From: Pseudomonadota bacterium
GTDB lineage: Bacteria > Pseudomonadota > Gammaproteobacteria > Halothiobacillales > Halothiobacillaceae
Direction: 5' to 3'
NCBI GenBank assembly: GCA_021801265.1
Contig: JAJYYE010000010.1
Location: 1 to 64,000, forward strand
Length of the DNA stretch: 64,000 nucleotides
This document shows positions 1 to 64,000 of the stretch, in pieces; position 1 is the stretch's first letter, and each line of letters opens with the position of its first letter. The translations under genes were made by a program, and so were the position numbers. The notes under the pieces are model-generated. The model saw nothing but the letters and a program-made list of their open reading frames with translations. It was not told where the DNA came from and ran no database searches.

Positions 1-127
1 ATCGGCTGAGGAACAAGCGAAAGGCCGGTACCGTGACTCAACCGGAGACCGTAAACGAGCCCAAGGGGGTCAATTTTATTTCGGCGATTTGACCGCCAAA
101 GGGGTCACTTTTCAGTCGGCGTTGACA
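1..127. mobile_element. IS21-family insertion sequence end (partial)
   Basis: Read on the minus strand, the element would begin TGTCAACGCCGACTGAAAAG at base 127 and continue leftward out of the window. It carries two short copies of a TGACCCCYTTGG-like motif, which I recognise from the ends of IS21-type elements. The boundary with the AbiEii-like gene falls abruptly where the toxin-like protein sequence turns into IS-encoded residues (DPFGGQIAEIKLT). Only one end is visible, so neither the target duplication nor the istA/istB genes can be checked. The family assignment rests on recalled sequence resemblance. Confidence 0.6.
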
Positions 128-577
128 CATGACGGAGCGATCTGCCCAACGATCAGCGTTGGCGAGGAGCTTTTCGGCATACATATCGACGCGGCTTAGG
201 GTGGGAACCCCGAAAGCGTGATGGATTGATCCGCTGAGCTCGATACGATTCTCGCTGAGGAATTCAATTTTTATCGGTACGCCGTCCATCTCTATGACCG
301 CGCGAACGCCATAGATGTCGGCGCGCACATCTCAGAGATGTTTGATTGGTTCTGAGATCAGGTCGCCAAGGGTGTTGTTTTTGATTGAGCGTCTGATCAG
401 GCGGAATCCATCTCTAGAGGAGCACATGAAATCGATGTCGACCGATTCCCGGTACTCGTCCAGAGATAGTGCGATAGCGGTGCCGCCACCAAAAAAACAT
501 TCCGCTTTCATCAGGAGGTCGGAGTTGATCCGCTGAAGCACGTTTGCAATTGATTGATGGTGTGGACGGTTAAACAT
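128..577 (-). pseudogene. AbiEii/AbiGii-type nucleotidyltransferase toxin, broken
   Basis: The N-terminal half shows the nucleotidyltransferase signature FFGGGTAIAL, then SVDIDF with the paired metal-binding aspartates, typical of AbiEii/AbiGii toxins that modify tRNA or block growth. The frame is interrupted by an in-frame TGA at 332-334. After it, protein-like sequence resumes in the same frame (DVRADIYGVRAVIEMDGVPI), so this is a nonsense mutation (probably CGA to TGA) and not a frameshift. About 68 codons later the gene is cut by the IS21-type end. The start ATG overlaps the end of the upstream 78-aa gene by 8 bp, as in a translationally coupled pair. The product is almost certainly inactive: only about 150 codons remain, with a premature stop. 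Confidence 0.75.
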
Positions 578-806
578 TCAGGAATCCCTCGCCAAATTTG
601 ATCGCAAGACGGGCAATAAGCGCCCGCTCGGCGGCGGACATGGTGTTCTCGTCAATGAACCGCCAATTGCGCTCATAAAGGCCAAAGGCATCGCTTTCGG
701 TCATGACTTTTGTGTGAGGCTGGCTCCACGCGATTAGGCGAAGCTGGGGAAAGTCATCGATAAAGATGTTCGGGTCGGCAGATTTTATTTCAATGGGCGC
801 AATCAT
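570..806 (-). CDS. Small hypothetical protein upstream of the AbiEii remnant
   Basis: A 78-aa acidic protein starting MIAPIEIKSADPN, preceded by a GGAGA Shine-Dalgarno about 8 nt upstream. It ends in an 8-bp overlap with the AbiEii-type gene, so the two formed one operon. It has no membrane segment and no helix-turn-helix I can recognise. By position it would be the partner or antitoxin of the nucleotidyltransferase, but it is much shorter than the usual AbiEi regulator (about 200 aa) and does not resemble it. That role is inference from position only. With its partner broken, it is probably a relic. Confidence 0.55.
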   Translation of the reverse strand: MIAPIEIKSADPNIFIDDFPQLRLIAWSQPHTKVMTESDAFGLYERNWRFIDENTMSAAERALIARLAIKFGEGFLNV

Positions 807-933
807 GACGGGATCTCCGAATTTGGATTGGTGGATGCGGACATCCGGGGGGCGAGGAGATCCTTACTCGTCGTCTTCAGGCTACACAGGACGGCAGTTG
901 TCGCAATACCCGTCAGGCTCATCCGGATACCCA

Positions 934-990
934 ATGAAAGTAGCCACAATCACAGGACATAAAACGGTCGCAATGCTTTCACGCTATACC
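934..990 (+). pseudogene. Tyrosine recombinase (integrase) C-terminal remnant
   Basis: The frame reads VATITGHKTVAMLSRYT. This matches the catalytic box at the end of phage-type tyrosine recombinases (the GHK histidine region followed by RYT, where the Tyr is normally the nucleophile). Nothing upstream in this frame resembles the rest of an integrase, and the usual HL following RYT is lost. It is therefore a fragment left after deletion or rearrangement. It shows the island once carried an integrase. Confidence 0.6.
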
Positions 991-1004
991 TTGATTTATA
1001 AAGT
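991..1004. repeat. Direct repeat flanking hipBA, copy 1
   Basis: TTGATTTATAAAGT occurs here and again at 2907-2920. Extending both to 22 bp gives 19 identities. The two copies bracket hipBA. They might be remains of att or target-site duplications, or an AT-rich coincidence. Confidence 0.35.
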
Positions 1005-1015
1005 TATTGACTGCT

Positions 1016-1039
1016 TATGTTCAGTCTGGACTGAACATA
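1016..1039. repeat. Perfect 24-bp inverted repeat
   Basis: Arms TATGTTCAGTC and GACTGAACATA (11 bp each, perfect) flank a central TG. There is no T-tract on either side, so it does not look like an intrinsic terminator. It lies between the integrase remnant and the 3' end of hipA. It could be an operator or a recombination site; nothing nearby decides which. Confidence 0.6.
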
Positions 1040-1143
1040 GTTCACATTATCTCCTTCTACAGAGACATTGACCCCATATAACCTCCATTTTTGTTTTAAC
1101 GTCAAACGTCACCACATACAAAACCAATTCCAGCGACACGTTT

Positions 1144-2430
1144 TCAGGGAGAGGGGGCGCCGCCTCGCTTCATCACTGTCAACTCATCAAGCCCGTCATC
1201 CTCGGCAGGGATAGAGATAATCCTTTCTTTTGATATGCGGCATACTTCATCAACACCCGCACCCCACTCGGTCAACATGCCTCGACCCACCGAAAACTCA
1301 TCATGATGAGAGAGGTAGTCAGACAACCTGCGTCTGGTTTTCAAAACCCCTTCGGCCACCTCCTCTAAGATGGTTTCGGCACGCTGCCGGGATAAATCAC
1401 AATGTCTGAACCCGAAATCGACAAGCCGCTTGGCGTCTGGAAATCGCTTAGTCCCCCCCAGAGTCAACGCAAGCGTGTCTTTCTTGATGTAAACGGTAGT
1501 TGTCACAATATCGTAGGCCGGGGCGAGGCAAACAGAAGACGCGGAATCTTCATAAAGCACCCCAAAGTTTTTTAGGTGCGCGTCTCCGTTCCTCAACGCA
1601 CAGGAAACAACCAATGACCTGAAAAAAGAGTCTTTGGCCGCCCGCAACCCCTCAACGCTCACAAACGCCCCGATCCTTTTGACTGCGGCCTCATAACTCC
1701 CTCTGTACTTGTCAGTTGATCCATAGCCGGACAGTACGCAAAGGTCTTCGAATCCCATGTAGCGCCCGGACTCGGACAAATCAAACCGCTTTACAACAAA
1801 AAACTTCCCATTCTCTGATAGATCGAAGTCGGGCGTGGCCAGACCAGACTCCCGAGCAGCAGTCATGCAGAAAAACTCATTGGCTGCCAAGCTCGGAAAC
1901 TCATCACCCTCCCATCCTTTAACAATATGCGTGGCCCCCTTTACAACCAGTTTTTCAGGAGGTGCGCTCGCCAAAGATTCATCCTTGATCAAAACCTTCG
2001 GCTGGATACCGGACACCCCGGACACCCCGGAAAAGCGAGATAGCAAATCACGAAGCAAATCCTCACTACCCTTGTAAGCAAGGATTTCCCGCACACTCTG
2101 CGTGGGCACATCATCAATTGACTCAAGACTATCGCTATAACGCAAACGACCAATCTGGGAGCGGCCAACGACTGACAATAATTTCAAATCGTCAAACACT
2201 GGAACATGCTTACGAAAACTGTTTTCCAGCGACTCTCGCAAACGCCCTTCTGGCAAATTCATCTGAAAGATGGGATGCAAGTCATGTTGATGCACATATC
2301 CATCCAATGTCATGGGCATGGTTAATGAAATATCCTGCCCCTGTTCGGCGTTCTGATAGGAAAACAGATACCCACCTGACACCCTTCCAAGCCCACCAAC
2401 CCTGTTTTTGTCCACCCAGACATTAAGCAT
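1144..2430 (-). CDS. hipA: HipA-family Ser/Thr kinase toxin
   Basis: A 428-aa kinase toxin of a type II toxin-antitoxin pair; E. coli HipA (440 aa) phosphorylates glutamyl-tRNA synthetase. The N-terminal HipA domain (MLNVWVDKNRVGGLG) is followed by a Ser/Gly-rich P-loop (SGVSGVSGIQPKVLIK) holding the expected regulatory serine. The catalytic loop NGDAHLKNF and the metal-binding APAYDI motif are both present. The start is placed at the ATG at 2430, not the longer frame, because it overlaps the end of hipB by 8 bp and opens on the family N-terminus. A 9-bp tandem duplication (2011-2028) repeats Gly-Val-Ser just before the P-loop. The frame is otherwise intact, so the toxin is probably functional. 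It is cotranscribed with hipB. Confidence 0.9.
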   Translation of the reverse strand: MLNVWVDKNRVGGLGRVSGGYLFSYQNAEQGQDISLTMPMTLDGYVHQHDLHPIFQMNLPEGRLRESLENSFRKHVPVFDDLKLLSVVGRSQIGRLRYSDSLESIDDVPTQSVREILAYKGSEDLLRDLLSRFSGVSGVSGIQPKVLIKDESLASAPPEKLVVKGATHIVKGWEGDEFPSLAANEFFCMTAARESGLATPDFDLSENGKFFVVKRFDLSESGRYMGFEDLCVLSGYGSTDKYRGSYEAAVKRIGAFVSVEGLRAAKDSFFRSLVVSCALRNGDAHLKNFGVLYEDSASSVCLAPAYDIVTTTVYIKKDTLALTLGGTKRFPDAKRLVDFGFRHCDLSRQRAETILEEVAEGVLKTRRRLSDYLSHHDEFSVGRGMLTEWGAGVDEVCRISKERIISIPAEDDGLDELTVMKRGGAPSP

Positions 2431-2686
2431 GGCTTCGCTCCAATCGCTGTTCTTCAATCAAGTCATTCAAGGTAGGACGCTGCCGCTTCTCACGAACAAC
2501 GACTTCAAGCCCAAGCCCATCACAGATTTTCATAATCTTCCGCAGGCCCAAGTCATCAATGTTGCCGGTTTCGAGGTTGCTCAATGTCGCTCGACTCATG
2601 CTTAAAGGATCAGTGACCTTTTTTTGGGAAAACCCCAGAGACTTTCTCTTTTCTCGAATAACCGCACCAATCTCAAACATATTCAT
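2423..2686 (-). CDS. hipB: HipB-family XRE antitoxin/repressor
   Basis: An 87-aa antitoxin with an XRE helix-turn-helix at about residues 7-60 (IGAVIREKRKSLGFSQKKV, then MSRATLSNLETG as the recognition-helix region). In the family, HipB neutralises HipA and represses its own operon. The start is placed at MNMFEIG because the longer frame begins upstream inside the operator and promoter. No clear Shine-Dalgarno precedes it. It overlaps hipA by 8 bp, giving translational coupling. Confidence 0.88.
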   Translation of the reverse strand: MNMFEIGAVIREKRKSLGFSQKKVTDPLSMSRATLSNLETGNIDDLGLRKIMKICDGLGLEVVVREKRQRPTLNDLIEEQRLERSHA

Positions 2687-2699
2687 GTTTATGTACCGC

Positions 2700-2759
2700 A
2701 TACAATACAATTTCGGTAAATATATCACGAATTGCATCGTATTCAATACATTTAGTCAA
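2700..2759 (-). promoter_or_regulatory. hipBA promoter and probable HipB operator
   Basis: Reading leftward, -35 TTGACT (2754-2759) and -10 TGCAAT (2731-2736) are separated by exactly 17 bp. An imperfect inverted repeat with 13-bp arms (ATACAATACAATT at 2700-2712; AATTGCATCGTAT at 2730-2742; 11 of 13 pairs) covers the -10 box and the transcription start. This is where an autorepressing HipB would bind. The link to HipB is inference from position. Confidence 0.65.
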
Positions 2760-2906
2760 ACGATCTTTCGTCAAATAGATAAGTGCGCAAGGTGTGTTTC
2801 AGCATTGAGCAGTAATTTTCTTAGCCCAAGCGTATTTTCCCACCCTTGGCATTCAATGCAGTGGCGTTAGGCATCCAGGCCATCGTCTAAGTATAGTTTC
2901 AACACA

Positions 2907-2920
2907 TTGATTTATAAAGT
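2907..2920. repeat. Direct repeat flanking hipBA, copy 2
   Basis: Second copy of TTGATTTATAAAGT (first at 991-1004), in the same orientation, about 150 bp upstream of the hipB promoter. Confidence 0.35.
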
Positions 2921-3045
2921 ATTTAACTTGTGAAAAACGTGTATAAACTAGACTTCAAGTGGAGAATTTCATCCACAGTCTCAACAAGGAGAACACATCT
3001 AAAAATATGTGTGACTGTTTTTGATTGACGCTCCGAACGCGAGCC

Positions 3046-3071
3046 AAAAAAAACCCGAACATAAGTTCGGG
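3046..3071 (-). terminator. Rho-independent terminator
   Basis: On the minus strand, stem CCCGAAC / GTTCGGG (7 bp, 4-nt loop) is followed by eight T. It would end the transcript from the 3148-3555 ORF, and possibly read-through from cas2 and the CRISPR array. The rest of 2760-3147 holds no gene I can support. Confidence 0.8.
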
Positions 3072-3147
3072 CCAATGTCGCGCAGGTCGTGGTTGCGCGG
3101 CCGGGGTAATTAGCCCAAAAAAACGGAATCGCCAAATCGATTCCCGG

Positions 3148-3555
3148 TTACATCTTCGGCCCGGATGAGCTTGATTTTTGGTCTTCTCGGGAATCGGTTT
3201 TGCTGGTCTGATCTTGTGTTTGCCCGTGGTTCGACATGCGTGACAAGGCAATTTGACTGTCGAATTTGATCTTCGGAACAATTCGCCCCAGTTCAGACTG
3301 GATAATGGGGTGGTCGACGCCGGACTTGTTCTCATTGACCAGCTTTGATACCCCATTCATCAGTGTCGTTTGCCATGCGCAGATGTCGTCGTAGTCGATG
3401 GGCTTCTCGTTGTATGCGGCCAGCCGCGACTCGATCATGTGCAGGGACAGGTTGGTGTCGATGTTATTAACCCATTGAATGCCGCTGATGAATTGCTCTT
3501 GATCCTTCGCGTACTCGTCGACCATGAGGGTGACGCGGAACAGAAACACCCCCAC
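3148..3555 (-). CDS. Hypothetical protein, unrecognised
   Basis: A 135-aa frame, or 125 aa if the ATG at 3525 (MVDEYAKDQEQF) is used; the longer version begins at GTG 3555 with a hydrophobic stretch. The body is acidic and probably helical (SGIQWVNNIDTNLSLHMIESRLAAYNEK). The last 30 residues are polar and Ser/Lys/Asp-rich, likely disordered. I do not recognise a family. It lies downstream of the orphan cas2 on the same strand and is followed by a good terminator, which supports it being an expressed gene. It may be an island-specific accessory protein. Confidence 0.5.
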   Translation of the reverse strand: MGVFLFRVTLMVDEYAKDQEQFISGIQWVNNIDTNLSLHMIESRLAAYNEKPIDYDDICAWQTTLMNGVSKLVNENKSGVDHPIIQSELGRIVPKIKFDSQIALSRMSNHGQTQDQTSKTDSREDQKSSSSGPKM

Positions 3556-3597
3556 GGGCGTAGGGAAGACAACAACAAATTGTTAATGATCGCCATT

Positions 3598-3640
3598 AAA
3601 ACACAACTGGTTGTGTTTTAGAAATCAAACCTCTAAAACA
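3598..3640. repeat. Nested inverted repeats of an AAAACAC motif
   Basis: AAAACACAAC (3598-3607) and GTTGTGTTTT (3610-3619) form perfect 10-bp arms around TG. A second inverted pair, TGTTTTAGA (3614-3622) and TCTAAAACA (3632-3640), shares one arm. A further TAAAACAC sits near 3650. The cluster lies between the orphan cas2 and the 3148-3555 ORF. Stems are A/T-rich, so an operator is more likely than a terminator. Confidence 0.5.
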
Positions 3641-3664
3641 GATCGAACTAAAACACGATAAAAT

Positions 3665-3964
3665 TCAAGCGACAGGCTCAAATTGTATTTGTTTCTCAAT
3701 CACCAATTGCAAACCGGAAATCTCGGTAAGACTGCGTTTGGTGTCGCCGATACCGCGAATTTCATAGCCGGGCGTTTCCGGAATACGGCGGAAAATCATC
3801 AGCCCGCTTTCGTGCGGGCAATGATCGTACAAATACTCCACCACTTTCTTGGCAACGGCATCTTTTACACCAGAAACAAACACATTGGGACGCGGCTCAA
3901 TAAACCACAATTTCATTCTACCGCGCACGGCAGGCGGTAAATCATTGGCAATCACGACGAGCAT
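3665..3964 (-). CDS. cas2: Orphan Cas2 of the type I-E (CT1978) family
   Basis: A 99-aa protein that aligns by eye with E. coli type I-E Cas2: MLVVIANDLPPAVRGRMKLW compares with MLVVVTENVPPRLRGRLAIW, followed by a conserved GYEIRGIGD region. Cas2 is the structural dimer of the Cas1-Cas2 integrase. An AGGAG Shine-Dalgarno precedes the ATG. The adjacent type I-F system already has Cas2 fused to Cas3, and no I-E cas1, cascade genes or I-E repeats are visible, so this gene is an orphan. It lies past the trailer end of the I-F array on the same strand, 151 bp from the last repeat, with no terminator in between. It could be a relic of a lost I-E locus, or a nuclease with another role. Confidence 0.85.
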   Translation of the reverse strand: MLVVIANDLPPAVRGRMKLWFIEPRPNVFVSGVKDAVAKKVVEYLYDHCPHESGLMIFRRIPETPGYEIRGIGDTKRSLTEISGLQLVIEKQIQFEPVA

Positions 3965-4079
3965 TTTTCACTCCTAATATAGCTTCAATGTCTTGGCCTA
4001 TATTGCCGAGTAAATCAACCTCGATCACTCGCTGGCGAAATGCGGCCGGCACTTTGTGTTTGTTATACTGTCCGGCCAT
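3942..4079 (-). CDS. Possible small ORF overlapping cas2
   Basis: A 45-codon frame beginning MAGQYNKHKVPAAFRQRV and containing the acidic stretch EVDLLGNIGQDIEAIL. It starts 36 bp after the last CRISPR repeat and overlaps the first 23 bp of cas2. Its composition is protein-like (charged N-terminus, amphipathic helix), but no family is recognised and no strong Shine-Dalgarno is seen. It may be a leader peptide coupled to cas2, or the tail of a deleted upstream gene with a fortuitous ATG. Confidence 0.3.
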   Translation of the reverse strand: MAGQYNKHKVPAAFRQRVIEVDLLGNIGQDIEAILGVKNARRDCQ

Positions 4080-4114
4080 GTCCAGCGTGAGTGAAAAGTG
4101 AGAAAAATCAACTG

Positions 4115-7100
4115 TTTCTGAGCTGCCTGTGCGGCAGTGAACTCATGCTGGGTAGCGGGCTGGATCTTTCATCTTTTCTGAGCTGCCTGTGCGGCAGTGA
4201 ACGGCCAACGATGCGCCGCCCCCGTCAATGGTTATTTCTGAGCTGCCTGTGCGGCAGTGAACCAAGGTGGAAAGCAAGAAAGACTTAGCTAAACTTTCTG
4301 AGCTGCCTGTGCGGCAGTGAACCGGAACTGATCATTACTTATACTCAACCGTCTTTTCTGAGCTGCCTGTGCGGCAGTGAACTCCGCACCATCCTGAGCG
4401 GTGCCCCCGTTACCTTTCTGAGCTGCCTGTACGGCAGTGAACCAAACGCATCTGACCCGCCCTTGAGCTGGCCCTTTCTGAGCTGCCTGTGCGGCAGTGA
4501 ACATGGCTACGCCTCGCGGCTGTGCCTTCAGATCTTTCTGAGCTGCCTGTGCGGCAGTGAACGCGGCGATGCCCCGGCCGGAAACATTCACAACTTTCTG
4601 AGCTGCCTGTGCGGCAGTGAACTGCTCAACTCAGATAACGGGCTATTCTGTGCATTTCTGAGCTGCCTGTGCGGCAGTGAACAGAACCCTCGCCGGCGAT
4701 GCCTGCCCATCAGATTTCTGAGCTGCCTGTGCGGCAGTGAACAGAACCCTCGCCGGCGATGCCTGCCCATCAGATTTCTGAGCTGCCTGTGCGGCAGTGA
4801 ACACGATCTGCTGCCATGACGCGCGGGGTTATCTTTTCTGAGCTGCCTGTGCGGCAGTGAACTTGTGGATCGTCTGGAAGGGTTGCCCCCCGATTTTCTG
4901 AGCTGCCTGTGCGGCAGTGAACGGACGCCAGCAAAATGATCGTTCCTGCCGGGTTTTCTGAGCTGCCTGTGCGGCAGTGAACATGCGGTTATTACTGATC
5001 CGCCATATGGCATTTTTCTGAGCTGCCTGTGCGGCAGTGAACTTGAGCAGCACATCGCCCATGATCTGCTGAGCTTTCTGAGCTGCCTGTGCGGCAGTGA
5101 ACTTTGCCGATGGGGATGATGCGGCTGCCCATGTTTTCTGAGCTGCCTGTGCGGCAGTGAACCATCCGGTTAGCGCGACTTGCGCTTCGATGATTTTCTG
5201 AGCTGCCTGTGCGGCAGTGAACGCCCCGCTTGACATACGACTGGATAATTAATTTTTCTGAGCTGCCTGTGCGGCAGTGAACTTTTGTTTGCGTGGCGGT
5301 GATTCGTCAGAATCTTTCTGAGCTGCCTGTGCGGCAGTGAACGTTATTCAACAAAGCGGCTCAAGTTTTGCACATTTCTGAGCTGCCTGTGCGGCAGTGA
5401 ACGTGTTGGTGGCCGCCGAGCTGTAGCCGGTGTTTTTCTGAGCTGCCTGTGCGGCAGTGAACAGCGGGTACGAGATTTTACTGGACTATTTCGATTTCTG
5501 AGCTGCCTGTGCGGCAGTGAACTATCCCTGTAAAACAAATGCTCGTGAATCTCTTTTCTGAGCTGCCTGTGCGGCAGTGAACTGATGCCCGTCATAATCC
5601 CCATGCGGTCGAGTTTTCTGAGCTGCCTGTGCGGCAGTGAACGGGCTAACACCGCACCCCGCAAATCGCCCATTTTTCTGAGCTGCCTGTGCGGCAGTGA
5701 ACATTATTCTGGCGTTGATCGAGTTAACACGAACTTTCTGAGCTGCCTGTGCGGCAGTGAACGGCCAGACTGTCCGCGTACCCCTCGACCGCATTTTCTG
5801 AGCTGCCTGTGCGGCAGTGAACGTCAAAGTCAGGATATACCGCACCTGAATTCATTTCTGAGCTGCCTGTGCGGCAGTGAACAGAGCCCGGCTTGAATCT
5901 CATCTGACGCAAGATTTCTGAGCTGCCTGTGCGGCAGTGAACGTCCGGCTCATCTGCGGCCCATGTCGGCGTGATTTCTGAGCTGCCTGTGCGGCAGTGA
6001 ACTCACTGTCTTGTTGCTGGCTCCTGACGCATCTTTTCTGAGCTGCCTGTGCGGCAGTGAACCGTCAGACGATGGGCCGGTGTATTCATTGCATTTTCTG
6101 AGCTGCCTGTGCGGCAGTGAACTTTGTGTGTTCATTATCTCGCCCACGTTAAAATTTCTGAGCTGCCTGTGCGGCAGTGAACGTGTGATCAGACAGGGTA
6201 AGCCAATCGTCGTTTTTCTGAGCTGCCTGTGCGGCAGTGAACAGAGCGAGCGCATCGTCTCGGCGAGCACCGCTTTTCTGAGCTGCCTGTGCGGCAGTGA
6301 ACGATGCAAACTGGCATCATGAGCCACGGGACCGTTTCTGAGCTGCCTGTGCGGCAGTGAACTCGTAAATCTGCTGTTCAAGGCATTCCGTGACTTTCTG
6401 AGCTGCCTGTGCGGCAGTGAACTGGGTAAGCAGGCACGCCGCGTCATCCTGATCTTTCTGAGCTGCCTGTGCGGCAGTGAACTGGACTTGGCGAACTGAT
6501 TGCCGATGTGACCCTTTCTGAGCTGCCTGTGCGGCAGTGAACTTTATCGTTTGCCCTTGTTGGATAGCATGATTTTTCTGAGCTGCCTGTGCGGCAGTGA
6601 ACTATGCTCATCGAATATTGACGATAATGTGCGATTTCTGAGCTGCCTGTGCGGCAGTGAACCTGTTGATCATTTATTGCACTGACTGCCTTCGTTTCTG
6701 AGCTGCCTGTGCGGCAGTGAACTCGCCCGCCAGGCGGTGCCATATACGGCTGAATTTCTGAGCTGCCTGTGCGGCAGTGAACACAAAAAGAGCTTGCAAA
6801 CAGGGAGTTTTTATTTTCTGAGCTGCCTGTGCGGCAGTGAACGTTTGTGAAGAGAACAAAGACGCGATTTCTAATTTCTGAGCTGCCTGTGCGGCAGTGA
6901 ACCGGAATGGCAACAACCGGGCTTTATCAATAATTTTCTGAGCTGCCTGTGCGGCAGTGAACGGTCACAAGGAGCGTCAGCGTTAATTCAATCATTTCTG
7001 AGCTGCCTGTGCGGCAGTGAACGATTATATCTGCTCAATGAGTTTGACATTAAATTTCTGAGCTGCCTGTGCGGCAGTGAACATGTCGAATCAATCCAAA

Positions 7101-10100
7101 ACATTATTGAATTATTTCTGAGCTGCCTGTGCGGCAGTGAACTGCGCGGTCACATACGCCGCCCATTCCGGTTTTTTCTGAGCTGCCTGTGCGGCAGTGA
7201 ACATCAACGGCTACGCATTCCAGTTCCGCATCGATTTCTGAGCTGCCTGTGCGGCAGTGAACGTACACCTGCAGCGATGACCACGACTCATGCATTTCTG
7301 AGCTGCCTGTGCGGCAGTGAACACGGCGGTGATCAGCGCATCGGTCGCGGTTGGTTTCTGAGCTGCCTGTGCGGCAGTGAACATCAGCCGCGCGCGGCGA
7401 TTTGGCGAAACTGTTTTCTGAGCTGCCTGTGCGGCAGTGAACGCATTGGATTGGGCGCAGTGATTGCCGCCGGTTTTCTGAGCTGCCTGTGCGGCAGTGA
7501 ACCCTTGGCGCTTCTGCATTGCGCCGATGCTCGATTTCTGAGCTGCCTGTGCGGCAGTGAACGATGGCGGCGAGGGCATCCCGGAAATGAATAGTTTCTG
7601 AGCTGCCTGTGCGGCAGTGAACGCTAAAATCTCGCGCTCTTTTGCTTTGCGTACTTTCTGAGCTGCCTGTGCGGCAGTGAACTTTTATCGCAGTCAACAT
7701 ATTGATTCTGATTTTTTCTGAGCTGCCTGTGCGGCAGTGAACGGGATGGTTGACGACGCAGAATCAGATGTACTTTTTCTGAGCTGCCTGTGCGGCAGTG
7801 AACAGGTCATCAAGGCGAATATTGATGATGTGATTTTTCTGAGCTGCCTGTGCGGCAGTGAACGTCGATGCTTGCAAGCCCTTTGATTTCTCTTATTTCT
7901 GAGCTGCCTGTGCGGCAGTGAACGGAAAAGGCTGGATTTAAGAGCGGTTATGAGCTTTCTGAGCTGCCTGTGCGGCAGTGAACGTTGTTAATATGGCTTC
8001 ACCAACAACGAACGATTTCTGAGCTGCCTGTGCGGCAGTGAACAGCAGGTGATTGAGGAGGCCATTGAAGCCGCTTTTCTGAGCTGCCTGTGCGGCAGTG
8101 AACGGGTTCAGGCTGATGCCGATGGCTGACACATTTTTCTGAGCTGCCTGTGCGGCAGTGAACGTCATCATTTGGCAGGCTTGCCGCTGGTACTTTTTCT
8201 GAGCTGCCTGTGCGGCAGTGAACATCATTATTGCAATGGCGGCATCAATGGCTTTTTTCTGAGCTGCCTGTGCGGCAGTGAACGTTTCCGCGTCGCTGAT
8301 CGCCCGCGCTGATTTTTTCTGAGCTGCCTGTGCGGCAGTGAACAGTGGGCAGACGTTGAGCGCAGATTTCTTGCTTTTCTGAGCTGCCTGTGCGGCAGTG
8401 AACGCATTCGAGCCGCAACGGAAGCGCGTGGTACATTTCTGAGCTGCCTGTGCGGCAGTGAACTAAGTGCGCGCACTTTCACCTGCGCACTTATATTTCT
8501 GAGCTGCCTGTGCGGCAGTGAACAGAACGCGCCGGGGTGTCATCACGCACGATAATTTCTGAGCTGCCTGTGCGGCAGTGAACGGAATATCAGTTTTTAC
8601 TTCATCCAATAAATCTTTCTGAGCTGCCTGTGCGGCAGTGAACTGTCGCCCGATTATAAATGGGGCGAATTGGTATTTCTGAGCTGCCTGTGCGGCAGTG
8701 AACATCAATGATGAAGTCGTTGAGACTATTGAGGATTTCTGAGCTGCCTGTGCGGCAGTGAACGAAACGCAAAAGCGGCGGGGGCGCCCACCTAATTTCT
8801 GAGCTGCCTGTGCGGCAGTGAACTTAACGCATTTGCCATTAATACTGATTCTTGATTTCTGAGCTGCCTGTGCGGCAGTGAACTCCGACTTTTTGTCTAA
8901 TCAAAATAATCTACATTTCTGAGCTGCCTGTGCGGCAGTGAACTTGAAATGAATTACTCGTTAATTGGTGCTTATTTTCTGAGCTGCCTGTGCGGCAGTG
9001 AACAGTGGGGTAATGAACTACTTTCCGCGTGGAATTTTCTGAGCTGCCTGTGCGGCAGTGAACGAGCGCGTCAGTCAATATCGATGACACGTCCTTTTCT
9101 GAGCTGCCTGTGCGGCAGTGAACGGCTGCTGCCGCCGATCGCTCTGGCGCGGATGTTTCTGAGCTGCCTGTGCGGCAGTGAACGATGTGTCCAGCGTGCA
9201 GGCCATCGTATGGGTTTTCTGAGCTGCCTGTGCGGCAGTGAACCTCTCGCTTTTGCCCAGTGCACAAATTCTTCTTTTCTGAGCTGCCTGTGCGGCAGTG
9301 AACGTTGTACACGTTAAAATCCTGGCCGATGTGCATTTCTGAGCTGCCTGTGCGGCAGTGAACCTGAGATCGATGAGGTTATCGAGGATGACGGCTTTCT
9401 GAGCTGCCTGTGCGGCAGTGAACTCGATCGGCCGCGACCATGATTGAGCCAGAAATTTCTGAGCTGCCTGTGCGGCAGTGAACTCTATGACCGCTGGCAG
9501 AAAGAGCCAACAGACTTTCTGAGCTGCCTGTGCGGCAGTGAACTGCCCTTCGCCGTCTTGGATGAGGCGATTCACTTTCTGAGCTGCCTGTGCGGCAGTG
9601 AACGGCGGGAGGTTCCGCTCGTTGCTATACGTCGATTTCTGAGCTGCCTGTGCGGCAGTGAACCATGAATTCACAGGAGGGTGGCTTTAATTATGTTTCT
9701 GAGCTGCCTGTGCGGCAGTGAACCAGCAGCGACACCGAATCGTCAACGACCAATCTTTCTGAGCTGCCTGTGCGGCAGTGAACTGCCGGACGTGGTCGAT
9801 GGCCGAATCACATACTTTCTGAGCTGCCTGTGCGGCAGTGAACCGCGGGTAACCAATTCGCCGAACCAAGTCATATTTCTGAGCTGCCTGTGCGGCAGTG
9901 AACTCCCGGGTAACGTGCGCGATACCGTCTACCACTTTCTGAGCTGCCTGTGCGGCAGTGAACGCACTGTCCAGCGTTCAATGCTGGTTGGCCAATTTCT
10001 GAGCTGCCTGTGCGGCAGTGAACGTGTGATCAGACAGGGTAAGCCGATCGTTGTTTTTCTGAGCTGCCTGTGCGGCAGTGAACGTTATTCAACAAAGCGG

Positions 10101-11883
10101 CTCAAGTTTTGCGCATTTCTGAGCTGCCTGTGCGGCAGTGAACGCATGTCGTTAAGTGCGTGGCAAATGACTCTTTTTCTGAGCTGCCTGTGCGGCAGTG
10201 AACCTCCCGGACGACGATTTAAAAATGTTGTGACTTTTCTGAGCTGCCTGTGCGGCAGTGAACTTGCTGGTGAATTTCGCGCGTTTGATCGACACTTTCT
10301 GAGCTGCCTGTGCGGCAGTGAACACCCAAAAATGGGCATTTCGTATCGAATTGCTTTTCTGAGCTGCCTGTGCGGCAGTGAACGCTGGTTTTTAGTTGAA
10401 GTATTTGGATTAAATTTTCTGAGCTGCCTGTGCGGCAGTGAACCATTGCCTGTGGGTGAGCATTGTCATAGTGTATTTCTGAGCTGCCTGTGCGGCAGTG
10501 AACGCGCGTTAACAATAATTCCCTCTGCTACTTCATTTCTGAGCTGCCTGTGCGGCAGTGAACAATCAACCCCATCCAATTAAATGCTATTAATCTTTCT
10601 GAGCTGCCTGTGCGGCAGTGAACAAACGGTCGCGCAGGACGCGGCCTTATTGGTTTTTCTGAGCTGCCTGTGCGGCAGTGAACTCTATTTCGTGGACTAT
10701 CCGGTTTTGCCGAGTTTTCTGAGCTGCCTGTGCGGCAGTGAACGAATCAATCATTATTGCACCATCCCCGGTAGTTTTCTGAGCTGCCTGTGCGGCAGTG
10801 AACCGTATTGCGCATTATGGGCATACCATATTATTTTTCTGAGCTGCCTGTGCGGCAGTGAACTTGCCGGTGAATTTCGCGCGTTTGATCGACACTTTCT
10901 GAGCTGCCTGTGCGGCAGTGAACCAATCGTGTACCCCAATAAAGCATCTTTATCTTTTCTGAGCTGCCTGTGCGGCAGTGAACCACAAAAGGACTGGACC
11001 TTTTTTGTGTTTTGATTTCTGAGCTGCCTGTGCGGCAGTGAACACGTAAAAGTTGAAGTGACTCGTCTTTTTTTCTTTCTGAGCTGCCTGTGCGGCAGTG
11101 AACACGCGCTTAAAGAATCTTCTGCAGTTGAGTTCTTTCTGAGCTGCCTGTGCGGCAGTGAACGCGATTCCATCAACGATGCAAGAGCGGTTGATTTTCT
11201 GAGCTGCCTGTGCGGCAGTGAACGCGATTCCATCAACGATGCAAGAGCGGTTGATTTTCTGAGCTGCCTGTGCGGCAGTGAACATGTCACTTTATCGAAA
11301 TCGAGATCGAGTTTGTTTCTGAGCTGCCTGTGCGGCAGTGAACAAATGTTGCGGCTGGTGAGATTATTTCACGTATTTCTGAGCTGCCTGTGCGGCAGTG
11401 AACCTGCGCCGATAATCGTGCATGTCTGTCCATTGTTTCTGAGCTGCCTGTGCGGCAGTGAACCCTACTGAATTCATGATTTAAATTTTCCTGTTTTTCT
11501 GAGCTGCCTGTGCGGCAGTGAACACCGCGTGGCGGGCAGTTACACCTTAAACCTTTTTCTGAGCTGCCTGTGCGGCAGTGAACGGGTAGATATAGGCCGC
11601 ACCAAGCGCCGATGATTTCTGAGCTGCCTGTGCGGCAGTGAACTAGGGTGCAGCAGCATACATCGTGGCCTCACGTTTCTGAGCTGCCTGTGCGGCAGTG
11701 AACCAAGATGATCGGCTCTCGATGCGCCCGGTACCTTTCTGAGCTGCCTGTGCGGCAGTGAACGACTTGACTGCCCTGATTCAGTCGATTGATTTTTTCT
11801 GAGCTGCCTGTGCGGCAGTGAACGACTTGACTGCCCTGATTCAGTCGATTGATTTTTTCTGAGCTGCCTGTGCGGCAGTGAAC
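4115..11883 (-). CRISPR. Type I-F CRISPR array, 130 repeats, 129 spacers
   Basis: A 28-bp repeat recurs every 60 bp. In transcript sense it begins GTTCACTGCC, has the Csy4 hairpin CTGCC-GCACA-GGCAG and ends with the 8-nt handle CTCAGAAA. Spacers are 32 bp except one of 33 bp (7743-7775). Counting start positions gives 61 repeats from 4115 to 7715 and 69 from 7776 to 11856. I see one variant repeat (4415-4442, G to A at 4431, in the hairpin loop). The repeat at 4115, the oldest end, is not degenerate. Transcription runs leftward from the leader at 11884. Adjacent identical spacer pairs: 4683/4743, 11164/11224 and 11764/11824. Near-identical separated pairs: 5343/10084, 6183/10024 and 10264/10864. 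Short ORFs inside the array are artefacts of the repeat. Confidence 0.99.
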
Positions 11884-12012
11884 TAGCGTTTTTGACGTCT
11901 AACATGCTAATTGTTAAAGAAAGTAAGCACAAATACTCTTTTAAGCCTTTCCCCCTGCACCCCGCGTAACCGAATGATTTTCAGAAGGTATTAGATGCAC
12001 CGGGAAAAAGGG
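11884..12012 (-). promoter_or_regulatory. CRISPR leader with IHF-like site
   Basis: About 129 bp between the csy4 stop codon and the newest repeat. On the minus strand an IHF-like sequence AATCATTCGGTTA (11967-11979, one mismatch to WATCAANNNNTTR) lies about 85 bp from the first repeat; IHF is known to assist type I-F spacer integration. A possible promoter is TTGACC (12011-12016) and TCTAAT (11990-11995), with a short 15-bp spacing. The array may also be read from the csy operon. Confidence 0.6.
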
Positions 12013-12588
12013 TCAAAACCACGGCACTGTTGCCGTATTGCTCAGTCCGTAGGCACTGAATATTCCGGGCACAGCGACATCCTGAATCGGCCGGTGCTCA
12101 ACAAAGAGCTTAAATCGTTGGCTGGTGGTTGCGCTGGACAACGTGACAAACGGAAGATTCAGCCGCTCGGCGGCACTATCTGGGATAGATTCGCACGCGG
12201 CAACTTCATCGATCTGTTTGCGCATCATCAAACGACGGCGAAGCCGTTCCGGACTGCTTTTGGCCTGAACTCGACACACAACACGCTGTTTAGCTCCATC
12301 GGGAACGGCCATGATTCCAGTGAGTTCGCAGTGATCGCGCATTCCCTGAAGCCATCCTGACTGCATCAAGCCATGCAGATTTCCACGGCTTCCGTGCAAG
12401 CGTACTCGCTGCCCCAAGGTTCGGCTACCCTGTGTCGAATCGGGGCGGATATCGGGGAAACTCAATCCGATGCGCTGACTGCCATGATTCACTAAACCGC
12501 GATGCAGTTTGGAAAATAACGCGCTCATCAAGATATTTGCCGTAAATTCGGGATCGGGATGCAAAAGAATTTCCAAGTAGTGATCCAT
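12013..12588 (-). CDS. csy4: Cas6f/Csy4 crRNA endoribonuclease
   Basis: A 191-aa protein closely matching Pseudomonas aeruginosa Csy4 (187 aa) throughout: MDHYLEILLHPDPEF at the start, the arginine-rich helix SSPERLRRRLMMRK that grips the repeat hairpin, and the terminal VPWF. The catalytic His29 (KLH), the LPFVTLSS serine region and the AYGLS tyrosine (about 180) are all present. It cleaves pre-crRNA after the GGCAG of each hairpin and stays bound to the crRNA 3' stem. It is the last gene of csy1-4 and starts 2 bp after csy3 ends. It should also process the mini-CRISPR at 16370-16463, whose hairpins keep the same shape. Confidence 0.97.
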   Translation of the reverse strand: MDHYLEILLHPDPEFTANILMSALFSKLHRGLVNHGSQRIGLSFPDIRPDSTQGSRTLGQRVRLHGSRGNLHGLMQSGWLQGMRDHCELTGIMAVPDGAKQRVVCRVQAKSSPERLRRRLMMRKQIDEVAACESIPDSAAERLNLPFVTLSSATTSQRFKLFVEHRPIQDVAVPGIFSAYGLSNTATVPWF

Positions 12589-12590
12589 AT

Positions 12591-13610
12591 TCAGCCCGCC
12601 TCACCAAAAACACCACCCCGAATCAGGATCGCCATCACAAAATGCTGCTGTTCCAGCGGGGGTACTTTGTCATTAACGATCCAGTTATCCAACAAATTGT
12701 AAAAATCCAGCTTCTGCTTCGGCTGGCGGTACGCTTTACCCAGTGTGGTCACAGAGCCATAGGGCTCCACGGCGATGGGATCAATCGCATCCGCGCCTTC
12801 GTACCAAGTGTCGATAGTGCGAAGGGCATTACCGATTTTTTGCGAGTGCATGCCTGCAATGTTGTCGACCTGATAAAGCGTTTTACTTTTATCACCACGG
12901 CCTCGATCAAGAATGAGTTCCTGTGACGGGAACACCTCCTGCCCCGCCCCGAGACGAACATAGGCGGTGACGTGGAGCAGGACGTGCAGCGTGCCCGCCA
13001 GCCCGTTGGCCACCAAGCCCGCCAATGTTTCGAGGTCGTTTTGAGCTTGCGTTGACACACCAAAATTGCGCAACGATAAAGCCAGAGCATCAAAGACCCA
13101 GGTATTTTCAGCGATTCCATTGACGAGGTGCGCCACCCGCACCTCCACTTGCTCCGCCCCAATGCGGTTGCGCCACAGGAAGCGCCCATTGGCCAAGTTG
13201 GAGGCATAGCGCCGGGCAAGTTCGGTAAAGCCGTTGGCTTCCACATAAGCTTTTACCGTGTCCGTCAACTTGGTTTGGTAATCCGTGTCATTGCAGGCGG
13301 AAGGCTTGCCCGTACCGGCGAGTACGCGCAGAGTGAAGCTGACTTTGAGGGTATCGTCATCGGCGGGAAGTGCGGCAACATCAACGGTTTGCAGATTGGG
13401 GCTTTCAATGGCGGCATCGAGCTTGGCAGGATCTTGATCCTTGGCTTTGAGCCGATTGGAAATCGTCCCACGCACGGATTTTGGTTTGATATTTACGGGG
13501 CTCCACGAACTCCCGCTTGACCGTGCATCCCAACGCCCTGAAAAAAACAGGGCATCGGATGGGTCGAGTTTGCGTTCAAAAGCGAGTACAGAGGCAGTTT
13601 TGAGTATCAT
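12591..13610 (-). CDS. csy3: Cas7f/Csy3 backbone subunit
   Basis: A 339-aa subunit (P. aeruginosa Csy3 is 342 aa) with the family N-terminus [20 protein letters not shown] and the [17 protein letters not shown] segment. Six copies form the helical backbone of the type I-F surveillance complex. Each covers 6 nt of crRNA spacer and flips out every sixth base, so mismatches at position 6 are tolerated. That property matters for the partial match made by the mini-CRISPR spacer. It lies 27 bp after csy2 and 2 bp before csy4. Confidence 0.96.
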
Positions 13611-13637
13611 GATCGGGCTCCTTGCGGTGTGGATGGG

Positions 13638-14639
13638 TCAGTCGGGTTGAATGGGCGCGGGGGGCGCGAAGTTGTTACGGATACGGTACAGCCCCTTTTC
13701 GGGGACGGTTTGGGCGTACCACAGAAGCTGCTGCGCATTGCTCAGACGATGCGCACCGAGCCATTGCCCGATGGAATACAGGCTTTCGACAAAGCGGAAC
13801 GGGATTTGTGCGTCGCGGACATTAAGCACGCTTCCGGCGGGTTGAGAGTCCGAAAGAGCGGCGTAACCGACAGGAATCGGCACAAGCCAACCTTCGGTGC
13901 GGTCATGCTGCCATTCGATTTTTCCATCTTCTTTTTTAGAAGAAGGTACAGGTCGCCAGTTAAAACGTGACAGATCAAGCCAGGCATCCAGCGCCGTTGA
14001 TTCCGGGGTTTCGGCCTGCAAGGCATCGAGGCGTGCGTACAAAAGATCATCACGGCACACCAGCGCAAAACCCGGCAGCCATTGCCTGCGCAGCCTGCGA
14101 AATTGTTTACGGGCATCATCCACATCGTCAGCCCATCGGATCAGCTCCGGTTTGATGGCGCGCCCAAAGCTTGGTGCGGGCGGCAACACACTACCTCCCG
14201 CCACGCGTAGCGTGCTCAGTACGTCGAGCACATTCCGGGCAACTTCCTCCCGCATGGCTTCATCGTGCTCGATAAACCCACCCGATACGCCGAACACAAG
14301 AGTGATGTCAAGGTGGATGCGGCCTTCCTCGACGATGGCGGCCGTGCTGCCATCTTTATCCACCGGGTTGCGGGTCAGACGGAAGGCTTTGACGTAACCA
14401 CCCTCAGTGGTTTGCTCATCGAAGCCATGACAAATTACGCCGACGCTATCGAAGCTGCGAAAAGCAGGTGAAAACATTTGTTGCGCCGCCAGTTTGCGCT
14501 CCAATGCCCACATCAAGCCAAGAAAGGCGGTCATGGAAGGAAAACCGTGCGTCATCGGGCTGGAAATGGCGTTGGCATTCTGAATGCGCAGATGTGGCAA
14601 AATCAGCAATCCATCACTTTCTGTAAACATCGTGCTCAT
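13638..14639 (-). CDS. csy2: Cas5f/Csy2 subunit
   Basis: A 333-aa protein opening with LLILPHLRIQNANAISSPMT, the Csy2 signature, and containing GFPSMTAFLGLMWALER. It pairs with Cas8f and caps the 5' handle of the crRNA in the Csy complex. The start ATG overlaps the csy1 stop codon by 4 bp (ATGA), so translation is coupled. Confidence 0.96.
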   Translation of the reverse strand: MSTMFTESDGLLILPHLRIQNANAISSPMTHGFPSMTAFLGLMWALERKLAAQQMFSPAFRSFDSVGVICHGFDEQTTEGGYVKAFRLTRNPVDKDGSTAAIVEEGRIHLDITLVFGVSGGFIEHDEAMREEVARNVLDVLSTLRVAGGSVLPPAPSFGRAIKPELIRWADDVDDARKQFRRLRRQWLPGFALVCRDDLLYARLDALQAETPESTALDAWLDLSRFNWRPVPSSKKEDGKIEWQHDRTEGWLVPIPVGYAALSDSQPAGSVLNVRDAQIPFRFVESLYSIGQWLGAHRLSNAQQLLWYAQTVPEKGLYRIRNNFAPPAPIQPD

Positions 14640-16027
14640 ATACCCTCCCCCATTGAATTTCGTGTTGGGATATAAGTCGGTGAATCCTGCGTCCTGCGTA
14701 ACTGGCGGAGATGTTGCGCCCAGCCATCCTGACTTTCATCCAGCAGCAATTCCCGCTGCCAATAGCGCTGTTCAATATCACCCAACGGTAACTTGCCATG
14801 GGCATTCAGTTGAGCATTCAGCCAGTTGCCAAAGCGCGCGCCGACTCCCTTCGGCCAGTCCATCCACAACCACTGCTTGTAGAAATCTTCTTCGCTCGGG
14901 ATTTCGGCACGGCGCGGGTCGAGCCACAGGCGCTCCGCCTGCACCAAACGACACTGATGATCCGAACTCCAGCCGGGAGGCAGGCCATTCTGAAATTCAG
15001 CCGCAAACACAACGAGCTCACCAATCAATACATCGACGTAAGCATCCACCCTATCGCGAGTTTCCATTGTAGAGGGCGGCGCACTTTCAAGAAATTTCCG
15101 AAAATCGCGCAGAATCAACCAAACTTCCCGGCGTTGGCCATAGAGATGTTCAAACACTGAATCAATCTGCCAGGGCGTTCGAATTTCCCGCGATTGCCAG
15201 ACGGGCGGCAGAGAGCCAAGCAGGTAATTGTTACCGCCGCGCTCGCTGTTCAACTGGCTGATGTTTTGCGGCTTCGTACCGCCTAACTTCTGCACAGCCA
15301 GATCAGGATAGGAGCGATAACTGTCGTCATAATCCTTCCTTTCCCGACGCGCTTCTCTGGCCAGTTTGTTCTGCTCCCCGAAGCGATCTTCGTTGATAAT
15401 CTGAAACACTGCATGTGCCAACGAACTGGCGTACAGCGGCGCAAGCAGCTCGTAATGCTCGTCGAGTACAGGATTTTCCCCGACGAACCAGTACAGTTGT
15501 TTTGCGCGGGCGTGCGAGGCAAATACGCCGTCGCGCGGGCGAGTGACGCCGGCGAAGGCATCCATCCATGCCTGTGCCTGAACCGAGTCATCGCTTAACG
15601 CGGCAATTGCATCCGAATCACCTGCGAGCAGCCAATCCAGCAAGGTACGGCCATCCACTTCAAGTTTAAGCAACTTGTAAATATCCAACGCCGCCGCGTT
15701 GCCGACGACATCGCCGGAAAAATCTTGCCCAAGAACATGACTGCCAACCTCCGCCAACCCTTCCATTTGCTCAGGCAGAACATAGAGATTGGTGCCGCGC
15801 GCATCGGGATGGATGGGTTTAAGCGAGTGAGTAACCACTTGAATTTGCCTGACGCGCCGAGCCGCATCTTCAAGCCAGACCGGGGCGGCATATTGCGCAA
15901 TCAAGTCATCGCGATTTGGATCGTCTTCAGCCAGTTTTTCAAGCTTGGCATCAAGACGCCCCCTCAAAAATTGGAGGATCGATGTGCGAAAACGGTCTCT
16001 ACTTTTTTCTGTCAACAAATCAGACAT
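14636..16027 (-). CDS. csy1: Cas8f/Csy1 large subunit
   Basis: A 463-aa large subunit of the Csy complex; in the family Csy1 reads the CC PAM and recruits Cas2-3. The start is set at MSDLLTEKSRDRF (16027) because AAAAGGAG lies 5 nt upstream. The longer frame beginning at 16045 lacks a ribosome site. The C-terminal part contains the RREVWLILRDFRKFLESAPP segment typical of Csy1. It is the first protein gene after the promoter at 16260-16288 and has an untranslated leader of about 225 nt that carries the mini-ORF and hairpins described separately. Confidence 0.95.
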   Translation of the reverse strand: MSDLLTEKSRDRFRTSILQFLRGRLDAKLEKLAEDDPNRDDLIAQYAAPVWLEDAARRVRQIQVVTHSLKPIHPDARGTNLYVLPEQMEGLAEVGSHVLGQDFSGDVVGNAAALDIYKLLKLEVDGRTLLDWLLAGDSDAIAALSDDSVQAQAWMDAFAGVTRPRDGVFASHARAKQLYWFVGENPVLDEHYELLAPLYASSLAHAVFQIINEDRFGEQNKLAREARRERKDYDDSYRSYPDLAVQKLGGTKPQNISQLNSERGGNNYLLGSLPPVWQSREIRTPWQIDSVFEHLYGQRREVWLILRDFRKFLESAPPSTMETRDRVDAYVDVLIGELVVFAAEFQNGLPPGWSSDHQCRLVQAERLWLDPRRAEIPSEEDFYKQWLWMDWPKGVGARFGNWLNAQLNAHGKLPLGDIEQRYWQRELLLDESQDGWAQHLRQLRRTQDSPTYIPTRNSMGEGI

Positions 16028-16061
16028 AGAAACTCCTTTTACCAAACAGATCAGAACAGTA

Positions 16062-16118
16062 GAATCCCCGAGGCAATGCCTTGGGGATTCAGGTCGCAGG
16101 ACAATACCGTTGTCCTGC
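16062..16118 (-). promoter_or_regulatory. Two stable RNA hairpins in the csy1 leader
   Basis: Hairpin 1 (16096-16118) has a perfect 9-bp stem, GCAGGACAA / TTGTCCTGC, with a 5-nt loop. Hairpin 2 (16062-16090) pairs GAATCCCC with GGGGATTC, then an inner AGGC/GCCT stem. Neither is followed by a U-run, so they are not classic terminators. They sit between the start-stop/mini-ORF and the csy1 ribosome site. They could stabilise a small RNA processed from the 5' end or attenuate entry into csy1. Confidence 0.6.
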
Positions 16119-16119
16119 C

Positions 16120-16152
16120 TCAGGCTATTATGGTCATGTGAGTTTTAGTCAC
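16120..16152 (-). other. Start-stop / 10-codon mini-ORF with a strong ribosome site (CreT-like candidate)
   Basis: On the minus strand a near-perfect Shine-Dalgarno AAGGAGG (16161-16167) is followed after 6 nt by ATG (16152-16154) and immediately by TGA. The overlapping GTG at 16150-16152 opens a 10-codon frame encoding MTKTHMTIIA, whose codons 8-9 are the rare ATA-ATA, then TGA. Known CreT RNA toxins combine a strong ribosome site with a tiny ORF holding tandem rare codons that sequester a tRNA. A start-stop would trap initiating ribosomes. The resemblance is architectural; toxicity is inferred. It lies about 100 nt after the predicted transcription start and before two hairpins. Confidence 0.45.
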
Positions 16153-16259
16153 ATCTATATCCTCCTTACCGGATCAACGCTTGCGGTTGCGCCCTCGCCT
16201 CGTCGGCCAAGGTATGGCAAACGCTTCAGATGCTCTGGACCAGCATCGGAAGCACATTC

Positions 16260-16288
16260 ATCCTAAAGAGGCTCTCAATATAAGTCAA
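16260..16288 (-). promoter_or_regulatory. Promoter of the csy1-4 leader transcript
   Basis: On the minus strand, -35 TTGACT (16283-16288), a 17-bp spacer and -10 TAGGAT (16260-16265) face csy1. Upstream of -35 the sequence is AT-rich, like an UP element. The CC PAM and the site matching the mini-CRISPR spacer begin 3-5 bp upstream of the -35 box, so a bound Csy complex would block RNA polymerase. Confidence 0.7.
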
Positions 16289-16290
16289 CA

Positions 16291-16309
16291 CCAATAAATG
16301 ACGGATTTT
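16291..16309 (+). promoter_or_regulatory. CC PAM and protospacer-like site matched by the mini-CRISPR spacer
   Basis: CC (16291-16292) is followed by AATAAATGACGGATTTT (16293-16309). The spacer of the mini-CRISPR begins AATAAGTGACGGATTTT (16398-16414). They agree at 16 of 17 positions; the only mismatch is at position 6, which type I complexes do not read. Beyond position 17 the match stops. A PAM plus seed match without full pairing is the pattern expected for binding without cleavage. Confidence 0.75.
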
Positions 16310-16332
16310 CAATATTATTTAACAAACCAAAT

Positions 16333-16361
16333 TTGCCCTTCATCTCTCGAAAAATTAAACT
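16333..16361 (+). promoter_or_regulatory. Predicted promoter of the mini-CRISPR
   Basis: Plus-strand TTGCCC (16333-16338) and TAAACT (16356-16361) are spaced by 17 bp, each 4 of 6 to consensus. The predicted transcription start at about 16368 falls at the first base of the first degenerate repeat (16370), which would fit a leaderless crRNA-like gene. Confidence 0.5.
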
Positions 16362-16369
16362 CCCTATTA

Positions 16370-16463
16370 CAACACTGCTGAAAAAGCAGCTAAGAAAAAT
16401 AAGTGACGGATTTTATTGAGTTAATCCTCATCACTCACCACTGCCGCACAGGCAGCTCTTGTT
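16370..16463 (+). ncRNA. Single-spacer mini-CRISPR, crRNA-like (CreA/CreR-type candidate)
   Basis: Repeat 1 (16370-16397) is degenerate but keeps a 5-bp hairpin, CTGCT-GAAAA-AGCAG, where one C-G pair of the array repeat is replaced by a compensated T-A pair. It ends in CTAAGAAA, a canonical type I-F 5' handle. A 38-nt spacer (16398-16435) follows, which is 32+6 and so fits one extra Csy3. Repeat 2 (16436-16463) has 20 nt identical to the array repeat (CACTGCCGCACAGGCAGCTC) but a degenerate 3' end. Csy4 cleavage would give one crRNA of about 66 nt. Orientation is antisense to the cas operon, unlike the main array. The spacer's 5' end matches the site at 16293, next to the csy promoter. Confidence 0.8.
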
Positions 16464-16477
16464 CCTCAGGCACCCCT

Positions 16478-19400
16478 TTAAACCGCTCTGGTAAACCCCA
16501 GTATCGGATGAAATCGCCACCCCTGTGTGGCATCCGGCAGGCTGACAATGCCAAATCGTTCCGCACAGGCGCGAAGCGAAATATCCAATACGCCAACCTG
16601 ATCGGCCAGCGCTTCCAAGTAATCTGCCGTACCCCACGGCGCAATGCGGTCACCGAAGGTCAGGTCAACCTGGTGATTTTTGCTCTCGATCAAGACATAC
16701 AATTTTTCCCATTTACGTGCGCCGGGGGCAATGGAATAGAGCGCGTAGTTGTCTTCGTTTTCATTGGGCAGCAAAATGAGATCAATACGCTTGATCGGAT
16801 CAAAGCGGAAGGGTTGCTGCTGCGGCAGAACGCCGGTCAGCCAGACATGTGGCTGCATCCAGTGGCTAGTGGCATTTAATACGGGACGAGGTTGCCTTCC
16901 ACGCACACCCGACGATGGCACATTGTTCATTGCTGGCAGCATTTGCCGAGCGAGCCGGGCGTGCTCCAGATCTACCCAGTGTTCCGTAGGCATCAGTTTC
17001 TCACTACGCGGCAGAATGCGTGGGCGAGCATCGATAATGCTGCGCTCCTGTTCATCCAGCAATTTTTCCAGCAGGTGTGTGCTGAGTTTGAAGCCCGGTT
17101 CATCACGCTCGAAGCCGGGTTTATAAAATGCGAGATCTCCCGGCTGTTCAAAATGGCGCAAATTAGTTTGAAAAATCAGCAGGTTGACGTGTTCGACACT
17201 GCCCATCCGGTGACGGTGAACACGCCCGGCAAGCTGAATGAGCGAGCGCATCGAGGAAGGCTCGACCACCGCCCAGTCATAATCGTGATCCCGCCCCACT
17301 TCGGTCACGGGCGAACCCAAGACAATAAATAGGTGGTCGTTTTCGGGATATGCGTCCAGTGCACGGCGAATCCCTGGAAGATCGAACACGGCATTGGGCT
17401 GGCGGCGGTTGAGTGCAGTATCAAGCTGATACTCAATCGCTGAACGCAGCAACAACGGGAACTGCGAGTGATAAACACACAGGTGAATGCGCGTGCCCGC
17501 TGGTGCGCCGAGGCGATAAAGCGCCAGCGCCACATCAAATAATGGGGAGATATTGGCCATGCGCACCAGTCCGAAGCTAACGCGCTTGCCGCCGAGAGGA
17601 TCACAACTGTGGTTACTTGCATGGAGACCCATGGCCGCGTCGCGGATTTTTTCGGCAAATTGTTGGCGACGCTCGACAATGTCTTGCGTGGTAAAACTCA
17701 AAGGCAGCAGTTTGCTGCGGCGACGGACGGCTTCCTTACCCAGTCGCACATGGCGTTTCTGGGCGAAAGCAATGTGTGTGGCACGGAACACATCCGTAGC
17801 GGCACAGTCATGCTGGGCTTGGCTGAATTCATCGAACCAGGCGCAACAAATATTGGGCCATTCACCAGGGCGCTCCCCTCGGTTGCGCTGATACCAGCTT
17901 CGGCCATCAAGGTAGGCCCGAAATAACCCTTCAATCAGTGCGGGAGGAAGGGTTGCCGAGGAAAGCAGGACGCGGCCGCCGAGCAGTCCCGCCCAATGCA
18001 CCAGCCGGGTCAGTGCAGGCAAGTCATCGATATCGAAATCATCCGGCTCATCCAGCACCAGATCGCCGCTCATCAGGCGCAACATTGGGGCAATCTGCCG
18101 CCCACCGCGCAGGCTTTCCGTGGCAGGGGTCAAGTGATCGATAGTGCAAACCAGTAAGGGCGCTGCCAGCAACTTCCGCGTTTGTGCATCATGCCCGAGG
18201 CGCTGCAGCAAAGGGTCGTCGTCGTTGCCGTCGAAAAGCACATGCCCATCTTCAGCCAGCAATTCCTGCACGGAGGCCGAACCACTGTTTTCGGCAATGC
18301 GTTCGTAGTATTCGAACAGTTCCCGGTTCGCACCACCACCTACCATGATGGCCAGCTCATCATCGGATAAACCCAAGGCATCACGGAAGGCGCGCCCAGT
18401 TTGCAGCGTGAGCGTGCGCAACCCCATCGCGAAAGCACAGCGCATGCCTTTAGCCGGGTCGGCCAGCGCATTCATGATGCGGGCATTCGCCAATGTCTTG
18501 CCGCTGCCCGTAGAGGCCATATTGACGATGAACGCACCGTGCCGCGCTGTGCGCTCACGCATGGCAGCGGCCGTGTCGGCAGCACCATCTTGCCAGCGAA
18601 AGCGTGGGTCTACACTACGTTTGCGTAAGCCCTGGTGCCGGGCAAGGCGCGGCAAATGCCGCTCGAATCCCGGCAAGGCATGCGCAATCAGGCCGCTGTG
18701 TTTGGCGACTCCGAGCAAATGCTCATCCAGCGTCTGGTTGTAATCGCCGGTCTTGCGATTGGTGTTAGCATACAGGAGGTAGCCGGGGTCGCTCGGCTCC
18801 CGCTCGCCCTTTTCCGTCAACCCGGAATAGTGGTGATCGGCCAGCATGAGCGTGAGACGAGCCAGATGCATTACATAAGGATCATCCAGCCAATCCGTAC
18901 CATCTGATTTTCGCGTATTCGCCAACAGGCGCTTGGACAAGCGTGCCGCCTGCTTGCGCCAGGGCTGTAAGGTGGTTGGCAGGCCATGCTGAAAATGCCA
19001 GTAGGTTTCAACCTCAGTGCGCTCAGATGGCCGAACCCACTCATTCCAACCCGAATTTATCCGCTCAAGGATGTTATTAAGATCAACACTGTTAAATTCG
19101 CGTAACTTGCCACCCAATTGATTAGGTTTGTCCTTGTCTGGCATGACTGGCAAACGATGATGGGTAAGGATCAGCCAACCTATGGCACGGGCGAGCGGAG
19201 GCAAGTGCGCCAAGGGATTGTTGCCGTTAGCCGACGTATCAATTCCATCTCGGAAACCGGATGACAACCAGCGAGCATCACCGTCATCCATCGGTCCAAT
19301 CAGGCGTTGAAGCCATTGCGCATCTGTTTTGTCATTACCGACAAAAGCCTGAAACAGACGCAACGAAATCCACTCATGACGATAAAGATTGCGCAAAAAC

Positions 19401-19822
19401 CCGCCCTGGGAATGCAATCGCTGTTGAAAGGCGAGGCAGGCCTTGCCAAGATCGTGCAGCAGAGCCGCCAGCGTGGCAAGCAGGTAGATGACTTGAAGAT
19501 TGTGCCAGTCATTTTCGTCCTCGCAGCGAAGCACATTACGCTGAGTAATGTTTGTCGGTGTAGCGCCACTAACATTAAACTGACGCGCATCACCCACAAT
19601 CCACAACAGTTCGCTATGGTCTTTGCCGCGTATCCAGTGGCAGGCTACAGCGGTATTTTTGCGCGCGGTTTTGCGCAGCAGGCGACGCAAGGTTTCAAGA
19701 CCCGCTTGAGTGATGGGTGTTTGCCAAGCGCGATCACCCCGACGCTCGGCGAACTGGTCAAGGATGCGCCTGGTTTCAACCAAGGCATTCTTGCTGCACT
19801 GAGAAATCAGCATAATATTCAT
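16478..19822 (-). CDS. cas3: Cas2-3 fusion, type I-F nuclease-helicase
   Basis: A 1114-aa fusion typical of type I-F. Residues 1-95 are the Cas2 domain (MNIMLISQCSKNALVETRRI). The HD nuclease motif LLHDLGK lies at about 121-127, Walker A (STGSGKT) near 437, a DEAD-like VLDEPDDFD box follows, then SSATL. It acts in adaptation with Cas1 and, recruited by the Csy complex, unwinds and shreds target DNA. It starts in a 4-bp overlap with the cas1 stop. It is separated from csy1 by 450 bp carrying its own promoter, so adaptation/degradation genes and surveillance genes can be controlled separately. Confidence 0.97.
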   Translation of the reverse strand: MNIMLISQCSKNALVETRRILDQFAERRGDRAWQTPITQAGLETLRRLLRKTARKNTAVACHWIRGKDHSELLWIVGDARQFNVSGATPTNITQRNVLRCEDENDWHNLQVIYLLATLAALLHDLGKACLAFQQRLHSQGGFLRNLYRHEWISLRLFQAFVGNDKTDAQWLQRLIGPMDDGDARWLSSGFRDGIDTSANGNNPLAHLPPLARAIGWLILTHHRLPVMPDKDKPNQLGGKLREFNSVDLNNILERINSGWNEWVRPSERTEVETYWHFQHGLPTTLQPWRKQAARLSKRLLANTRKSDGTDWLDDPYVMHLARLTLMLADHHYSGLTEKGEREPSDPGYLLYANTNRKTGDYNQTLDEHLLGVAKHSGLIAHALPGFERHLPRLARHQGLRKRSVDPRFRWQDGAADTAAAMRERTARHGAFIVNMASTGSGKTLANARIMNALADPAKGMRCAFAMGLRTLTLQTGRAFRDALGLSDDELAIMVGGGANRELFEYYERIAENSGSASVQELLAEDGHVLFDGNDDDPLLQRLGHDAQTRKLLAAPLLVCTIDHLTPATESLRGGRQIAPMLRLMSGDLVLDEPDDFDIDDLPALTRLVHWAGLLGGRVLLSSATLPPALIEGLFRAYLDGRSWYQRNRGERPGEWPNICCAWFDEFSQAQHDCAATDVFRATHIAFAQKRHVRLGKEAVRRRSKLLPLSFTTQDIVERRQQFAEKIRDAAMGLHASNHSCDPLGGKRVSFGLVRMANISPLFDVALALYRLGAPAGTRIHLCVYHSQFPLLLRSAIEYQLDTALNRRQPNAVFDLPGIRRALDAYPENDHLFIVLGSPVTEVGRDHDYDWAVVEPSSMRSLIQLAGRVHRHRMGSVEHVNLLIFQTNLRHFEQPGDLAFYKPGFERDEPGFKLSTHLLEKLLDEQERSIIDARPRILPRSEKLMPTEHWVDLEHARLARQMLPAMNNVPSSGVRGRQPRPVLNATSHWMQPHVWLTGVLPQQQPFRFDPIKRIDLILLPNENEDNYALYSIAPGARKWEKLYVLIESKNHQVDLTFGDRIAPWGTADYLEALADQVGVLDISLRACAERFGIVSLPDATQGWRFHPILGFTRAV

Positions 19823-20796
19823 GATGCTGAGCGCCCAAGCCGGGTAGCGATGGCCTTGAGTGTATCGATCATGAAATCGAGCGCTTCCGTGCGCGTCAAA
19901 GCTTCGATGCAGGCACGACGGAACGCCTGTTCGTCATCGCCACGCATGGCCGAAATAAAAGCCTGCGGCAGGATGATTGCGTCTTTGATGAGATCGGCAA
20001 CATCGAAAACGAGCCCGCCACGGCGCGTTTTGCCATGCAACACAGCCAATCCGTGCGGCAACCCGAGCACCCAACATGCAGTAGCACCCAGACCGTAGGC
20101 AAGATAGTTGCCGTGATCGAGGAAACGATTGGCCGAATCAACGCCCATACCGTCCTTGGTACGGACGAACTCGCCATACTTGGTGGCATCGCAGGCGAAT
20201 TTAAACAGCTTCTTGGTTAAACGGGCTTCCTCCATGAGCAAGGCAGTATTATCAGAAACCGTATCGATCTCCTGGCGGGAAGACTCCAAAGCGCCACGCA
20301 GCCGCTCTTGTGATATGCGAAAGCCAGACTCACTCAATACACGGTTATCGTTCCAATGCACCGCAATGGCTTGAAGACGCGCCTGCTGAAAGGCCTTGGC
20401 TGCTTCGAGACGCAAAGCATCGTCAAACCAAAACCGTACCCAGCCTTGTAAATATTCCGTTGGTCGGTATTCGCTTTGCGGAGAAAACCAAGCGACCTCG
20501 ACATCTACCTCGTTCGCACTGAATAATGGAGTCCCTCCGCCCCCGCAGAACCCGATTATAACGCCTGCCTTGGCCAGCTCCCGCATGGCAGCTTGCGTAA
20601 TTGAAGTACCTGTACCCAATAGCACGCTGGTGGTGTTTGCGATGGGAATATTCCAGTAGAGCGAGTGCTTACCCGCATCCGTGACATACTCGATCCGCCC
20701 GCCATTGACCAAAATCCGGCAATGCTCAAGGTAGTAAAGATTGGCACGCTTGGAATGCAGGATGGTTTTGAGATCTGAAGAATGCAAACTTTCCAT
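19819..20796 (-). CDS. cas1: Cas1 integrase, type I-F
   Basis: A 325-aa protein matching P. aeruginosa Cas1 closely: LKTILHSKRANLYYLEHCRI, NTTSVLLGTGTSITQAAMRE and FCGGGGTPLFSANEVDVEV. The metal ligands are present: Glu in EEARLTKKLF, His in HGLAVLHGKTRRGG, Asp in DVADLIKD. It inserts new spacers together with Cas2-3. The start is set at ATG 20796 (MESLHSSDLKTIL) by alignment to the family; GGAGG lies about 15 nt upstream. The frame could extend to a GTG at 20820. It follows the WYL regulator closely and is probably cotranscribed with it. Confidence 0.97.
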   Translation of the reverse strand: MESLHSSDLKTILHSKRANLYYLEHCRILVNGGRIEYVTDAGKHSLYWNIPIANTTSVLLGTGTSITQAAMRELAKAGVIIGFCGGGGTPLFSANEVDVEVAWFSPQSEYRPTEYLQGWVRFWFDDALRLEAAKAFQQARLQAIAVHWNDNRVLSESGFRISQERLRGALESSRQEIDTVSDNTALLMEEARLTKKLFKFACDATKYGEFVRTKDGMGVDSANRFLDHGNYLAYGLGATACWVLGLPHGLAVLHGKTRRGGLVFDVADLIKDAIILPQAFISAMRGDDEQAFRRACIEALTRTEALDFMIDTLKAIATRLGRSAS

Positions 20797-20853
20797 TTTG
20801 GTTATATCTAACCTCCACACTTCTCTCTAACACGGTGATTCACGCCTCATCAG

Positions 20854-21732
20854 TCATCCCCACATCAACGGTTCAATCTCCGCCCGATTCACCAGCACAA
20901 TCTGCTGCACCTTGGGATCCGGATGCTGCCGCTCGGGTTCAATCTGCATCAGGCGCAGAAAGTACGGCACGAGGGCCTGCCGGATGCGCTGAATGCTTTG
21001 CCCATCCACCATGCCGTAATCCTCGGCCAGAATGGCTTGCTGCGCTACGGGCAAGTCAGGATGCGGGGCAATAACGATAGCCACCTCTGTTTTCCAGGCG
21101 GTATCGTCTTTGGCGCTGATTGCCGGTTCATCCCATAAGGTCGCCCTGCCCCGCATCCGGGCCAGGACAAAATCCCGGTATTCCTTGTGGGTGTCGCTAT
21201 ATGCACGGATGTGCCAGCGATAGCCGCTGTAGACGAGACTGTGGGGCGAGAGGATCAGTTCCGTTGGCTCGGGCCGGTTCATGGATTGATAGGCGACGGT
21301 GAATTTGCGCTGCTGGCAGAGGGCACTGCTGACCACACGCAAGGTGTGCCAATCCAGTTCACGCTCCATCGGTTTAATCAGGGCGATAGCTGGCACAGTC
21401 GCCGCCAAGGTCACCACCGGCGCATCGGGCATCTGCAGTGCTTGCAAAGCCTCGAGTAATTCAGATGCCTTGCCGGTCAGCAGTAAAGGAACGAATTCAG
21501 AGGTAGCTTCGTAGTATTTACGGGATTTGTTGTAGGCCAGATTGTCCGGGCGTAGCCCCATATAAATCGCAAAGTCCTTGGATGCCTGCGCCCGACTGAT
21601 GCCGAAGGTATCCACCAGTGCCTGGGTGCGCACCCAACCGGTGAGCAGCAGGGTGCCTTCCAGTAATTTAAGCCGCTGCCGCAGATCCCATTTCAGACCG
21701 GCTGCATCTGCCACGTCGTCCCGATTCGCCAT
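20854..21732 (-). CDS. WYL-domain transcriptional regulator (CapW/BrxR-like)
   Basis: A 292-aa protein. An N-terminal winged helix-turn-helix (about 15-75: QALVDTFGISRAQASKDFAI) is followed by the linker YNKSRKYYEATSEFVP and a WYL domain around 120-215 (SLVYSGYRWHIRAYSDTHKEY). WYL regulators such as CapW and BrxR repress or tune phage-defence operons and sense nucleic acid signals. It is the first gene of the unit leading into cas1 and cas2-3, with GGAGGAG before its ATG. It is divergent from a 106-aa gene whose promoter holds a perfect inverted repeat, its probable operator. Binding to that site is inference. Confidence 0.88.
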   Translation of the reverse strand: MANRDDVADAAGLKWDLRQRLKLLEGTLLLTGWVRTQALVDTFGISRAQASKDFAIYMGLRPDNLAYNKSRKYYEATSEFVPLLLTGKASELLEALQALQMPDAPVVTLAATVPAIALIKPMERELDWHTLRVVSSALCQQRKFTVAYQSMNRPEPTELILSPHSLVYSGYRWHIRAYSDTHKEYRDFVLARMRGRATLWDEPAISAKDDTAWKTEVAIVIAPHPDLPVAQQAILAEDYGMVDGQSIQRIRQALVPYFLRLMQIEPERQHPDPKVQQIVLVNRAEIEPLMWG

Positions 21733-21761
21733 CGTCTCTCCTCCATTCAGTAATGACCCTC

Positions 21762-21789
21762 ATTGTGCAGATAGCAAAACAGATGTCAA
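21762..21789 (-). promoter_or_regulatory. Promoter of the WYL-cas1-cas2-3 unit
   Basis: Minus-strand TTGACA (21784-21789, consensus -35) and CACAAT (21762-21767, 4 of 6) are spaced 16 bp, about 30 bp before the WYL start codon. Confidence 0.6.
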
Positions 21790-21808
21790 TATTTTTTACA
21801 TATCTTTG

Positions 21809-21837
21809 TTGACAGGTCTAAAATATAGACCTATATT
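21809..21837 (+). promoter_or_regulatory. Divergent promoter with a perfect operator as its spacer
   Basis: Plus-strand -35 TTGACA (21809-21814) and -10 TATATT (21832-21837) are separated by exactly 17 bp. Those 17 bp are the perfect inverted repeat GGTCTA-AAATA-TAGACC (21815-21831). A repressor dimer bound there would shut the promoter completely. It drives the 106-aa gene at 21883. The adjacent WYL protein is the natural candidate repressor. Confidence 0.8.
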
Positions 21838-21882
21838 CTGGACGCGCCGACTAAATAGGCACATTTAACCCGGAGAGCCAAC

Positions 21883-22203
21883 ATGCGTACTTTCTCAAAT
21901 GAAGCGATCAATGAATGGGCGGACGTGTTTGCAGCCTGCCGACTCCATCAAACCGGCATGTCGCTGGAAACCTTTCTTGTCGATCCGGAACAGCATCTGG
22001 CAACACTCGGTATGGCGGATGCGTTGGACATCATGGCAACAGGATATTTACCCCTGCTCCCCGCACAAGCAAAAGTGCGGCAGGAATTCAGTGGGTCACC
22101 CGTGCGTGTTCAATCCATTCAAGCGCATGGAACACTTTGGCAAGTTTCAGAAGAGGGGCTGCCTCGGTGGTGGCAGGCTGTATCAGTGCCGGTTGTCAAT
22201 TGA
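21883..22203 (+). CDS. Hypothetical 106-aa protein divergent from the WYL regulator
   Basis: Starts MRTFSNEAINEWADVFAACR with a GGAG ribosome site 9 nt upstream. It is acidic and mostly helical in appearance, without membrane segments or a motif I know (internal LGMADALDIMATGYLPLLPAQ). It sits behind a near-consensus promoter whose spacer is a perfect operator, so expression is probably tightly repressed and inducible. The last codons (VVN) lie in sequence that looks like an IS end (TGTCAATTGATACAG at 22194), so the C-terminus may be truncated by insertion. A role in CRISPR control or defence is only suggested by position. Confidence 0.6.
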   Translation: MRTFSNEAINEWADVFAACRLHQTGMSLETFLVDPEQHLATLGMADALDIMATGYLPLLPAQAKVRQEFSGSPVRVQSIQAHGTLWQVSEEGLPRWWQAVSVPVVN

Positions 22204-22460
22204 TACAGGGCGCCGATTGAAACCGGATACACCGAACGTGAGAAAATAGCCGGATTTTGGAATCGGCCATGGTGACAAAAGAGAGGTAGGTGGGTATTCA
22301 GGTTTGAAGAAAACAGGGCATGCGGTTGCGGTGGGCTCGATTGCGCCCGGCACAGGGGGTTTGTGATTAAGTTATGCCGACCTTATCGAGCAAAAACCAA
22401 AGGCAAGCTGGAACGCTTGAATGGCTATCTGCGCCGCTCGCTCCATGTGTTGCTGGTCGT
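22194..22460 (+). mobile_element. IS21-family remnant with IstA transposase fragment
   Basis: The frame near 22363-22450 reads LCRPYRAKTKGKLERLNGYL, followed by RRSLHVLLV. This is the C-terminal region motif of IS21-type IstA transposases. The rest of istA and istB is absent. A possible left end TGTCAATTGATACAGGG begins at 22194, inside the stop region of the 106-aa gene. It is a decayed copy, on the opposite side of the island from the IS end at 1-127. Confidence 0.65.
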
Positions 22461-22537
22461 CCAGCTCAAGCAGGCGGAATTAGGCTGTGTAGGGCGAGTT
22501 CAGATCATAACGAGTTTAATCAACGCGTTGAGTTGTT

Positions 22538-22624
22538 TGGTGCCCGGAGCCGGAATCGAACCGGCACGATCTTTCGATCGAGAGATTTTAAGTCTCTTGT
22601 GTCTACCAGTTTCACCACCCGGGC
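22538..22624 (-). tRNA. tRNA-Leu (anticodon TAA)
   Basis: The minus strand begins GCCCGGGTGGTGAAACTGG, has anticodon loop ACTTAAAA with TAA, a long variable arm (CGATCGAAAGATCG region) as expected for Leu, the T-arm GGTTCGATTCC and an encoded CCA. The acceptor stem pairs GCCCGGG with the 3' end preceding ACCA (last pair G-T). It marks the junction between the accessory island and the core chromosome. Confidence 0.95.
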
Positions 22625-22799
22625 AGGCGGCGCATTGTACTGAAGTTTTTGGGCGGATGGTAGAAGATTTGCCACCGAAGTTTCAATTTGGACCGCTGCG
22701 ATAGGGCTTGGCTTGAAATGACTCCCCCTAAGGAACGAGGTGGACACAGGAGCCGACATTAACCTGAATCCGTTTAATGGACGCCCTTCGCCACACACG

Positions 22800-25064
22800 T
22801 TACTCCTGGGTAGCCAGCAAACCGTCTACGCGCTGAAATCCCCGAGGCAACAGGCGTCCCCGGCCAGCGCGCGCACCACAGTAGTTATCGAAATCGATGC
22901 CGCGCAGGGTGACAGAGCGGGCGCCGGATTGAATTTTCAGGCTGTCGTTGGGCGTCAATGCACAGGCGGCAACAAGATGGGCATCGGCTTTTAAGCCCAT
23001 GAGTTTATTGCCACGGCCTTTGGTGAGCTGAGGAATATCGGCGCGTTCGATGATGAGGATGTGACCATCGCTCGTGGCCAATGCCAAGCGCGTGACGGTG
23101 GGATCCAAGCGCAAGGGTGAACCTAACGTCGCGCCTGTCTGCACGCTGATGATGACTTTACCGGCACGTTGACGGCTGAGCAATTCTGCGAAGGGCACAA
23201 TAAATCCATAACCCGTTGTTTGCCAGAGTAAAATTGCGTCACCCTCATCGGCAAGCATCAGTTGGGTGAACTGGGCTCCGGCAGGCGGGCTTAAGCGCCC
23301 CGTCAGGGGTTCACCTTGCCCCCGCGCGGAAGGCAAACTGTGCGCAGGGAGCGTATACGCCCGCCCGATATCATCAAAGAGCACGGCGGATTGGGTTGAT
23401 TTGCCACTCATGTGCGCGAGATATGCATCCCCGGCCTTATAGGACAGCCCCACCGGATCAACATCGTGACCTTTGGCCGCGCGGATCCAGCCGTTCTTGC
23501 TTAAAACAACCGTCACGGGCTCGCTGGTAATCAGCGCAGTTTCGGCCAGCGCTTGCGCAGCATCCCGTGTCACGAGCCGTGAACGACGCACATCGCCGTA
23601 CAATTTGGCATCGGCTTGCAATTCATCGCGCAATAAGCCGCGCAGTGCGGTTTCATCGGCCAGCAAGGCTCGAATATGTTCGGCTTCGGCTTGCAGGCCT
23701 TCCTGTTCCTTGCGCAGTGCGATTTCTTCGAGCCTGGCTAATTGGCGCAGGCGAATTTCCAGAATGGCTTCGGCCTGACGTTCGGTTAAATCAAAACGGG
23801 CAATGAGTTCGGGTTTGGGCTCGTCGGCCTCACGAATCACGGCGATCACTTCATCAATATTCAAAAATGCAATCAGTAAGCCGGCGAGAATTTCTAGCCG
23901 TAATTCAAGCTTGGTGAGTCGCCACGTGAGCCGGCGGGTAACGGTACGTTGGCGGAACACCAGCCATTCAGCCAGTAGCTCTTTCAGATTCATGACCTTG
24001 GGACGACCATCAAGGGCAATCACATTCATATTGATGCGATAGCTTTTTTCCAGATCGGTGGTCGCAAATAAATGCGCCATCAACGCATCGGTATCGACTT
24101 GCCGGCTGCGCGGAATAATGACGAGCCGAGTGGGTGCTTCATGATCCGATTCATCACGCAAATCACTGACCAAAGGCAGTTTTTTCGCATTCATCTGCCC
24201 GGCGATTTGTTCCAAAATCTTGCTGCCCGACACTTGAAATGGCAGTGCGGTAATGACAATTTCGCCTTGCTCGATCTCGAACCGGGCGCGTTGGCGCACC
24301 GAGCCTATCCCTAAGCGATACATCTGCAACAATTCATCGGGCGGGGTGATGATTTCCGCCTCGGTCGGGAAATCCGGTGCGCGCACATGGCGGCACAAAT
24401 CGTCGACTGTACTGTCGGGCGAATCGAGCAAAGCGATGGTGGCGGCGACCACTTCCCGCAAATTATGCGGCGGAATATCGGTCGAAAGCCCGACCGCAAT
24501 ACCCATACCACCGTTCAAAAGCACGTTCGGCAAGCGCGCAGGCAGCAATACCGGCTCCTCGAGCGTGCCATCAAAATTGGGTTGCCAATCAACCGTACCT
24601 TGCTCCGTTTCCGCCAGCAAGCTGTTGGCGTAGGCGGTGAGGCGTGATTCGGTATAGCGCATCGCAGCAAATGATTTGGGATCGTCCGGCGAGCCGAAAT
24701 TGCCTTGACCATCAATTAAGGGATAGCGATAGGAAAATGGCTGCGCCATCAGCACCATGGCCTCATAGCAGGCCGAATCGCCATGCGGATGAAATTTACC
24801 AATTACATCACCCACAGTCCGAGCCGACTTTTTGTGTTTGGCACCCGCGCTCAAACCGAGTTCGCTCATGGCATACACAATGCGCCGCTGCACGGGTTTC
24901 AAGCCATCGCAGACGTTGGGTAATGCCCGATCGAGAATCACATACATGGCGTAATTGAGATACGCCTGCTCAGAAAACTCAGCAATCGAGCGCCGCTCAA
25001 AACTCTCTGTGCTACTTAATTTGGCTGGGTTTATTTTTTTGGGGGGTAATTCATCAAAGCTCAT
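22800..25064 (-). CDS. parC: DNA topoisomerase IV subunit A
   Basis: A 754-aa breakage-reunion subunit that decatenates daughter chromosomes with ParE. The N-terminal winged-helix domain contains the quinolone-resistance region [12 protein letters not shown] with the usual Ser (98 counting from the TTG at 25067) and Glu (102). The catalytic Tyr lies in [10 protein letters not shown] (about 138). The C-terminal beta-pinwheel follows the coiled coil. The length fits ParC, not the longer GyrA. The start is ATG 25064. It is preceded by lptG with a gap of about 26 bp, so it is probably the last gene of a trhP-lptF-lptG-parC run. Confidence 0.95.
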
Positions 25065-25090
25065 CAAGGCAATCCATCCGTTTCCGGCAG

Positions 25091-26203
25091 TTAGGTGGCG
25101 ATCCGCCGTGCGGGATTAAATCGTCGTAAAGCCCAAACGCCCAAGCCGCCAAAAAGCAATGGCGGCAGCGCGGCACTCAAAAATGGCACAAACGCATGGC
25201 CAGCGCCATAAACCGGCGCAAAGGCAGACACAATTTGCCCCAGCGTGAGATACACCACGCCGAGCACAATCGCGATAAATAACCAGCGCCCTGCCCCGCC
25301 ACCGCGTTGCGGGGCAAAGACAAAGGGCAAGGTCACAAACAACATCACCAGCACCGAAATTGGCGCAAACACCCGCGCCCAAAGCGCCGAGGTATAAGCC
25401 GATGCATCCAGTTGATTTTGCTTGAGATAATGCACATACGCGCTGAGCTGAACAATATTCATATGCCGCGGATTGAGCACGGCGATATTCAGGATTTTTT
25501 GCGAAAACAATCGTACGTGATTAAGCACAGGCTCCGTGCGCACCAAGACCTGCCCCCCCGGCATATCGGTGGTCAACGTTGACTCACGCACATGATACAA
25601 ACGCCACAAGTCGCCGCCCTCACTTGTCGCATAGCTTGCGGTCATCACGCGCTCAGGCAAGCTTTGGGCGTTCATGGAAAATACCCGCACGCGATTCAAA
25701 CGTCCCCCGACCAACGCTTGCTCCACGTTGATAAAGCGATCGCCATCGCGCAGCCAAAGCCCCGATTTAAGGTTGACACTCACACCACTGCCGCGCGCTT
25801 CGGCACGCATTTGGTTGGCTTTTTCCTGACCCCATGCACCAAGGGTTTCGCCCATCAGCATGCCCAGCAGGGCGAGGATAACGCCCCCCAGTAATACCGG
25901 ACGTGCCAATCGAAACATCGACATACCCGAACACCGCATCACGGTGAGCTCCGAATGCGCAGCCAGCCCGCCTAAACCCAGCAAGCCCCCCACCAATACC
26001 GCCGCCGGGTAAAAATCATAGAGATAGCCGGGTACAGTCAGTAGTACGAACGAAATGGCATCCCAGAGGCTGTAACTGGCATCGACCTTAGGCAGTTCAT
26101 CAATCGCGCCGAATACGAGAATAAGCAGACCAAAAGCGGCGGTTGACGCCAAGCCCCCCAGTACCACGACCCGAATCAGATAACGATCAAGTACCCCCAT
26201 CAC
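25091..26203 (-). CDS. lptG: LPS export ABC permease LptG
   Basis: A 370-aa inner-membrane permease (YjgP/YjgQ family) with two N-terminal and four C-terminal membrane segments around a periplasmic beta-jellyroll. Its start is [17 protein letters not shown]. With LptF and LptB2 it extracts lipopolysaccharide for transport to the outer membrane. It overlaps lptF by 4 bp. The assignment as LptG and not LptF follows from gene order (F then G) and the ERY-like N-terminus DRYLIR. Confidence 0.93.
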
Positions 26204-27384
26204 AGTGACTCACGGGTTAAACGCGGAGATAACCAATGGCGCCAGTGCGCCTTCAAGCGTCGCCCGCCGCCGTTCATCCACCAGAGCAAGCCCAACCACA
26301 ACCCGATAAACAGGCCGTGGGTCATCGCCAACCCCGCCAGCAACGTTAAGTCACCGCTTTTGATGACATTTTCAACCATCGCGATCACATTAAAATAAAT
26401 GGCATAAATCAAAAAAGCCCAAAACAAACGCCCATACCGCCCCGAACGGGGTGGCGACTGCGCCAAGGGCACGGCAATCAAAGCCAAAACCAACACGGTA
26501 AGGGCTTGCGATAATCGATAAAAAAATTCGGCCTGATCACCGGGTACAGGTGATCGCAATAAATCCAGTGATGATTTCTGATTCTCTTTATTCGCCGCGG
26601 TACGCCCGCCGCCCGGCACAAGAATCTCATGGGTTTGGTAATCGACCACGGTCCAATCGGACTCACCCGCCAAACCTTGAATTCGTCGCCCCTGCTCTAG
26701 CACCACATACCGATGGCCATCGGCATCTTGAGTTAACTTGCCAAACGGCGCCATTTCAACCCCAGGCTTTTGGCCCGCATGGGTCGAACCAAGTTCGGAC
26801 GGATTATGGTCAGGTGGATTACCGTCTGGCTGGTTTTTGGCTTTAATCGGCTCATTGAAGGTGAAAATATCGGTATAACCGCCCTTCACTTTACTGCCGA
26901 CATACAACACGGCTTTGCCGGAAGGATCTTCAATAAACCGCCCCACCGGTAATTGATCACCAAGTTGGCTGTTGCGCGCCGAATCCAGCATTTGCGCTTG
27001 CACTTGCTGTAGTGCGGGATATCCGACCAGCGAAATCGCCGCTGTGAGTAGACTGACCGGAATAGCCAGCCACAGTACCGCTCGGCTTAGGTGCGATACG
27101 CCAAAACCACAAGCCCGCAATACGGTCAGCTCGGAATCGCGGCTCATACGGCCGAGCGCAAACATCAGGCCGATAAACAACCCCACCGGCAGGACATAAA
27201 TCAAGAGCTTAACGGTGTTAAACCCCATTAAAGCGGGAATCAAGCTGGTGGGTAAGGTGCCATCCGCTGCTTGAGCCAACGCGCGCGCCAGCAAATTGGC
27301 CAACATAATCAACAAGAGCGTGAAAGCCACGCCCATCGTAGCCATACTCGATTCACGCAACAAATAACGCGTTAGAATCGGCAT
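26200..27384 (-). CDS. lptF: LPS export ABC permease LptF
   Basis: A 394-aa permease starting MPILTRYLLRESSMATMGVAF. The membrane segments near residues 15-35, 55-75 and 95-120 precede a periplasmic domain (about 130-270), and further segments close the protein. A Gly/Asn/Pro-rich insert (KNQPDGNPPDHNPSELGSTH) in the periplasmic domain looks longer than usual. It partners LptG, encoded immediately downstream with a 4-bp overlap, and follows trhP by 4 bp. Confidence 0.93.
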   Translation of the reverse strand: MPILTRYLLRESSMATMGVAFTLLLIMLANLLARALAQAADGTLPTSLIPALMGFNTVKLLIYVLPVGLFIGLMFALGRMSRDSELTVLRACGFGVSHLSRAVLWLAIPVSLLTAAISLVGYPALQQVQAQMLDSARNSQLGDQLPVGRFIEDPSGKAVLYVGSKVKGGYTDIFTFNEPIKAKNQPDGNPPDHNPSELGSTHAGQKPGVEMAPFGKLTQDADGHRYVVLEQGRRIQGLAGESDWTVVDYQTHEILVPGGGRTAANKENQKSSLDLLRSPVPGDQAEFFYRLSQALTVLVLALIAVPLAQSPPRSGRYGRLFWAFLIYAIYFNVIAMVENVIKSGDLTLLAGLAMTHGLFIGLWLGLLWWMNGGGRRLKAHWRHWLSPRLTRESL

Positions 27385-27388
27385 TTAT

Positions 27389-28804
27389 TTAGCCGTTTAA
27401 GTGTTTGGCAATTAAGCCAAATTTCAATCGGTCGCCGTAGGATTCGGCGCCAACGGGCAATTTTAGCCGCACACGATACCCCCCGCCCGGGGCCTCCACC
27501 ATGGCCGTACCTTCGAGGGTTTGCATTTCGACCAATTGCTCAATGCGGTTGCCATCGGGCAACATGAAGGTCACCGAATCGCCCACAGCGAGTTTGTTTT
27601 TGATTTCGACTTCAGCCCACGCACCCTGAACCGCCGTGATTTCGCCCACAAACTGTTGCTCGCGATGCTTGGAAACCCCCTCAATATAGTTTTGATACTC
27701 TTTGGTGTGGTGGCGCTCGAAAAAGCCATCGGTATAACCGCGATGCGCGAGATTATCCAGCTCGGCAATCAGGCCTGGATCAAAGGGTCGACCGGCCACC
27801 GCATCATCAATCGCGCGGCGATAAACCTGCGCGGTGCGCGCCACATAATAATGCGATTTCGTTCGGCCTTCGATCTTGAGGCAATCGACCCCGATGCGCA
27901 TTAAGGCCTGCACATGCTCGACGGCACGCAAATCACGAGAATTGAGAATATAGGTGCCGTGCTCGTCTTCTTCGATGGGCATGAGTTCGCCGGGACGGTT
28001 TGGCTCTTCGATGAAGTACACCTCATCGGCCTTGGGGTGGCGGGAATCGCTACCTGTCGGCCCAAAACTGGATTCGCTCGAACCAGAAAAATCGAACCCT
28101 TCCAAGCTGGCGCTACCCACCGCTTCCAACGGTAAAATGTCAGATTTTTGTGGGCGGTACACCCCCGCAATATCCTCTGACGCCGCTTCAGTTTTGTACT
28201 CCCAACGGCAGGAATTAGTGCAAGTACCTTGATTCGGATCACGGTGGTTGAAATAGCCAGAGAGCAGGCAGCGCCCCGAATAGGCGATACACAGCGCCCC
28301 GTGCACAAACACTTCCAGCTCCATATCGGGGCAGTTATCGCGAATTTCACTGATTTCATCGAGTGATAATTCCCGCGACAAAATCACCCGTGAGATGCCC
28401 GCATTTTTCCAGAATTGCACCGTGGCCCAATTCACGGTATTCGCTTGAACCGACAAATGCAGGGGCAGGTCCGGCCATTGCTTCCGAACCATCATAATCA
28501 GGCCCGGATCAGCCATGATAAAGGCGTCCGGCTGCATTTCCACGAGTGGCGCCATGTCTTTAATGAAGGTTTTCAGTTTGGCATTGTGCGGCGAGAGGTT
28601 CACCGTCATGAAAAACTTCTTGCCCGCTGCGTGGGCCTCGTCGATGCCGATACGCAGGTTATCTTCAAGAAAATCGTTGTTTCGCACCCGCAGACTGTAA
28701 CGCGGCAATCCGGCATAAACAGCATCGGCACCGTAAGCAAACGCATACCGCATGGATTTGAGCGTGCCCGCAGGCGACAACAATTCGGGGGCTTTCATCA
28801 GCAA
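27389..28804 (-). CDS. trhP: tRNA uridine(34) hydroxylase, peptidase U32 family
   Basis: A 471-aa protein of the YegQ/TrhP type: MKAPELLSPAGTLKSMRYAF (TIM-barrel start), YGADAVYAG, the signature EVFVHGALCIAYSGRCLLSG with the iron-sulfur cysteines, then CTNSCRWEY. The family uses prephenate to hydroxylate U34 of certain tRNAs as a step towards 5-(carboxy)methoxyuridine. The region around residues 215-270 carries an acidic/Ser-Gly insert (SGSSESSFGPTGSDSRHPK). Downstream lptF follows after 4 bp. Confidence 0.9.
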   Translation of the reverse strand: MLMKAPELLSPAGTLKSMRYAFAYGADAVYAGLPRYSLRVRNNDFLEDNLRIGIDEAHAAGKKFFMTVNLSPHNAKLKTFIKDMAPLVEMQPDAFIMADPGLIMMVRKQWPDLPLHLSVQANTVNWATVQFWKNAGISRVILSRELSLDEISEIRDNCPDMELEVFVHGALCIAYSGRCLLSGYFNHRDPNQGTCTNSCRWEYKTEAASEDIAGVYRPQKSDILPLEAVGSASLEGFDFSGSSESSFGPTGSDSRHPKADEVYFIEEPNRPGELMPIEEDEHGTYILNSRDLRAVEHVQALMRIGVDCLKIEGRTKSHYYVARTAQVYRRAIDDAVAGRPFDPGLIAELDNLAHRGYTDGFFERHHTKEYQNYIEGVSKHREQQFVGEITAVQGAWAEVEIKNKLAVGDSVTFMLPDGNRIEQLVEMQTLEGTAMVEAPGGGYRVRLKLPVGAESYGDRLKFGLIAKHLNG

Positions 28805-28948
28805 CGACCTATTCTAAAAAATCAATCGACTATTGTAGCCTGTGCCCGTAGATTCACGCTGCGCTTAAATTTAAACGCAACCTCCCCACCCTAAACCCCA
28901 TCACTTGATGCCGGTGTGAAGCGGGGAACCCCCGTTCCCGCCAGCCCA

Positions 28949-30295
28949 TTAAATCGAATGAATACTTAACCCCCGCCCAATGCCGTAATACTGCCAGCCC
29001 AGTTCAGCCAACCGTTGCGGGTCGTAAACGTTGCGGCCATCAAAAATAAGTTTTTGTTTCAGCGTGGTGGCCATCAGCTCGAAATCCGGGGCACGAAAGG
29101 CTTTCCACTCGGTGCACACAATCAGGGCATCGGCCCCTTTCAGGGCAGAATCGCGCGTCCCACATAACAACAAATCTGCGCGCTGGCCGTAAATGCGTTG
29201 GGTTTCTTCCATGGCTTCCGGATCATAAGCCTGCACCGTTGCACCGGCCGCCCATAAGGCTTCCATTACCTCACGCGCAGGTGCGGCACGCATATCGTCG
29301 GTATTGGGTTTAAAGGCCAACCCCCATAGGGCGAAGACTTTGCCCGCCAATGCAGCTTTGCCGCTGAAATGACGTTCAATCAAATCAACCAGACGGGTTT
29401 TTTGCCGATTATTAACCGTTTCCACCGCACTTAAGAGCACCGCGTCATAACCCACTTCACGCGCAGTACGGTGCAATGCCTGCACATCCTTGGGGAAGCA
29501 GGAACCGCCGTAGCCGCAACCGGGGTAGATAAAGTGATAACCAATGCGCGGATCGGAACCAATGCCAACACGCACCTGTTCGATATCTGCGCCCAACCGC
29601 TCAGCCAGATTCGCCAGCTCGTTCATGAAGCTGATTTTGGTGGCCAGCATGGCATTGGCAGCATATTTGGTGAGTTCGGCCGAACGCAGATCCATCACGA
29701 TCATCCGGTCGTGGTTACGATTGAAGGGCGCATAGAGTTCGCGCATTTTCTTTTCGCTCAGGGCATTGCTGGTGCCAATCACAATCCGGTCGGGCTTCAT
29801 GAAATCGTTGACCGCTGCGCCTTCCTTGAGAAATTCCGGGTTGGAGACCACATCGAAGGCCAAGTGTACATTTCGCCTGCCAAGCTGGGTTTCGATTTCT
29901 GTACGCACTTGATCGCCCGTGCCGACGGGCACAGTCGATTTATTCACCACAATTTTTGGCGTTGTCATGGCTGCGCCAATGCTGCGGGCCACTGCGCGTA
30001 CATACTGCAAATCGGCCGAGCCATCTTCATCCGGTGGCGTGCCGACCGCAATAAACTGCACCTCGCCAAAGGCGACTGCCTCATCCGCATCGGTGGTGAA
30101 TTGCAACCGGCCTTGAGCGTGATTTTCCCGCACAATGGCTTCTAACCCTGGCTCAAAAATCGGGATAATACCTTGTTTCAAGTAGTCTATTTTTCTCTGA
30201 TCGACATCAACACACAACACGGTATGGCCAACTTCCGCCAAACATGCACCCGTCACCAACCCGACATATCCCGTGCCAAAAATCGTGATTTTCAT
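28949..30295 (-). CDS. ugd: UDP-glucose 6-dehydrogenase
   Basis: A 448-aa enzyme oxidising UDP-glucose to UDP-glucuronate with two NAD+. The NAD fold is at the N-terminus ([20 protein letters not shown]), the catalytic Cys in [17 protein letters not shown], and the C-terminal UDP-binding domain has [18 protein letters not shown]. It supplies glucuronate for surface polysaccharide. It lies 13 bp after darP. The 144 bp that follow hold only a GC-rich hairpin without a T-tract. Confidence 0.95.
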
Positions 30296-30308
30296 GAATT
30301 AGTTGCTC

Positions 30309-30896
30309 TTAATTCTGTTCAATATCGGGATGAGGAATCGTGCTGAGGGTGTCGCGCACGAAACGAAACAGCTCACGAAAATAACGCGGCGGTTTTTGTT
30401 CTGCCCGCTCTTTCGCTACCGCGCGCACTAACTGCCGCAACGCCTGCACATCGGTATTGGGATAGGCCGCAACAAATGCCGTCACAGCTGTGTTTTCATC
30501 GCTGAGTAACCGATCGCGCCAGCGTTCGCTCTCATGTTGTAGGCGAATATTGTGCGGGGCATCGGGATCAATCCGCGCAAATTCCTGCTCAATGGCGGCC
30601 ACATCGTGTTGGCGCATCAATTTACCGATGTACTGAAAATGGCGTTTACGGGCGCCATGCGCAGTAATACCCCGCGCCTCCCGCAAAGCCGCCAGCAAGG
30701 TATCCGATAACGGAAAGGTTTTGAGCTGGGTATCGGTGAGTTCACTGAGCTGCTCACCGATATCGCGCGCGGCATGGGCATCACGTTTGCGCTCGGTTTT
30801 GCTGATTTCAGCAGTTTCATCCACCGGGGTATTTAACAAGAGGGCTTTTTTTGCCCCAAAAAAACGACGATCGCTCATAAAAATAGGCTCATTCAA
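30309..30896 (-). CDS. darP: Ribosome biogenesis factor DarP (YjgA, DUF615)
   Basis: A 195-aa basic, helical protein with the DUF615 features KTERKRDAHAARDIGEQL, ITAHGARKRHFQYIGKLMR and a C-terminal RYFRELFRFVRD. It helps late 50S subunit assembly. The ATG at 30896 overlaps the glmS stop region by 8 bp; an alternative ATG at 30875 (MSDRRFFGAKK) matches some relatives. No strong ribosome site distinguishes the two. Confidence 0.88.
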   Translation of the reverse strand: MNEPIFMSDRRFFGAKKALLLNTPVDETAEISKTERKRDAHAARDIGEQLSELTDTQLKTFPLSDTLLAALREARGITAHGARKRHFQYIGKLMRQHDVAAIEQEFARIDPDAPHNIRLQHESERWRDRLLSDENTAVTAFVAAYPNTDVQALRQLVRAVAKERAEQKPPRYFRELFRFVRDTLSTIPHPDIEQN

Positions 30897-32745
30897 CCGT
30901 TACCGATTTGGCCAGATTACGCGGCTGATCGACGTCGGTGCCCTTGAGCACGGCGACGTGATAAGCGAGTAATTGCAGGGGAATATTAAAAATAATTGGC
31001 GCAGAAATCCGGCCAACGTGAGAGGTGACAGGCAGTACGTGCAAACGGGGTTCACTCTTGATTTCAGTACGCTCATCGGCGAATACGAATAATTCCGCAC
31101 CGCGGGCCGCCACTTCGGCCATGTTGGATTTCAATTTATCCAACAAATCATTTTGTGGCGCAATGGTAATCACCGGCATATTCTCGTCAATCAGTGCCAG
31201 CGGGCCGTGTTTGAGTTCGCCCGCAGGATAGCCTTCGGCGTGAATATAGCTGATTTCCTTCAACTTCAATGCGCCTTCCAGCGCAATCGGATACATGGCG
31301 CCTCGGCCCAAAAACAAAGCGTGCTGTTTATCGACAAGTCGTTCGGCCAGTGCCAGAATCGACGCGTCATGGGTGAGCGCGTTTTGCGCCAAATTCGGGA
31401 TTTTCCCCAATCCCGCGACGATGAGCCGTTCATCCGCTTCGGGCAAGCTGCCTTGAACCCGCCCCACCGACAACAGCAACAGGGCCAAAGACACAAGCTG
31501 GGTTGAAAATGCCTTGGTTGAAGCCACGGAAATTTCGGGGCCCGCATGGGTCATGAGCACCAAATCAGCCTCACGCACGAGTGAGGATTCTGGTGCATTG
31601 CAAATCGCCAGAACAGGCATTGTCGGCATTCGGCTGCGCACCATCCGCAGTGCGGCGAGGGTGTCCGCAGTTTCACCCGACTGCGAGAGCATCACGAGCA
31701 GGGTACCCGCCTCCAACACGGGATTGCGGTAATGAAATTCGGAAGAAACCTCAACCGCAGCAGGCAAACCGAGAATATCCTCAAACCAATACCGCGCCAC
31801 CATGCCCGCATGGTAGCTCGTACCGCAAGCCACAATTTGCACCCGCTTCACATCACGGAACACCGTTTCAGCCCCCACGCCAAACGCGGCGGGTAGTACT
31901 CGACCCTCGCTAATCCGGCTTTCGAGCGTATCGGCAATGGCGCGGGGCTGCTCGTGAATTTCTTTCAGCATAAAGTGCTTGTACCCCCCCCGGTCGGCGC
32001 TATCGGCACGCTGCGCAGATTCGACAATGGGGCGCTCGACGGCTTGACCGTTGCGATCCACCACCGCAAAGGAAGCGCGCGTTAAAACGGCACGATCGCC
32101 TTCGGCCAGATACACAAACCGCTGGGTTACCGGCAATAATGCCAGTGCGTCGGAGGCAGCAAATAACTCACCGATACCCACGCCAATCACCAGCGGACTG
32201 CCTTGGCGTGCCACAAACAACTGATCGGGTGCGTCAGACGCCAAAATCGCCAAGGCAAATGCACCATGCAGACGATCGAGCGTCGCGTGAAAGGCTTGCT
32301 CTGGCGCCAACCCGGCATCCAGATTTTGATCAAACAAATGTGCAATCACTTCGGTATCGGTATCAGAGCTAAATACCCTGCCGGTTTGTTGTAATTCGGT
32401 GCGCAACATCGCATGGTTTTCGATAATGCCGTTGTGCACCACCGCCACGCGCCCACCCGCCATGTGGGGATGCGCGTTGCGCTCAGCGGGTACGCCATGC
32501 GTCGCCCAGCGGGTGTGCGCAATCCCGGAAAGGCCCGGCACGCCGCCAGAGCGCAGATTGGCCGCATCAATTTGATCGGCCAACACCTGAACCTTGCCGA
32601 CTGCGCGCTTTGACACGATCTGTTGCGCCGCATTGAGCACGGCCAGACCCGCAGAATCATACCCGCGATATTCAAGCCGCCGCAGGCCTTCTAATAAAAT
32701 CGGCCACACGGGCCGCTGGGCGATGGCTGCCACAATTCCGCACAT
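30889..32745 (-). CDS. glmS: Glutamine-fructose-6-phosphate aminotransferase
   Basis: A 618-aa enzyme making glucosamine-6-phosphate for peptidoglycan and LPS. The start is fixed at MCGIVAAIAQRPV because Cys2 is the glutaminase nucleophile; the frame extends 30 codons further upstream but this is not translated in the family. Glutaminase domain 1-240 (RLEYRGYDSAGLAV, HTRWATHG). Two SIS sugar-isomerase domains follow (ACGTSYHAGMVARYWFE, SQSGETADTLAALR). It ends KSVTVE as expected. No glmS ribozyme-like element or obvious sRNA site is visible in the 89 bp upstream. Confidence 0.95.
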   Translation of the reverse strand: MCGIVAAIAQRPVWPILLEGLRRLEYRGYDSAGLAVLNAAQQIVSKRAVGKVQVLADQIDAANLRSGGVPGLSGIAHTRWATHGVPAERNAHPHMAGGRVAVVHNGIIENHAMLRTELQQTGRVFSSDTDTEVIAHLFDQNLDAGLAPEQAFHATLDRLHGAFALAILASDAPDQLFVARQGSPLVIGVGIGELFAASDALALLPVTQRFVYLAEGDRAVLTRASFAVVDRNGQAVERPIVESAQRADSADRGGYKHFMLKEIHEQPRAIADTLESRISEGRVLPAAFGVGAETVFRDVKRVQIVACGTSYHAGMVARYWFEDILGLPAAVEVSSEFHYRNPVLEAGTLLVMLSQSGETADTLAALRMVRSRMPTMPVLAICNAPESSLVREADLVLMTHAGPEISVASTKAFSTQLVSLALLLLSVGRVQGSLPEADERLIVAGLGKIPNLAQNALTHDASILALAERLVDKQHALFLGRGAMYPIALEGALKLKEISYIHAEGYPAGELKHGPLALIDENMPVITIAPQNDLLDKLKSNMAEVAARGAELFVFADERTEIKSEPRLHVLPVTSHVGRISAPIIFNIPLQLLAYHVAVLKGTDVDQPRNLAKSVTVE

Positions 32746-32834
32746 AGTAAAATCCCCGAGTAATAAGCCAGCTCTTATTGCCAGCACTAATGGATTGGGT
32801 CCGGACGCCCGCACCGGAATCCATTCAAAATTCA

Positions 32835-34115
32835 TTAGAGCGAGCGGAATACCTGTTCAGCACGCGCAATTGTTTCATTGATATCGGCATCACTGTGCGC
32901 CATGGACACAAACCCTGCCTCATAGGCAGACGGCGCAAGATACACCCCGGCGGTTAACATCCCATGAAAAAAGCGATTGAACAGGGCAGTATCGCAGCGC
33001 GTGGCAGCCGCATAGCTCGTGACGGCTTGATCCTGGGTAAAAAACAACCCGAACATCCCGCCCGCTTGTTGCATCACAACCGGCACGCCAGCAGATTTTC
33101 CCGCGGCGACCAAACCGTCGCACAATGTAGTGGTTTTTGCGGTTAACCGGTCGTAAAAACCGGGTTCCTCCAACAACGCCAGCGTAGCCAGACCTGCCGC
33201 CATGGCGACAGGATTTCCCGATAAGGTCCCTGCCTGGTATACCGGCCCCAACGGAGAAATCTGCGCCATAATCGCGCGTTTGCCACCGAACGCGCCCACC
33301 GGCATGCCGCCGCCGATAATTTTACCGAGCGTAGTAAGGTCAGGTTTAACGCCGTAATGCGCCTGCGCGCCGCCCAAAGCAACCCGAAAACCGGTCATCA
33401 CTTCATCGAAAATCAACACCGCGCCGTACTCATCGCACACCGCGCGCAAGCCGTCCAAGAATCCCGGCACCGGTGGAATACAGTTCATGTTGCCCGCGAC
33501 GGGTTCCACGATGATGGCCGCAATATCCTGGCCAATTTCAGCGAAAGTTTCCCGCACTTGCTCAAGATTATTATATTCAAGCGTGATCGTGAGTTCGGCC
33601 AACACCTTTGGCACACCCGGCGAACTTGGCACACCCAAGGTCAGCGCACCGGAACCGGCTTTCACCAACAAGGAATCGGAATGGCCGTGATAATTACCTT
33701 CAAATTTAACGATTTTATCCCGTTCGGTGTAGCCGCGCGCCAAGCGGATCGCGCTCATGGTCGCCTCGGTGCCCGAGGAGGTGAGCCGCACCATTTCGAT
33801 GGAGGGCACAAGCGCGCAAATTTTATCGGCCATGTGGGTCTCGGCCACCGTAGGCGCGCCATAAGACAAGCCATGGAGTGCTGCCTCGCGCACCGCCTCA
33901 ATCACCATGGGATGCGCATGACCGAGAATCATCGGCCCCCAGGAACCCACATAATCGATATACCGCTGGTCATTTTCATCCCAGAAATAAGCCCCTGCCG
34001 CGCGCTTGACAAACACCGGATCACCCCCGACTGAGCGAAAAGCCCGCACGGGCGAATTTACACCACCGGGGATATGTTGTTGGGCGGCCGCAAATAAACT
34101 GTGATTACTGGACAT
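32835..34115 (-). CDS. hemL: Glutamate-1-semialdehyde 2,1-aminomutase
   Basis: A 426-aa PLP enzyme forming 5-aminolevulinate in the C5 haem pathway. Family motifs: [17 protein letters not shown] at the start, [16 protein letters not shown], and the PLP lysine in [17 protein letters not shown]. The protein closes with [19 protein letters not shown]. It is encoded downstream of thiE with a 44-bp gap. Confidence 0.95.
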
Positions 34116-34159
34116 GTCAACTCCAAAAAATGCTTAAACAGGAAAATTCTCTCACGTGT

Positions 34160-34816
34160 TTATTGATCGCAATCTGACCAGAGCGCCGCAAAATCACGCG
34201 CTGCCGCCTCGATATCCGGTGCTGAAAATACCGCCGAAATCACGGCCAGCATATTGGCGCCCGCACCCAAGAGCGGTGGTGCATTCTCTACGGTGATGCC
34301 ACCAATCGCACACAGGGGCACGCTCAATGCCGCGCGCGCCTGATATAAAAGCGCCAAGGGCGCGGGCACGGCATGCGGTTTGGTCTGGCTTGGGGAAAAA
34401 GCCCCAAACGCCACATAATCGGCCCCCGCCAACACCGCCCGTTGCGCCAGCGCAAGGTCGTTGTAGCAGGAGGCGCCAATGATTGCTGTCGGGCCCATCC
34501 GGGCGCGGACTTCAGCAATCGCACCATCTTCTCGCCCCAAATGAATGCCATCAGCCGCGACAGCGAGCGCCAGTTCAACATCATCGTTAATTAAAAACAC
34601 CGTACCATGAGCCAGCGTCAGCGCCCGCAAGGCGGCCGCCTCAGCCAAGCGGCGCTCTGTATCGGTGGATTTATCGCGGTATTGTACGATGCGTGCACCG
34701 CCAGCAATGGCTTGTGCGACCGCATGAACCAGATGCGCCCGCTGTGCGATCCGGGTATCGGTAATGACATACAGCCCGCATAAGCGCTGGGATAGCGGTA
34801 AAGCAGACAAACTCAT
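34160..34816 (-). CDS. thiE: Thiamine-phosphate synthase
   Basis: A 218-aa TIM-barrel enzyme joining HMP-PP and thiazole phosphate. Motifs: LYVITDTRIA, IVQYRDKSTD (substrate-binding region), FLINDDVELALAVAADGIHLG, IGASCYN, DYVAFGAFSPSQTK and AIGGITVENAPPLL. The start overlaps glk by 4 bp. No TPP riboswitch precedes it, as the upstream region is coding. It is not next to other thi genes. Confidence 0.94.
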   Translation of the reverse strand: MSLSALPLSQRLCGLYVITDTRIAQRAHLVHAVAQAIAGGARIVQYRDKSTDTERRLAEAAALRALTLAHGTVFLINDDVELALAVAADGIHLGREDGAIAEVRARMGPTAIIGASCYNDLALAQRAVLAGADYVAFGAFSPSQTKPHAVPAPLALLYQARAALSVPLCAIGGITVENAPPLLGAGANMLAVISAVFSAPDIEAAARDFAALWSDCDQ

Positions 34817-35859
34817 GAGCTGCGCGCAACGGCCAATTGCACCGCGCCTTTGAGCGCCAGTTCAGGATCACTGACCATCCAGACCGGGATGTGCTGCAAC
34901 AACTCGGCAAAGCGGCCTTTATCCAGAAAACCGATCATAAATTCGCGCTGCATAAACGGCAGAATATGCCCCGCAATGGCACCCGCGATGAACACGCCGC
35001 CATAAGGCAAGGATTTAAGTGCCAGATTGCCGGCTTCTGCCCCATAAATACGGGCAAACAAGCGGCAAGCAATCTCGCTTAAGGCATCACTACCCGCAAC
35101 AGCCTGAGCCGTAATGACCGCACTTTGGTCTTGATCTTTGGCCAAGCGCTCCAGCATATGCGGCGTTTCTTCCGCCAACCCTTGGGCACGGGCAAATTCG
35201 TATAAATCCACAAACCCACGACCGCACAGGATGCGCTCATAACTCACATGACCATCAAGTTTGGCACGCAGATAGGCCCATAACTCGCTTTCCAGGGCAT
35301 TATTCGGCGCAAAATCGCAGTGCCCGCCTTCGGTCGGCATGGCGTGATGCTGAGTGCCATCAAAATAAAACAGTGCTTCGCCCAAGCCCGTTCCGGCGGC
35401 AATTACCGCCGCGTGGCCAGCACTCGCCTCGAAAAAGGCATTTGAATGCATACGCGCATACGGGTTGAGTGCAATTTTTGCGGACGGTGGCGCGTGGATC
35501 GCTGCGGTGCCGCTGGCAACCAAATCATTTGCGAACACGACCGGCACACCGCCGATTTGTGCAGAAATCTGCTGACTATCCAATTGCCAGGGCAAATTAG
35601 TGGCCTTCACCTGCTGCGCGCCCCGTGTGCCGCCAATGGGCCCCGCGATGCCAAAACCTGCCGCTGAAATGGCTTGCTGAACTTGAGGCGTCTCGCTGAA
35701 AAACTGGCGCGGTGCTTCCTGTAAAAAATCGGCCAATAACGAGCTAAAATCAGCTGCCGATGCGCTCTCATAACGACGTTGCCACAGAACGCGCTGATCG
35801 GTGGCATCACACAGTGCGAGCAAAGTTTTTGTCCCACCAATGTCACCCGCAAGAATCAT
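34813..35859 (-). CDS. glk: Glucokinase
   Basis: A 348-aa hexokinase-fold enzyme of the bacterial Glk (PF02685) type: MILAGDIGGTKTLLALCD (phosphate 1), FGIAGPIGGTRG, FANDLVASGTAA (catalytic Asp), GTGLGEALFYF and GGVFIAGAIAGHILP. It phosphorylates free glucose. It overlaps both the upstream GH15/phosphorylase-kinase-like gene and downstream thiE by 4 bp, so glucose released from storage polysaccharide could be trapped at once. Confidence 0.94.
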   Translation of the reverse strand: MILAGDIGGTKTLLALCDATDQRVLWQRRYESASAADFSSLLADFLQEAPRQFFSETPQVQQAISAAGFGIAGPIGGTRGAQQVKATNLPWQLDSQQISAQIGGVPVVFANDLVASGTAAIHAPPSAKIALNPYARMHSNAFFEASAGHAAVIAAGTGLGEALFYFDGTQHHAMPTEGGHCDFAPNNALESELWAYLRAKLDGHVSYERILCGRGFVDLYEFARAQGLAEETPHMLERLAKDQDQSAVITAQAVAGSDALSEIACRLFARIYGAEAGNLALKSLPYGGVFIAGAIAGHILPFMQREFMIGFLDKGRFAELLQHIPVWMVSDPELALKGAVQLAVARSS

Positions 35860-38800
35860 TTTTCAGCTCCCATTTCGATCAATTCTCGATGTTCGCCCAT
35901 GCCCAGCAGGGTCTCGAGCGCCTCGGTCACATAATAAGCGACCTGATGCGGGGGGCGCTGATAAAACGCATTCCACGCCTGATCGCGGACTTCATCGTAA
36001 CTTTCATGGCCCTCCCGCTGTCCGTGACACCAAGCCAAACGCACCGCATGGCCAATCAGCACATCAATAACCAGGGCATCTTGCACGCGCAACCCAAGGT
36101 TTTTCTCGGCAATTTGAATCAGCGTCTGCAAGCCTTCAATCACCAGTTGACGATACTCCGGCGCGACAATTCGATTAAGAATATGTTCAATGGTCAGGGC
36201 AAAATTCTTTTCGCCCGCCGTCGATTGACTGCGCCATACTGCACAATCCAGCGTGTTCCGCGCATTGTAGCGATCACCAATCACCAAAGTCGGTGCATGG
36301 GCCATCAATGCCCAAATGCCACGGTAAAATGCGTCCGGCAACCGACCAATCGCCCCTTCGATCATGCGCCACTGCAACCAATCTTCCGTGGCGGTTTGGG
36401 GATCGTCCTCGGCACGAAAAACGAGTGCATCAAAGTTTGCCGAACCGTCGGCAAGTCGCAACGATTCAAGCCGCGAGGAGCCACCTTTCCAGGTTAATGC
36501 CTCCCGTAGTTTGAGACTAATCACGCTGGGTGCCTGCTCCATCAACCAATCGAAGGCCACGCCGGGCGCGACAGTACGCTCGCGCGCCGATAGGGCAATC
36601 AGCGTTTGCAACAAAGGCCCGATGCGCAGGGTGATCACATCGGTAAACAAGGCAGCATCCGAGCGAATCCAGCCACCCAGATGTACGATGAGCTCTTGGG
36701 TCAGAATCCGCTCACGCGGGTCATCACCGCAAAACGCCTTGATTCGATTAAGAATTTCATGGTTAGACAGCGGCTCGACAATCAGCGCTTTGCTCGTGTA
36801 TGAGCGCCCGACGGCCAGACGCTTTTGTCGCACCAACAAATCCATGAGCGCCACTTCAAGATACGCATCCACTTTACCCAGGAGCTCGGCCGTCCGACGC
36901 ATCACGCCCCACGCGCGTGCTTGCTGCGCCTGCCGAAACAAGCCCTCCAGGAGTTCAGTTAATGTGGATTGCCGTCCCGTTTCATCCGTTACCGATGAAA
37001 CGGATGCGGCGTGCCCCCCACGCCGTCGAACCAACTCGCTTAAAATGGCCAAACGCTGTGTTATGGCAGGCGCGGTGGCTAATCGAACCAACAGTACTGC
37101 CTCTGATTCTGTACCATCCAGGGGGATAATCGCGGGGGCATCGGGCTGATTGGCATGAGGAATCCGCAGTTGTGGACGCAAGGCCCAGCCCATCATCATG
37201 CCCGGGAGCCGAATGTGATGCGCCCGTGTGACCAAGGATTCTACCCGATCCAAGTGTACAGGCACCCCGGCCACCATACTGCGCATCAGTTCATCACGTA
37301 AAAAGCTCAGCAAAACCACAAAATCGGGCGATGGCAACATCCATTCGCTAATCATCACCGTCAGAATCGGTCGCCCAGGCTGCTGCCAATAGCGATGAAG
37401 ATACGCGATGGTTGAACGCAGTTCTTGTACCAGCATCGCCAAATCTTGAGTGAGATAGAAATCATCCGTATCAAATAGTTGCGGGACAATTAACCATTGT
37501 TCCCCCTCAACTTCATACACTTTGGCCGTGCTTAAACCCAGCACCCGCCGCCGCGGTCGCCCCGTTAGCCCAAGCCGCGCATTGGCGCCTAAATCCACCA
37601 GATTTTCAACCAGTGCCCGCACCGAACCGACCCTGACCCGTGATTGCCCCAGCACGGTATGCCGATCGGAACCCATGCCAATCAACGCGGCATCCACAGC
37701 GGACGTTTCAGCCACGAGCGCCACCGACACGGCACGGCTAATTATTTGACCACTAATATGATGCCGACGGTTGACCGGGTCGAGGTCATTCACCCCTATC
37801 GCATCCATGAGTAACAAGCGCCCAACCACCCAAAGACTTTGCGCCCAAACCAGCGGTTGGTTATCGTTCGGGCAGCGCTCGGCACTACCTGGACTGCGGC
37901 GTTCCTCATCAATATCCTCGGACTGAACGAAATACAGTTCGGGCAGCAATAACTGCCCATCCCGCGCCACCGCCACGCGCTGCAATTGCTGATTGACCGC
38001 TTCGGCAGCACGGCGATTTCCGGCAAACAGATGATTAATCAGCTGATAGGTAAAAAACAGCGGCCACTCGGATTCGATGTTCGCAAATTTTTCCAATTCA
38101 TTGGGCTCATAATGCAGCTTGTGCTCATCTTCCAGCACTGTTTGATGACCATCGCGCAAAAACCGTTTGCAGCCATATCGCCCGGTGAGCTTGTCGCGTA
38201 CCGCCGCATCAACACTTTTGACTTTGTCTTGATCGCGCACCGCAAACGCGGGAAAACCAATCACCGATAACAGCGCTGCATCGACTTCTTTCGAACCCGA
38301 TTCACGCGGTAATAACGCATTGAGTGTCATTTCGGTGCGGGCGATATCATCGGCCAAGACAAAAACCCGGCTCCTGTCATCGCCATCGCCGCCAAATAAA
38401 TCAAAGCCGTTGACGGCTTGCAACGCCGCCAACACCATGCCGAGCGAGCTGGCATTGAGCTCCCGCTGGCCATGATTGATTTTGTTGCCCCGCTCCCAGA
38501 TACCGTAATCGGGCGTGGCGTAGGCGCGGGAGAGATACCAGACAATATTTTGGATAAAATCCACTTCATCCCGACTGGCAATGATGCGCAAGCCACTTAA
38601 GGTCATTTGCACCAGCATCAGCACAAACAGCGAGGTGGCATCGAGCTGCAAATGCCCCCATTCATCATCACCGACCACGGCAAGGCCGGTCGCAGTATCG
38701 TATTTCGCGTGTAAGGCATCAGTGGGTGTTTGGCTGCGTTTGAAGCGCTCAACCCGATCTGACTGGCGCATCATCGCGGTGAGCAAGCCCCGCATGTTTT

Positions 38801-39065
38801 TCACCGTTGCTTGCTCAAGTTCATACGCCCGCGCATCGGCGTTATCCACCCGTCGATAAGCGATGCCCAATGCCCAGGCGGCGAGAATGCTGTACACATT
38901 ATCCCGCACCCACGCATCCGTGTAATCACCGTGGGCATTCACGGCGGTACTGGCGGGCAACAAGCCGGAGATCGGGTGCTGTCGATTAAGAATATTAACC
39001 CGCACCTCTTCAAACAAGGCATTGAGTTCCATCAGGCGATGTGCATGTCGAGATTGAGGCGTCAT
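35856..39065 (-). CDS. GH15-related / phosphorylase-kinase alpha-beta-like protein
   Basis: A 1069-aa protein whose first 450 residues resemble the glucoamylase-like (alpha/alpha)6 domain of eukaryotic phosphorylase kinase regulatory subunits: GDYTDAWVRDNVYSILAAWALG, TATGLAVVGDDEWGHLQLDATSLF, YGIWERGNKINHGQRELNASSLGM. The remaining part is helical and unassigned. Bacterial members are described as GH15-related, but their activity is not settled. The overlap with glk suggests a role in glycogen or maltodextrin use or its control. No signal peptide is present, so it acts in the cytoplasm. Confidence 0.8.
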   Translation of the reverse strand: MTPQSRHAHRLMELNALFEEVRVNILNRQHPISGLLPASTAVNAHGDYTDAWVRDNVYSILAAWALGIAYRRVDNADARAYELEQATVKNMRGLLTAMMRQSDRVERFKRSQTPTDALHAKYDTATGLAVVGDDEWGHLQLDATSLFVLMLVQMTLSGLRIIASRDEVDFIQNIVWYLSRAYATPDYGIWERGNKINHGQRELNASSLGMVLAALQAVNGFDLFGGDGDDRSRVFVLADDIARTEMTLNALLPRESGSKEVDAALLSVIGFPAFAVRDQDKVKSVDAAVRDKLTGRYGCKRFLRDGHQTVLEDEHKLHYEPNELEKFANIESEWPLFFTYQLINHLFAGNRRAAEAVNQQLQRVAVARDGQLLLPELYFVQSEDIDEERRSPGSAERCPNDNQPLVWAQSLWVVGRLLLMDAIGVNDLDPVNRRHHISGQIISRAVSVALVAETSAVDAALIGMGSDRHTVLGQSRVRVGSVRALVENLVDLGANARLGLTGRPRRRVLGLSTAKVYEVEGEQWLIVPQLFDTDDFYLTQDLAMLVQELRSTIAYLHRYWQQPGRPILTVMISEWMLPSPDFVVLLSFLRDELMRSMVAGVPVHLDRVESLVTRAHHIRLPGMMMGWALRPQLRIPHANQPDAPAIIPLDGTESEAVLLVRLATAPAITQRLAILSELVRRRGGHAASVSSVTDETGRQSTLTELLEGLFRQAQQARAWGVMRRTAELLGKVDAYLEVALMDLLVRQKRLAVGRSYTSKALIVEPLSNHEILNRIKAFCGDDPRERILTQELIVHLGGWIRSDAALFTDVITLRIGPLLQTLIALSARERTVAPGVAFDWLMEQAPSVISLKLREALTWKGGSSRLESLRLADGSANFDALVFRAEDDPQTATEDWLQWRMIEGAIGRLPDAFYRGIWALMAHAPTLVIGDRYNARNTLDCAVWRSQSTAGEKNFALTIEHILNRIVAPEYRQLVIEGLQTLIQIAEKNLGLRVQDALVIDVLIGHAVRLAWCHGQREGHESYDEVRDQAWNAFYQRPPHQVAYYVTEALETLLGMGEHRELIEMGAEK

Positions 39066-39221
39066 GGAGCGCTCCTGATCGGCGGCAACTGAACAGGATG
39101 GCGAACAACGATTACACTCGGCAATACGACGTTGAACATGGGCTCAAAATCCTCATTTACGCTGCGCAAACTCCGGTTTTGCCTTGTCTTGCCTTCGCTC
39201 ATGACGTTTTTCACCCCCCTG

Positions 39222-40175
39222 TTAATGCCGGGTGGTATCGCTGGGGGCAACCGTATGCTCAAGCAATAATTGCTCCACATCGACCACATCAAAGTTGTAT
39301 TGCGTACCGCAAAATTCACAGCGCACGGAAACATAGCCCGGCAGCTCCGTATCTCGCAAAGCGGCCTCCAGTTCTGCACGCCCCAAAGAACGCAGCATAT
39401 GACCCACGCCGTCACGGGAGCAGCCGCAGAAAAAGCCAATCGGACTGAGCTGAGTCAGCACCAGTGCATCTTGATGGAACAGGCGATAAAGCAGCGTCGG
39501 CACGGGCGTCATTTGCACTTCGACCAAGCCTTTTGGCGTCAGCAAGGTATCCACCATGATCGATAAGTGGTCAAAATTGGCATCCGCCTTTGCGGCACGC
39601 ACCATCGGTGTGCCGCCCTCGCCGGGTACTTGCTGAATCAGCAATCCAACCGCCCGCTGGGCATCCGCCGCCAGCACCAGGCGGGTGGGCAATTGCTCGG
39701 ATTGCTGAAAATACCCTTCCAATGCCGATGCAATACTGGCACCTTCAATCGACACCAGCGATTGGTAGCGCAGGCCTTCGTTGGGTTCAAGCGTTAACGC
39801 TAATTGTCCCCGACCAAACAGAACTTGAATCGATTGATCGAGTTGGGTTTTGTCTAATGCATCCGACCATTGGGCGGTGACGCGATAGGTTAAATCCGAG
39901 CGCGCCTGCACCACCAGCAACGACACGGGTCCCGCCCCCCGAAATTGCATGATCAATCGACCATCAAATTTCAGTGTCGCGACCATGGCGAGCGCTGCCG
40001 CCACGCATTGCCCCAATAATTGCGCCACGGCGGGCGGATAATCATGATGCTCGCCCGCAGTTTGCCAGCTGTGATCAATGCTCACCGCCACACCGCGAAC
40101 TTTGCCTGTCGCAAGTCCAAAGCGCACGAGTTGATCGGTATCTGGATGCGCTTGCGCGCGCGTCAATTCACTCAT
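39222..40175 (-). CDS. hslO: Redox-regulated chaperone Hsp33
   Basis: A 317-aa chaperone activated by oxidative unfolding. The zinc-binding switch is visible at the C-terminus: CGC near residue 249, then CEFC about 32 residues later. The N-terminal substrate-binding domain has DQLVRFGLATGKVRGVAV and GLLIQQVPGEGG. The start lies 2 bp after the end of gatB. The 156 bp to the next gene hold nothing recognisable. Confidence 0.93.
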   Translation of the reverse strand: MSELTRAQAHPDTDQLVRFGLATGKVRGVAVSIDHSWQTAGEHHDYPPAVAQLLGQCVAAALAMVATLKFDGRLIMQFRGAGPVSLLVVQARSDLTYRVTAQWSDALDKTQLDQSIQVLFGRGQLALTLEPNEGLRYQSLVSIEGASIASALEGYFQQSEQLPTRLVLAADAQRAVGLLIQQVPGEGGTPMVRAAKADANFDHLSIMVDTLLTPKGLVEVQMTPVPTLLYRLFHQDALVLTQLSPIGFFCGCSRDGVGHMLRSLGRAELEAALRDTELPGYVSVRCEFCGTQYNFDVVDVEQLLLEHTVAPSDTTRH

Positions 40176-40177
40176 AC

Positions 40178-41656
40178 TTAATCTCCCGCTCCACAGGGGC
40201 CGAGGCGCACGTTCAGCACTTCGTTTAATTGCTGCGGATTGGCTTTGCCCTTGGCCGCCTTCATCACTAAGCCCACAAAAAACCCGAATAATTTATCTTT
40301 GCCACCACGGTACTCGGCTACTTTGTCCGGATGTTCGGCCAGAATCGCATCAACCATGGCTTCAATCACCGAGTGATCCGTGATTTGCTTTAAGCCTCGC
40401 GCCTCAATAATGGCATCGGGTTCGCCCTCCCCCGCCCACATGGCATCAAACACATCTTTGGCAAGCTTATTGGAGAGCGTGCTATCAGCCACGCGCAAGA
40501 GCAATTGCCCCAAAGCCTCTGCCCGAACGAGGCTGTGCGTGGTGTCCAAGCTCGCTTTATTGAGTTGGGCGGCCAAGATGCCCGATACCCAGTTCGCGCA
40601 GAGTTTGGCATCCCCCGCAGAACCCATGGCCGCCAAGGTCTGCTCAAAATAGGCCGCCGTTTCTTTCGTGCTGGTTAACACGGCCGCATCGTAGGCAGAA
40701 AGCCCATATTCGGCCTGATACCGCGCTGCCTTGGCATCGGGCAATTCAGGCAAACCGGCTTTCCATGCCATCAAGGTTTCGGGCGCAATCACCACGGGCA
40801 ATAAATCGGGATCGGGGAAGTAGCGGTAATCATCCGCCGCTTCTTTCGTGCGCATCATGCGGGTTTCATCTTTATCGGGGTCATACAACCGCGTTTGCTG
40901 CTGCACGGTGCCGCCCTCTTCAATCAGCTCAATCTGGCGGGTAATTTCATAATCAATCGCCCGCTCTAAAAACCGGAACGAATTCACGTTTTTGACTTCA
41001 GTCCGCGTCCCGAGTTGGGGGTCGCCTCGTCTGCGCACGGATATGTTCGCATCCACGCGGAACGAACCCTCCTGCATATTGCCGTCGCAAATGCCCAAAT
41101 ATTGCACCATCGCATGGATTTTTCGGGCATACGCAACCGCTTCAGCCGAGGAGCTCATCTCAGGTTCGGAAACAATTTCAATGAGTGGTGTACCCGCTCG
41201 ATTCAAATCAATGCCGGTCATGCCGGCAAAATCTTCGTGCAGACTTTTGCCCGCATCTTCTTCCAAATGAGCGCGCGTGAGATTAATGGTTTTTTGAACA
41301 GCTTTATCGCCTTCACCCACGTTAATCACAACCGTGCCACCACGTACAATTGGCTGCGCCAACTGACTGATTTGATAGCCTTTAGGCAGATCGGGGTAAA
41401 AATAATTCTTACGATCAAAAGTCGACTCCAGCGCGACTTCCGCACCAATCGCCAACCCAAACAGCGCCGCCATGCGCACCGCCTCGGCATTTAATACCGG
41501 GAGCACGCCCGGCAAACCCAAATCGACCGCGCAGGCTTGCTTATTGGGTTCGGCGCCAAACGCCGTAGCGGCACCGGAGAAAATTTTCGATTGTGTCGCC
41601 AATTGGGTGTGGATTTCCAAACCAATGACGGCTTCCCAGCCTGACTGAAGGCTCAT
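40178..41656 (-). CDS. gatB: Asp/Glu-tRNA amidotransferase subunit B
   Basis: A 492-aa subunit that binds the mischarged tRNA and activates it for amidation. Motifs: [56 protein letters not shown] and the C-terminal YqeY-like helices ([20 protein letters not shown]). It overlaps gatA by 4 bp. Presence of GatCAB implies that Asn-tRNA and/or Gln-tRNA is made by the indirect route. Confidence 0.96.
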
Positions 41657-43125
41657 ACTGCATCCTCCCGATAAGCGGCGGGCATCCGTTGATGCCAGTC
41701 AGTGTGTTGCTGATAGTGATGCGCCACGGCCAGCAAGCGCGCTTCCGTAAATGCCGAGCCTATCAGTTGCATACCCACGGGGCGAGTGCCCGCAAATCCG
41801 ACCGGAATCGACATACCCGGCAAGCCCGCCAAATTCACGGGAATGGTGTAAATATCCTCCAGGTACATCGTCACCGGATCACTGCTGTGCGCGCCGAGAT
41901 TAAACGCCACCGTGGGGGCGACTGGCCCAGCGATCACATCGCAGCGCGCAAATGCGGCCGCGAAATTCGCTGAAATTTGTCGTCTTGCCCGCTGTGCACG
42001 CACATAAAATGCATCGTAATACCCCGCCGAAAGTGCATAAGTGCCAATCAAAATGCGCCGCTGCACCTCGGGCCCAAAACCTTCTGAACGACTCCGCTCA
42101 TACAAATCATTCAAATCACGCGGATTTGCGCAGCGGTAACCAAATCGCACCCCATCAAACCGCGATAAATTCGACGAGGCTTCAGCGGGTGCAATTAAGT
42201 AATATGCCGCCAGTGCGAGCTCGGCATCAGGCAAATCAATCGCCACGCGAGTGGCACCCAAGGCTTCAAGTTCCAATAACGCATCATCAATTCGCGCAGC
42301 AACCGACACATCCAAACCCGAGGTAAACCACTGACGAGGCACACCGATCCGCAAACCGGCCAGCGGCTGGTTCAATTGCGCAACATAATCCGGCACCGGC
42401 ACGTTGGCGCTGGTCGAGTCACGCGGATCATGGCCGGCCATCACCTGCAACATCACCGCGCAATCGGCCGCAGAAGTCGCTAACACCCCGCCTTGATCCA
42501 AGCTTGAGGCATAAGCAATCATCCCATAGCGTGAAACGCGGCCATAGGTCGGTCTAATCCCCGTAATGCCGCAATAAGCGGCGGGTTGGCGAATAGAGCC
42601 GCCCGTATCGGTACCCGTAGCGATTGGCACCAACCGTGCCGCCACGGCCGCCGCCGAACCGCCTGACGAACCGCCCGGCACCGCCGAGTGATCCCAGGGA
42701 TTTTTTACCGCACCAAAAGCCGAATTTTCATTCGATGATCCCATCGCAAACTCGTCCATATTGGTCTTACCCAACATAACCGCGCCTGCTGCATTGAGCT
42801 TTTGATGCACGGTCGCATCATAGGGGGCGACCCAATCGCCCAGCATCTTCGAAGCGCAGGTGGTGCGAATACCCGCCGTACAGAAAATATCCTTGTGTGC
42901 ATACGGGATGCCAAGCAATGCGCCTTCCTCACCCGCTGCCAGTCGCTTATCGGCCAAATCGGCTGCGGCTAACGCCTGCTCGGGCGTTTGGGTAATAAAA
43001 CTGTTCAAAGCCCCGTCATGGGTCGCCATGCGGTTTAAAAAACAGGTTGCCAGCTCACGGGCGGAAAACGCACGCGAGGCCAAGCCTGCGCGCAATTCAG
43101 TTAACGTTTTTAAATGGTAAGACAC
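41653..43125 (-). CDS. gatA: Asp/Glu-tRNA amidotransferase subunit A
   Basis: A 490-aa amidase-signature glutaminase. The catalytic triad is visible: Lys in [10 protein letters not shown], the cis-Ser in [17 protein letters not shown], and the nucleophile Ser in [17 protein letters not shown]. It releases ammonia from glutamine and passes it to GatB. It lies 156 bp after gatC and overlaps gatB by 4 bp. Confidence 0.96.
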
Positions 43126-43281
43126 AATAAATTTCTCTTAAACAGATAAGGCCAGAATAAAAAGACGGGGCGGTATATCGGTTGAGGTGCGGGCAAGCCA
43201 CCCAATGCCGGATGTGTTATTGCCGACTCAATCGTCTCCGGCTCAACCGATTAAACTGCTAAATCACCCGGCTCAATTAGC

Positions 43282-43569
43282 CTATTCAATAACTTTGGGC
43301 ACCAGGAACAAACCCCGCTCAACGGCGGGCGCACCGCGTTGCAATGCCTCACGCGCATCACTTTCGGTGACCTCATCTGCACGCAAAGGTTGGCTTTGAT
43401 CCCAGGGATGCGCCATGGGCGCCAAGGCGTCAAGCCTTGAATCCTGCAACTGTTCGGCAAACGCCAAAATGGCATTGAGATCGACCACCAAAGCCGGAAT
43501 TTTGGCTTCATCCAGAGCGATGCGGGACAAGTGTGCGACATGTTTCAGTTGCGTGGCGTTAAGCGACAT
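43282..43569 (-). CDS. gatC: Asp/Glu-tRNA amidotransferase subunit C
   Basis: A 95-aa helical subunit that wraps GatA and GatB: MSLNATQLKHVAHLSRIALD, the central NAILAFAEQLQ and the PMAHPWDQSQPLRADEVTE segment are typical. First gene of gatCAB, divergent from mreB. Confidence 0.93.
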   Translation of the reverse strand: MSLNATQLKHVAHLSRIALDEAKIPALVVDLNAILAFAEQLQDSRLDALAPMAHPWDQSQPLRADEVTESDAREALQRGAPAVERGLFLVPKVIE

Positions 43570-45025
<1,456 letters not shown>

Positions 45026-45046
45026 CGCCTCAGGACATCTGAATTC

Positions 45047-46060
45047 GTGACCTTATTCGAGTCACATCGCCCCAGCGTCACCAAGCTGATGGTGCTCGTT
45101 TTATTGTCTGTGCTTTTGATGGCGCTTGACCGGGCCGGAAATATCTGGGCATATCGAATCAATACCAGTATTGGCAGCTTCACGGATGGTATTGTTAGAA
45201 TCGTTCAAACCCCAGCCCAATGGGGTGTGAATCTTACCTCGTCCTTTCAGGACAGTCTGAAAAAAAATCAAACCATCGAGCAGCTACAACAAGAAAACCT
45301 GCTGCTAAAAGGGCAGATGCAGCAGTTTTTCGATCTTCAAAAAGAAGTCGATCATTTAAAAAAGTTGCTACATGGCCAGAATCGTGTGGTTCCCAACGTC
45401 TTGCTGGCACGATTAATTGCGGTTAACGACGGCCCCGAACAACAAAGCTTCACCATTAATCGCGGCATAAATGATGGGGTCAGACCGGGACAGCCGGTCA
45501 TTGATGGCCAAGGGATTGTCGGCCAAATCTTACGAAGCAGCCTAAGTGGTGCTGTGGTAGTTGAAATTGATTCGCGCCGTCATGCCCTTTCTGTGCGCTT
45601 GGGTGACACCGGATTTGTTGGGATACTGAATGGCACGGGCAAACCTAACACCTTAATCATGGACCGTATCCCTGATCGTTTCCCACTTAAGGTGGGTGAT
45701 TTACTCACCACCACCGGTTTGGATGGCGTCTTTCCCAAAGGGTATCCTGTGGCGCGGGTAAGCCAAATCCATGATGATCGAAGTCAGGCCTTCATCAACA
45801 TCGTGGCGACCCCGGTCGCCAATTTGAATCAAATTAGTGAAGTACTGGTACTTACCGATCCGCCTGATGCCCCCCCACCCCCAAATATCCTGGCCGAAAA
45901 GGCAACGACCCAAAACCAACCCCACATTAATCTGATTAATGCGGGCAAAGCCAAAGACCCTCTGACAGTGCCCCTGCTACTCCCGCCGGGATTCAAAAAT
46001 TTGCCTGCGGCGACCGTGACTCCCCCCTCTTCCCATGGAGGTAACACACATGCGCGGTGA
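45047..46060 (+). CDS. mreC: Rod-shape protein MreC
   Basis: A 337-aa protein starting at GTG. A single membrane segment (about 10-30: VTKLMVLVLLSVLLMALDRA), a coiled coil (about 65-110: QTIEQLQQENLLLKGQMQQF) and a periplasmic beta domain (VPNVLLARLIAVNDGPEQQS onward) match MreC. The tail is Pro/Ala-rich and probably disordered. It scaffolds the elongasome. It overlaps mreD by 11 bp. Confidence 0.93.
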   Translation: MTLFESHRPSVTKLMVLVLLSVLLMALDRAGNIWAYRINTSIGSFTDGIVRIVQTPAQWGVNLTSSFQDSLKKNQTIEQLQQENLLLKGQMQQFFDLQKEVDHLKKLLHGQNRVVPNVLLARLIAVNDGPEQQSFTINRGINDGVRPGQPVIDGQGIVGQILRSSLSGAVVVEIDSRRHALSVRLGDTGFVGILNGTGKPNTLIMDRIPDRFPLKVGDLLTTTGLDGVFPKGYPVARVSQIHDDRSQAFINIVATPVANLNQISEVLVLTDPPDAPPPPNILAEKATTQNQPHINLINAGKAKDPLTVPLLLPPGFKNLPAATVTPPSSHGGNTHAR

Positions 46061-46520
46061 GTGGCTTTCCATCATCGCAACAAGCTTTGTGGCGTTGATT
46101 TTCACCTTGTTTCCCAATGCAGCGTGGTATCAACACGATGCACCACAGTGGTTATTGCTGACTGTCTTGTACTGGTGTATTCAAGAGCCGACGCGCGTCG
46201 GGCTCATATACGCCTGGTTCCTTGGCTTGGTACTTGATGTCAGCACGGTGGGGTTACTCGGTGCAAATGCGCTGCTGTTTACCTTAAGTGCAGCGCTAGT
46301 TTTGGGGTTGCGCCACATGTTATTTGTCACCGGCCCAATTCAGCAAGCCTTATTCATCGCGGGGTTAAGTGTGGTGTACCTGCTGTTTTCTCTTTGGATG
46401 CAAGGGGGTATTTCCGATGGATTAACAGTGCTGAACTATATAGCCCGTGCACTCAGTAACCTTTTAGCTTGGCCGATCATACTTTTATTTTTTTATCTCA
46501 TTCGCCAGCGACTGAGTTAA
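46050..46520 (+). CDS. mreD: Rod-shape protein MreD
   Basis: About 156 aa with five to six membrane segments (LSIIATSFVALIFTLFPNAAW; WLLLTVLYWCIQEP; a conserved GLVLDVSTVGLLGANAL region). The start is set at ATG 46050 (MRGEW) because GGAGG lies 8 nt upstream, inside the mreC end; the frame could open 15 bp earlier. Last gene of mreBCD. The 176 bp that follow, towards the convergent dgkA, show no clear terminator. Confidence 0.9.
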   Translation: MRGEWLSIIATSFVALIFTLFPNAAWYQHDAPQWLLLTVLYWCIQEPTRVGLIYAWFLGLVLDVSTVGLLGANALLFTLSAALVLGLRHMLFVTGPIQQALFIAGLSVVYLLFSLWMQGGISDGLTVLNYIARALSNLLAWPIILLFFYLIRQRLS

Positions 46521-46696
46521 TCAGTGAAGCCTGGCCACCTGTCGGACTTGACGCAGTCCTGCGGTAGAAAAGCCGGATTTGCTCCTATTTCCCTCTCTTT
46601 TTCGTTAAATGGGACAACCATTCGCCTCAAAAGCATGAAAAATCTGCCTCAAACGGGGCTTGTCCGCAGCGACGGATGGTTAAGCCCAACAGGCGG

Positions 46697-47068
46697 CTAG
46701 TGAATAAATATCGGCCATAAAATTGCCACCCAAACAAGCCCCGCCAGCACCAGCGACATAAATACGGCCGCTGAACCCATATCTTTCGCACGACCGGATA
46801 GTTTATGCGGATCCAATCCAACCCGATCCACCGCATTCTCAATGCCGGTATTGAGTAATTCGACAATTAAAACCAATAAAATCGAACCCACCAACAAGGC
46901 ACGCTCGACACCAGTTTGTCCCAGGTAAAACCCCAGCGGAACAGCGAACATCGCCAGCCATGCTTCCTGCCGAAAGGCCTCTTCTTTGCGATAAGCGACG
47001 GCGAACCCCTGCCAAGAGTATTTAGCAGCCAGGATTAGCCGTTTAAAGCCCAGATTATTTGAGGTCAT
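46697..47068 (-). CDS. dgkA: Diacylglycerol kinase DgkA
   Basis: A 123-aa inner-membrane kinase with the family blocks RLILAAKYSWQGFAVAYRKEEAFRQE (split: amphipathic helix then EEAFRQE) and VELLNTGIENAVDRVG, plus three membrane helices. It recycles diacylglycerol from phospholipid turnover. Its start codon overlaps the gcvH stop by one base. Confidence 0.94.
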   Translation of the reverse strand: MTSNNLGFKRLILAAKYSWQGFAVAYRKEEAFRQEAWLAMFAVPLGFYLGQTGVERALLVGSILLVLIVELLNTGIENAVDRVGLDPHKLSGRAKDMGSAAVFMSLVLAGLVWVAILWPIFIH

Positions 47069-47448
47069 TAAGCACCTGCGTCAAGCGCTGCTTGATATTC
47101 TTCAGGAGACATCCAGTCATCTGGCGTACCCGTCGGGCTGATGCGTAAAATCCAGCCCGAATCCAAGGGATCATCATTAATCAACTCCGGCGAATCGGCC
47201 AATGTCATATTAATCGCCGTAACCACCCCATCGACCGGGCACAATACATCGGATGCCGCCTTAACGGACTCCAAGGTTGCGCAGGCTTCACCCCGGCGAA
47301 CTGTCGTACCGACTTCCGGCAATTGCGCAAACACCACGTCACCCAGTAACTCCTGTCCTTGTTCAGTGACCCCCAGAACCCAGTCATTGCCATCCTGCAT
47401 CGTCCACTCATGAGTTTGGCCATAGCGGCGGTCGGATCGAACTGTCAT
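47068..47448 (-). CDS. gcvH: Glycine cleavage system H protein
   Basis: A 126-aa lipoyl carrier. The lipoylated Lys is in ATLESVKAASDVL, and YGQTHEWTMQDGNDWVLGVTE opens the fold. The start is set at ATG 47448 because AGGAG lies 8 nt upstream; the frame also opens at a GTG 15 bp earlier. No gcvT or gcvP and no glycine riboswitch are visible here, so the rest of the system must be elsewhere. Confidence 0.93.
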   Translation of the reverse strand: MTVRSDRRYGQTHEWTMQDGNDWVLGVTEQGQELLGDVVFAQLPEVGTTVRRGEACATLESVKAASDVLCPVDGVVTAINMTLADSPELINDDPLDSGWILRISPTGTPDDWMSPEEYQAALDAGA

Positions 47449-47772
47449 CACAATCTCCTGCACAAAAAAAATTCAAAAAAGCGGGGAAAAAAGGAATTTT
47501 CGCACAAAGTGGGCCGTTCCCGGCCGCAATCATTGCCGCATGAGATGCGTCAATACATATCCTTTAAACCCGTTGATTGCGCTATTTAACTCAGAATTAT
47601 GGGCTATTCAACCCAAATATCAGCATAAAATATAAAGCAACCATATGTTTCACAACGTTTAATTTATTGGCGCAAAACATGCTTAAACCCAGTGCTTTTC
47701 ACAAGAACCCTGCATCCAAGACCATAGGTTTGTTAAGGGTGGTACATATAAAAACACAGGATTGATAACAAA
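47449..47772. promoter_or_regulatory. Region between gcvH and the copper receptor gene
   Basis: 324 bp, AT-rich, without a supportable gene. It must hold the divergent promoters of gcvH-dgkA and the TonB receptor. I see no CueR-type or other recognised metal operator that I would defend. Confidence 0.3.
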
Positions 47773-49878
47773 ATGGTGAATCTCCCCACTACGCGCACTG
47801 CTCGCCCTCATCACAGTCGGAATTTATGCCCGCGCAAACCTTCCGCCCTGGCGACGGCTGTCGCCCTGGCTCTTTTCGCACCCGGTATTTTTGCTGCTGA
47901 AGAGGCCCTGCCTCCAATTACCATTGCCGCCGATGCGTTGATTGACCCCAACACCACCAGCATGACACCCAATGACCCGATCCTTGCGCCGGGGGCGGAT
48001 GTGACGGATCAACTCTCCAGTGTCGCAGGGGTATGGACCAGCCGTAAATCAGGACATGGCAATGATCTGATTATTCGTGGTCAACGCAATAACCAACTCA
48101 ATATCTGGCTGGATGGCGCAAGTATTCAAGGTGCTTGCCCGAACCGGATGGATCCGCCCACGAGCTTTGGTACCTTGATGGGGTACGATCGCATCGTCGT
48201 CGACAAAGGGGTGAGTTCACTGCAATACGGCGCAGGGGGCAGTGGGGGCACCGTGCGGATGGAGCGTGACACCGCCGCACTGGCCGAACAAACGGGCATT
48301 CAGGGTAAAGTCGATTACAGCCTGAACAGCAACGGCTTAAATGGCCAGAGCGGCGCAGATGTGCTCGCCAGCAATGGCCATGCCTATCTGCGCGCTATTG
48401 GCACGATGGCCAATGGCAGCAACTACACCGATGGCAATGGCATGGAGGTTCCCGCCAGCTACAAGCAACGAACCGGTGCGTTAATTGCCGGTTATCGGTT
48501 TGATGATGCCAGCGGTGTGGAAGCATCTGTCGAGCGCAACCGAATGGTTGACGTGCGATATGCCGCATTGGGCATGGATAGCGTATTTGATAACGCTACC
48601 ACGTATCGGCTCAAGGGGTGGCTTGGGAATCTGAGTGGTTCGGTTTCAGCCCTCAAGGCCGAGGTCTATCAGACGAAGGTGGATCACCTGATGGACAACT
48701 ATACCCTGCGCCCTGTGCCGCTTGGCGGCATGAAAATGTACTCGCCGGCCACAGCCAAAACAACCGGTGGTCGGGTAACCTTGACGTCAAACATCGGCCC
48801 GGTTCGGGTCGATTATGGCCTGGATGCTATTCGGGTCGAACGCAATGCGGGGGTGTTTACGCCCACGAATACCATGCCCCCCATGTACCGCCAATGGCCG
48901 GGCACTCAGCTCGATCAAATCGGCGGGTTTAGCGAAGCGACCTGGCAATTAAGTGCTGCAGATACCTTAAAGGGCGGGCTTCGGGTTGATCGGTTTTCAT
49001 CCCGCATGGATAGCGCGTTGGGCAACAGTATCGCGACCGATCCGCTGGTACCCTTAGCCACGAAAAATTCGGCCAAAATCGATAAAAGCCAAAGCGAAGT
49101 GAGTGTACTGCTGCGTTATGACCATCAGTTCAATGTCAATTTGAAAGGCTACGCGGGGTTAAGCCGAACCACGATTGCGCCTGATGCGACCCAGCTTTAC
49201 TCGTTACTCAAAGGCAAGAATGCACTGGGGCAACCCCTCATCGCGCAGATTGGCAACCCGGATCTGAACCCCGAACGTCACAACCAAATGAACGTAGGCT
49301 TGAGTGGGGCAAATGGCGCACTCACTTGGGATGGCAGCATCTATTACGATCGGGTGAATAATTATATTTTGCAAGATCGTGCCGCCGTCGGCAGTAATCC
49401 GTTGGCGACGGTCTATCGCAATATCAACGCCGAACTCTACGGTCTTGATGGTAGCGCGCGGTATGCCTTGACCGACATACTCAGCGTGCGAGGGCAACTG
49501 GCGTATGTACGCGGAAAGGAGACTCGTGATAGCCGAAATTTACCGCAAATGCCACCTGTCACGGGTACCGTAGGCTTGGATTATACCCAAAGCAAATGGC
49601 AGGCAGGTGCCAGCCTGGACTTTGCCGCACGCGCCACTGAAATCGATACCCAAAGCGGTCTGGATAAAGGGGCAACGGGCGGTTTTGGTGTAGCAAACCT
49701 GTATGTTGCCTATAAAGTAACCCCGCGCTGGCAGGTGTCTACCGGCATCGATAATGTATTCGACAAAACCTATTCCATGCACGTGAATCGCCAATATAGT
49801 GCGCTGTTCGGCAACCCGAATCTGACAGTGAATGAACCCGGACGGACGGTGTGGGCGAAGGTGAACGGTTCGTTCTAA
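47773..49878 (+). CDS. TonB-dependent copper receptor (OprC-like)
   Basis: A 701-aa outer-membrane beta-barrel transporter. A long basic N-terminus leads into a signal peptide (about 24-42: SALATAVALALFAPGIFAAE). The plug domain has QLNIWLDGASIQG, then CPNRMDPPTSF with Cys122 and Met126, matching the CxxxM copper ligands of OprC; GGTVRM follows. The barrel ends in the terminal Phe (KVNGSF) needed for outer-membrane insertion. It takes up copper using TonB energy. It is followed by a bidirectional terminator. Confidence 0.88.
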   Translation: MVNLPTTRTARPHHSRNLCPRKPSALATAVALALFAPGIFAAEEALPPITIAADALIDPNTTSMTPNDPILAPGADVTDQLSSVAGVWTSRKSGHGNDLIIRGQRNNQLNIWLDGASIQGACPNRMDPPTSFGTLMGYDRIVVDKGVSSLQYGAGGSGGTVRMERDTAALAEQTGIQGKVDYSLNSNGLNGQSGADVLASNGHAYLRAIGTMANGSNYTDGNGMEVPASYKQRTGALIAGYRFDDASGVEASVERNRMVDVRYAALGMDSVFDNATTYRLKGWLGNLSGSVSALKAEVYQTKVDHLMDNYTLRPVPLGGMKMYSPATAKTTGGRVTLTSNIGPVRVDYGLDAIRVERNAGVFTPTNTMPPMYRQWPGTQLDQIGGFSEATWQLSAADTLKGGLRVDRFSSRMDSALGNSIATDPLVPLATKNSAKIDKSQSEVSVLLRYDHQFNVNLKGYAGLSRTTIAPDATQLYSLLKGKNALGQPLIAQIGNPDLNPERHNQMNVGLSGANGALTWDGSIYYDRVNNYILQDRAAVGSNPLATVYRNINAELYGLDGSARYALTDILSVRGQLAYVRGKETRDSRNLPQMPPVTGTVGLDYTQSKWQAGASLDFAARATEIDTQSGLDKGATGGFGVANLYVAYKVTPRWQVSTGIDNVFDKTYSMHVNRQYSALFGNPNLTVNEPGRTVWAKVNGSF

Positions 49879-49923
49879 ACCAAATCCTAACAGGCCACCC
49901 CGGTAGCTTTGGGTGGGCAACAT

Positions 49924-49956
49924 AAAAAAACCCGCTCATCAATAGCGGGTTTTTTT
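49924..49956. terminator. Bidirectional rho-independent terminator
   Basis: Stem CCCGCT / AGCGGG with a 7-nt loop, flanked by seven A on the left and seven T on the right, so it works on both strands. It separates the convergent copper receptor and sigma-54 activator genes. Confidence 0.9.
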
Positions 49957-49978
49957 GCTGCTTAACCGGCAATAAAAT

Positions 49979-50941
49979 TCACTGAATTGAAAACTTCTTC
50001 AAACGATATAAAAACGTATCACGTGATAAGTTCAACAGCCGTGCGGCACGGCTTTTATTCCCGCCGGTACGCGCCAGCGCCTGACGCAACAAATCAGACT
50101 CGATTGCTTCCAAATCAACCCCATTTTCTGGCAGATTAAACCGCGGGGATTTGACGACATCAAGCTGAGCCGAACGCAACTCATGGGGCAAATTATCCAC
50201 ATCGACCGCACGGCCTGAGTGCAGAATCACCAACCGCTCGGCGAGGTTACGCAATTCACGCACATTGCCCGGCCAAGGGTGTCGACGAATCACACCGCGC
50301 GCAGTGGCAGTCAAACGCGGCAAATGCGAATCATAGCGCTGAGCAAATTCAGCCATAAATCGAGCCAGCAACCAGTCAATATCGCCCTGACGCGCACGCA
50401 GTGGCGGTAACTCAATAGGCACCACCTGCAAACGATAAAACAAATCCGCCCGAAACCGGCCTTCTACCACCAGCTCCGCCAAATCGCGGTGTGTCGCCGC
50501 CACTAATCGCACATCAACCCGCTCTGCGCGCGTATCACCGAGGCTCAATATCTCGCCAGTTTCAAGAAATCGCAGTAACTTGGCCTGAACCGGCAAGCTT
50601 AATTCTGCGATTTCATCCAGGAACAAGGTGCCGCCATCCGCCGAACGAATGATGCCCGCATAATCCGCCTGCGCACCAGTGAATGCGCCGCGCTTGTGAC
50701 CAAACAATTGCGATTCGGCCAGTGATTCGGAAAAGGTCGCGCAATTGACGGCCACATAGGGCGCCGCATGACGCCGCGAACCGCTATGCAGCGCATGGGC
50801 AACCAACTCTTTACCCGTACCCGATTCCCCGAGAATCAGGGTAGTGGCTTCGGTTGCCGCCACAATCTGCACACTGCGCAACACCGATTCAAAAACCGGC
50901 GATTGGGTCCAGATTCGGGCAAATATATCCGCGTTTGACAT
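49979..50941 (-). CDS. Sigma-54-dependent Fis-type transcriptional activator
   Basis: A 320-aa protein from MSNADIFARIW (an upstream in-frame start at 50986 is less likely). It lacks a receiver or sensor domain. The AAA+ core has Walker A GESGTGKE, the sigma-54 contact loop GAFTGA, Walker B GGTLFLDEIAEL and the arginine finger region FRADLFYRLQVVPIELPPLR. The C-terminal Fis helix-turn-helix is NKSRAARLLNLSRDTFLYRL. Without a sensory domain it must be controlled by level or by a partner. Its target genes are not evident here. Confidence 0.9.
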   Translation of the reverse strand: MSNADIFARIWTQSPVFESVLRSVQIVAATEATTLILGESGTGKELVAHALHSGSRRHAAPYVAVNCATFSESLAESQLFGHKRGAFTGAQADYAGIIRSADGGTLFLDEIAELSLPVQAKLLRFLETGEILSLGDTRAERVDVRLVAATHRDLAELVVEGRFRADLFYRLQVVPIELPPLRARQGDIDWLLARFMAEFAQRYDSHLPRLTATARGVIRRHPWPGNVRELRNLAERLVILHSGRAVDVDNLPHELRSAQLDVVKSPRFNLPENGVDLEAIESDLLRQALARTGGNKSRAARLLNLSRDTFLYRLKKFSIQ

Positions 50942-51232
50942 GGCAAGCTCAACCCAGAAAAAATTGTTTGCGCAGTATAACGCCAAAACTCGAAACGGTT
51001 GACACGGCCTGAGGAAGGCCCAAGCGACACGAATTGGCTCTGCGGAATGCGACCTTTCTGCTTTGCCAGCGCTTGCCCCGGATTACGCTGCGCTGCATCT
51101 GAGCTACTTGCTTCTTCGCCGATTGGGGGATATGTTAAATTGGGGCAAGGACAGCGCATTGTTAAGACAGCAAGGGGGAGTCATACTTGCGCAGGGCTTA
51201 TTAATTACTCAACCCATTCATGGACGAAAACA

Positions 51233-52696
51233 ATGCTTCAAAATGTACGATTCAGTGCGTTCAGCGTTCTGGTAGCGATGAGCTTAGGCTTAACGGCTTG
51301 TGGTGGTGGATCTTCGTCAACACCTATTTCCACAATAATATCGGTGCCCGCACCCGCCACTTATACGGTTGGCGGCAATGTCAGTGGCTTAGCCGCCGGT
51401 CAATCGGTGACATTGCTGGATAACAGCGGCGATAGCTATAACGCCCTCGCCAGTGGTGCCTTTACCTTTGCGACTGGCTTGGCTACAGGGGTGAGCTATG
51501 CAGTCACAGTCGGCGCCCAGCCCATGAGCCAAATCTGTGCGGTTACTAATGGCACGGGCACCATGGGCAGCAGCAGCGTGACCAATGTGGGTGTGAATTG
51601 CTTGAATCCCGGTGAAAGCGTGCTGTATTCCTTTGCCGGTGGCACAGATGGCGCAAACCCCTATTTTGCGGGCTTGGTTCAGGATGCCAGTGGCAATCTA
51701 TATGGCACGACGGCGTATGGAGGCACGAGTAGCAACAATGGCACGGTGTTTAAGATCACCGCCGCCGGGGTTGAGAGCGTGTTGTACTCTTTTGCCGGCG
51801 GCGCGGATGGTGCAAATCCCTATGCGAGCTTAGTGCTGGATGCCGGTGGCAATTTGTATGGCACGACTCAACAAGGCGGCGCGAATAACACTGGCACCGT
51901 GTTCAAGATCACCGCCGCTGGGGTGGAAAGCGTGCTGCATTCGTTTGTCGGCGGCGCGGATGGTGCAAATCCCGATGCGAACTTATTACTGGATGCCAGT
52001 GGTAACCTGTATGGCGCGACAACTCTGGGAGGTGCTAATGGCTATGGTACGGTGTTCAAGATCACTTCCGCCGGGGCTGAAAGTGTGCTGCATTCCTTTG
52101 TCGGCGGCACTGATGGCGCATACCCCGACGCAGGACTAATTCTGGATGCCAGTGACAATCTGTATGGCACGACCTATGCCGGTGGCGCACATAGCAAGGG
52201 TACGGTGTTTAAGATCACCACCGCAGGCATGGAAAGCGTGCTGTATGCCTTTGGGAGTAGTGGCGCCGATGGCACTAATCCCCATGCGGGCTTGGTGCTG
52301 GATGCCAGTGGTGATCTGTATGGCACGACCCTGAACGGTGGCGCGAGCAGCCATGGCACGGTGTTCAAAATTGCCACCGACGGCACTGGATATCTCGCGC
52401 TGCATTCCTTTGGCGTTGCCCCTGATGGCGCCTACCCCGCGTCGGGCTTGATACAGGATGCCGGTGGCAATCTGTATGGCACGACTCAGAACGGTGGCTC
52501 GAATAGTCGTGGTATGGTCTTCAAGCTTACCGGAGCTGGGTACAATGTGTACAGCGTGCTGTATTCCTTTGGCGCTGCCCCCGATGGCACTGACCCCAAT
52601 GCAGGCTTGGTGCTTGATGCCAGCGGCAATCTGTATGGCACGACCTATCAAGGTGGCGCGAGTGGCAATGGCACGGTGTTCCGAATCGTGCCGTAA
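51233..52696 (+). CDS. GloVer-repeat lipoprotein
   Basis: About 487 aa. The start is set at MLQNVRFSAFSVL because it opens a lipoprotein signal ending in the lipobox LTAC-GGG; the longer frame upstream is not signal-like. A small beta domain (TYTVGGNVSGLAAGQSVTLL) precedes seven to eight tandem units of about 50 residues with the pattern SVLYSF..DGANP...GLVLDASGNLYGTT..GG...GTVFKIT, the GloVer tandem repeat, expected to fold as a beta-propeller. It is probably anchored in the outer membrane. A terminator follows 37 bp after the stop. Confidence 0.85.
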   Translation: MLQNVRFSAFSVLVAMSLGLTACGGGSSSTPISTIISVPAPATYTVGGNVSGLAAGQSVTLLDNSGDSYNALASGAFTFATGLATGVSYAVTVGAQPMSQICAVTNGTGTMGSSSVTNVGVNCLNPGESVLYSFAGGTDGANPYFAGLVQDASGNLYGTTAYGGTSSNNGTVFKITAAGVESVLYSFAGGADGANPYASLVLDAGGNLYGTTQQGGANNTGTVFKITAAGVESVLHSFVGGADGANPDANLLLDASGNLYGATTLGGANGYGTVFKITSAGAESVLHSFVGGTDGAYPDAGLILDASDNLYGTTYAGGAHSKGTVFKITTAGMESVLYAFGSSGADGTNPHAGLVLDASGDLYGTTLNGGASSHGTVFKIATDGTGYLALHSFGVAPDGAYPASGLIQDAGGNLYGTTQNGGSNSRGMVFKLTGAGYNVYSVLYSFGAAPDGTDPNAGLVLDASGNLYGTTYQGGASGNGTVFRIVP

Positions 52697-52732
52697 GCGT
52701 TTAGCAGTCGCCTGACCCCTGGCTAAATTTAG

Positions 52733-52758
52733 AGCCCCGCGATAAGTGGGGCTTTTTT
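52733..52758 (+). terminator. Rho-independent terminator of the GloVer gene
   Basis: Stem AGCCCC / GGGGCT (52733-52738 and 52748-52753) followed by a run of T. The rest of 52697-53014 shows no supportable gene. Confidence 0.85.
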
Positions 52759-53014
52759 GTGGGCGGCGTTTGTTACCGTGATGAATGACTGGCTTCCGAG
52801 ATGTGGTGATATATCAAACAGGAGGTTCCAATGAACTGTTGTCTGCTGACCGAGCATGCCCTCTTTATCTTGCAAACAGTCAAAATCAGGCACGCAACCA
52901 TCGAACCTTGAGCCAAGCAGCGTCCAGTCAGGCGAACGCCAAACGATCCCACCGTGTGAATCCACACCCCGAGGTGCCCGCGCTACGGCTATTCGACCCG
53001 CCGCAAGGCGCAGA

Positions 53015-53560
53015 TCAATGCACCAGTTTTTTGAGTGCTTCGATAATTTGTCTGCTGTGATCTTTCGGGTCGACATCGGTGAAGATGGCCGCAAGCCGAC
53101 CCTGGGGATTAATGATGAACGTATGCCGCTTGGCGAATTTCATCATGCCGAGCATGGAAAACAGCGAATCGTATTCAGCCGCCACCTTGCCATCGTCGTC
53201 GGCCAGCAGGGTGAAGGGCAAATGATATTTTTTCGCGAACCGCTCGTGGCTGGCGATGCTGTCTTCACTCACGCCGACCACGGTCACACCCATCCCCTGA
53301 ATCGTGGCGATATCATCCCGAAATTGGCACGCCTCGGTGGTGCAGCCGGGCGTTTCATCTTTCGGATAAAAATACAGGACCAACCATTTGCCGCGATAAT
53401 CCGCCAGCGAATGCAAGGCCCCGGCTTGATCCGGCAAATTGAACCCCGGCGCGGCATCACCCACCTGCAATTGCGCCGCCTGAGCTGTCGATCCAAACCC
53501 GCCGCCGCACAACGCCACGACCCCAAAAGCCGCAAGCATGCGGCGCCCAAAAGCAATCAT
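53015..53560 (-). CDS. Exported Bcp-type peroxiredoxin
   Basis: About 181 aa from MIAFGRRMLAAFGVVALCGG, a signal peptide ending near AQA-AQ. The mature part is a thiol peroxidase of the AhpC/Bcp type: YFYPKDETPGCTTEACQFRD holds the peroxidatic Cys and a second Cys five residues later, the 1+5 arrangement of atypical 2-Cys Bcp. It ends DVDPKDHSRQIIEALKKL. Most Bcp proteins are cytoplasmic, so this copy is predicted to work in the periplasm. Confidence 0.88.
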   Translation of the reverse strand: MIAFGRRMLAAFGVVALCGGGFGSTAQAAQLQVGDAAPGFNLPDQAGALHSLADYRGKWLVLYFYPKDETPGCTTEACQFRDDIATIQGMGVTVVGVSEDSIASHERFAKKYHLPFTLLADDDGKVAAEYDSLFSMLGMMKFAKRHTFIINPQGRLAAIFTDVDPKDHSRQIIEALKKLVH

Positions 53561-53802
53561 CTTGTGCCCCTGAAAAAACGAACCCGTACAGAATCGGTAA
53601 CCTGCCCCGTCACTATAGACCAATAAAATCATCGCCCGCCGATTCCGCTACGACTTGAGTTTGTAGCGCAACACCGGGCAAAAGCGCAGGGGTTCGGTTT
53701 GGCGTGTCCTGGCGCGTGTTTGGGCCTGCCTTGATGCGCCCCGGTCGGCCCGTGGCATAATGCCAGGCGGGATTTTTCGGCAATCAATCAAGGAAATGCA
53801 GT

Positions 53803-54210
53803 ATGTCACTGATCAAAGAGTTCAAGGAATTTGCCATGAAAGGCAATGTCATCGATATGGCCGTCGGCATCATCATTGGCGCGGCCTTTGGCAAAATTGT
53901 GTCGTCACTGGTGAGCGATATTGTCATGCCGCCGATTGGTTTATTGATCGGCGGCGTGGATTTCAGCAAATTGAGCATTGTGATTCAGGCGGCGCACGAC
54001 AAGGTGCCGGAAGTGGCGATTCGCTACGGGCTTTTTATCCAGACCGCGCTGGATTTCACGATTGTCGCGTTTGCGATTTTCATGGCGCTGAAAGTGATCA
54101 ACAAACTCAAGCAGCCCGTCCCTGCGGCACCAGCCGAACCCGCCCCGCCTGCGGCGGATATTCAGCTGCTCACCGAAATCCGCGATTTGTTGAAACAGCG
54201 GCAGGATTGA
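53803..54210 (+). CDS. mscL: Large-conductance mechanosensitive channel
   Basis: A 135-aa membrane protein: [20 protein letters not shown] (N-terminal helix), [20 protein letters not shown] (TM1 pore) and [16 protein letters not shown] (TM2), with a C-terminal helix [12 protein letters not shown]. It opens under hypo-osmotic shock. AAGGA lies a few bases before the start codon. Confidence 0.96.
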
Positions 54211-54282
54211 AGTTCAACCGGCATCCCCAAGGTGTCAACCCAGGGCGTCAACTCGGGGTGTCGGCCCAGCAAGGCGTAGGGA

Positions 54283-55320
54283 TCAGGGCGCCGGATTTGG
54301 CCAGCGTTGATCGATCGCATCGATCTCGGTCAATAAATCCGTACTTAACTGCAGCGATGCCGCGCCGATGTTTTCGGCCAGTTGATCGGGATGCGTCGCC
54401 CCGATAATGACCGATGTGGTGAAGGGTTTTTGCCTTGCAAAGGCTATCGCCATCTGCGCCGGCGAAATTCCGTGCTTCTGCGCCAGATCGACATAGGCCT
54501 GGGCGGCGACAGGCACATTCGGTTTGGCATAACGCTGACCGAATCCCGGGAATTCGGTAATCCGCCCTGCCGCTTGAGGGTCTCGCTGATATTTTCCCGC
54601 CAACCAACCAAACGCCAACGGGCTATACGCCAGCAGGCCGATACCGGTCTGTGCGCTCACTTCAGCCAACCCGCCGGTTTCAAACGTGCGATTCAGCAAA
54701 TGATAGGCATTCTGAATGCTGACCACCCGCGGCAGCTTGTGCTCGCGCGCGGCCTGTTCAAACGCAAGAACGCCGAACGGGGTTTCGTTGGAAAGACCGA
54801 TCGCCCGTACCTTACCGGCTTGCACCAGTTCTGCCAGCGCGCGGAGTTGGTTGTCGATGTATTCTGCCGCATGCTGTCTCGACGCTTCGTAATATCGATC
54901 GCCGAACATGGGTACATACCGCTCCGGCCAATGGATCTGGTACAGATCGACATAATCGGTTCGAAGCCGCTTCAAACTGCCTTCGATGGCGCTATTGATC
55001 TGCACTGCGTTGACCTGCGGCCCACCGCGAATCCATTTCATGCCGCGCGAAGGGCCGGCAATTTTAGTCGCAACGACCAGCGAATCCCGGCGCTGTTTCG
55101 CCAGCCAGGAACCAACAAACGCCTCCGTGCGGCCCTGGGTTTCTGCCTGGGGCGGCACCGGATACATTTCAGCGGTGTCGATAAAGTTGATCCCTTGCGC
55201 CACGGCATAATCGAGTTGCTGATGCGCTTGCGTCTCGGTATTTTGCTGGCCGAATGTCATGGTGCCGAGGCACAGCGTGCTGACCTTGATATTCGAATCA
55301 CCTAATTGTCGTTGTTCCAC
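54283..55320 (-). CDS. tas: NADP(H)-dependent aldo-keto reductase, Tas-like
   Basis: A 345-aa aldo-keto reductase of Tas length (346 aa): RQLGDSNIKVSTLCLGTMTFG, INFIDTAEMYPVPPQAETQG (catalytic Asp and Tyr), DYVDLYQIHWPERYVP and the cofactor loop SVIIGATHPDQL. The substrate is unknown. Single-gene unit. Confidence 0.88.
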   Translation of the reverse strand: MEQRQLGDSNIKVSTLCLGTMTFGQQNTETQAHQQLDYAVAQGINFIDTAEMYPVPPQAETQGRTEAFVGSWLAKQRRDSLVVATKIAGPSRGMKWIRGGPQVNAVQINSAIEGSLKRLRTDYVDLYQIHWPERYVPMFGDRYYEASRQHAAEYIDNQLRALAELVQAGKVRAIGLSNETPFGVLAFEQAAREHKLPRVVSIQNAYHLLNRTFETGGLAEVSAQTGIGLLAYSPLAFGWLAGKYQRDPQAAGRITEFPGFGQRYAKPNVPVAAQAYVDLAQKHGISPAQMAIAFARQKPFTTSVIIGATHPDQLAENIGAASLQLSTDLLTEIDAIDQRWPNPAP

Positions 55321-55497
55321 GCGATATTTCTCCCGTAAAGTGCTTCGTCAACCGGAGCGCGCCCGTTCGACGCGTTAGAATGGGCGGGCATACAACCCGA
55401 AAACGCTCTGTGTGAGCCACAGAAACCATAGCATAGACAATCATTTTTTCATGTCCCGCTTTCACCCCGATTATTTCGAATAACGAGTCAACCCCTC

Positions 55498-56031
55498 ATG
55501 CAAAAACCTGCCAGCCAAGTGTGTGCCGCGCACAGTGAACTGATTACCGCTGTCGTGGCGAGTCGCCGTGCGGAGCAACCTCATGAATCTGCCATCGCAC
55601 TCATCGAGCAATATCGAAACGATGGCTGGGTGCAACTTGCGCATGTGCTCACCACATGGCTGAACGGTGCAGAGCCCGATATTGCCCGCCTGGATGCCGA
55701 GGATCAGCACATCGTGTTCGGGATCGAGTATGCCACCCAGCGGCCTGAGTGGCTGGACACATTGCGGGACGAGGCGCGGCAGGAAGCAGCACAGGCTATT
55801 GCACAGATGATTTTTGCCGCCACCTGGGGCGACTTTGACGCACTCGAATTGCTGTCGAGCATGCGAGAAGCCGCTGAGGATGCCGGTGTTGAACAGTCAG
55901 CCGCTCATGCGTTTGTCGCAATGGTTGAAGGCGAGCGTGATTTAACTCGGTTACACAAAAAATATCCTAATGCCGAGGGAAATTTATTAACCGCCGTGCT
56001 CAATCAGTTAACTCAGCGGGAAACAGAATAA
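55498..56031 (+). CDS. Hypothetical protein, helical
   Basis: A 177-aa acidic, alanine-rich protein, predicted all-helical, without membrane segments. It contains AIALIEQYRNDGWVQLAHVLTTWLNG and ends EGNLLTAVLNQLTQRETE. I do not recognise a family. Start ATG 55498 has no strong ribosome site in the preceding 15 bp. It is convergent with the fatty-acid hydroxylase gene, 42 bp apart. Confidence 0.6.
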   Translation: MQKPASQVCAAHSELITAVVASRRAEQPHESAIALIEQYRNDGWVQLAHVLTTWLNGAEPDIARLDAEDQHIVFGIEYATQRPEWLDTLRDEARQEAAQAIAQMIFAATWGDFDALELLSSMREAAEDAGVEQSAAHAFVAMVEGERDLTRLHKKYPNAEGNLLTAVLNQLTQRETE

Positions 56032-56073
56032 ATATGACAGTGCTCTATCGGTCAATTAACGAATAATCGCAAA

Positions 56074-56622
56074 TTATTTTCCACGATAGGTGCCAAATAC
56101 TCGATCCCAAAACAAGGTAATAACCCCATAATTGGACTCATTAAAAGTGTGATGATGGATGGCGTGCATCCGTTTGAGCCGCCTGAACCACGGCACGTTC
56201 GAGCGCCAATGATGTTCAGCATGGTGCAACCAAGTGTATATGCCATAACCAATAAGCAATCCAACACCGAACCCAGCGCCTAACCATAAGCCCATCAACC
56301 AGTAAGTGGGTAGAAAAATCACCAATGCCACCAATGAAAGGCTGACCCAAGTCGGGGTGCCTACCGCTAAGTCAGGCGCTTCGTGATGGGCACTATGCCA
56401 CTGCTTAAAAGGTGAAACATGATGCAATACAAATCGATGCAACCCATATTCAAGCAGAGTCCAGCCAATAAATCCCAAAATCAAGGCCGCTAAAACACCC
56501 CAGCCCTCACCCGCTGGGCAGGCCCACCACAACACACCCAGTGACATGAGGGGGATAATCAAAAAAACGGCCAAATCGATTTGATAGGCCACCTGACTAA
56601 ATTCCAGTTTCAAAATACTCAT
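56074..56622 (-). CDS. Fatty acid hydroxylase superfamily membrane protein
   Basis: A 182-aa integral membrane di-iron oxygenase with the histidine boxes HRFVLHH, HSAHHEAPD, HHAEHHW and HAIHHH spread between membrane segments (LIPLMSLGVLWWACPAG; VALVIFLPTYWLMGLWLGAG). The substrate may be a fatty acyl chain, carotenoid or sterol-like lipid; the sequence does not decide. Confidence 0.85.
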   Translation of the reverse strand: MSILKLEFSQVAYQIDLAVFLIIPLMSLGVLWWACPAGEGWGVLAALILGFIGWTLLEYGLHRFVLHHVSPFKQWHSAHHEAPDLAVGTPTWVSLSLVALVIFLPTYWLMGLWLGAGFGVGLLIGYGIYTWLHHAEHHWRSNVPWFRRLKRMHAIHHHTFNESNYGVITLFWDRVFGTYRGK

Positions 56623-57098
56623 GCAATACCCTTTCGCCCAAAGACATCAATCGTCCATCACGTGGAACTGCCTGATCCAGGCCAGCAGCCCGTCGGACTG
56701 AAAGAAATCGGCTGCAAATCCGTCTGCTGGCCCCCTTAAAGTCCGACTGGCTGAAGCCCTATCCCACTCAAAAATTCAAGCCCTACAGTGTAACGAATTC
56801 GTCATGTGTATTTATTGCGAATATTGCGTCACTCGCCAGAGCCATCGTCCTCAACCATCGAATGGTTCGAAATATTTATATGCATATAAAATAAATATAT
56901 CACAAGTTTTTGGCATAGCCCACACACGGGCGATTCCTGAACCAGAATGGATCGGCAACAAGAGGGAAGCGACGTACAAAATTTAGCGAAAACCATCATC
57001 AGTCCAGCCCATGCGAGCGCCACAAAAATAGCCTACGATGGCAAACCGTATCCATTAATAAAAAAGTATATTGAGATAGAATTTTCTTTAGAGGAGGT
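56623..57098. other. Gene-free region with palindromes
   Basis: 476 bp without a supportable gene. It holds a perfect 16-bp palindrome TTTATATGCATATAAA (56875-56890) and, 7 bp before it, AACCAT-CGA-ATGGTT (56853-56867). These may be relics of the regulatory region of the efflux operon whose debris follows. Confidence 0.4.
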
Positions 57099-57495
57099 AT
57101 GTTGTCCCCACAAGGCTCGCTTCGCACTGGTGTTTGGGGTTTAGCCCTCAGCCTGACTCTGGCCGGTTGCACAACCGTTGTGCCCCGATTATCGTGCACC
57201 GGCGGTGCCCGTGCCATCAAACTGGCAGGCGGCTCGGCTTTTAACATCAGGGCCGGAACCCGTATCGGCCAAAGCCAATGCGGCCGAGCTGACCCATTGG
57301 TGGCAAGCTTTTCATGATCCGGTGCTGGCCAGGCTCATCCAGTGGGCGCTTGCCAACAATAAAGATGTCAAACAAACCGAAGGCCGGTTGAAAGAAGCAC
57401 GCGCCCGCCGCGCGATCTCACAAGCCGACCAATACCCATCCTTGGCGCGCAAAGCGGCAAGGATGGATCCGATAGAGGCGTTACGGCACGAGTAA
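57099..57495 (+). pseudogene. Chimeric remnant: NodT-type efflux lipoprotein start joined to a MacB-type permease end
   Basis: The first part is a lipoprotein signal with lipobox LAGC (SLTLAGCTTV), after which a frameshift near 57172-57180 moves the frame. The expected VGPDYRAP reads as CPDYRAPAVPVPSNWQ, then WWQAFHDPVLARLIQWALAN, all typical of NodT/RND outer-membrane factors. After DQYPSL the frame runs directly into ARKAARMDPIEALRHE and a stop, which is the extreme C-terminus of MacB/FtsX-type ABC permeases. About 350 residues of the outer-membrane factor are missing. It is a deletion product, not a working gene. Confidence 0.8.
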
Positions 57496-57518
57496 CATAT
57501 TCAATCCCCGCCATAATC

Positions 57519-58745
57519 TCACCGGGGTGCTTCAGCCTGAACGCCCTCTTCCAACCCGGCAGCGAAGGTGAGTTTGGCTACATTATCCCGTGCGAAAAAG
57601 CCTTGAAAGCCATCGAAGCGTTGCACGTATTCGATAATCAAGGATGAAAAATCCGAGGCGGATGAAAAAATCTGTTTGAGTCCTTCTTCGCGAGAACCCA
57701 CGGTATCGAGCAAGAAGCCTTTGCCCTGTGATGCAATGGCATGCACCACAAAATCGATATTCTCAAAGCCATTGGTCCGGCCATCGCGCACGGTGAGTGC
57801 CATGTGATGCAGCCGGGGGCCGTAGTTGCGGACGAAGGATTCAGTCGGGCTGGGTAATTTATCGAGATGGTTCACGCAATAGGGCGTGTTATTGGCGGTA
57901 AAGACTTTCGCGGGTGACATCGATTCGGGGTACTCCCGCACATTTTTGGTCACATTGGTTGAGGAATTTTGATCCTTGATGTCGTAGCTGCCCCAGTAGT
58001 AATAGCTTGATAGCGCCAGATATTCGAGCAGCGCGGCTTCGCGGTTCTGGCTATACACGCGAGTGGCCAGATGGTCGATCGGCAGAATCATGTCCTTGAT
58101 ACCGATGTGTTCCTGCATGACTTTACCGCGCTCATAAGCGGCTTGCGCCTCCGCCAGAATGACCGATTCGCCGTATTGATACACGCGAATGCCATCTTGC
58201 GGACGTTCCATGTAACCCACGACGTTTTGTGTGTAGGGCGATGGCTTCGAAATACTCACATTCAGCGGCAAATCCAGCTCCACCAGTTGTCCCAGCGGGA
58301 AAAACCGAAATTCGCGCGCTTGCTGCAAAGCGACAACATCGTGCCGGTTGGAGGTGCGTAAAATTTCACCCAGATAGCGACTATGCGGACGGCGGGCGCC
58401 CACGGGATACATATCATTAAGATTGCGGAAAATATCGCTGTAGTTCGGGTCTTTCACTTCCCGCAGCAAAATGTCGGGCGAATTCATGTCAATACGCAGC
58501 ACATGCGTGAGATGCCGGGGGCTATCAAGGGTGACCAGGTAGTGATAGGGTGTCATCAAGGCGAGCTCGGCAATATATTCCAGTGATTTGCCAGGCTCGA
58601 CCGAAATCATCAAGGCTTCAATGCCGCCGATCATCTCGGTAAGACCGCAACGATCCCGTTCGGCCAGCACGCGCGGCAGATACGCTTCAAAAAACGCAGA
58701 ATTCGGTTTGTCACCCAAGCGTTGATGGCTATTTGAATCGAACAT
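57519..58745 (-). CDS. VOC-superfamily (HPPD-like) protein in the Anbu cluster
   Basis: A 408-aa protein. The C-terminal half looks like 4-hydroxyphenylpyruvate dioxygenase: RLHHMALTVRDG (metal His), GREEG-like SREEGLKQIFS, SLIIEYVQRFDGFQGFFARD (metal Glu and the closing helix). The N-terminal half is unassigned and lacks clear HPPD features. It lies 31 bp after the transglutaminase gene on the same strand. It may be an iron-dependent dioxygenase; the substrate is unknown. Confidence 0.65.
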   Translation of the reverse strand: MFDSNSHQRLGDKPNSAFFEAYLPRVLAERDRCGLTEMIGGIEALMISVEPGKSLEYIAELALMTPYHYLVTLDSPRHLTHVLRIDMNSPDILLREVKDPNYSDIFRNLNDMYPVGARRPHSRYLGEILRTSNRHDVVALQQAREFRFFPLGQLVELDLPLNVSISKPSPYTQNVVGYMERPQDGIRVYQYGESVILAEAQAAYERGKVMQEHIGIKDMILPIDHLATRVYSQNREAALLEYLALSSYYYWGSYDIKDQNSSTNVTKNVREYPESMSPAKVFTANNTPYCVNHLDKLPSPTESFVRNYGPRLHHMALTVRDGRTNGFENIDFVVHAIASQGKGFLLDTVGSREEGLKQIFSSASDFSSLIIEYVQRFDGFQGFFARDNVAKLTFAAGLEEGVQAEAPR

Positions 58746-58775
58746 GAGTTCCTCTCTGAACGCGTAAAAATAAAA

Positions 58776-61700
58776 TCATTTGGGCTGCCAGCGTAAATCC
58801 AGCGTGAGCGGGAAACGCGGGTTCAAGGGTTCCTGGCGCAGCACATAGTGCCCCGGCGTATGGCCGTGATCCCAGAACCGCGAGCGGCGGCGGGCTTCGG
58901 CTTCATTGGCATTCACGGGGAACAGTTCGTAGCCGCGCCCGCCCGGATGGCTGACATGGTAGGTGCAGCCGCCCACCGCGCGCTCGTTCCAGCCATCAAT
59001 CAAATCAATGGTAAGCGGTGCCTGTACACCGATGGTCGGATGCAGGGCTGAATATGGTGCCCATGCCTTAAAGCGCACTCCGGCAACAAATTCACCCGGC
59101 ACACCGGTGGGATGCAATGGCACTTTGCGGCCATTACAGGCAACTTGATGGCGGTTGCCAATCATGCCGCGCACTTTGATTTGCACCCGTTCAATCGAGG
59201 AATCGACATAGCGCGCCGTGCCGCCTGCCGCCATTTCCTCGCCCAGTACATGCCAAGGTTCAATGGCCTGGCGCACCTCGATGGTCACGCCCTCATAGGT
59301 GACGGTGCCGTAGCGCGGAAAACGGAACTCAAGAAAGGGCACGAACCACGCGTCATCGAAGGCATAACCCGCCTCGCGCAGATCACGGCAAATATCCTGC
59401 ATATCCTGTTCGATAAAATGCGGCAACATGAAGCGATCATGCAGCGCGGTACCCCAATCGACGAGTTTGCCGCTATACGGCGTTTTCCAGAATCGGGCGA
59501 CCAAGGCGCGCAACAAGAGCGATTGCACCAGATTCATCCGCTCATGCGGGGGCATTTCAAAGGCGCGCAGTTCGAGTATGCCCAGCCTGCCGGTCGATGA
59601 ATCGGGTGAATACAGTTTGTCGATACAAAACTCGGCGCGGTGCGTGTTGCCGGTTAAATCGACCAACATATGCCGCAGCAGGCGATCGATCATCCACGGC
59701 TGTTCGGACATTTGGCCTGCAGGAAACTGCTGATCGAGTTGCTGAAAGGCAATTTCGAGCTCGCCCAAGGTATCGTCGCGCGCTTCGTCGACGCGGGGTG
59801 CCTGACTGGTAGGGCCGATAAACTGCCCGGAGAACAAATAAGACAAGGCCGGATGTTGTTGCCAGTAAATCAGCAGGCTTTTGAGTAAATCGGGTCGACG
59901 CAAAAATGGGCTATCGCTCGGCGTGGCGCCGCCCAAGGTGACATGATTACCCCCCCCCGTACCGGTATGCCGGCCATCGAGCATGAATTTTTCTGCGCCT
60001 AACCGGGCGTAGCGCGCCGCTTGATACAGTTGGTGCATCGTGCTTTCCAGCTCATCCCAGCGGCTGACTGGATGAATATTGACCTCTATCACCCCCGGAT
60101 CAGGCGTGACCGACAACGATTGCAACCGCGCATCGCGCGGGGGCGCATAGCCTTCGATCCGAATCGGCTGCTTCAAGGTTTTGGCGCAGTATTCAATCGC
60201 CGCCACCAAATCCAGCCAGGATTCCAGCGTGGTGAGCGGCGGCATGAACACGTATAAAAATCCAGCACGGACTTCCAATGCCAACGCCGTGTGAATCACC
60301 TCTTGCGGACTGATATAAGGCGCCACCGGGGGCGTGTCGGTCAGTTTGGTGTTGACCGGCGTGCGCGGATAATCGCCCAGCACTTGGCGTACAGCGTACG
60401 GGTCAACCGGGAAATCAACCGGCTGCGCTTTGGGATCGACCCACGGCAAACTATCGAGCGGCAGCCGCAAACCCATAGGGGAATCACCACTCAATAAAAA
60501 CAGCCGTTCGGTTTTGAGCGGCCACCGGCTGGAATACCACAGGGGTTTATCCGTGGGCGCAGCTTTCAGTGGCAACACATAACCGACGGTTTCCCCGAGC
60601 CCGGCCCGCAGTTTGCGCGCCAGTTGGCCGCGCGTGGTGGCATCGCTCAAATTCGCTTTCAGCGGATCGATATTCACCGGCAACTCGCTTTCCATGCTCA
60701 AGGTCAACAGTGGGTCTTCAAAGGCGGGAATCACATAATCGGTGCTGAGCTGCAAACGTGAGGCCAATAAATGGGCGAAATGGTAGGCGCGCACCTTGGG
60801 GATTACCGAGGGAACAACGGGAGGGATAGCCTGATTTGTCACTGGAAGAACAGAACCGAGAACAGCGACCGGTTCTGCGGGCGCAATGGCAGCCGGTTGA
60901 TTTGCCAGCAAGGATTCATCCATCCACACGGGCTTGCCATCAACGCGCCAATAGACACTCAAGGCCCAGCGGGGTAAGGGTTCGCCGGGATACCATTTGC
61001 CTTGCCCAAAATACCGTAGACCGCCCGGCGCAAACTGGGCACACAGCCGCTGCATTAAATCTTGAGCCAAGGCCCATTTTTGCTCGCCCAAGGCGGCGGT
61101 ATTCCATTCCGGTGCGTCCATGTTATTGAGCGCAACAAACGTGGGCTCGCCGCCTTGGGTTAATCGCACATCCCCATGCTGAAGTTCCACATCAATCCCG
61201 CGCCCCAAGGCCTGAACCGCCGCCCATTGGGTATCGGTATAGGGTTTGGAAACGCGGGGGTCCTCGTGAATGCGCGTAACGGTCATCTCCACAATCAATT
61301 CGGATTCACACACACTCGTCATGCCGCTAATCGGTGCCGCTGATGAGGGTTGCGCTGTGGCCGCCAGGGGAATATGTCCTTCGCCAGCAAGCAAGCCCGA
61401 AGTGGCATCCAGCCCGACCCAGCCTGCGCCCGGAATGTACGCCTCGCACCAGGCGTGCAGATCGGTGAAATCGGCGGTGGGGCCAGCAGGGCCATCCAGC
61501 GGCTGTTCATCGGCAACGAGCTGAATGAGGTAACCGGAAACAAAGCGGGTGGCAATGCCCAAATGGCGTAAGGCTTGCACCAAAAGCCAGGCGCTATCGC
61601 GGCAGGAACCGGAACCTTGCGACAAGGTTTCTTCCGGCGTTTGCACCCCCGGCTCCATGCGAATGAGATAACCCACACGGCGTTGAACCGTTTGATTCAC

Positions 61701-62150
61701 ATGCACTAAAAAATCATTGATTGTGAGCGTTTTAGACAGCCCTTGGCGCAACACATTCAGCCAGTGTTTGAAGTGTTTATCGGGTGGCGTTATTTCCAGA
61801 AAGGGGGCCAGCTCGGCCTTCATGACATCGGGGTAGGCAAAGGGATAATGCTCGGCCCATGGTTCCACAAAAAAATCAAAGGGGTTAATTACGGTCATAT
61901 CAACAATTAAATCGACCGTGACATCCAGCGCCACCGCAGGCTCTTGAAAGGTGAGTCGCGCCACAAAATTACCGTAGACATCTTGCTGCCAGTTCACGAA
62001 ATGCTTGCTTGGCTGCACCGTAAGCGAATAACTCAGAATCGGGGTACGGGCATGGGCGGCGGGGCGCAGTCGAATTTCGTGGGGGGAAAGCACGACCGCG
62101 CGGTCGAACAGATAACGGCTTTTGTGATGCAGCGCAACTCGAATAGTCAT
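58776..62150 (-). CDS. Large transglutaminase-like / DUF2126 protein
   Basis: About 1124 aa. The start is set at MTIRVALHHKSRYLFDRAVV because the ATG overlaps the protease gene by 4 bp; the frame opens 33 codons earlier. The N-terminal transglutaminase-associated beta domain (1-90) is followed by a cysteine-protease-like core (about 140-260) with catalytic Cys in GSGSCRDSAWLLVQ, His in DLHAWCEAYIPG and Asp in GLDATSG. DUF2126 fills the rest (GGGNHVTLGGATPSDSPFLR; AGQMSEQPWMIDRLLRHMLV). Genes of this type accompany Anbu proteasome-like proteases. The substrate is unknown. Confidence 0.88.
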   Translation of the reverse strand: MTIRVALHHKSRYLFDRAVVLSPHEIRLRPAAHARTPILSYSLTVQPSKHFVNWQQDVYGNFVARLTFQEPAVALDVTVDLIVDMTVINPFDFFVEPWAEHYPFAYPDVMKAELAPFLEITPPDKHFKHWLNVLRQGLSKTLTINDFLVHVNQTVQRRVGYLIRMEPGVQTPEETLSQGSGSCRDSAWLLVQALRHLGIATRFVSGYLIQLVADEQPLDGPAGPTADFTDLHAWCEAYIPGAGWVGLDATSGLLAGEGHIPLAATAQPSSAAPISGMTSVCESELIVEMTVTRIHEDPRVSKPYTDTQWAAVQALGRGIDVELQHGDVRLTQGGEPTFVALNNMDAPEWNTAALGEQKWALAQDLMQRLCAQFAPGGLRYFGQGKWYPGEPLPRWALSVYWRVDGKPVWMDESLLANQPAAIAPAEPVAVLGSVLPVTNQAIPPVVPSVIPKVRAYHFAHLLASRLQLSTDYVIPAFEDPLLTLSMESELPVNIDPLKANLSDATTRGQLARKLRAGLGETVGYVLPLKAAPTDKPLWYSSRWPLKTERLFLLSGDSPMGLRLPLDSLPWVDPKAQPVDFPVDPYAVRQVLGDYPRTPVNTKLTDTPPVAPYISPQEVIHTALALEVRAGFLYVFMPPLTTLESWLDLVAAIEYCAKTLKQPIRIEGYAPPRDARLQSLSVTPDPGVIEVNIHPVSRWDELESTMHQLYQAARYARLGAEKFMLDGRHTGTGGGNHVTLGGATPSDSPFLRRPDLLKSLLIYWQQHPALSYLFSGQFIGPTSQAPRVDEARDDTLGELEIAFQQLDQQFPAGQMSEQPWMIDRLLRHMLVDLTGNTHRAEFCIDKLYSPDSSTGRLGILELRAFEMPPHERMNLVQSLLLRALVARFWKTPYSGKLVDWGTALHDRFMLPHFIEQDMQDICRDLREAGYAFDDAWFVPFLEFRFPRYGTVTYEGVTIEVRQAIEPWHVLGEEMAAGGTARYVDSSIERVQIKVRGMIGNRHQVACNGRKVPLHPTGVPGEFVAGVRFKAWAPYSALHPTIGVQAPLTIDLIDGWNERAVGGCTYHVSHPGGRGYELFPVNANEAEARRRSRFWDHGHTPGHYVLRQEPLNPRFPLTLDLRWQPK

Positions 62151-62968
62151 GATGGCGGTATCTCTTGAATTGGGGCTTGACTCTGGGATTGGCTTTGAGA
62201 TTGGTTGAACAGATCCGGTACCGCCGGGATGGATGTTTGGCACACCCACTCAGGATCCGGCAAGGAGGCAAATACGTTACGCAAACCCTCGCTCCAACTG
62301 CCGCTAATGGCGGTGAAATACGGGTCACCCTCCGGTAGTTGGCGCAGGTTATCCAGCACATAGCTATCGGTGACATAGCAGGCCAAATCAATGGGCATGC
62401 CCACCGATACATTGCTGCGCATGGTTGAATCGAACGACACCATCACGCATTTAATCGCTTCGGGCAGCTGAGTTTCGGGGCGAATGACCCGATCGATAAT
62501 CGGCTTACCATATTTGATTTCGCCAATCTGGAAAAACGGCGTATTTTCAGTGGCTTCAATAAAATTCCCTTCGGAATACACCAAAAATAATCGCGGTGGT
62601 TCGCCGACAATTTGCCCACCCACGATGAAATTGGCGCTCACGTCAATATTGCCCGCCAACAAAAAGGGGCGATCGGTATTTTGCACCGAACGCAAACACC
62701 CGCCCAACAACGTGGCGACATCGAACATCGAGTCAACATTCCAGATGTTGCGCTCATCGTGGTGCCGCCCCTGCATTTCTAATGTGTTGATCGCATTCTG
62801 GGTGATCGACAAATTGCCGGAGCTTAAAATCACGATGGCGCGATCGCCGCGATTCACAAAACTGCGCATTTTTTTGAAACTGGAGATTTGATCAACCCCG
62901 GCGTTCGTGCGGGAATCGGAGGCGAACACGAGGCCCGCATTCAGTTTGAGTGCGACACAATAAGTCAT
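62147..62968 (-). CDS. Anbu proteasome-like protease
   Basis: A 273-aa Ntn-hydrolase related to HslV and proteasome beta subunits: MTYCVALKLNAGLVFASDSR carries the catalytic Thr-like position and the SDSR motif, then GDRAIVILSSGNLSITQNAI and FIVGGQIVGEPPRLFLVYSEG. It extends about 30 residues past the usual Anbu end in a Gln/Ser repeat tail (QSQSQSQSQ). Gene order alpha-E, Anbu, transglutaminase is the known conserved cluster, possibly for a peptide-ligation or stress pathway. Confidence 0.88.
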   Translation of the reverse strand: MTYCVALKLNAGLVFASDSRTNAGVDQISSFKKMRSFVNRGDRAIVILSSGNLSITQNAINTLEMQGRHHDERNIWNVDSMFDVATLLGGCLRSVQNTDRPFLLAGNIDVSANFIVGGQIVGEPPRLFLVYSEGNFIEATENTPFFQIGEIKYGKPIIDRVIRPETQLPEAIKCVMVSFDSTMRSNVSVGMPIDLACYVTDSYVLDNLRQLPEGDPYFTAISGSWSEGLRNVFASLPDPEWVCQTSIPAVPDLFNQSQSQSQSQAPIQEIPPS

Positions 62969-62999
62969 GGCTGCGCTTCGCTATCAGTCAAAAGGGCAC

Positions 63000-63995
63000 T
63001 CATTGTAGTTGCAACTGGAATCGATCTGGCCGAATTCCGCCCGGAATTTTGTCGTCTTTCAACGAGAGATACGCATCGTGAATTTCGTTACTGAGCTGAT
63101 GCGTGCGTGCCAAAAAATCGGTTAAATATTCGTGTAGCCCATACGCGAACACATCTTCAATACGGGTAAAATGCAGCGCGGCATGCAGCTCACCGGCTAA
63201 TCGCCGCGCTTCGCGGCCAGTGCCACCATTGATCACTTCCAGTGTGCTATCCACCTCGTTCAAGCACGCGTGCAAAGAACGCGGCATATCGGCCCGCAAA
63301 ATCAGCAACTCCGCCACGCGCATGGGGGTGATGCTATCGCGGTAAATTTTGCGATAGGCTTCCTGCGCACTCACCGAATTGAGCAAGGCGCCCCACTGGT
63401 AATAATCCGCCGCGCCGCCGACATCCTGCACGCTCGGCAACAAAATATGATATTTCACATCCAATATACGGGCGGTGTTATCGGCGCGCTCTAAAAATGT
63501 ACCTAACCGGATGAAATATAAAGCATCATCTTTTAAAATCGTGCCCAGTGTTACGCCGCGAAACAAATGCGAACGCTCTTTCACCCAATCAAAAAAACCA
63601 TCCAAATTGGTTTGATCCAGCGAAGGCAACATGCGTTTTAAATCCAGCCACATGCTGTTGATGATTTCCCACATCTCGGAGGTAATCGCACCGCGCACGG
63701 CCCGCGCACTTTCTCGCGCTTGCATCAGGCTCGAATAAATACTGGAGGGGTTTTCGGGGTCGAGTGCGATGTATCGGGTGACGTTTTCGGCTTCCACCAG
63801 CCCATATTTTTTCTCGTAACCCTCGGCAGAACCACAAATATTCAAGGGCGCAAACCACAAACGGGCATCTGCACCCTCGTCATCATCGGGCAGCATGGCG
63901 GTGCGATGCGCCACGTCCAAAATACGGGCGGTGTTCTCGGCACGTTCAATGTACCGAGCCATCCAGAATAAATGATCAGCTGTTCGCGATAACAT
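63000..63995 (-). CDS. Alpha-E domain protein of the Anbu cluster
   Basis: A 331-aa all-helical protein starting MLSRTADHLFWMARYIERAE, with the repeated RADNTARILDVKYHILLP motif of the alpha-E (DUF403) family. In relatives it stands next to a circularly permuted ATP-grasp protein, which would lie beyond the right edge. The start codon is 6 bp from the window end, so the gene is complete but its upstream neighbour cannot be seen. Confidence 0.9.
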   Translation of the reverse strand: MLSRTADHLFWMARYIERAENTARILDVAHRTAMLPDDDEGADARLWFAPLNICGSAEGYEKKYGLVEAENVTRYIALDPENPSSIYSSLMQARESARAVRGAITSEMWEIINSMWLDLKRMLPSLDQTNLDGFFDWVKERSHLFRGVTLGTILKDDALYFIRLGTFLERADNTARILDVKYHILLPSVQDVGGAADYYQWGALLNSVSAQEAYRKIYRDSITPMRVAELLILRADMPRSLHACLNEVDSTLEVINGGTGREARRLAGELHAALHFTRIEDVFAYGLHEYLTDFLARTHQLSNEIHDAYLSLKDDKIPGGIRPDRFQLQLQ

Positions 63996-64000
63996 GATTT

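What the first reader, a model, noticed from the sequence alone, without database searches (positions are those of the whole stretch)
16291..16463. A single-spacer mini-CRISPR inside the type I-F cas operon, aimed at the csy promoter
Two degenerate I-F repeats on the plus strand (16370-16397, 16436-16463) keep the Csy4 hairpin. The first shows a compensated base-pair change and an intact CTAAGAAA handle. The enclosed 38-nt spacer starts with 17 nt matching 16293-16309 except at position 6, the base type I complexes flip out. The matched site is preceded exactly by the I-F PAM CC and abuts the -35 box of the promoter reading into csy1-4. Pairing stops after position 17, so binding without interference is expected. 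This is the design of CreA/CreR crRNA-like regulators. It implies that the Csy complex represses its own operon, and that losing the complex, for example through an anti-CRISPR, would switch the leader transcript on.
Basis: partly seen in the sequence, partly recalled or inferred. Interest (0 to 1): 0.95.

Follow-up and report, generated by a model that had tools for sequence, protein, structure and literature searches.

The report
CRISPR-guarded toxin switch before csy genes
Between two genes of a bacterial CRISPR defence system sits a one-spacer guide that should switch off a nearby promoter, and that promoter's message begins with a tiny toxin-like gene before the defence genes, so losing the defence would probably both rebuild it and punish the cell.

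Summary
A one-spacer mini-CRISPR (16370-16463, +) lies in the cas3-csy1 gap of a complete type I-F1 locus. Its 38-nt spacer matches a CC-flanked site beside the csy1-side promoter at 16 of 17 bases, failing only at position 6. It is not chance: of 112 csy1 loci examined, 44 carry such a pair antisense to csy1, and a PAM-blind search put the best seed site behind CC in 43 of 44 (31 of 352 with swapped guides). Mismatches gather at positions 6, 12 and 18; guide and target change together; spacer lengths cluster at 6N-4.

The ~226-nt csy leader holds a CreT-like minigene (16120-16152, -): strong Shine-Dalgarno, a start codon in a hairpin, and tandem rare codons ATA ATA at codons 8-9. Many relatives share it, with AGA, TTA or ATA pairs that are rare in their hosts. 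This is the architecture of CreTA, an RNA toxin-antitoxin already shown for type I-F in Acinetobacter, rather than a pure CreR autorepressor. Since the only promoter-like site found on that strand precedes both minigene and csy1-4, toxin and effector are probably co-repressed. Expression, processing, repression and toxicity are inferred, not shown.

The parts
16370..16397 (+). degenerate repeat 1 (psiR1) of the creA-like mini-CRISPR; hairpin CTGCT/AGCAG, handle CTAAGAAA kept
16398..16435 (+). 38-nt spacer of the guide (38 = 6x7-4)
16436..16463 (+). degenerate repeat 2 (psiR2); hairpin intact, handle lost
16390..16455 (+). predicted mature guide RNA, 66 nt (8-nt handle + 38-nt spacer + 20-nt 3' hairpin)
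   Evidence: for the sequence; processing inferred
16333..16361 (+). weak candidate promoter of the mini-CRISPR, TTGCCC-17-TAAACT, ending 8 nt before repeat 1
   Evidence: consensus score only; not reported by the stricter scan
16291..16292 (+). CC PAM of the target
16293..16309 (+). target, 16 of 17 matching the spacer start, mismatch at 6
16260..16288 (-). predicted promoter (PcreT/Pcsy) TTGACT-17-TAGGAT
16161..16168 (-). Shine-Dalgarno TAAGGAGG of the minigene
16120..16152 (-). CreT-like mini-ORF, 33 bp: GTG ACT AAA ACT CAC ATG ACC ATA ATA GCC TGA
16136..16154 (-). start-codon hairpin AUGUGA/UCACAU (GTG pairs with codon 5 CAC), 7-nt loop
   Evidence: sequence; family helix
16126..16131 (-). 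tandem rare codons ATA ATA (4.1 per 1000 codons in long ORFs of the window)
16096..16118 (-). leader hairpin GCAGGACAA/TTGTCCTGC
16062..16090 (-). leader hairpin GAATCCCC/GGGGATTC; by eye a similar GC hairpin followed by ATTCTA stands in many relatives
14636..16027 (-). csy1 (cas8f)
13638..14639 (-). csy2 (cas5f)
12591..13610 (-). csy3 (cas7f)
12013..12588 (-). csy4 (cas6f)
16478..19822 (-). cas3f (cas2/3), convergent with the mini-CRISPR
19819..20820 (-). cas1f
4115..11883 (-). main CRISPR array; 130 minus-strand repeat matches in the genome

Best explanation
A CreTA-type module embedded in a type I-F1 cas operon. The plus-strand mini-CRISPR (creA) is transcribed, cut by Csy4 into a 66-nt crRNA-like guide and loaded into a Csy complex (seven Csy3 subunits by the 6N-4 rule). 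The complex binds the CC-flanked site beside the -35 box through 16 of the first 17 bases; the R-loop is too short to call Cas2/3, so it only blocks transcription. The blocked transcript begins with a CreT-like minigene whose strong ribosome-binding site, start-codon hairpin and tandem rare ATA codons are expected to tie up ribosomes and the scarce AUA-decoding tRNA, and it probably continues into csy1-4. When Csy is lost or blocked, the promoter opens: more csy1-4 is made and, if Csy activity does not return, the toxin arrests the cell. Shown: anatomy, conservation, guide-target co-change, rare-codon conservation. Inferred: expression, processing, repression, toxicity, and co-transcription with csy.
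For: Guide and target: 43 of 44 PAM-blind best sites behind CC versus 31 of 352 with swapped guides; position 6 matches in 5 of 43, 12 in 14 of 43, 18 in 6 of 39, while 13-17 match in 165 of 207 cells; among 20 related locus pairs, 44 paired-position differences keep pairing by change on both sides and 24 do not, against 0 and 27 at positions 6/12/18. In the 43, repeat 1 keeps the handle and a stem with compensated changes, repeat 2 keeps the hairpin but not the handle. Minigene: 33 loci picked without looking at codon rarity have codons 8 and 9 at median 3.0 and 1.9 per 1000 (codons 2-7 and 10: 9-29); both are 7 or less in 29 of 31; 0 of 20000 permutations reach this. Fixed-set test: 28 of 113 loci on the sense strand, 0 on the antisense strand, at most 1 in each of 20 Markov sets. 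Without selecting for it, start codon and codon 5 pair in 23 of 26 ORFs. An Acinetobacter locus named in the I-F CreTA paper carries the same kind of ORF (PMC10097628, sections 6, 8-12 and 15 read).
Against: No expression data. In WCHA45, single synonymous changes abolished toxicity only at codons 2, 3 and 5 (PMC10097628 section 10), so rare codons 8-9 were not shown to be needed there. ATA is only the fifth rarest codon in this window. The start here is GTG, not ATG. In WCHA45 the CreA target lies downstream of the start site, here upstream of the -35. Of 43 guide loci, 14 with the target under 200 nt from csy1 have no such ORF, and 7 of 29 longer ones fail the strict test; of 6 new guide loci in the held-out set only one has it. 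The three start-codon pairs seen in 27 of 27 aligned leaders were a selection rule, not a result. The leader may simply be regulatory.
Confidence: 0.7

Rival explanations
1. CreR-type autorepressor only: the guide damps csy1-4 expression, sensing free Csy against the canonical crRNAs of a 130-repeat array; the leader ORF is not toxic.
For: 8 relatives have the target 33-62 nt from the estimated csy1 start and no minigene by the same test, so the guide can serve csy1 alone. CreR is described for I-B, I-E and V-A (passages in PMC13131331 and PMC12737573).
Against: 22 of 29 loci with the target at least 200 nt upstream carry the tandem-rare-codon ORF, 0 of 14 with a shorter distance; the window is of the first kind.
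Confidence: 0.2
2. Leader-peptide attenuation: ribosome stalling at the tandem rare codons changes folding of the downstream hairpins and so tunes csy expression to tRNA charging; the guide adds a second layer.
For: Tandem like codons at a fixed place, followed by strong hairpins; the window leader folds better than all 200 shuffles, z -3.85.
Against: The downstream GC hairpin of the window is not followed by a T-run and was not called a terminator; I looked for no antiterminator beyond RNAalifold on 27 aligned leaders, which kept only the start-codon hairpin; the related CreT of WCHA45 is toxic by itself.
Confidence: 0.25
3. Ordinary or decayed CRISPR remnant whose self-match is accidental.
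For: Repeats are degenerate (20 of 28).
Against: Conserved arrangement, PAM and co-change across many proteobacterial genera; chance match unlikely.
Confidence: 0.01

Closest known systems
CreTA of Acinetobacter sp. WCHA45 / LoGeW2-3 / ANC3789, type I-F (PMC10097628)
   Same: cas3-csy1 gap; two degenerate repeats; CC PAM; pairing broken at position 6 (WCHA45: 6, 11, 18); divergent 33-bp mini-ORF with Shine-Dalgarno and start-codon hairpin; the LoGeW2-3 ORF has AGA AGG at codons 8-9
   Different: window spacer 38 nt, WCHA45 20 nt; ATA ATA; GTG start; target upstream of the -35 rather than downstream of the start site
CreTA of Halobacterium hubeiense, type I-B (PMC8501985; abstract and passages seen)
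   Same: minigene with two consecutive AUA codons followed by a stem-loop, shown there to sequester tRNA-Ile(CAU); two degenerate repeats
   Different: archaeal, six codons, leaderless without a Shine-Dalgarno; works like, no homology claimed
CreR / cas-regulating RNAs, types I-B, I-E, V-A (Liu 2023; seen only as passages in two reviews)
   Same: guide with limited complementarity to a cas promoter
   Different: the window's promoter first serves a CreT-like minigene
I-F1 mini-array regulators (Shmakov 2023, 10.1093/nar/gkad495; paper not held, abstract recalled, citation seen)
   Same: mini-array with a promoter-matching spacer near cas8, by recall
   Different: I recall no toxin-like minigene in that report; could not be checked

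Membership tests
CreTA (type VIII toxin-antitoxin) | creA: spacer between two degenerate repeats that keep Cas6 and handle elements | tested here: met
CreTA (type VIII toxin-antitoxin) | partial match to a PAM-flanked site at the creT promoter | tested here: met
   (promoter predicted only)
CreTA (type VIII toxin-antitoxin) | creT minigene with a strong translation start under that promoter | tested here: met
   (sequence only)
CreTA (type VIII toxin-antitoxin) | tandem rare codons (archaeal CreT) or start-codon hairpin (WCHA45 CreT) | tested here: met
   both present in the window:
CreTA (type VIII toxin-antitoxin) | minigene is toxic and is repressed by guide plus effector | not testable with these tools
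   needs growth and reporter assays
CreR (cas autorepressor) | guide represses the cas promoter | tested here: inconclusive
   only one promoter-like site on the csy strand of the gap; cotranscription and repression unmeasured
CreR (cas autorepressor) | no toxin gene under the repressed promoter | tested here: not met
   CreT-like minigene present; its toxicity untested
Type I-F1 CRISPR-Cas | cas1, cas2/3, csy1-4 and I-F repeats | tested here: met

The most novel reading that the evidence does not exclude
One guide-controlled promoter drives both a toxin and the effector that silences it: a repair-or-die circuit in the csy leader. The I-F CreT family works by trapping ribosomes at two of the host's rare codons, fixed at codons 8-9, and its members have naturally re-coded between arginine, isoleucine and leucine tRNAs to suit each host, while guide lengths follow whole Csy3 subunits (6N-4).
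Probability: 0.4. Interest if true: 0.82.

Novelty: new variant of a known kind. Interest (0 to 1): 0.65.

Why it matters
The one bacterial CreT whose mechanism I could read about (WCHA45) was read as acting on ribosomal RNA, not through rare codons. Finding that its relatives, this one included, fix two host-rare codons at codons 8-9 beside the same start-codon hairpin would join the bacterial and archaeal toxins under one idea and makes it directly testable. It also gives a way to find such modules in I-F genomes, and suggests that loss or inhibition of Csy may trigger both more effector and a growth block. The natural spacer lengths (14-38 nt, clustering at 6N-4) look like the assembly rule of PMC7296934 acting in evolution.

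Tried and rejected
Chance or array remnant: rejected. Phage copies of the guide: the 17-mer pattern hits 15 IMG/VR stretches, none with CC or a repeat handle in front, so taken as chance; a close-relative scan for csy1 gave no confirmed match in IMG/VR and the gap no match in the phage records. Self-folding guide: the window spacer pairs its seed with its far end, and guides of 23 nt or more fold better than canonical spacers (mean z -0.83, n=29, against -0.11, n=250), but after removing close relatives (n=25) there is no clear strand bias (-0.63 against -0.49, lower in 13 of 25) and the seed is hardly more paired than in controls (0.42 against 0.40 and 0.37): left unexplained. Long guides avoiding far-end pairing to escape cleavage: positions 19-23 match 18 of 45 in guides of 29 nt or more, 55 of 100 in guides of 24-27 nt, p=0.11, not established. 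Selection for mismatch at position 6: observed 5 of 43 matches, expected 13% by independence, so drift explains it. Rfam: at gathering scores in 7000-23000 only array repeats and one tRNA.

Full report
Observation. The coordinates in the finding hold. Repeat 1 and repeat 2 each match the array repeat at 20 of 28 bases; both fold into a 5-bp hairpin with a 5-nt loop. The 38-nt spacer matches 16293-16309 at 16 of 17 bases with CC in front. Resampled flanking DNA never gave better than 14 of 17 in 1500 trials, and the CC target occurs once in the genome. The locus is a type I-F1 system with 130 minus-strand array repeats; in the own family only this genome of 27 has csy1.

Relatives. csy1 loci were collected from a class survey (34 of 369 genomes with a csy1 match, the own included; 30 loci fetched), two plasmids and the best 80 of 579 named genome loci. 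112 loci including the window were examined, some cut short by contig ends; L054, with an array in the gap, was skipped. Under one fixed rule 44 have paired degenerate repeats antisense to csy1. Searching for the best seed match at ten positions without using the PAM, the best site is preceded by CC in 43 of 44 (the exception, L065, GT); swapped guides give 31 of 352. Scores of 10 of 10 occur in 30 of 44 real and 0 of 352 swapped cases. A relaxed search of the rest gave L031, L069 and L095 with CC, L070 with TC, and one unlikely hit in L057 with AC. A later phylum sample gave 15 further loci: 8 lack the pair, 7 have it (L126 repeats L086), and in all 7 the best site is behind CC.

How the guide binds. 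Sites were chosen on positions 1-5 and 7-11, so only the other positions are unbiased: 6 matches in 5 of 43, 12 in 14 of 43, 18 in 6 of 39, while 13-17 match in 165 of 207, though position 14 only in 27 of 43; beyond 18 the signal is weak. This is the six-base rhythm of a type I guide (flipped-out bases: general knowledge). In the six new held-out loci position 6 mismatches in 4. In 20 pairs of loci with similar guides, guide and target changed together at pairing positions 44 times and mismatched 24 times; at positions 6, 12 and 18 the figures are 0 and 27. The pairs are not independent, and choosing sites by match favours agreement at 1-11. In the tested WCHA45 CreA, mutation showed 2-5, 7-9 and 13-17 needed, 1 partly, and 10, 12, 19 and 20 dispensable (PMC10097628 section 9).

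Guide length. The 43 spacers measure 14-16, 18-21, 24-27, 29-32 and 38 nt. A six-base period is strong (Rayleigh Z 13.2; one per genus, n=36, Z 10.1; none of 20000 jittered sets reaches it). The six held-out ones measure 13, 13, 20, 21, 21 and 32. PMC7296934 (abstract and passages seen) gives L = 6N-4 for N Csy3-type subunits and reports that R-loops of 26 bp or less do not trigger Cas2/3. It also reports that spacers cut by 18 nt or more, that is to 14 nt, no longer held back a phage, which speaks against strong binding by the shortest natural guides. The window's 38 nt corresponds to N=7, the longest seen here; its safety rests on pairing that stops at 17.

Promoters. On the csy strand one promoter-like site was found in 16020-16520. 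In 17 of 42 loci the best-scoring -35 starts 2-7 bases after the first PAM base; in 4 it lies inside the seed, and in 21 elsewhere. The mini-CRISPR promoter is only a weak consensus.

The missed half. The leader from about 16253 to 16028 folds unusually well (z -3.85, 0 of 200 shuffles) and holds TAAGGAGG followed by GTG ACT AAA ACT CAC ATG ACC ATA ATA GCC TGA. Many relatives show the same design, mostly 99-148 nt before csy1, with L008 at -437 and a second copy in L096 at -241. Choosing ORFs by Shine-Dalgarno, start/codon-5 pairing, length and place, but not by codon use, gives 33 loci; host frequency per 1000 codons is 3.0 (median) at codon 8 and 1.9 at codon 9, against 9-29 at codons 2-7 and 10. 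Both are 7 or less in 29 of 31 with nine codons; 26 of 31 encode the same residue twice, against 0-2 of 33 at the neighbouring pairs from 2-3 to 7-8. The pairs are AGA AGA (10), TTA TTA (6), ATA ATA (4), AGA AGG (3), AGA TTA (2) and six single kinds. Controls with a fixed codon set: 28 of 113 loci on the sense strand (79 ORFs), 0 on the antisense strand (24 ORFs), and 0 or 1 in each of 20 Markov sets (29-64 ORFs). Host usage was taken from long ORFs of each locus, some of them few (780 to 16348 codons).

The start codon lies in a stem. Among 26 ORFs chosen by Shine-Dalgarno without a pairing rule, start codon and codon 5 pair in 23 (GTG 19 of 21, ATG 4 of 5); codon 4 also pairs in 14, the other codons in 0-4. 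RNAalifold on 27 aligned leaders kept only this helix; its three central pairs are in 27 of 27 because that was the selection rule, but the three flanking pairs, not selected, form in 20 of 27 each with several pair types. WCHA45 CreT needs such a hairpin and start codon (PMC10097628 sections 10-12). LoGeW2-3, named in that paper, reads ATG TTT AGC ACA CAT TTA GTT AGA AGG GTC TAG. On rechecking, the covariation I first gave as support is partly this selection, so I lowered confidence from 0.72 to 0.70.

Two forms. Of 43 guide loci, 29 have the target at least 200 nt before csy1 and 22 of these carry the minigene; of 14 nearer ones none does. Of the seven exceptions, L013, L053, L056, L059 and L004 show near versions by eye. 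Seven further minigene loci lack a strict pair here; in six of them one repeat was found 356-371 nt from csy1, and the seventh is LoGeW2-3, whose paired repeats are published. So the same guide design serves either a toxin-like leader or csy1 directly. In the held-out set one of 14 loci has the minigene (L130, AGA AGA).

Reading. The window is best described as an I-F1 CreTA with a tandem-AUA CreT-like leader. H. hubeiense CreT with two AUA codons traps tRNA-Ile(CAU) (PMC8501985, abstract and passages). Whether codons 8-9 matter in the bacterial family is open: in WCHA45 single synonymous changes abolished toxicity only at codons 2, 3 and 5. Because the predicted promoter precedes both minigene and csy1-4, co-repression is likely; a release would raise Csy and toxin together. 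Expression, processing and toxicity remain untested. For prior notice I searched the library (listings of at most 20 papers each, passages of some read). In what I read I saw no report of tandem rare codons in I-F CreT; two key papers are not held or not opened (Shmakov 2023, Liu 2023) and supplements could not be read, so this is not proof of novelty.

Noticed in passing
L065, about 1048 nt upstream of csy1 (Acidovorax MAG): One-spacer array with near-intact repeats and a 32-nt spacer that by eye looks like tRNA sequence; no tRNA found in the locus. The only one of 44 whose best seed site is not behind CC.
   Followed up: partly
L062, L071, L075: The guide's target begins 8-10 nt before repeat 1, so a full protospacer would overlap the repeat; it lies 33-49 nt from the estimated csy1 start.
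   Followed up: no
L096, -241 and -136 before csy1: Two CreT-like minigenes in tandem, both with AGA AGA at codons 8-9.
   Followed up: no
L110: Best target lies on the strand opposite to that in the other 42 CC loci, still behind CC.
   Followed up: no
window 16398-16435: The spacer's seed half pairs with its far half (z -3.44 for the 66-nt RNA); a weak trend in long guides, unexplained.
   Followed up: yes
window 20854-21732 (-): WYL-domain gene directly upstream of cas1 (PF13280), a possible further regulator of the locus.
   Followed up: no
L142 and L144: Identical guide in two genomes; within the first 17 bases the targets differ at positions 6, 12 and 14, two of them flipped-out positions.
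   Followed up: partly
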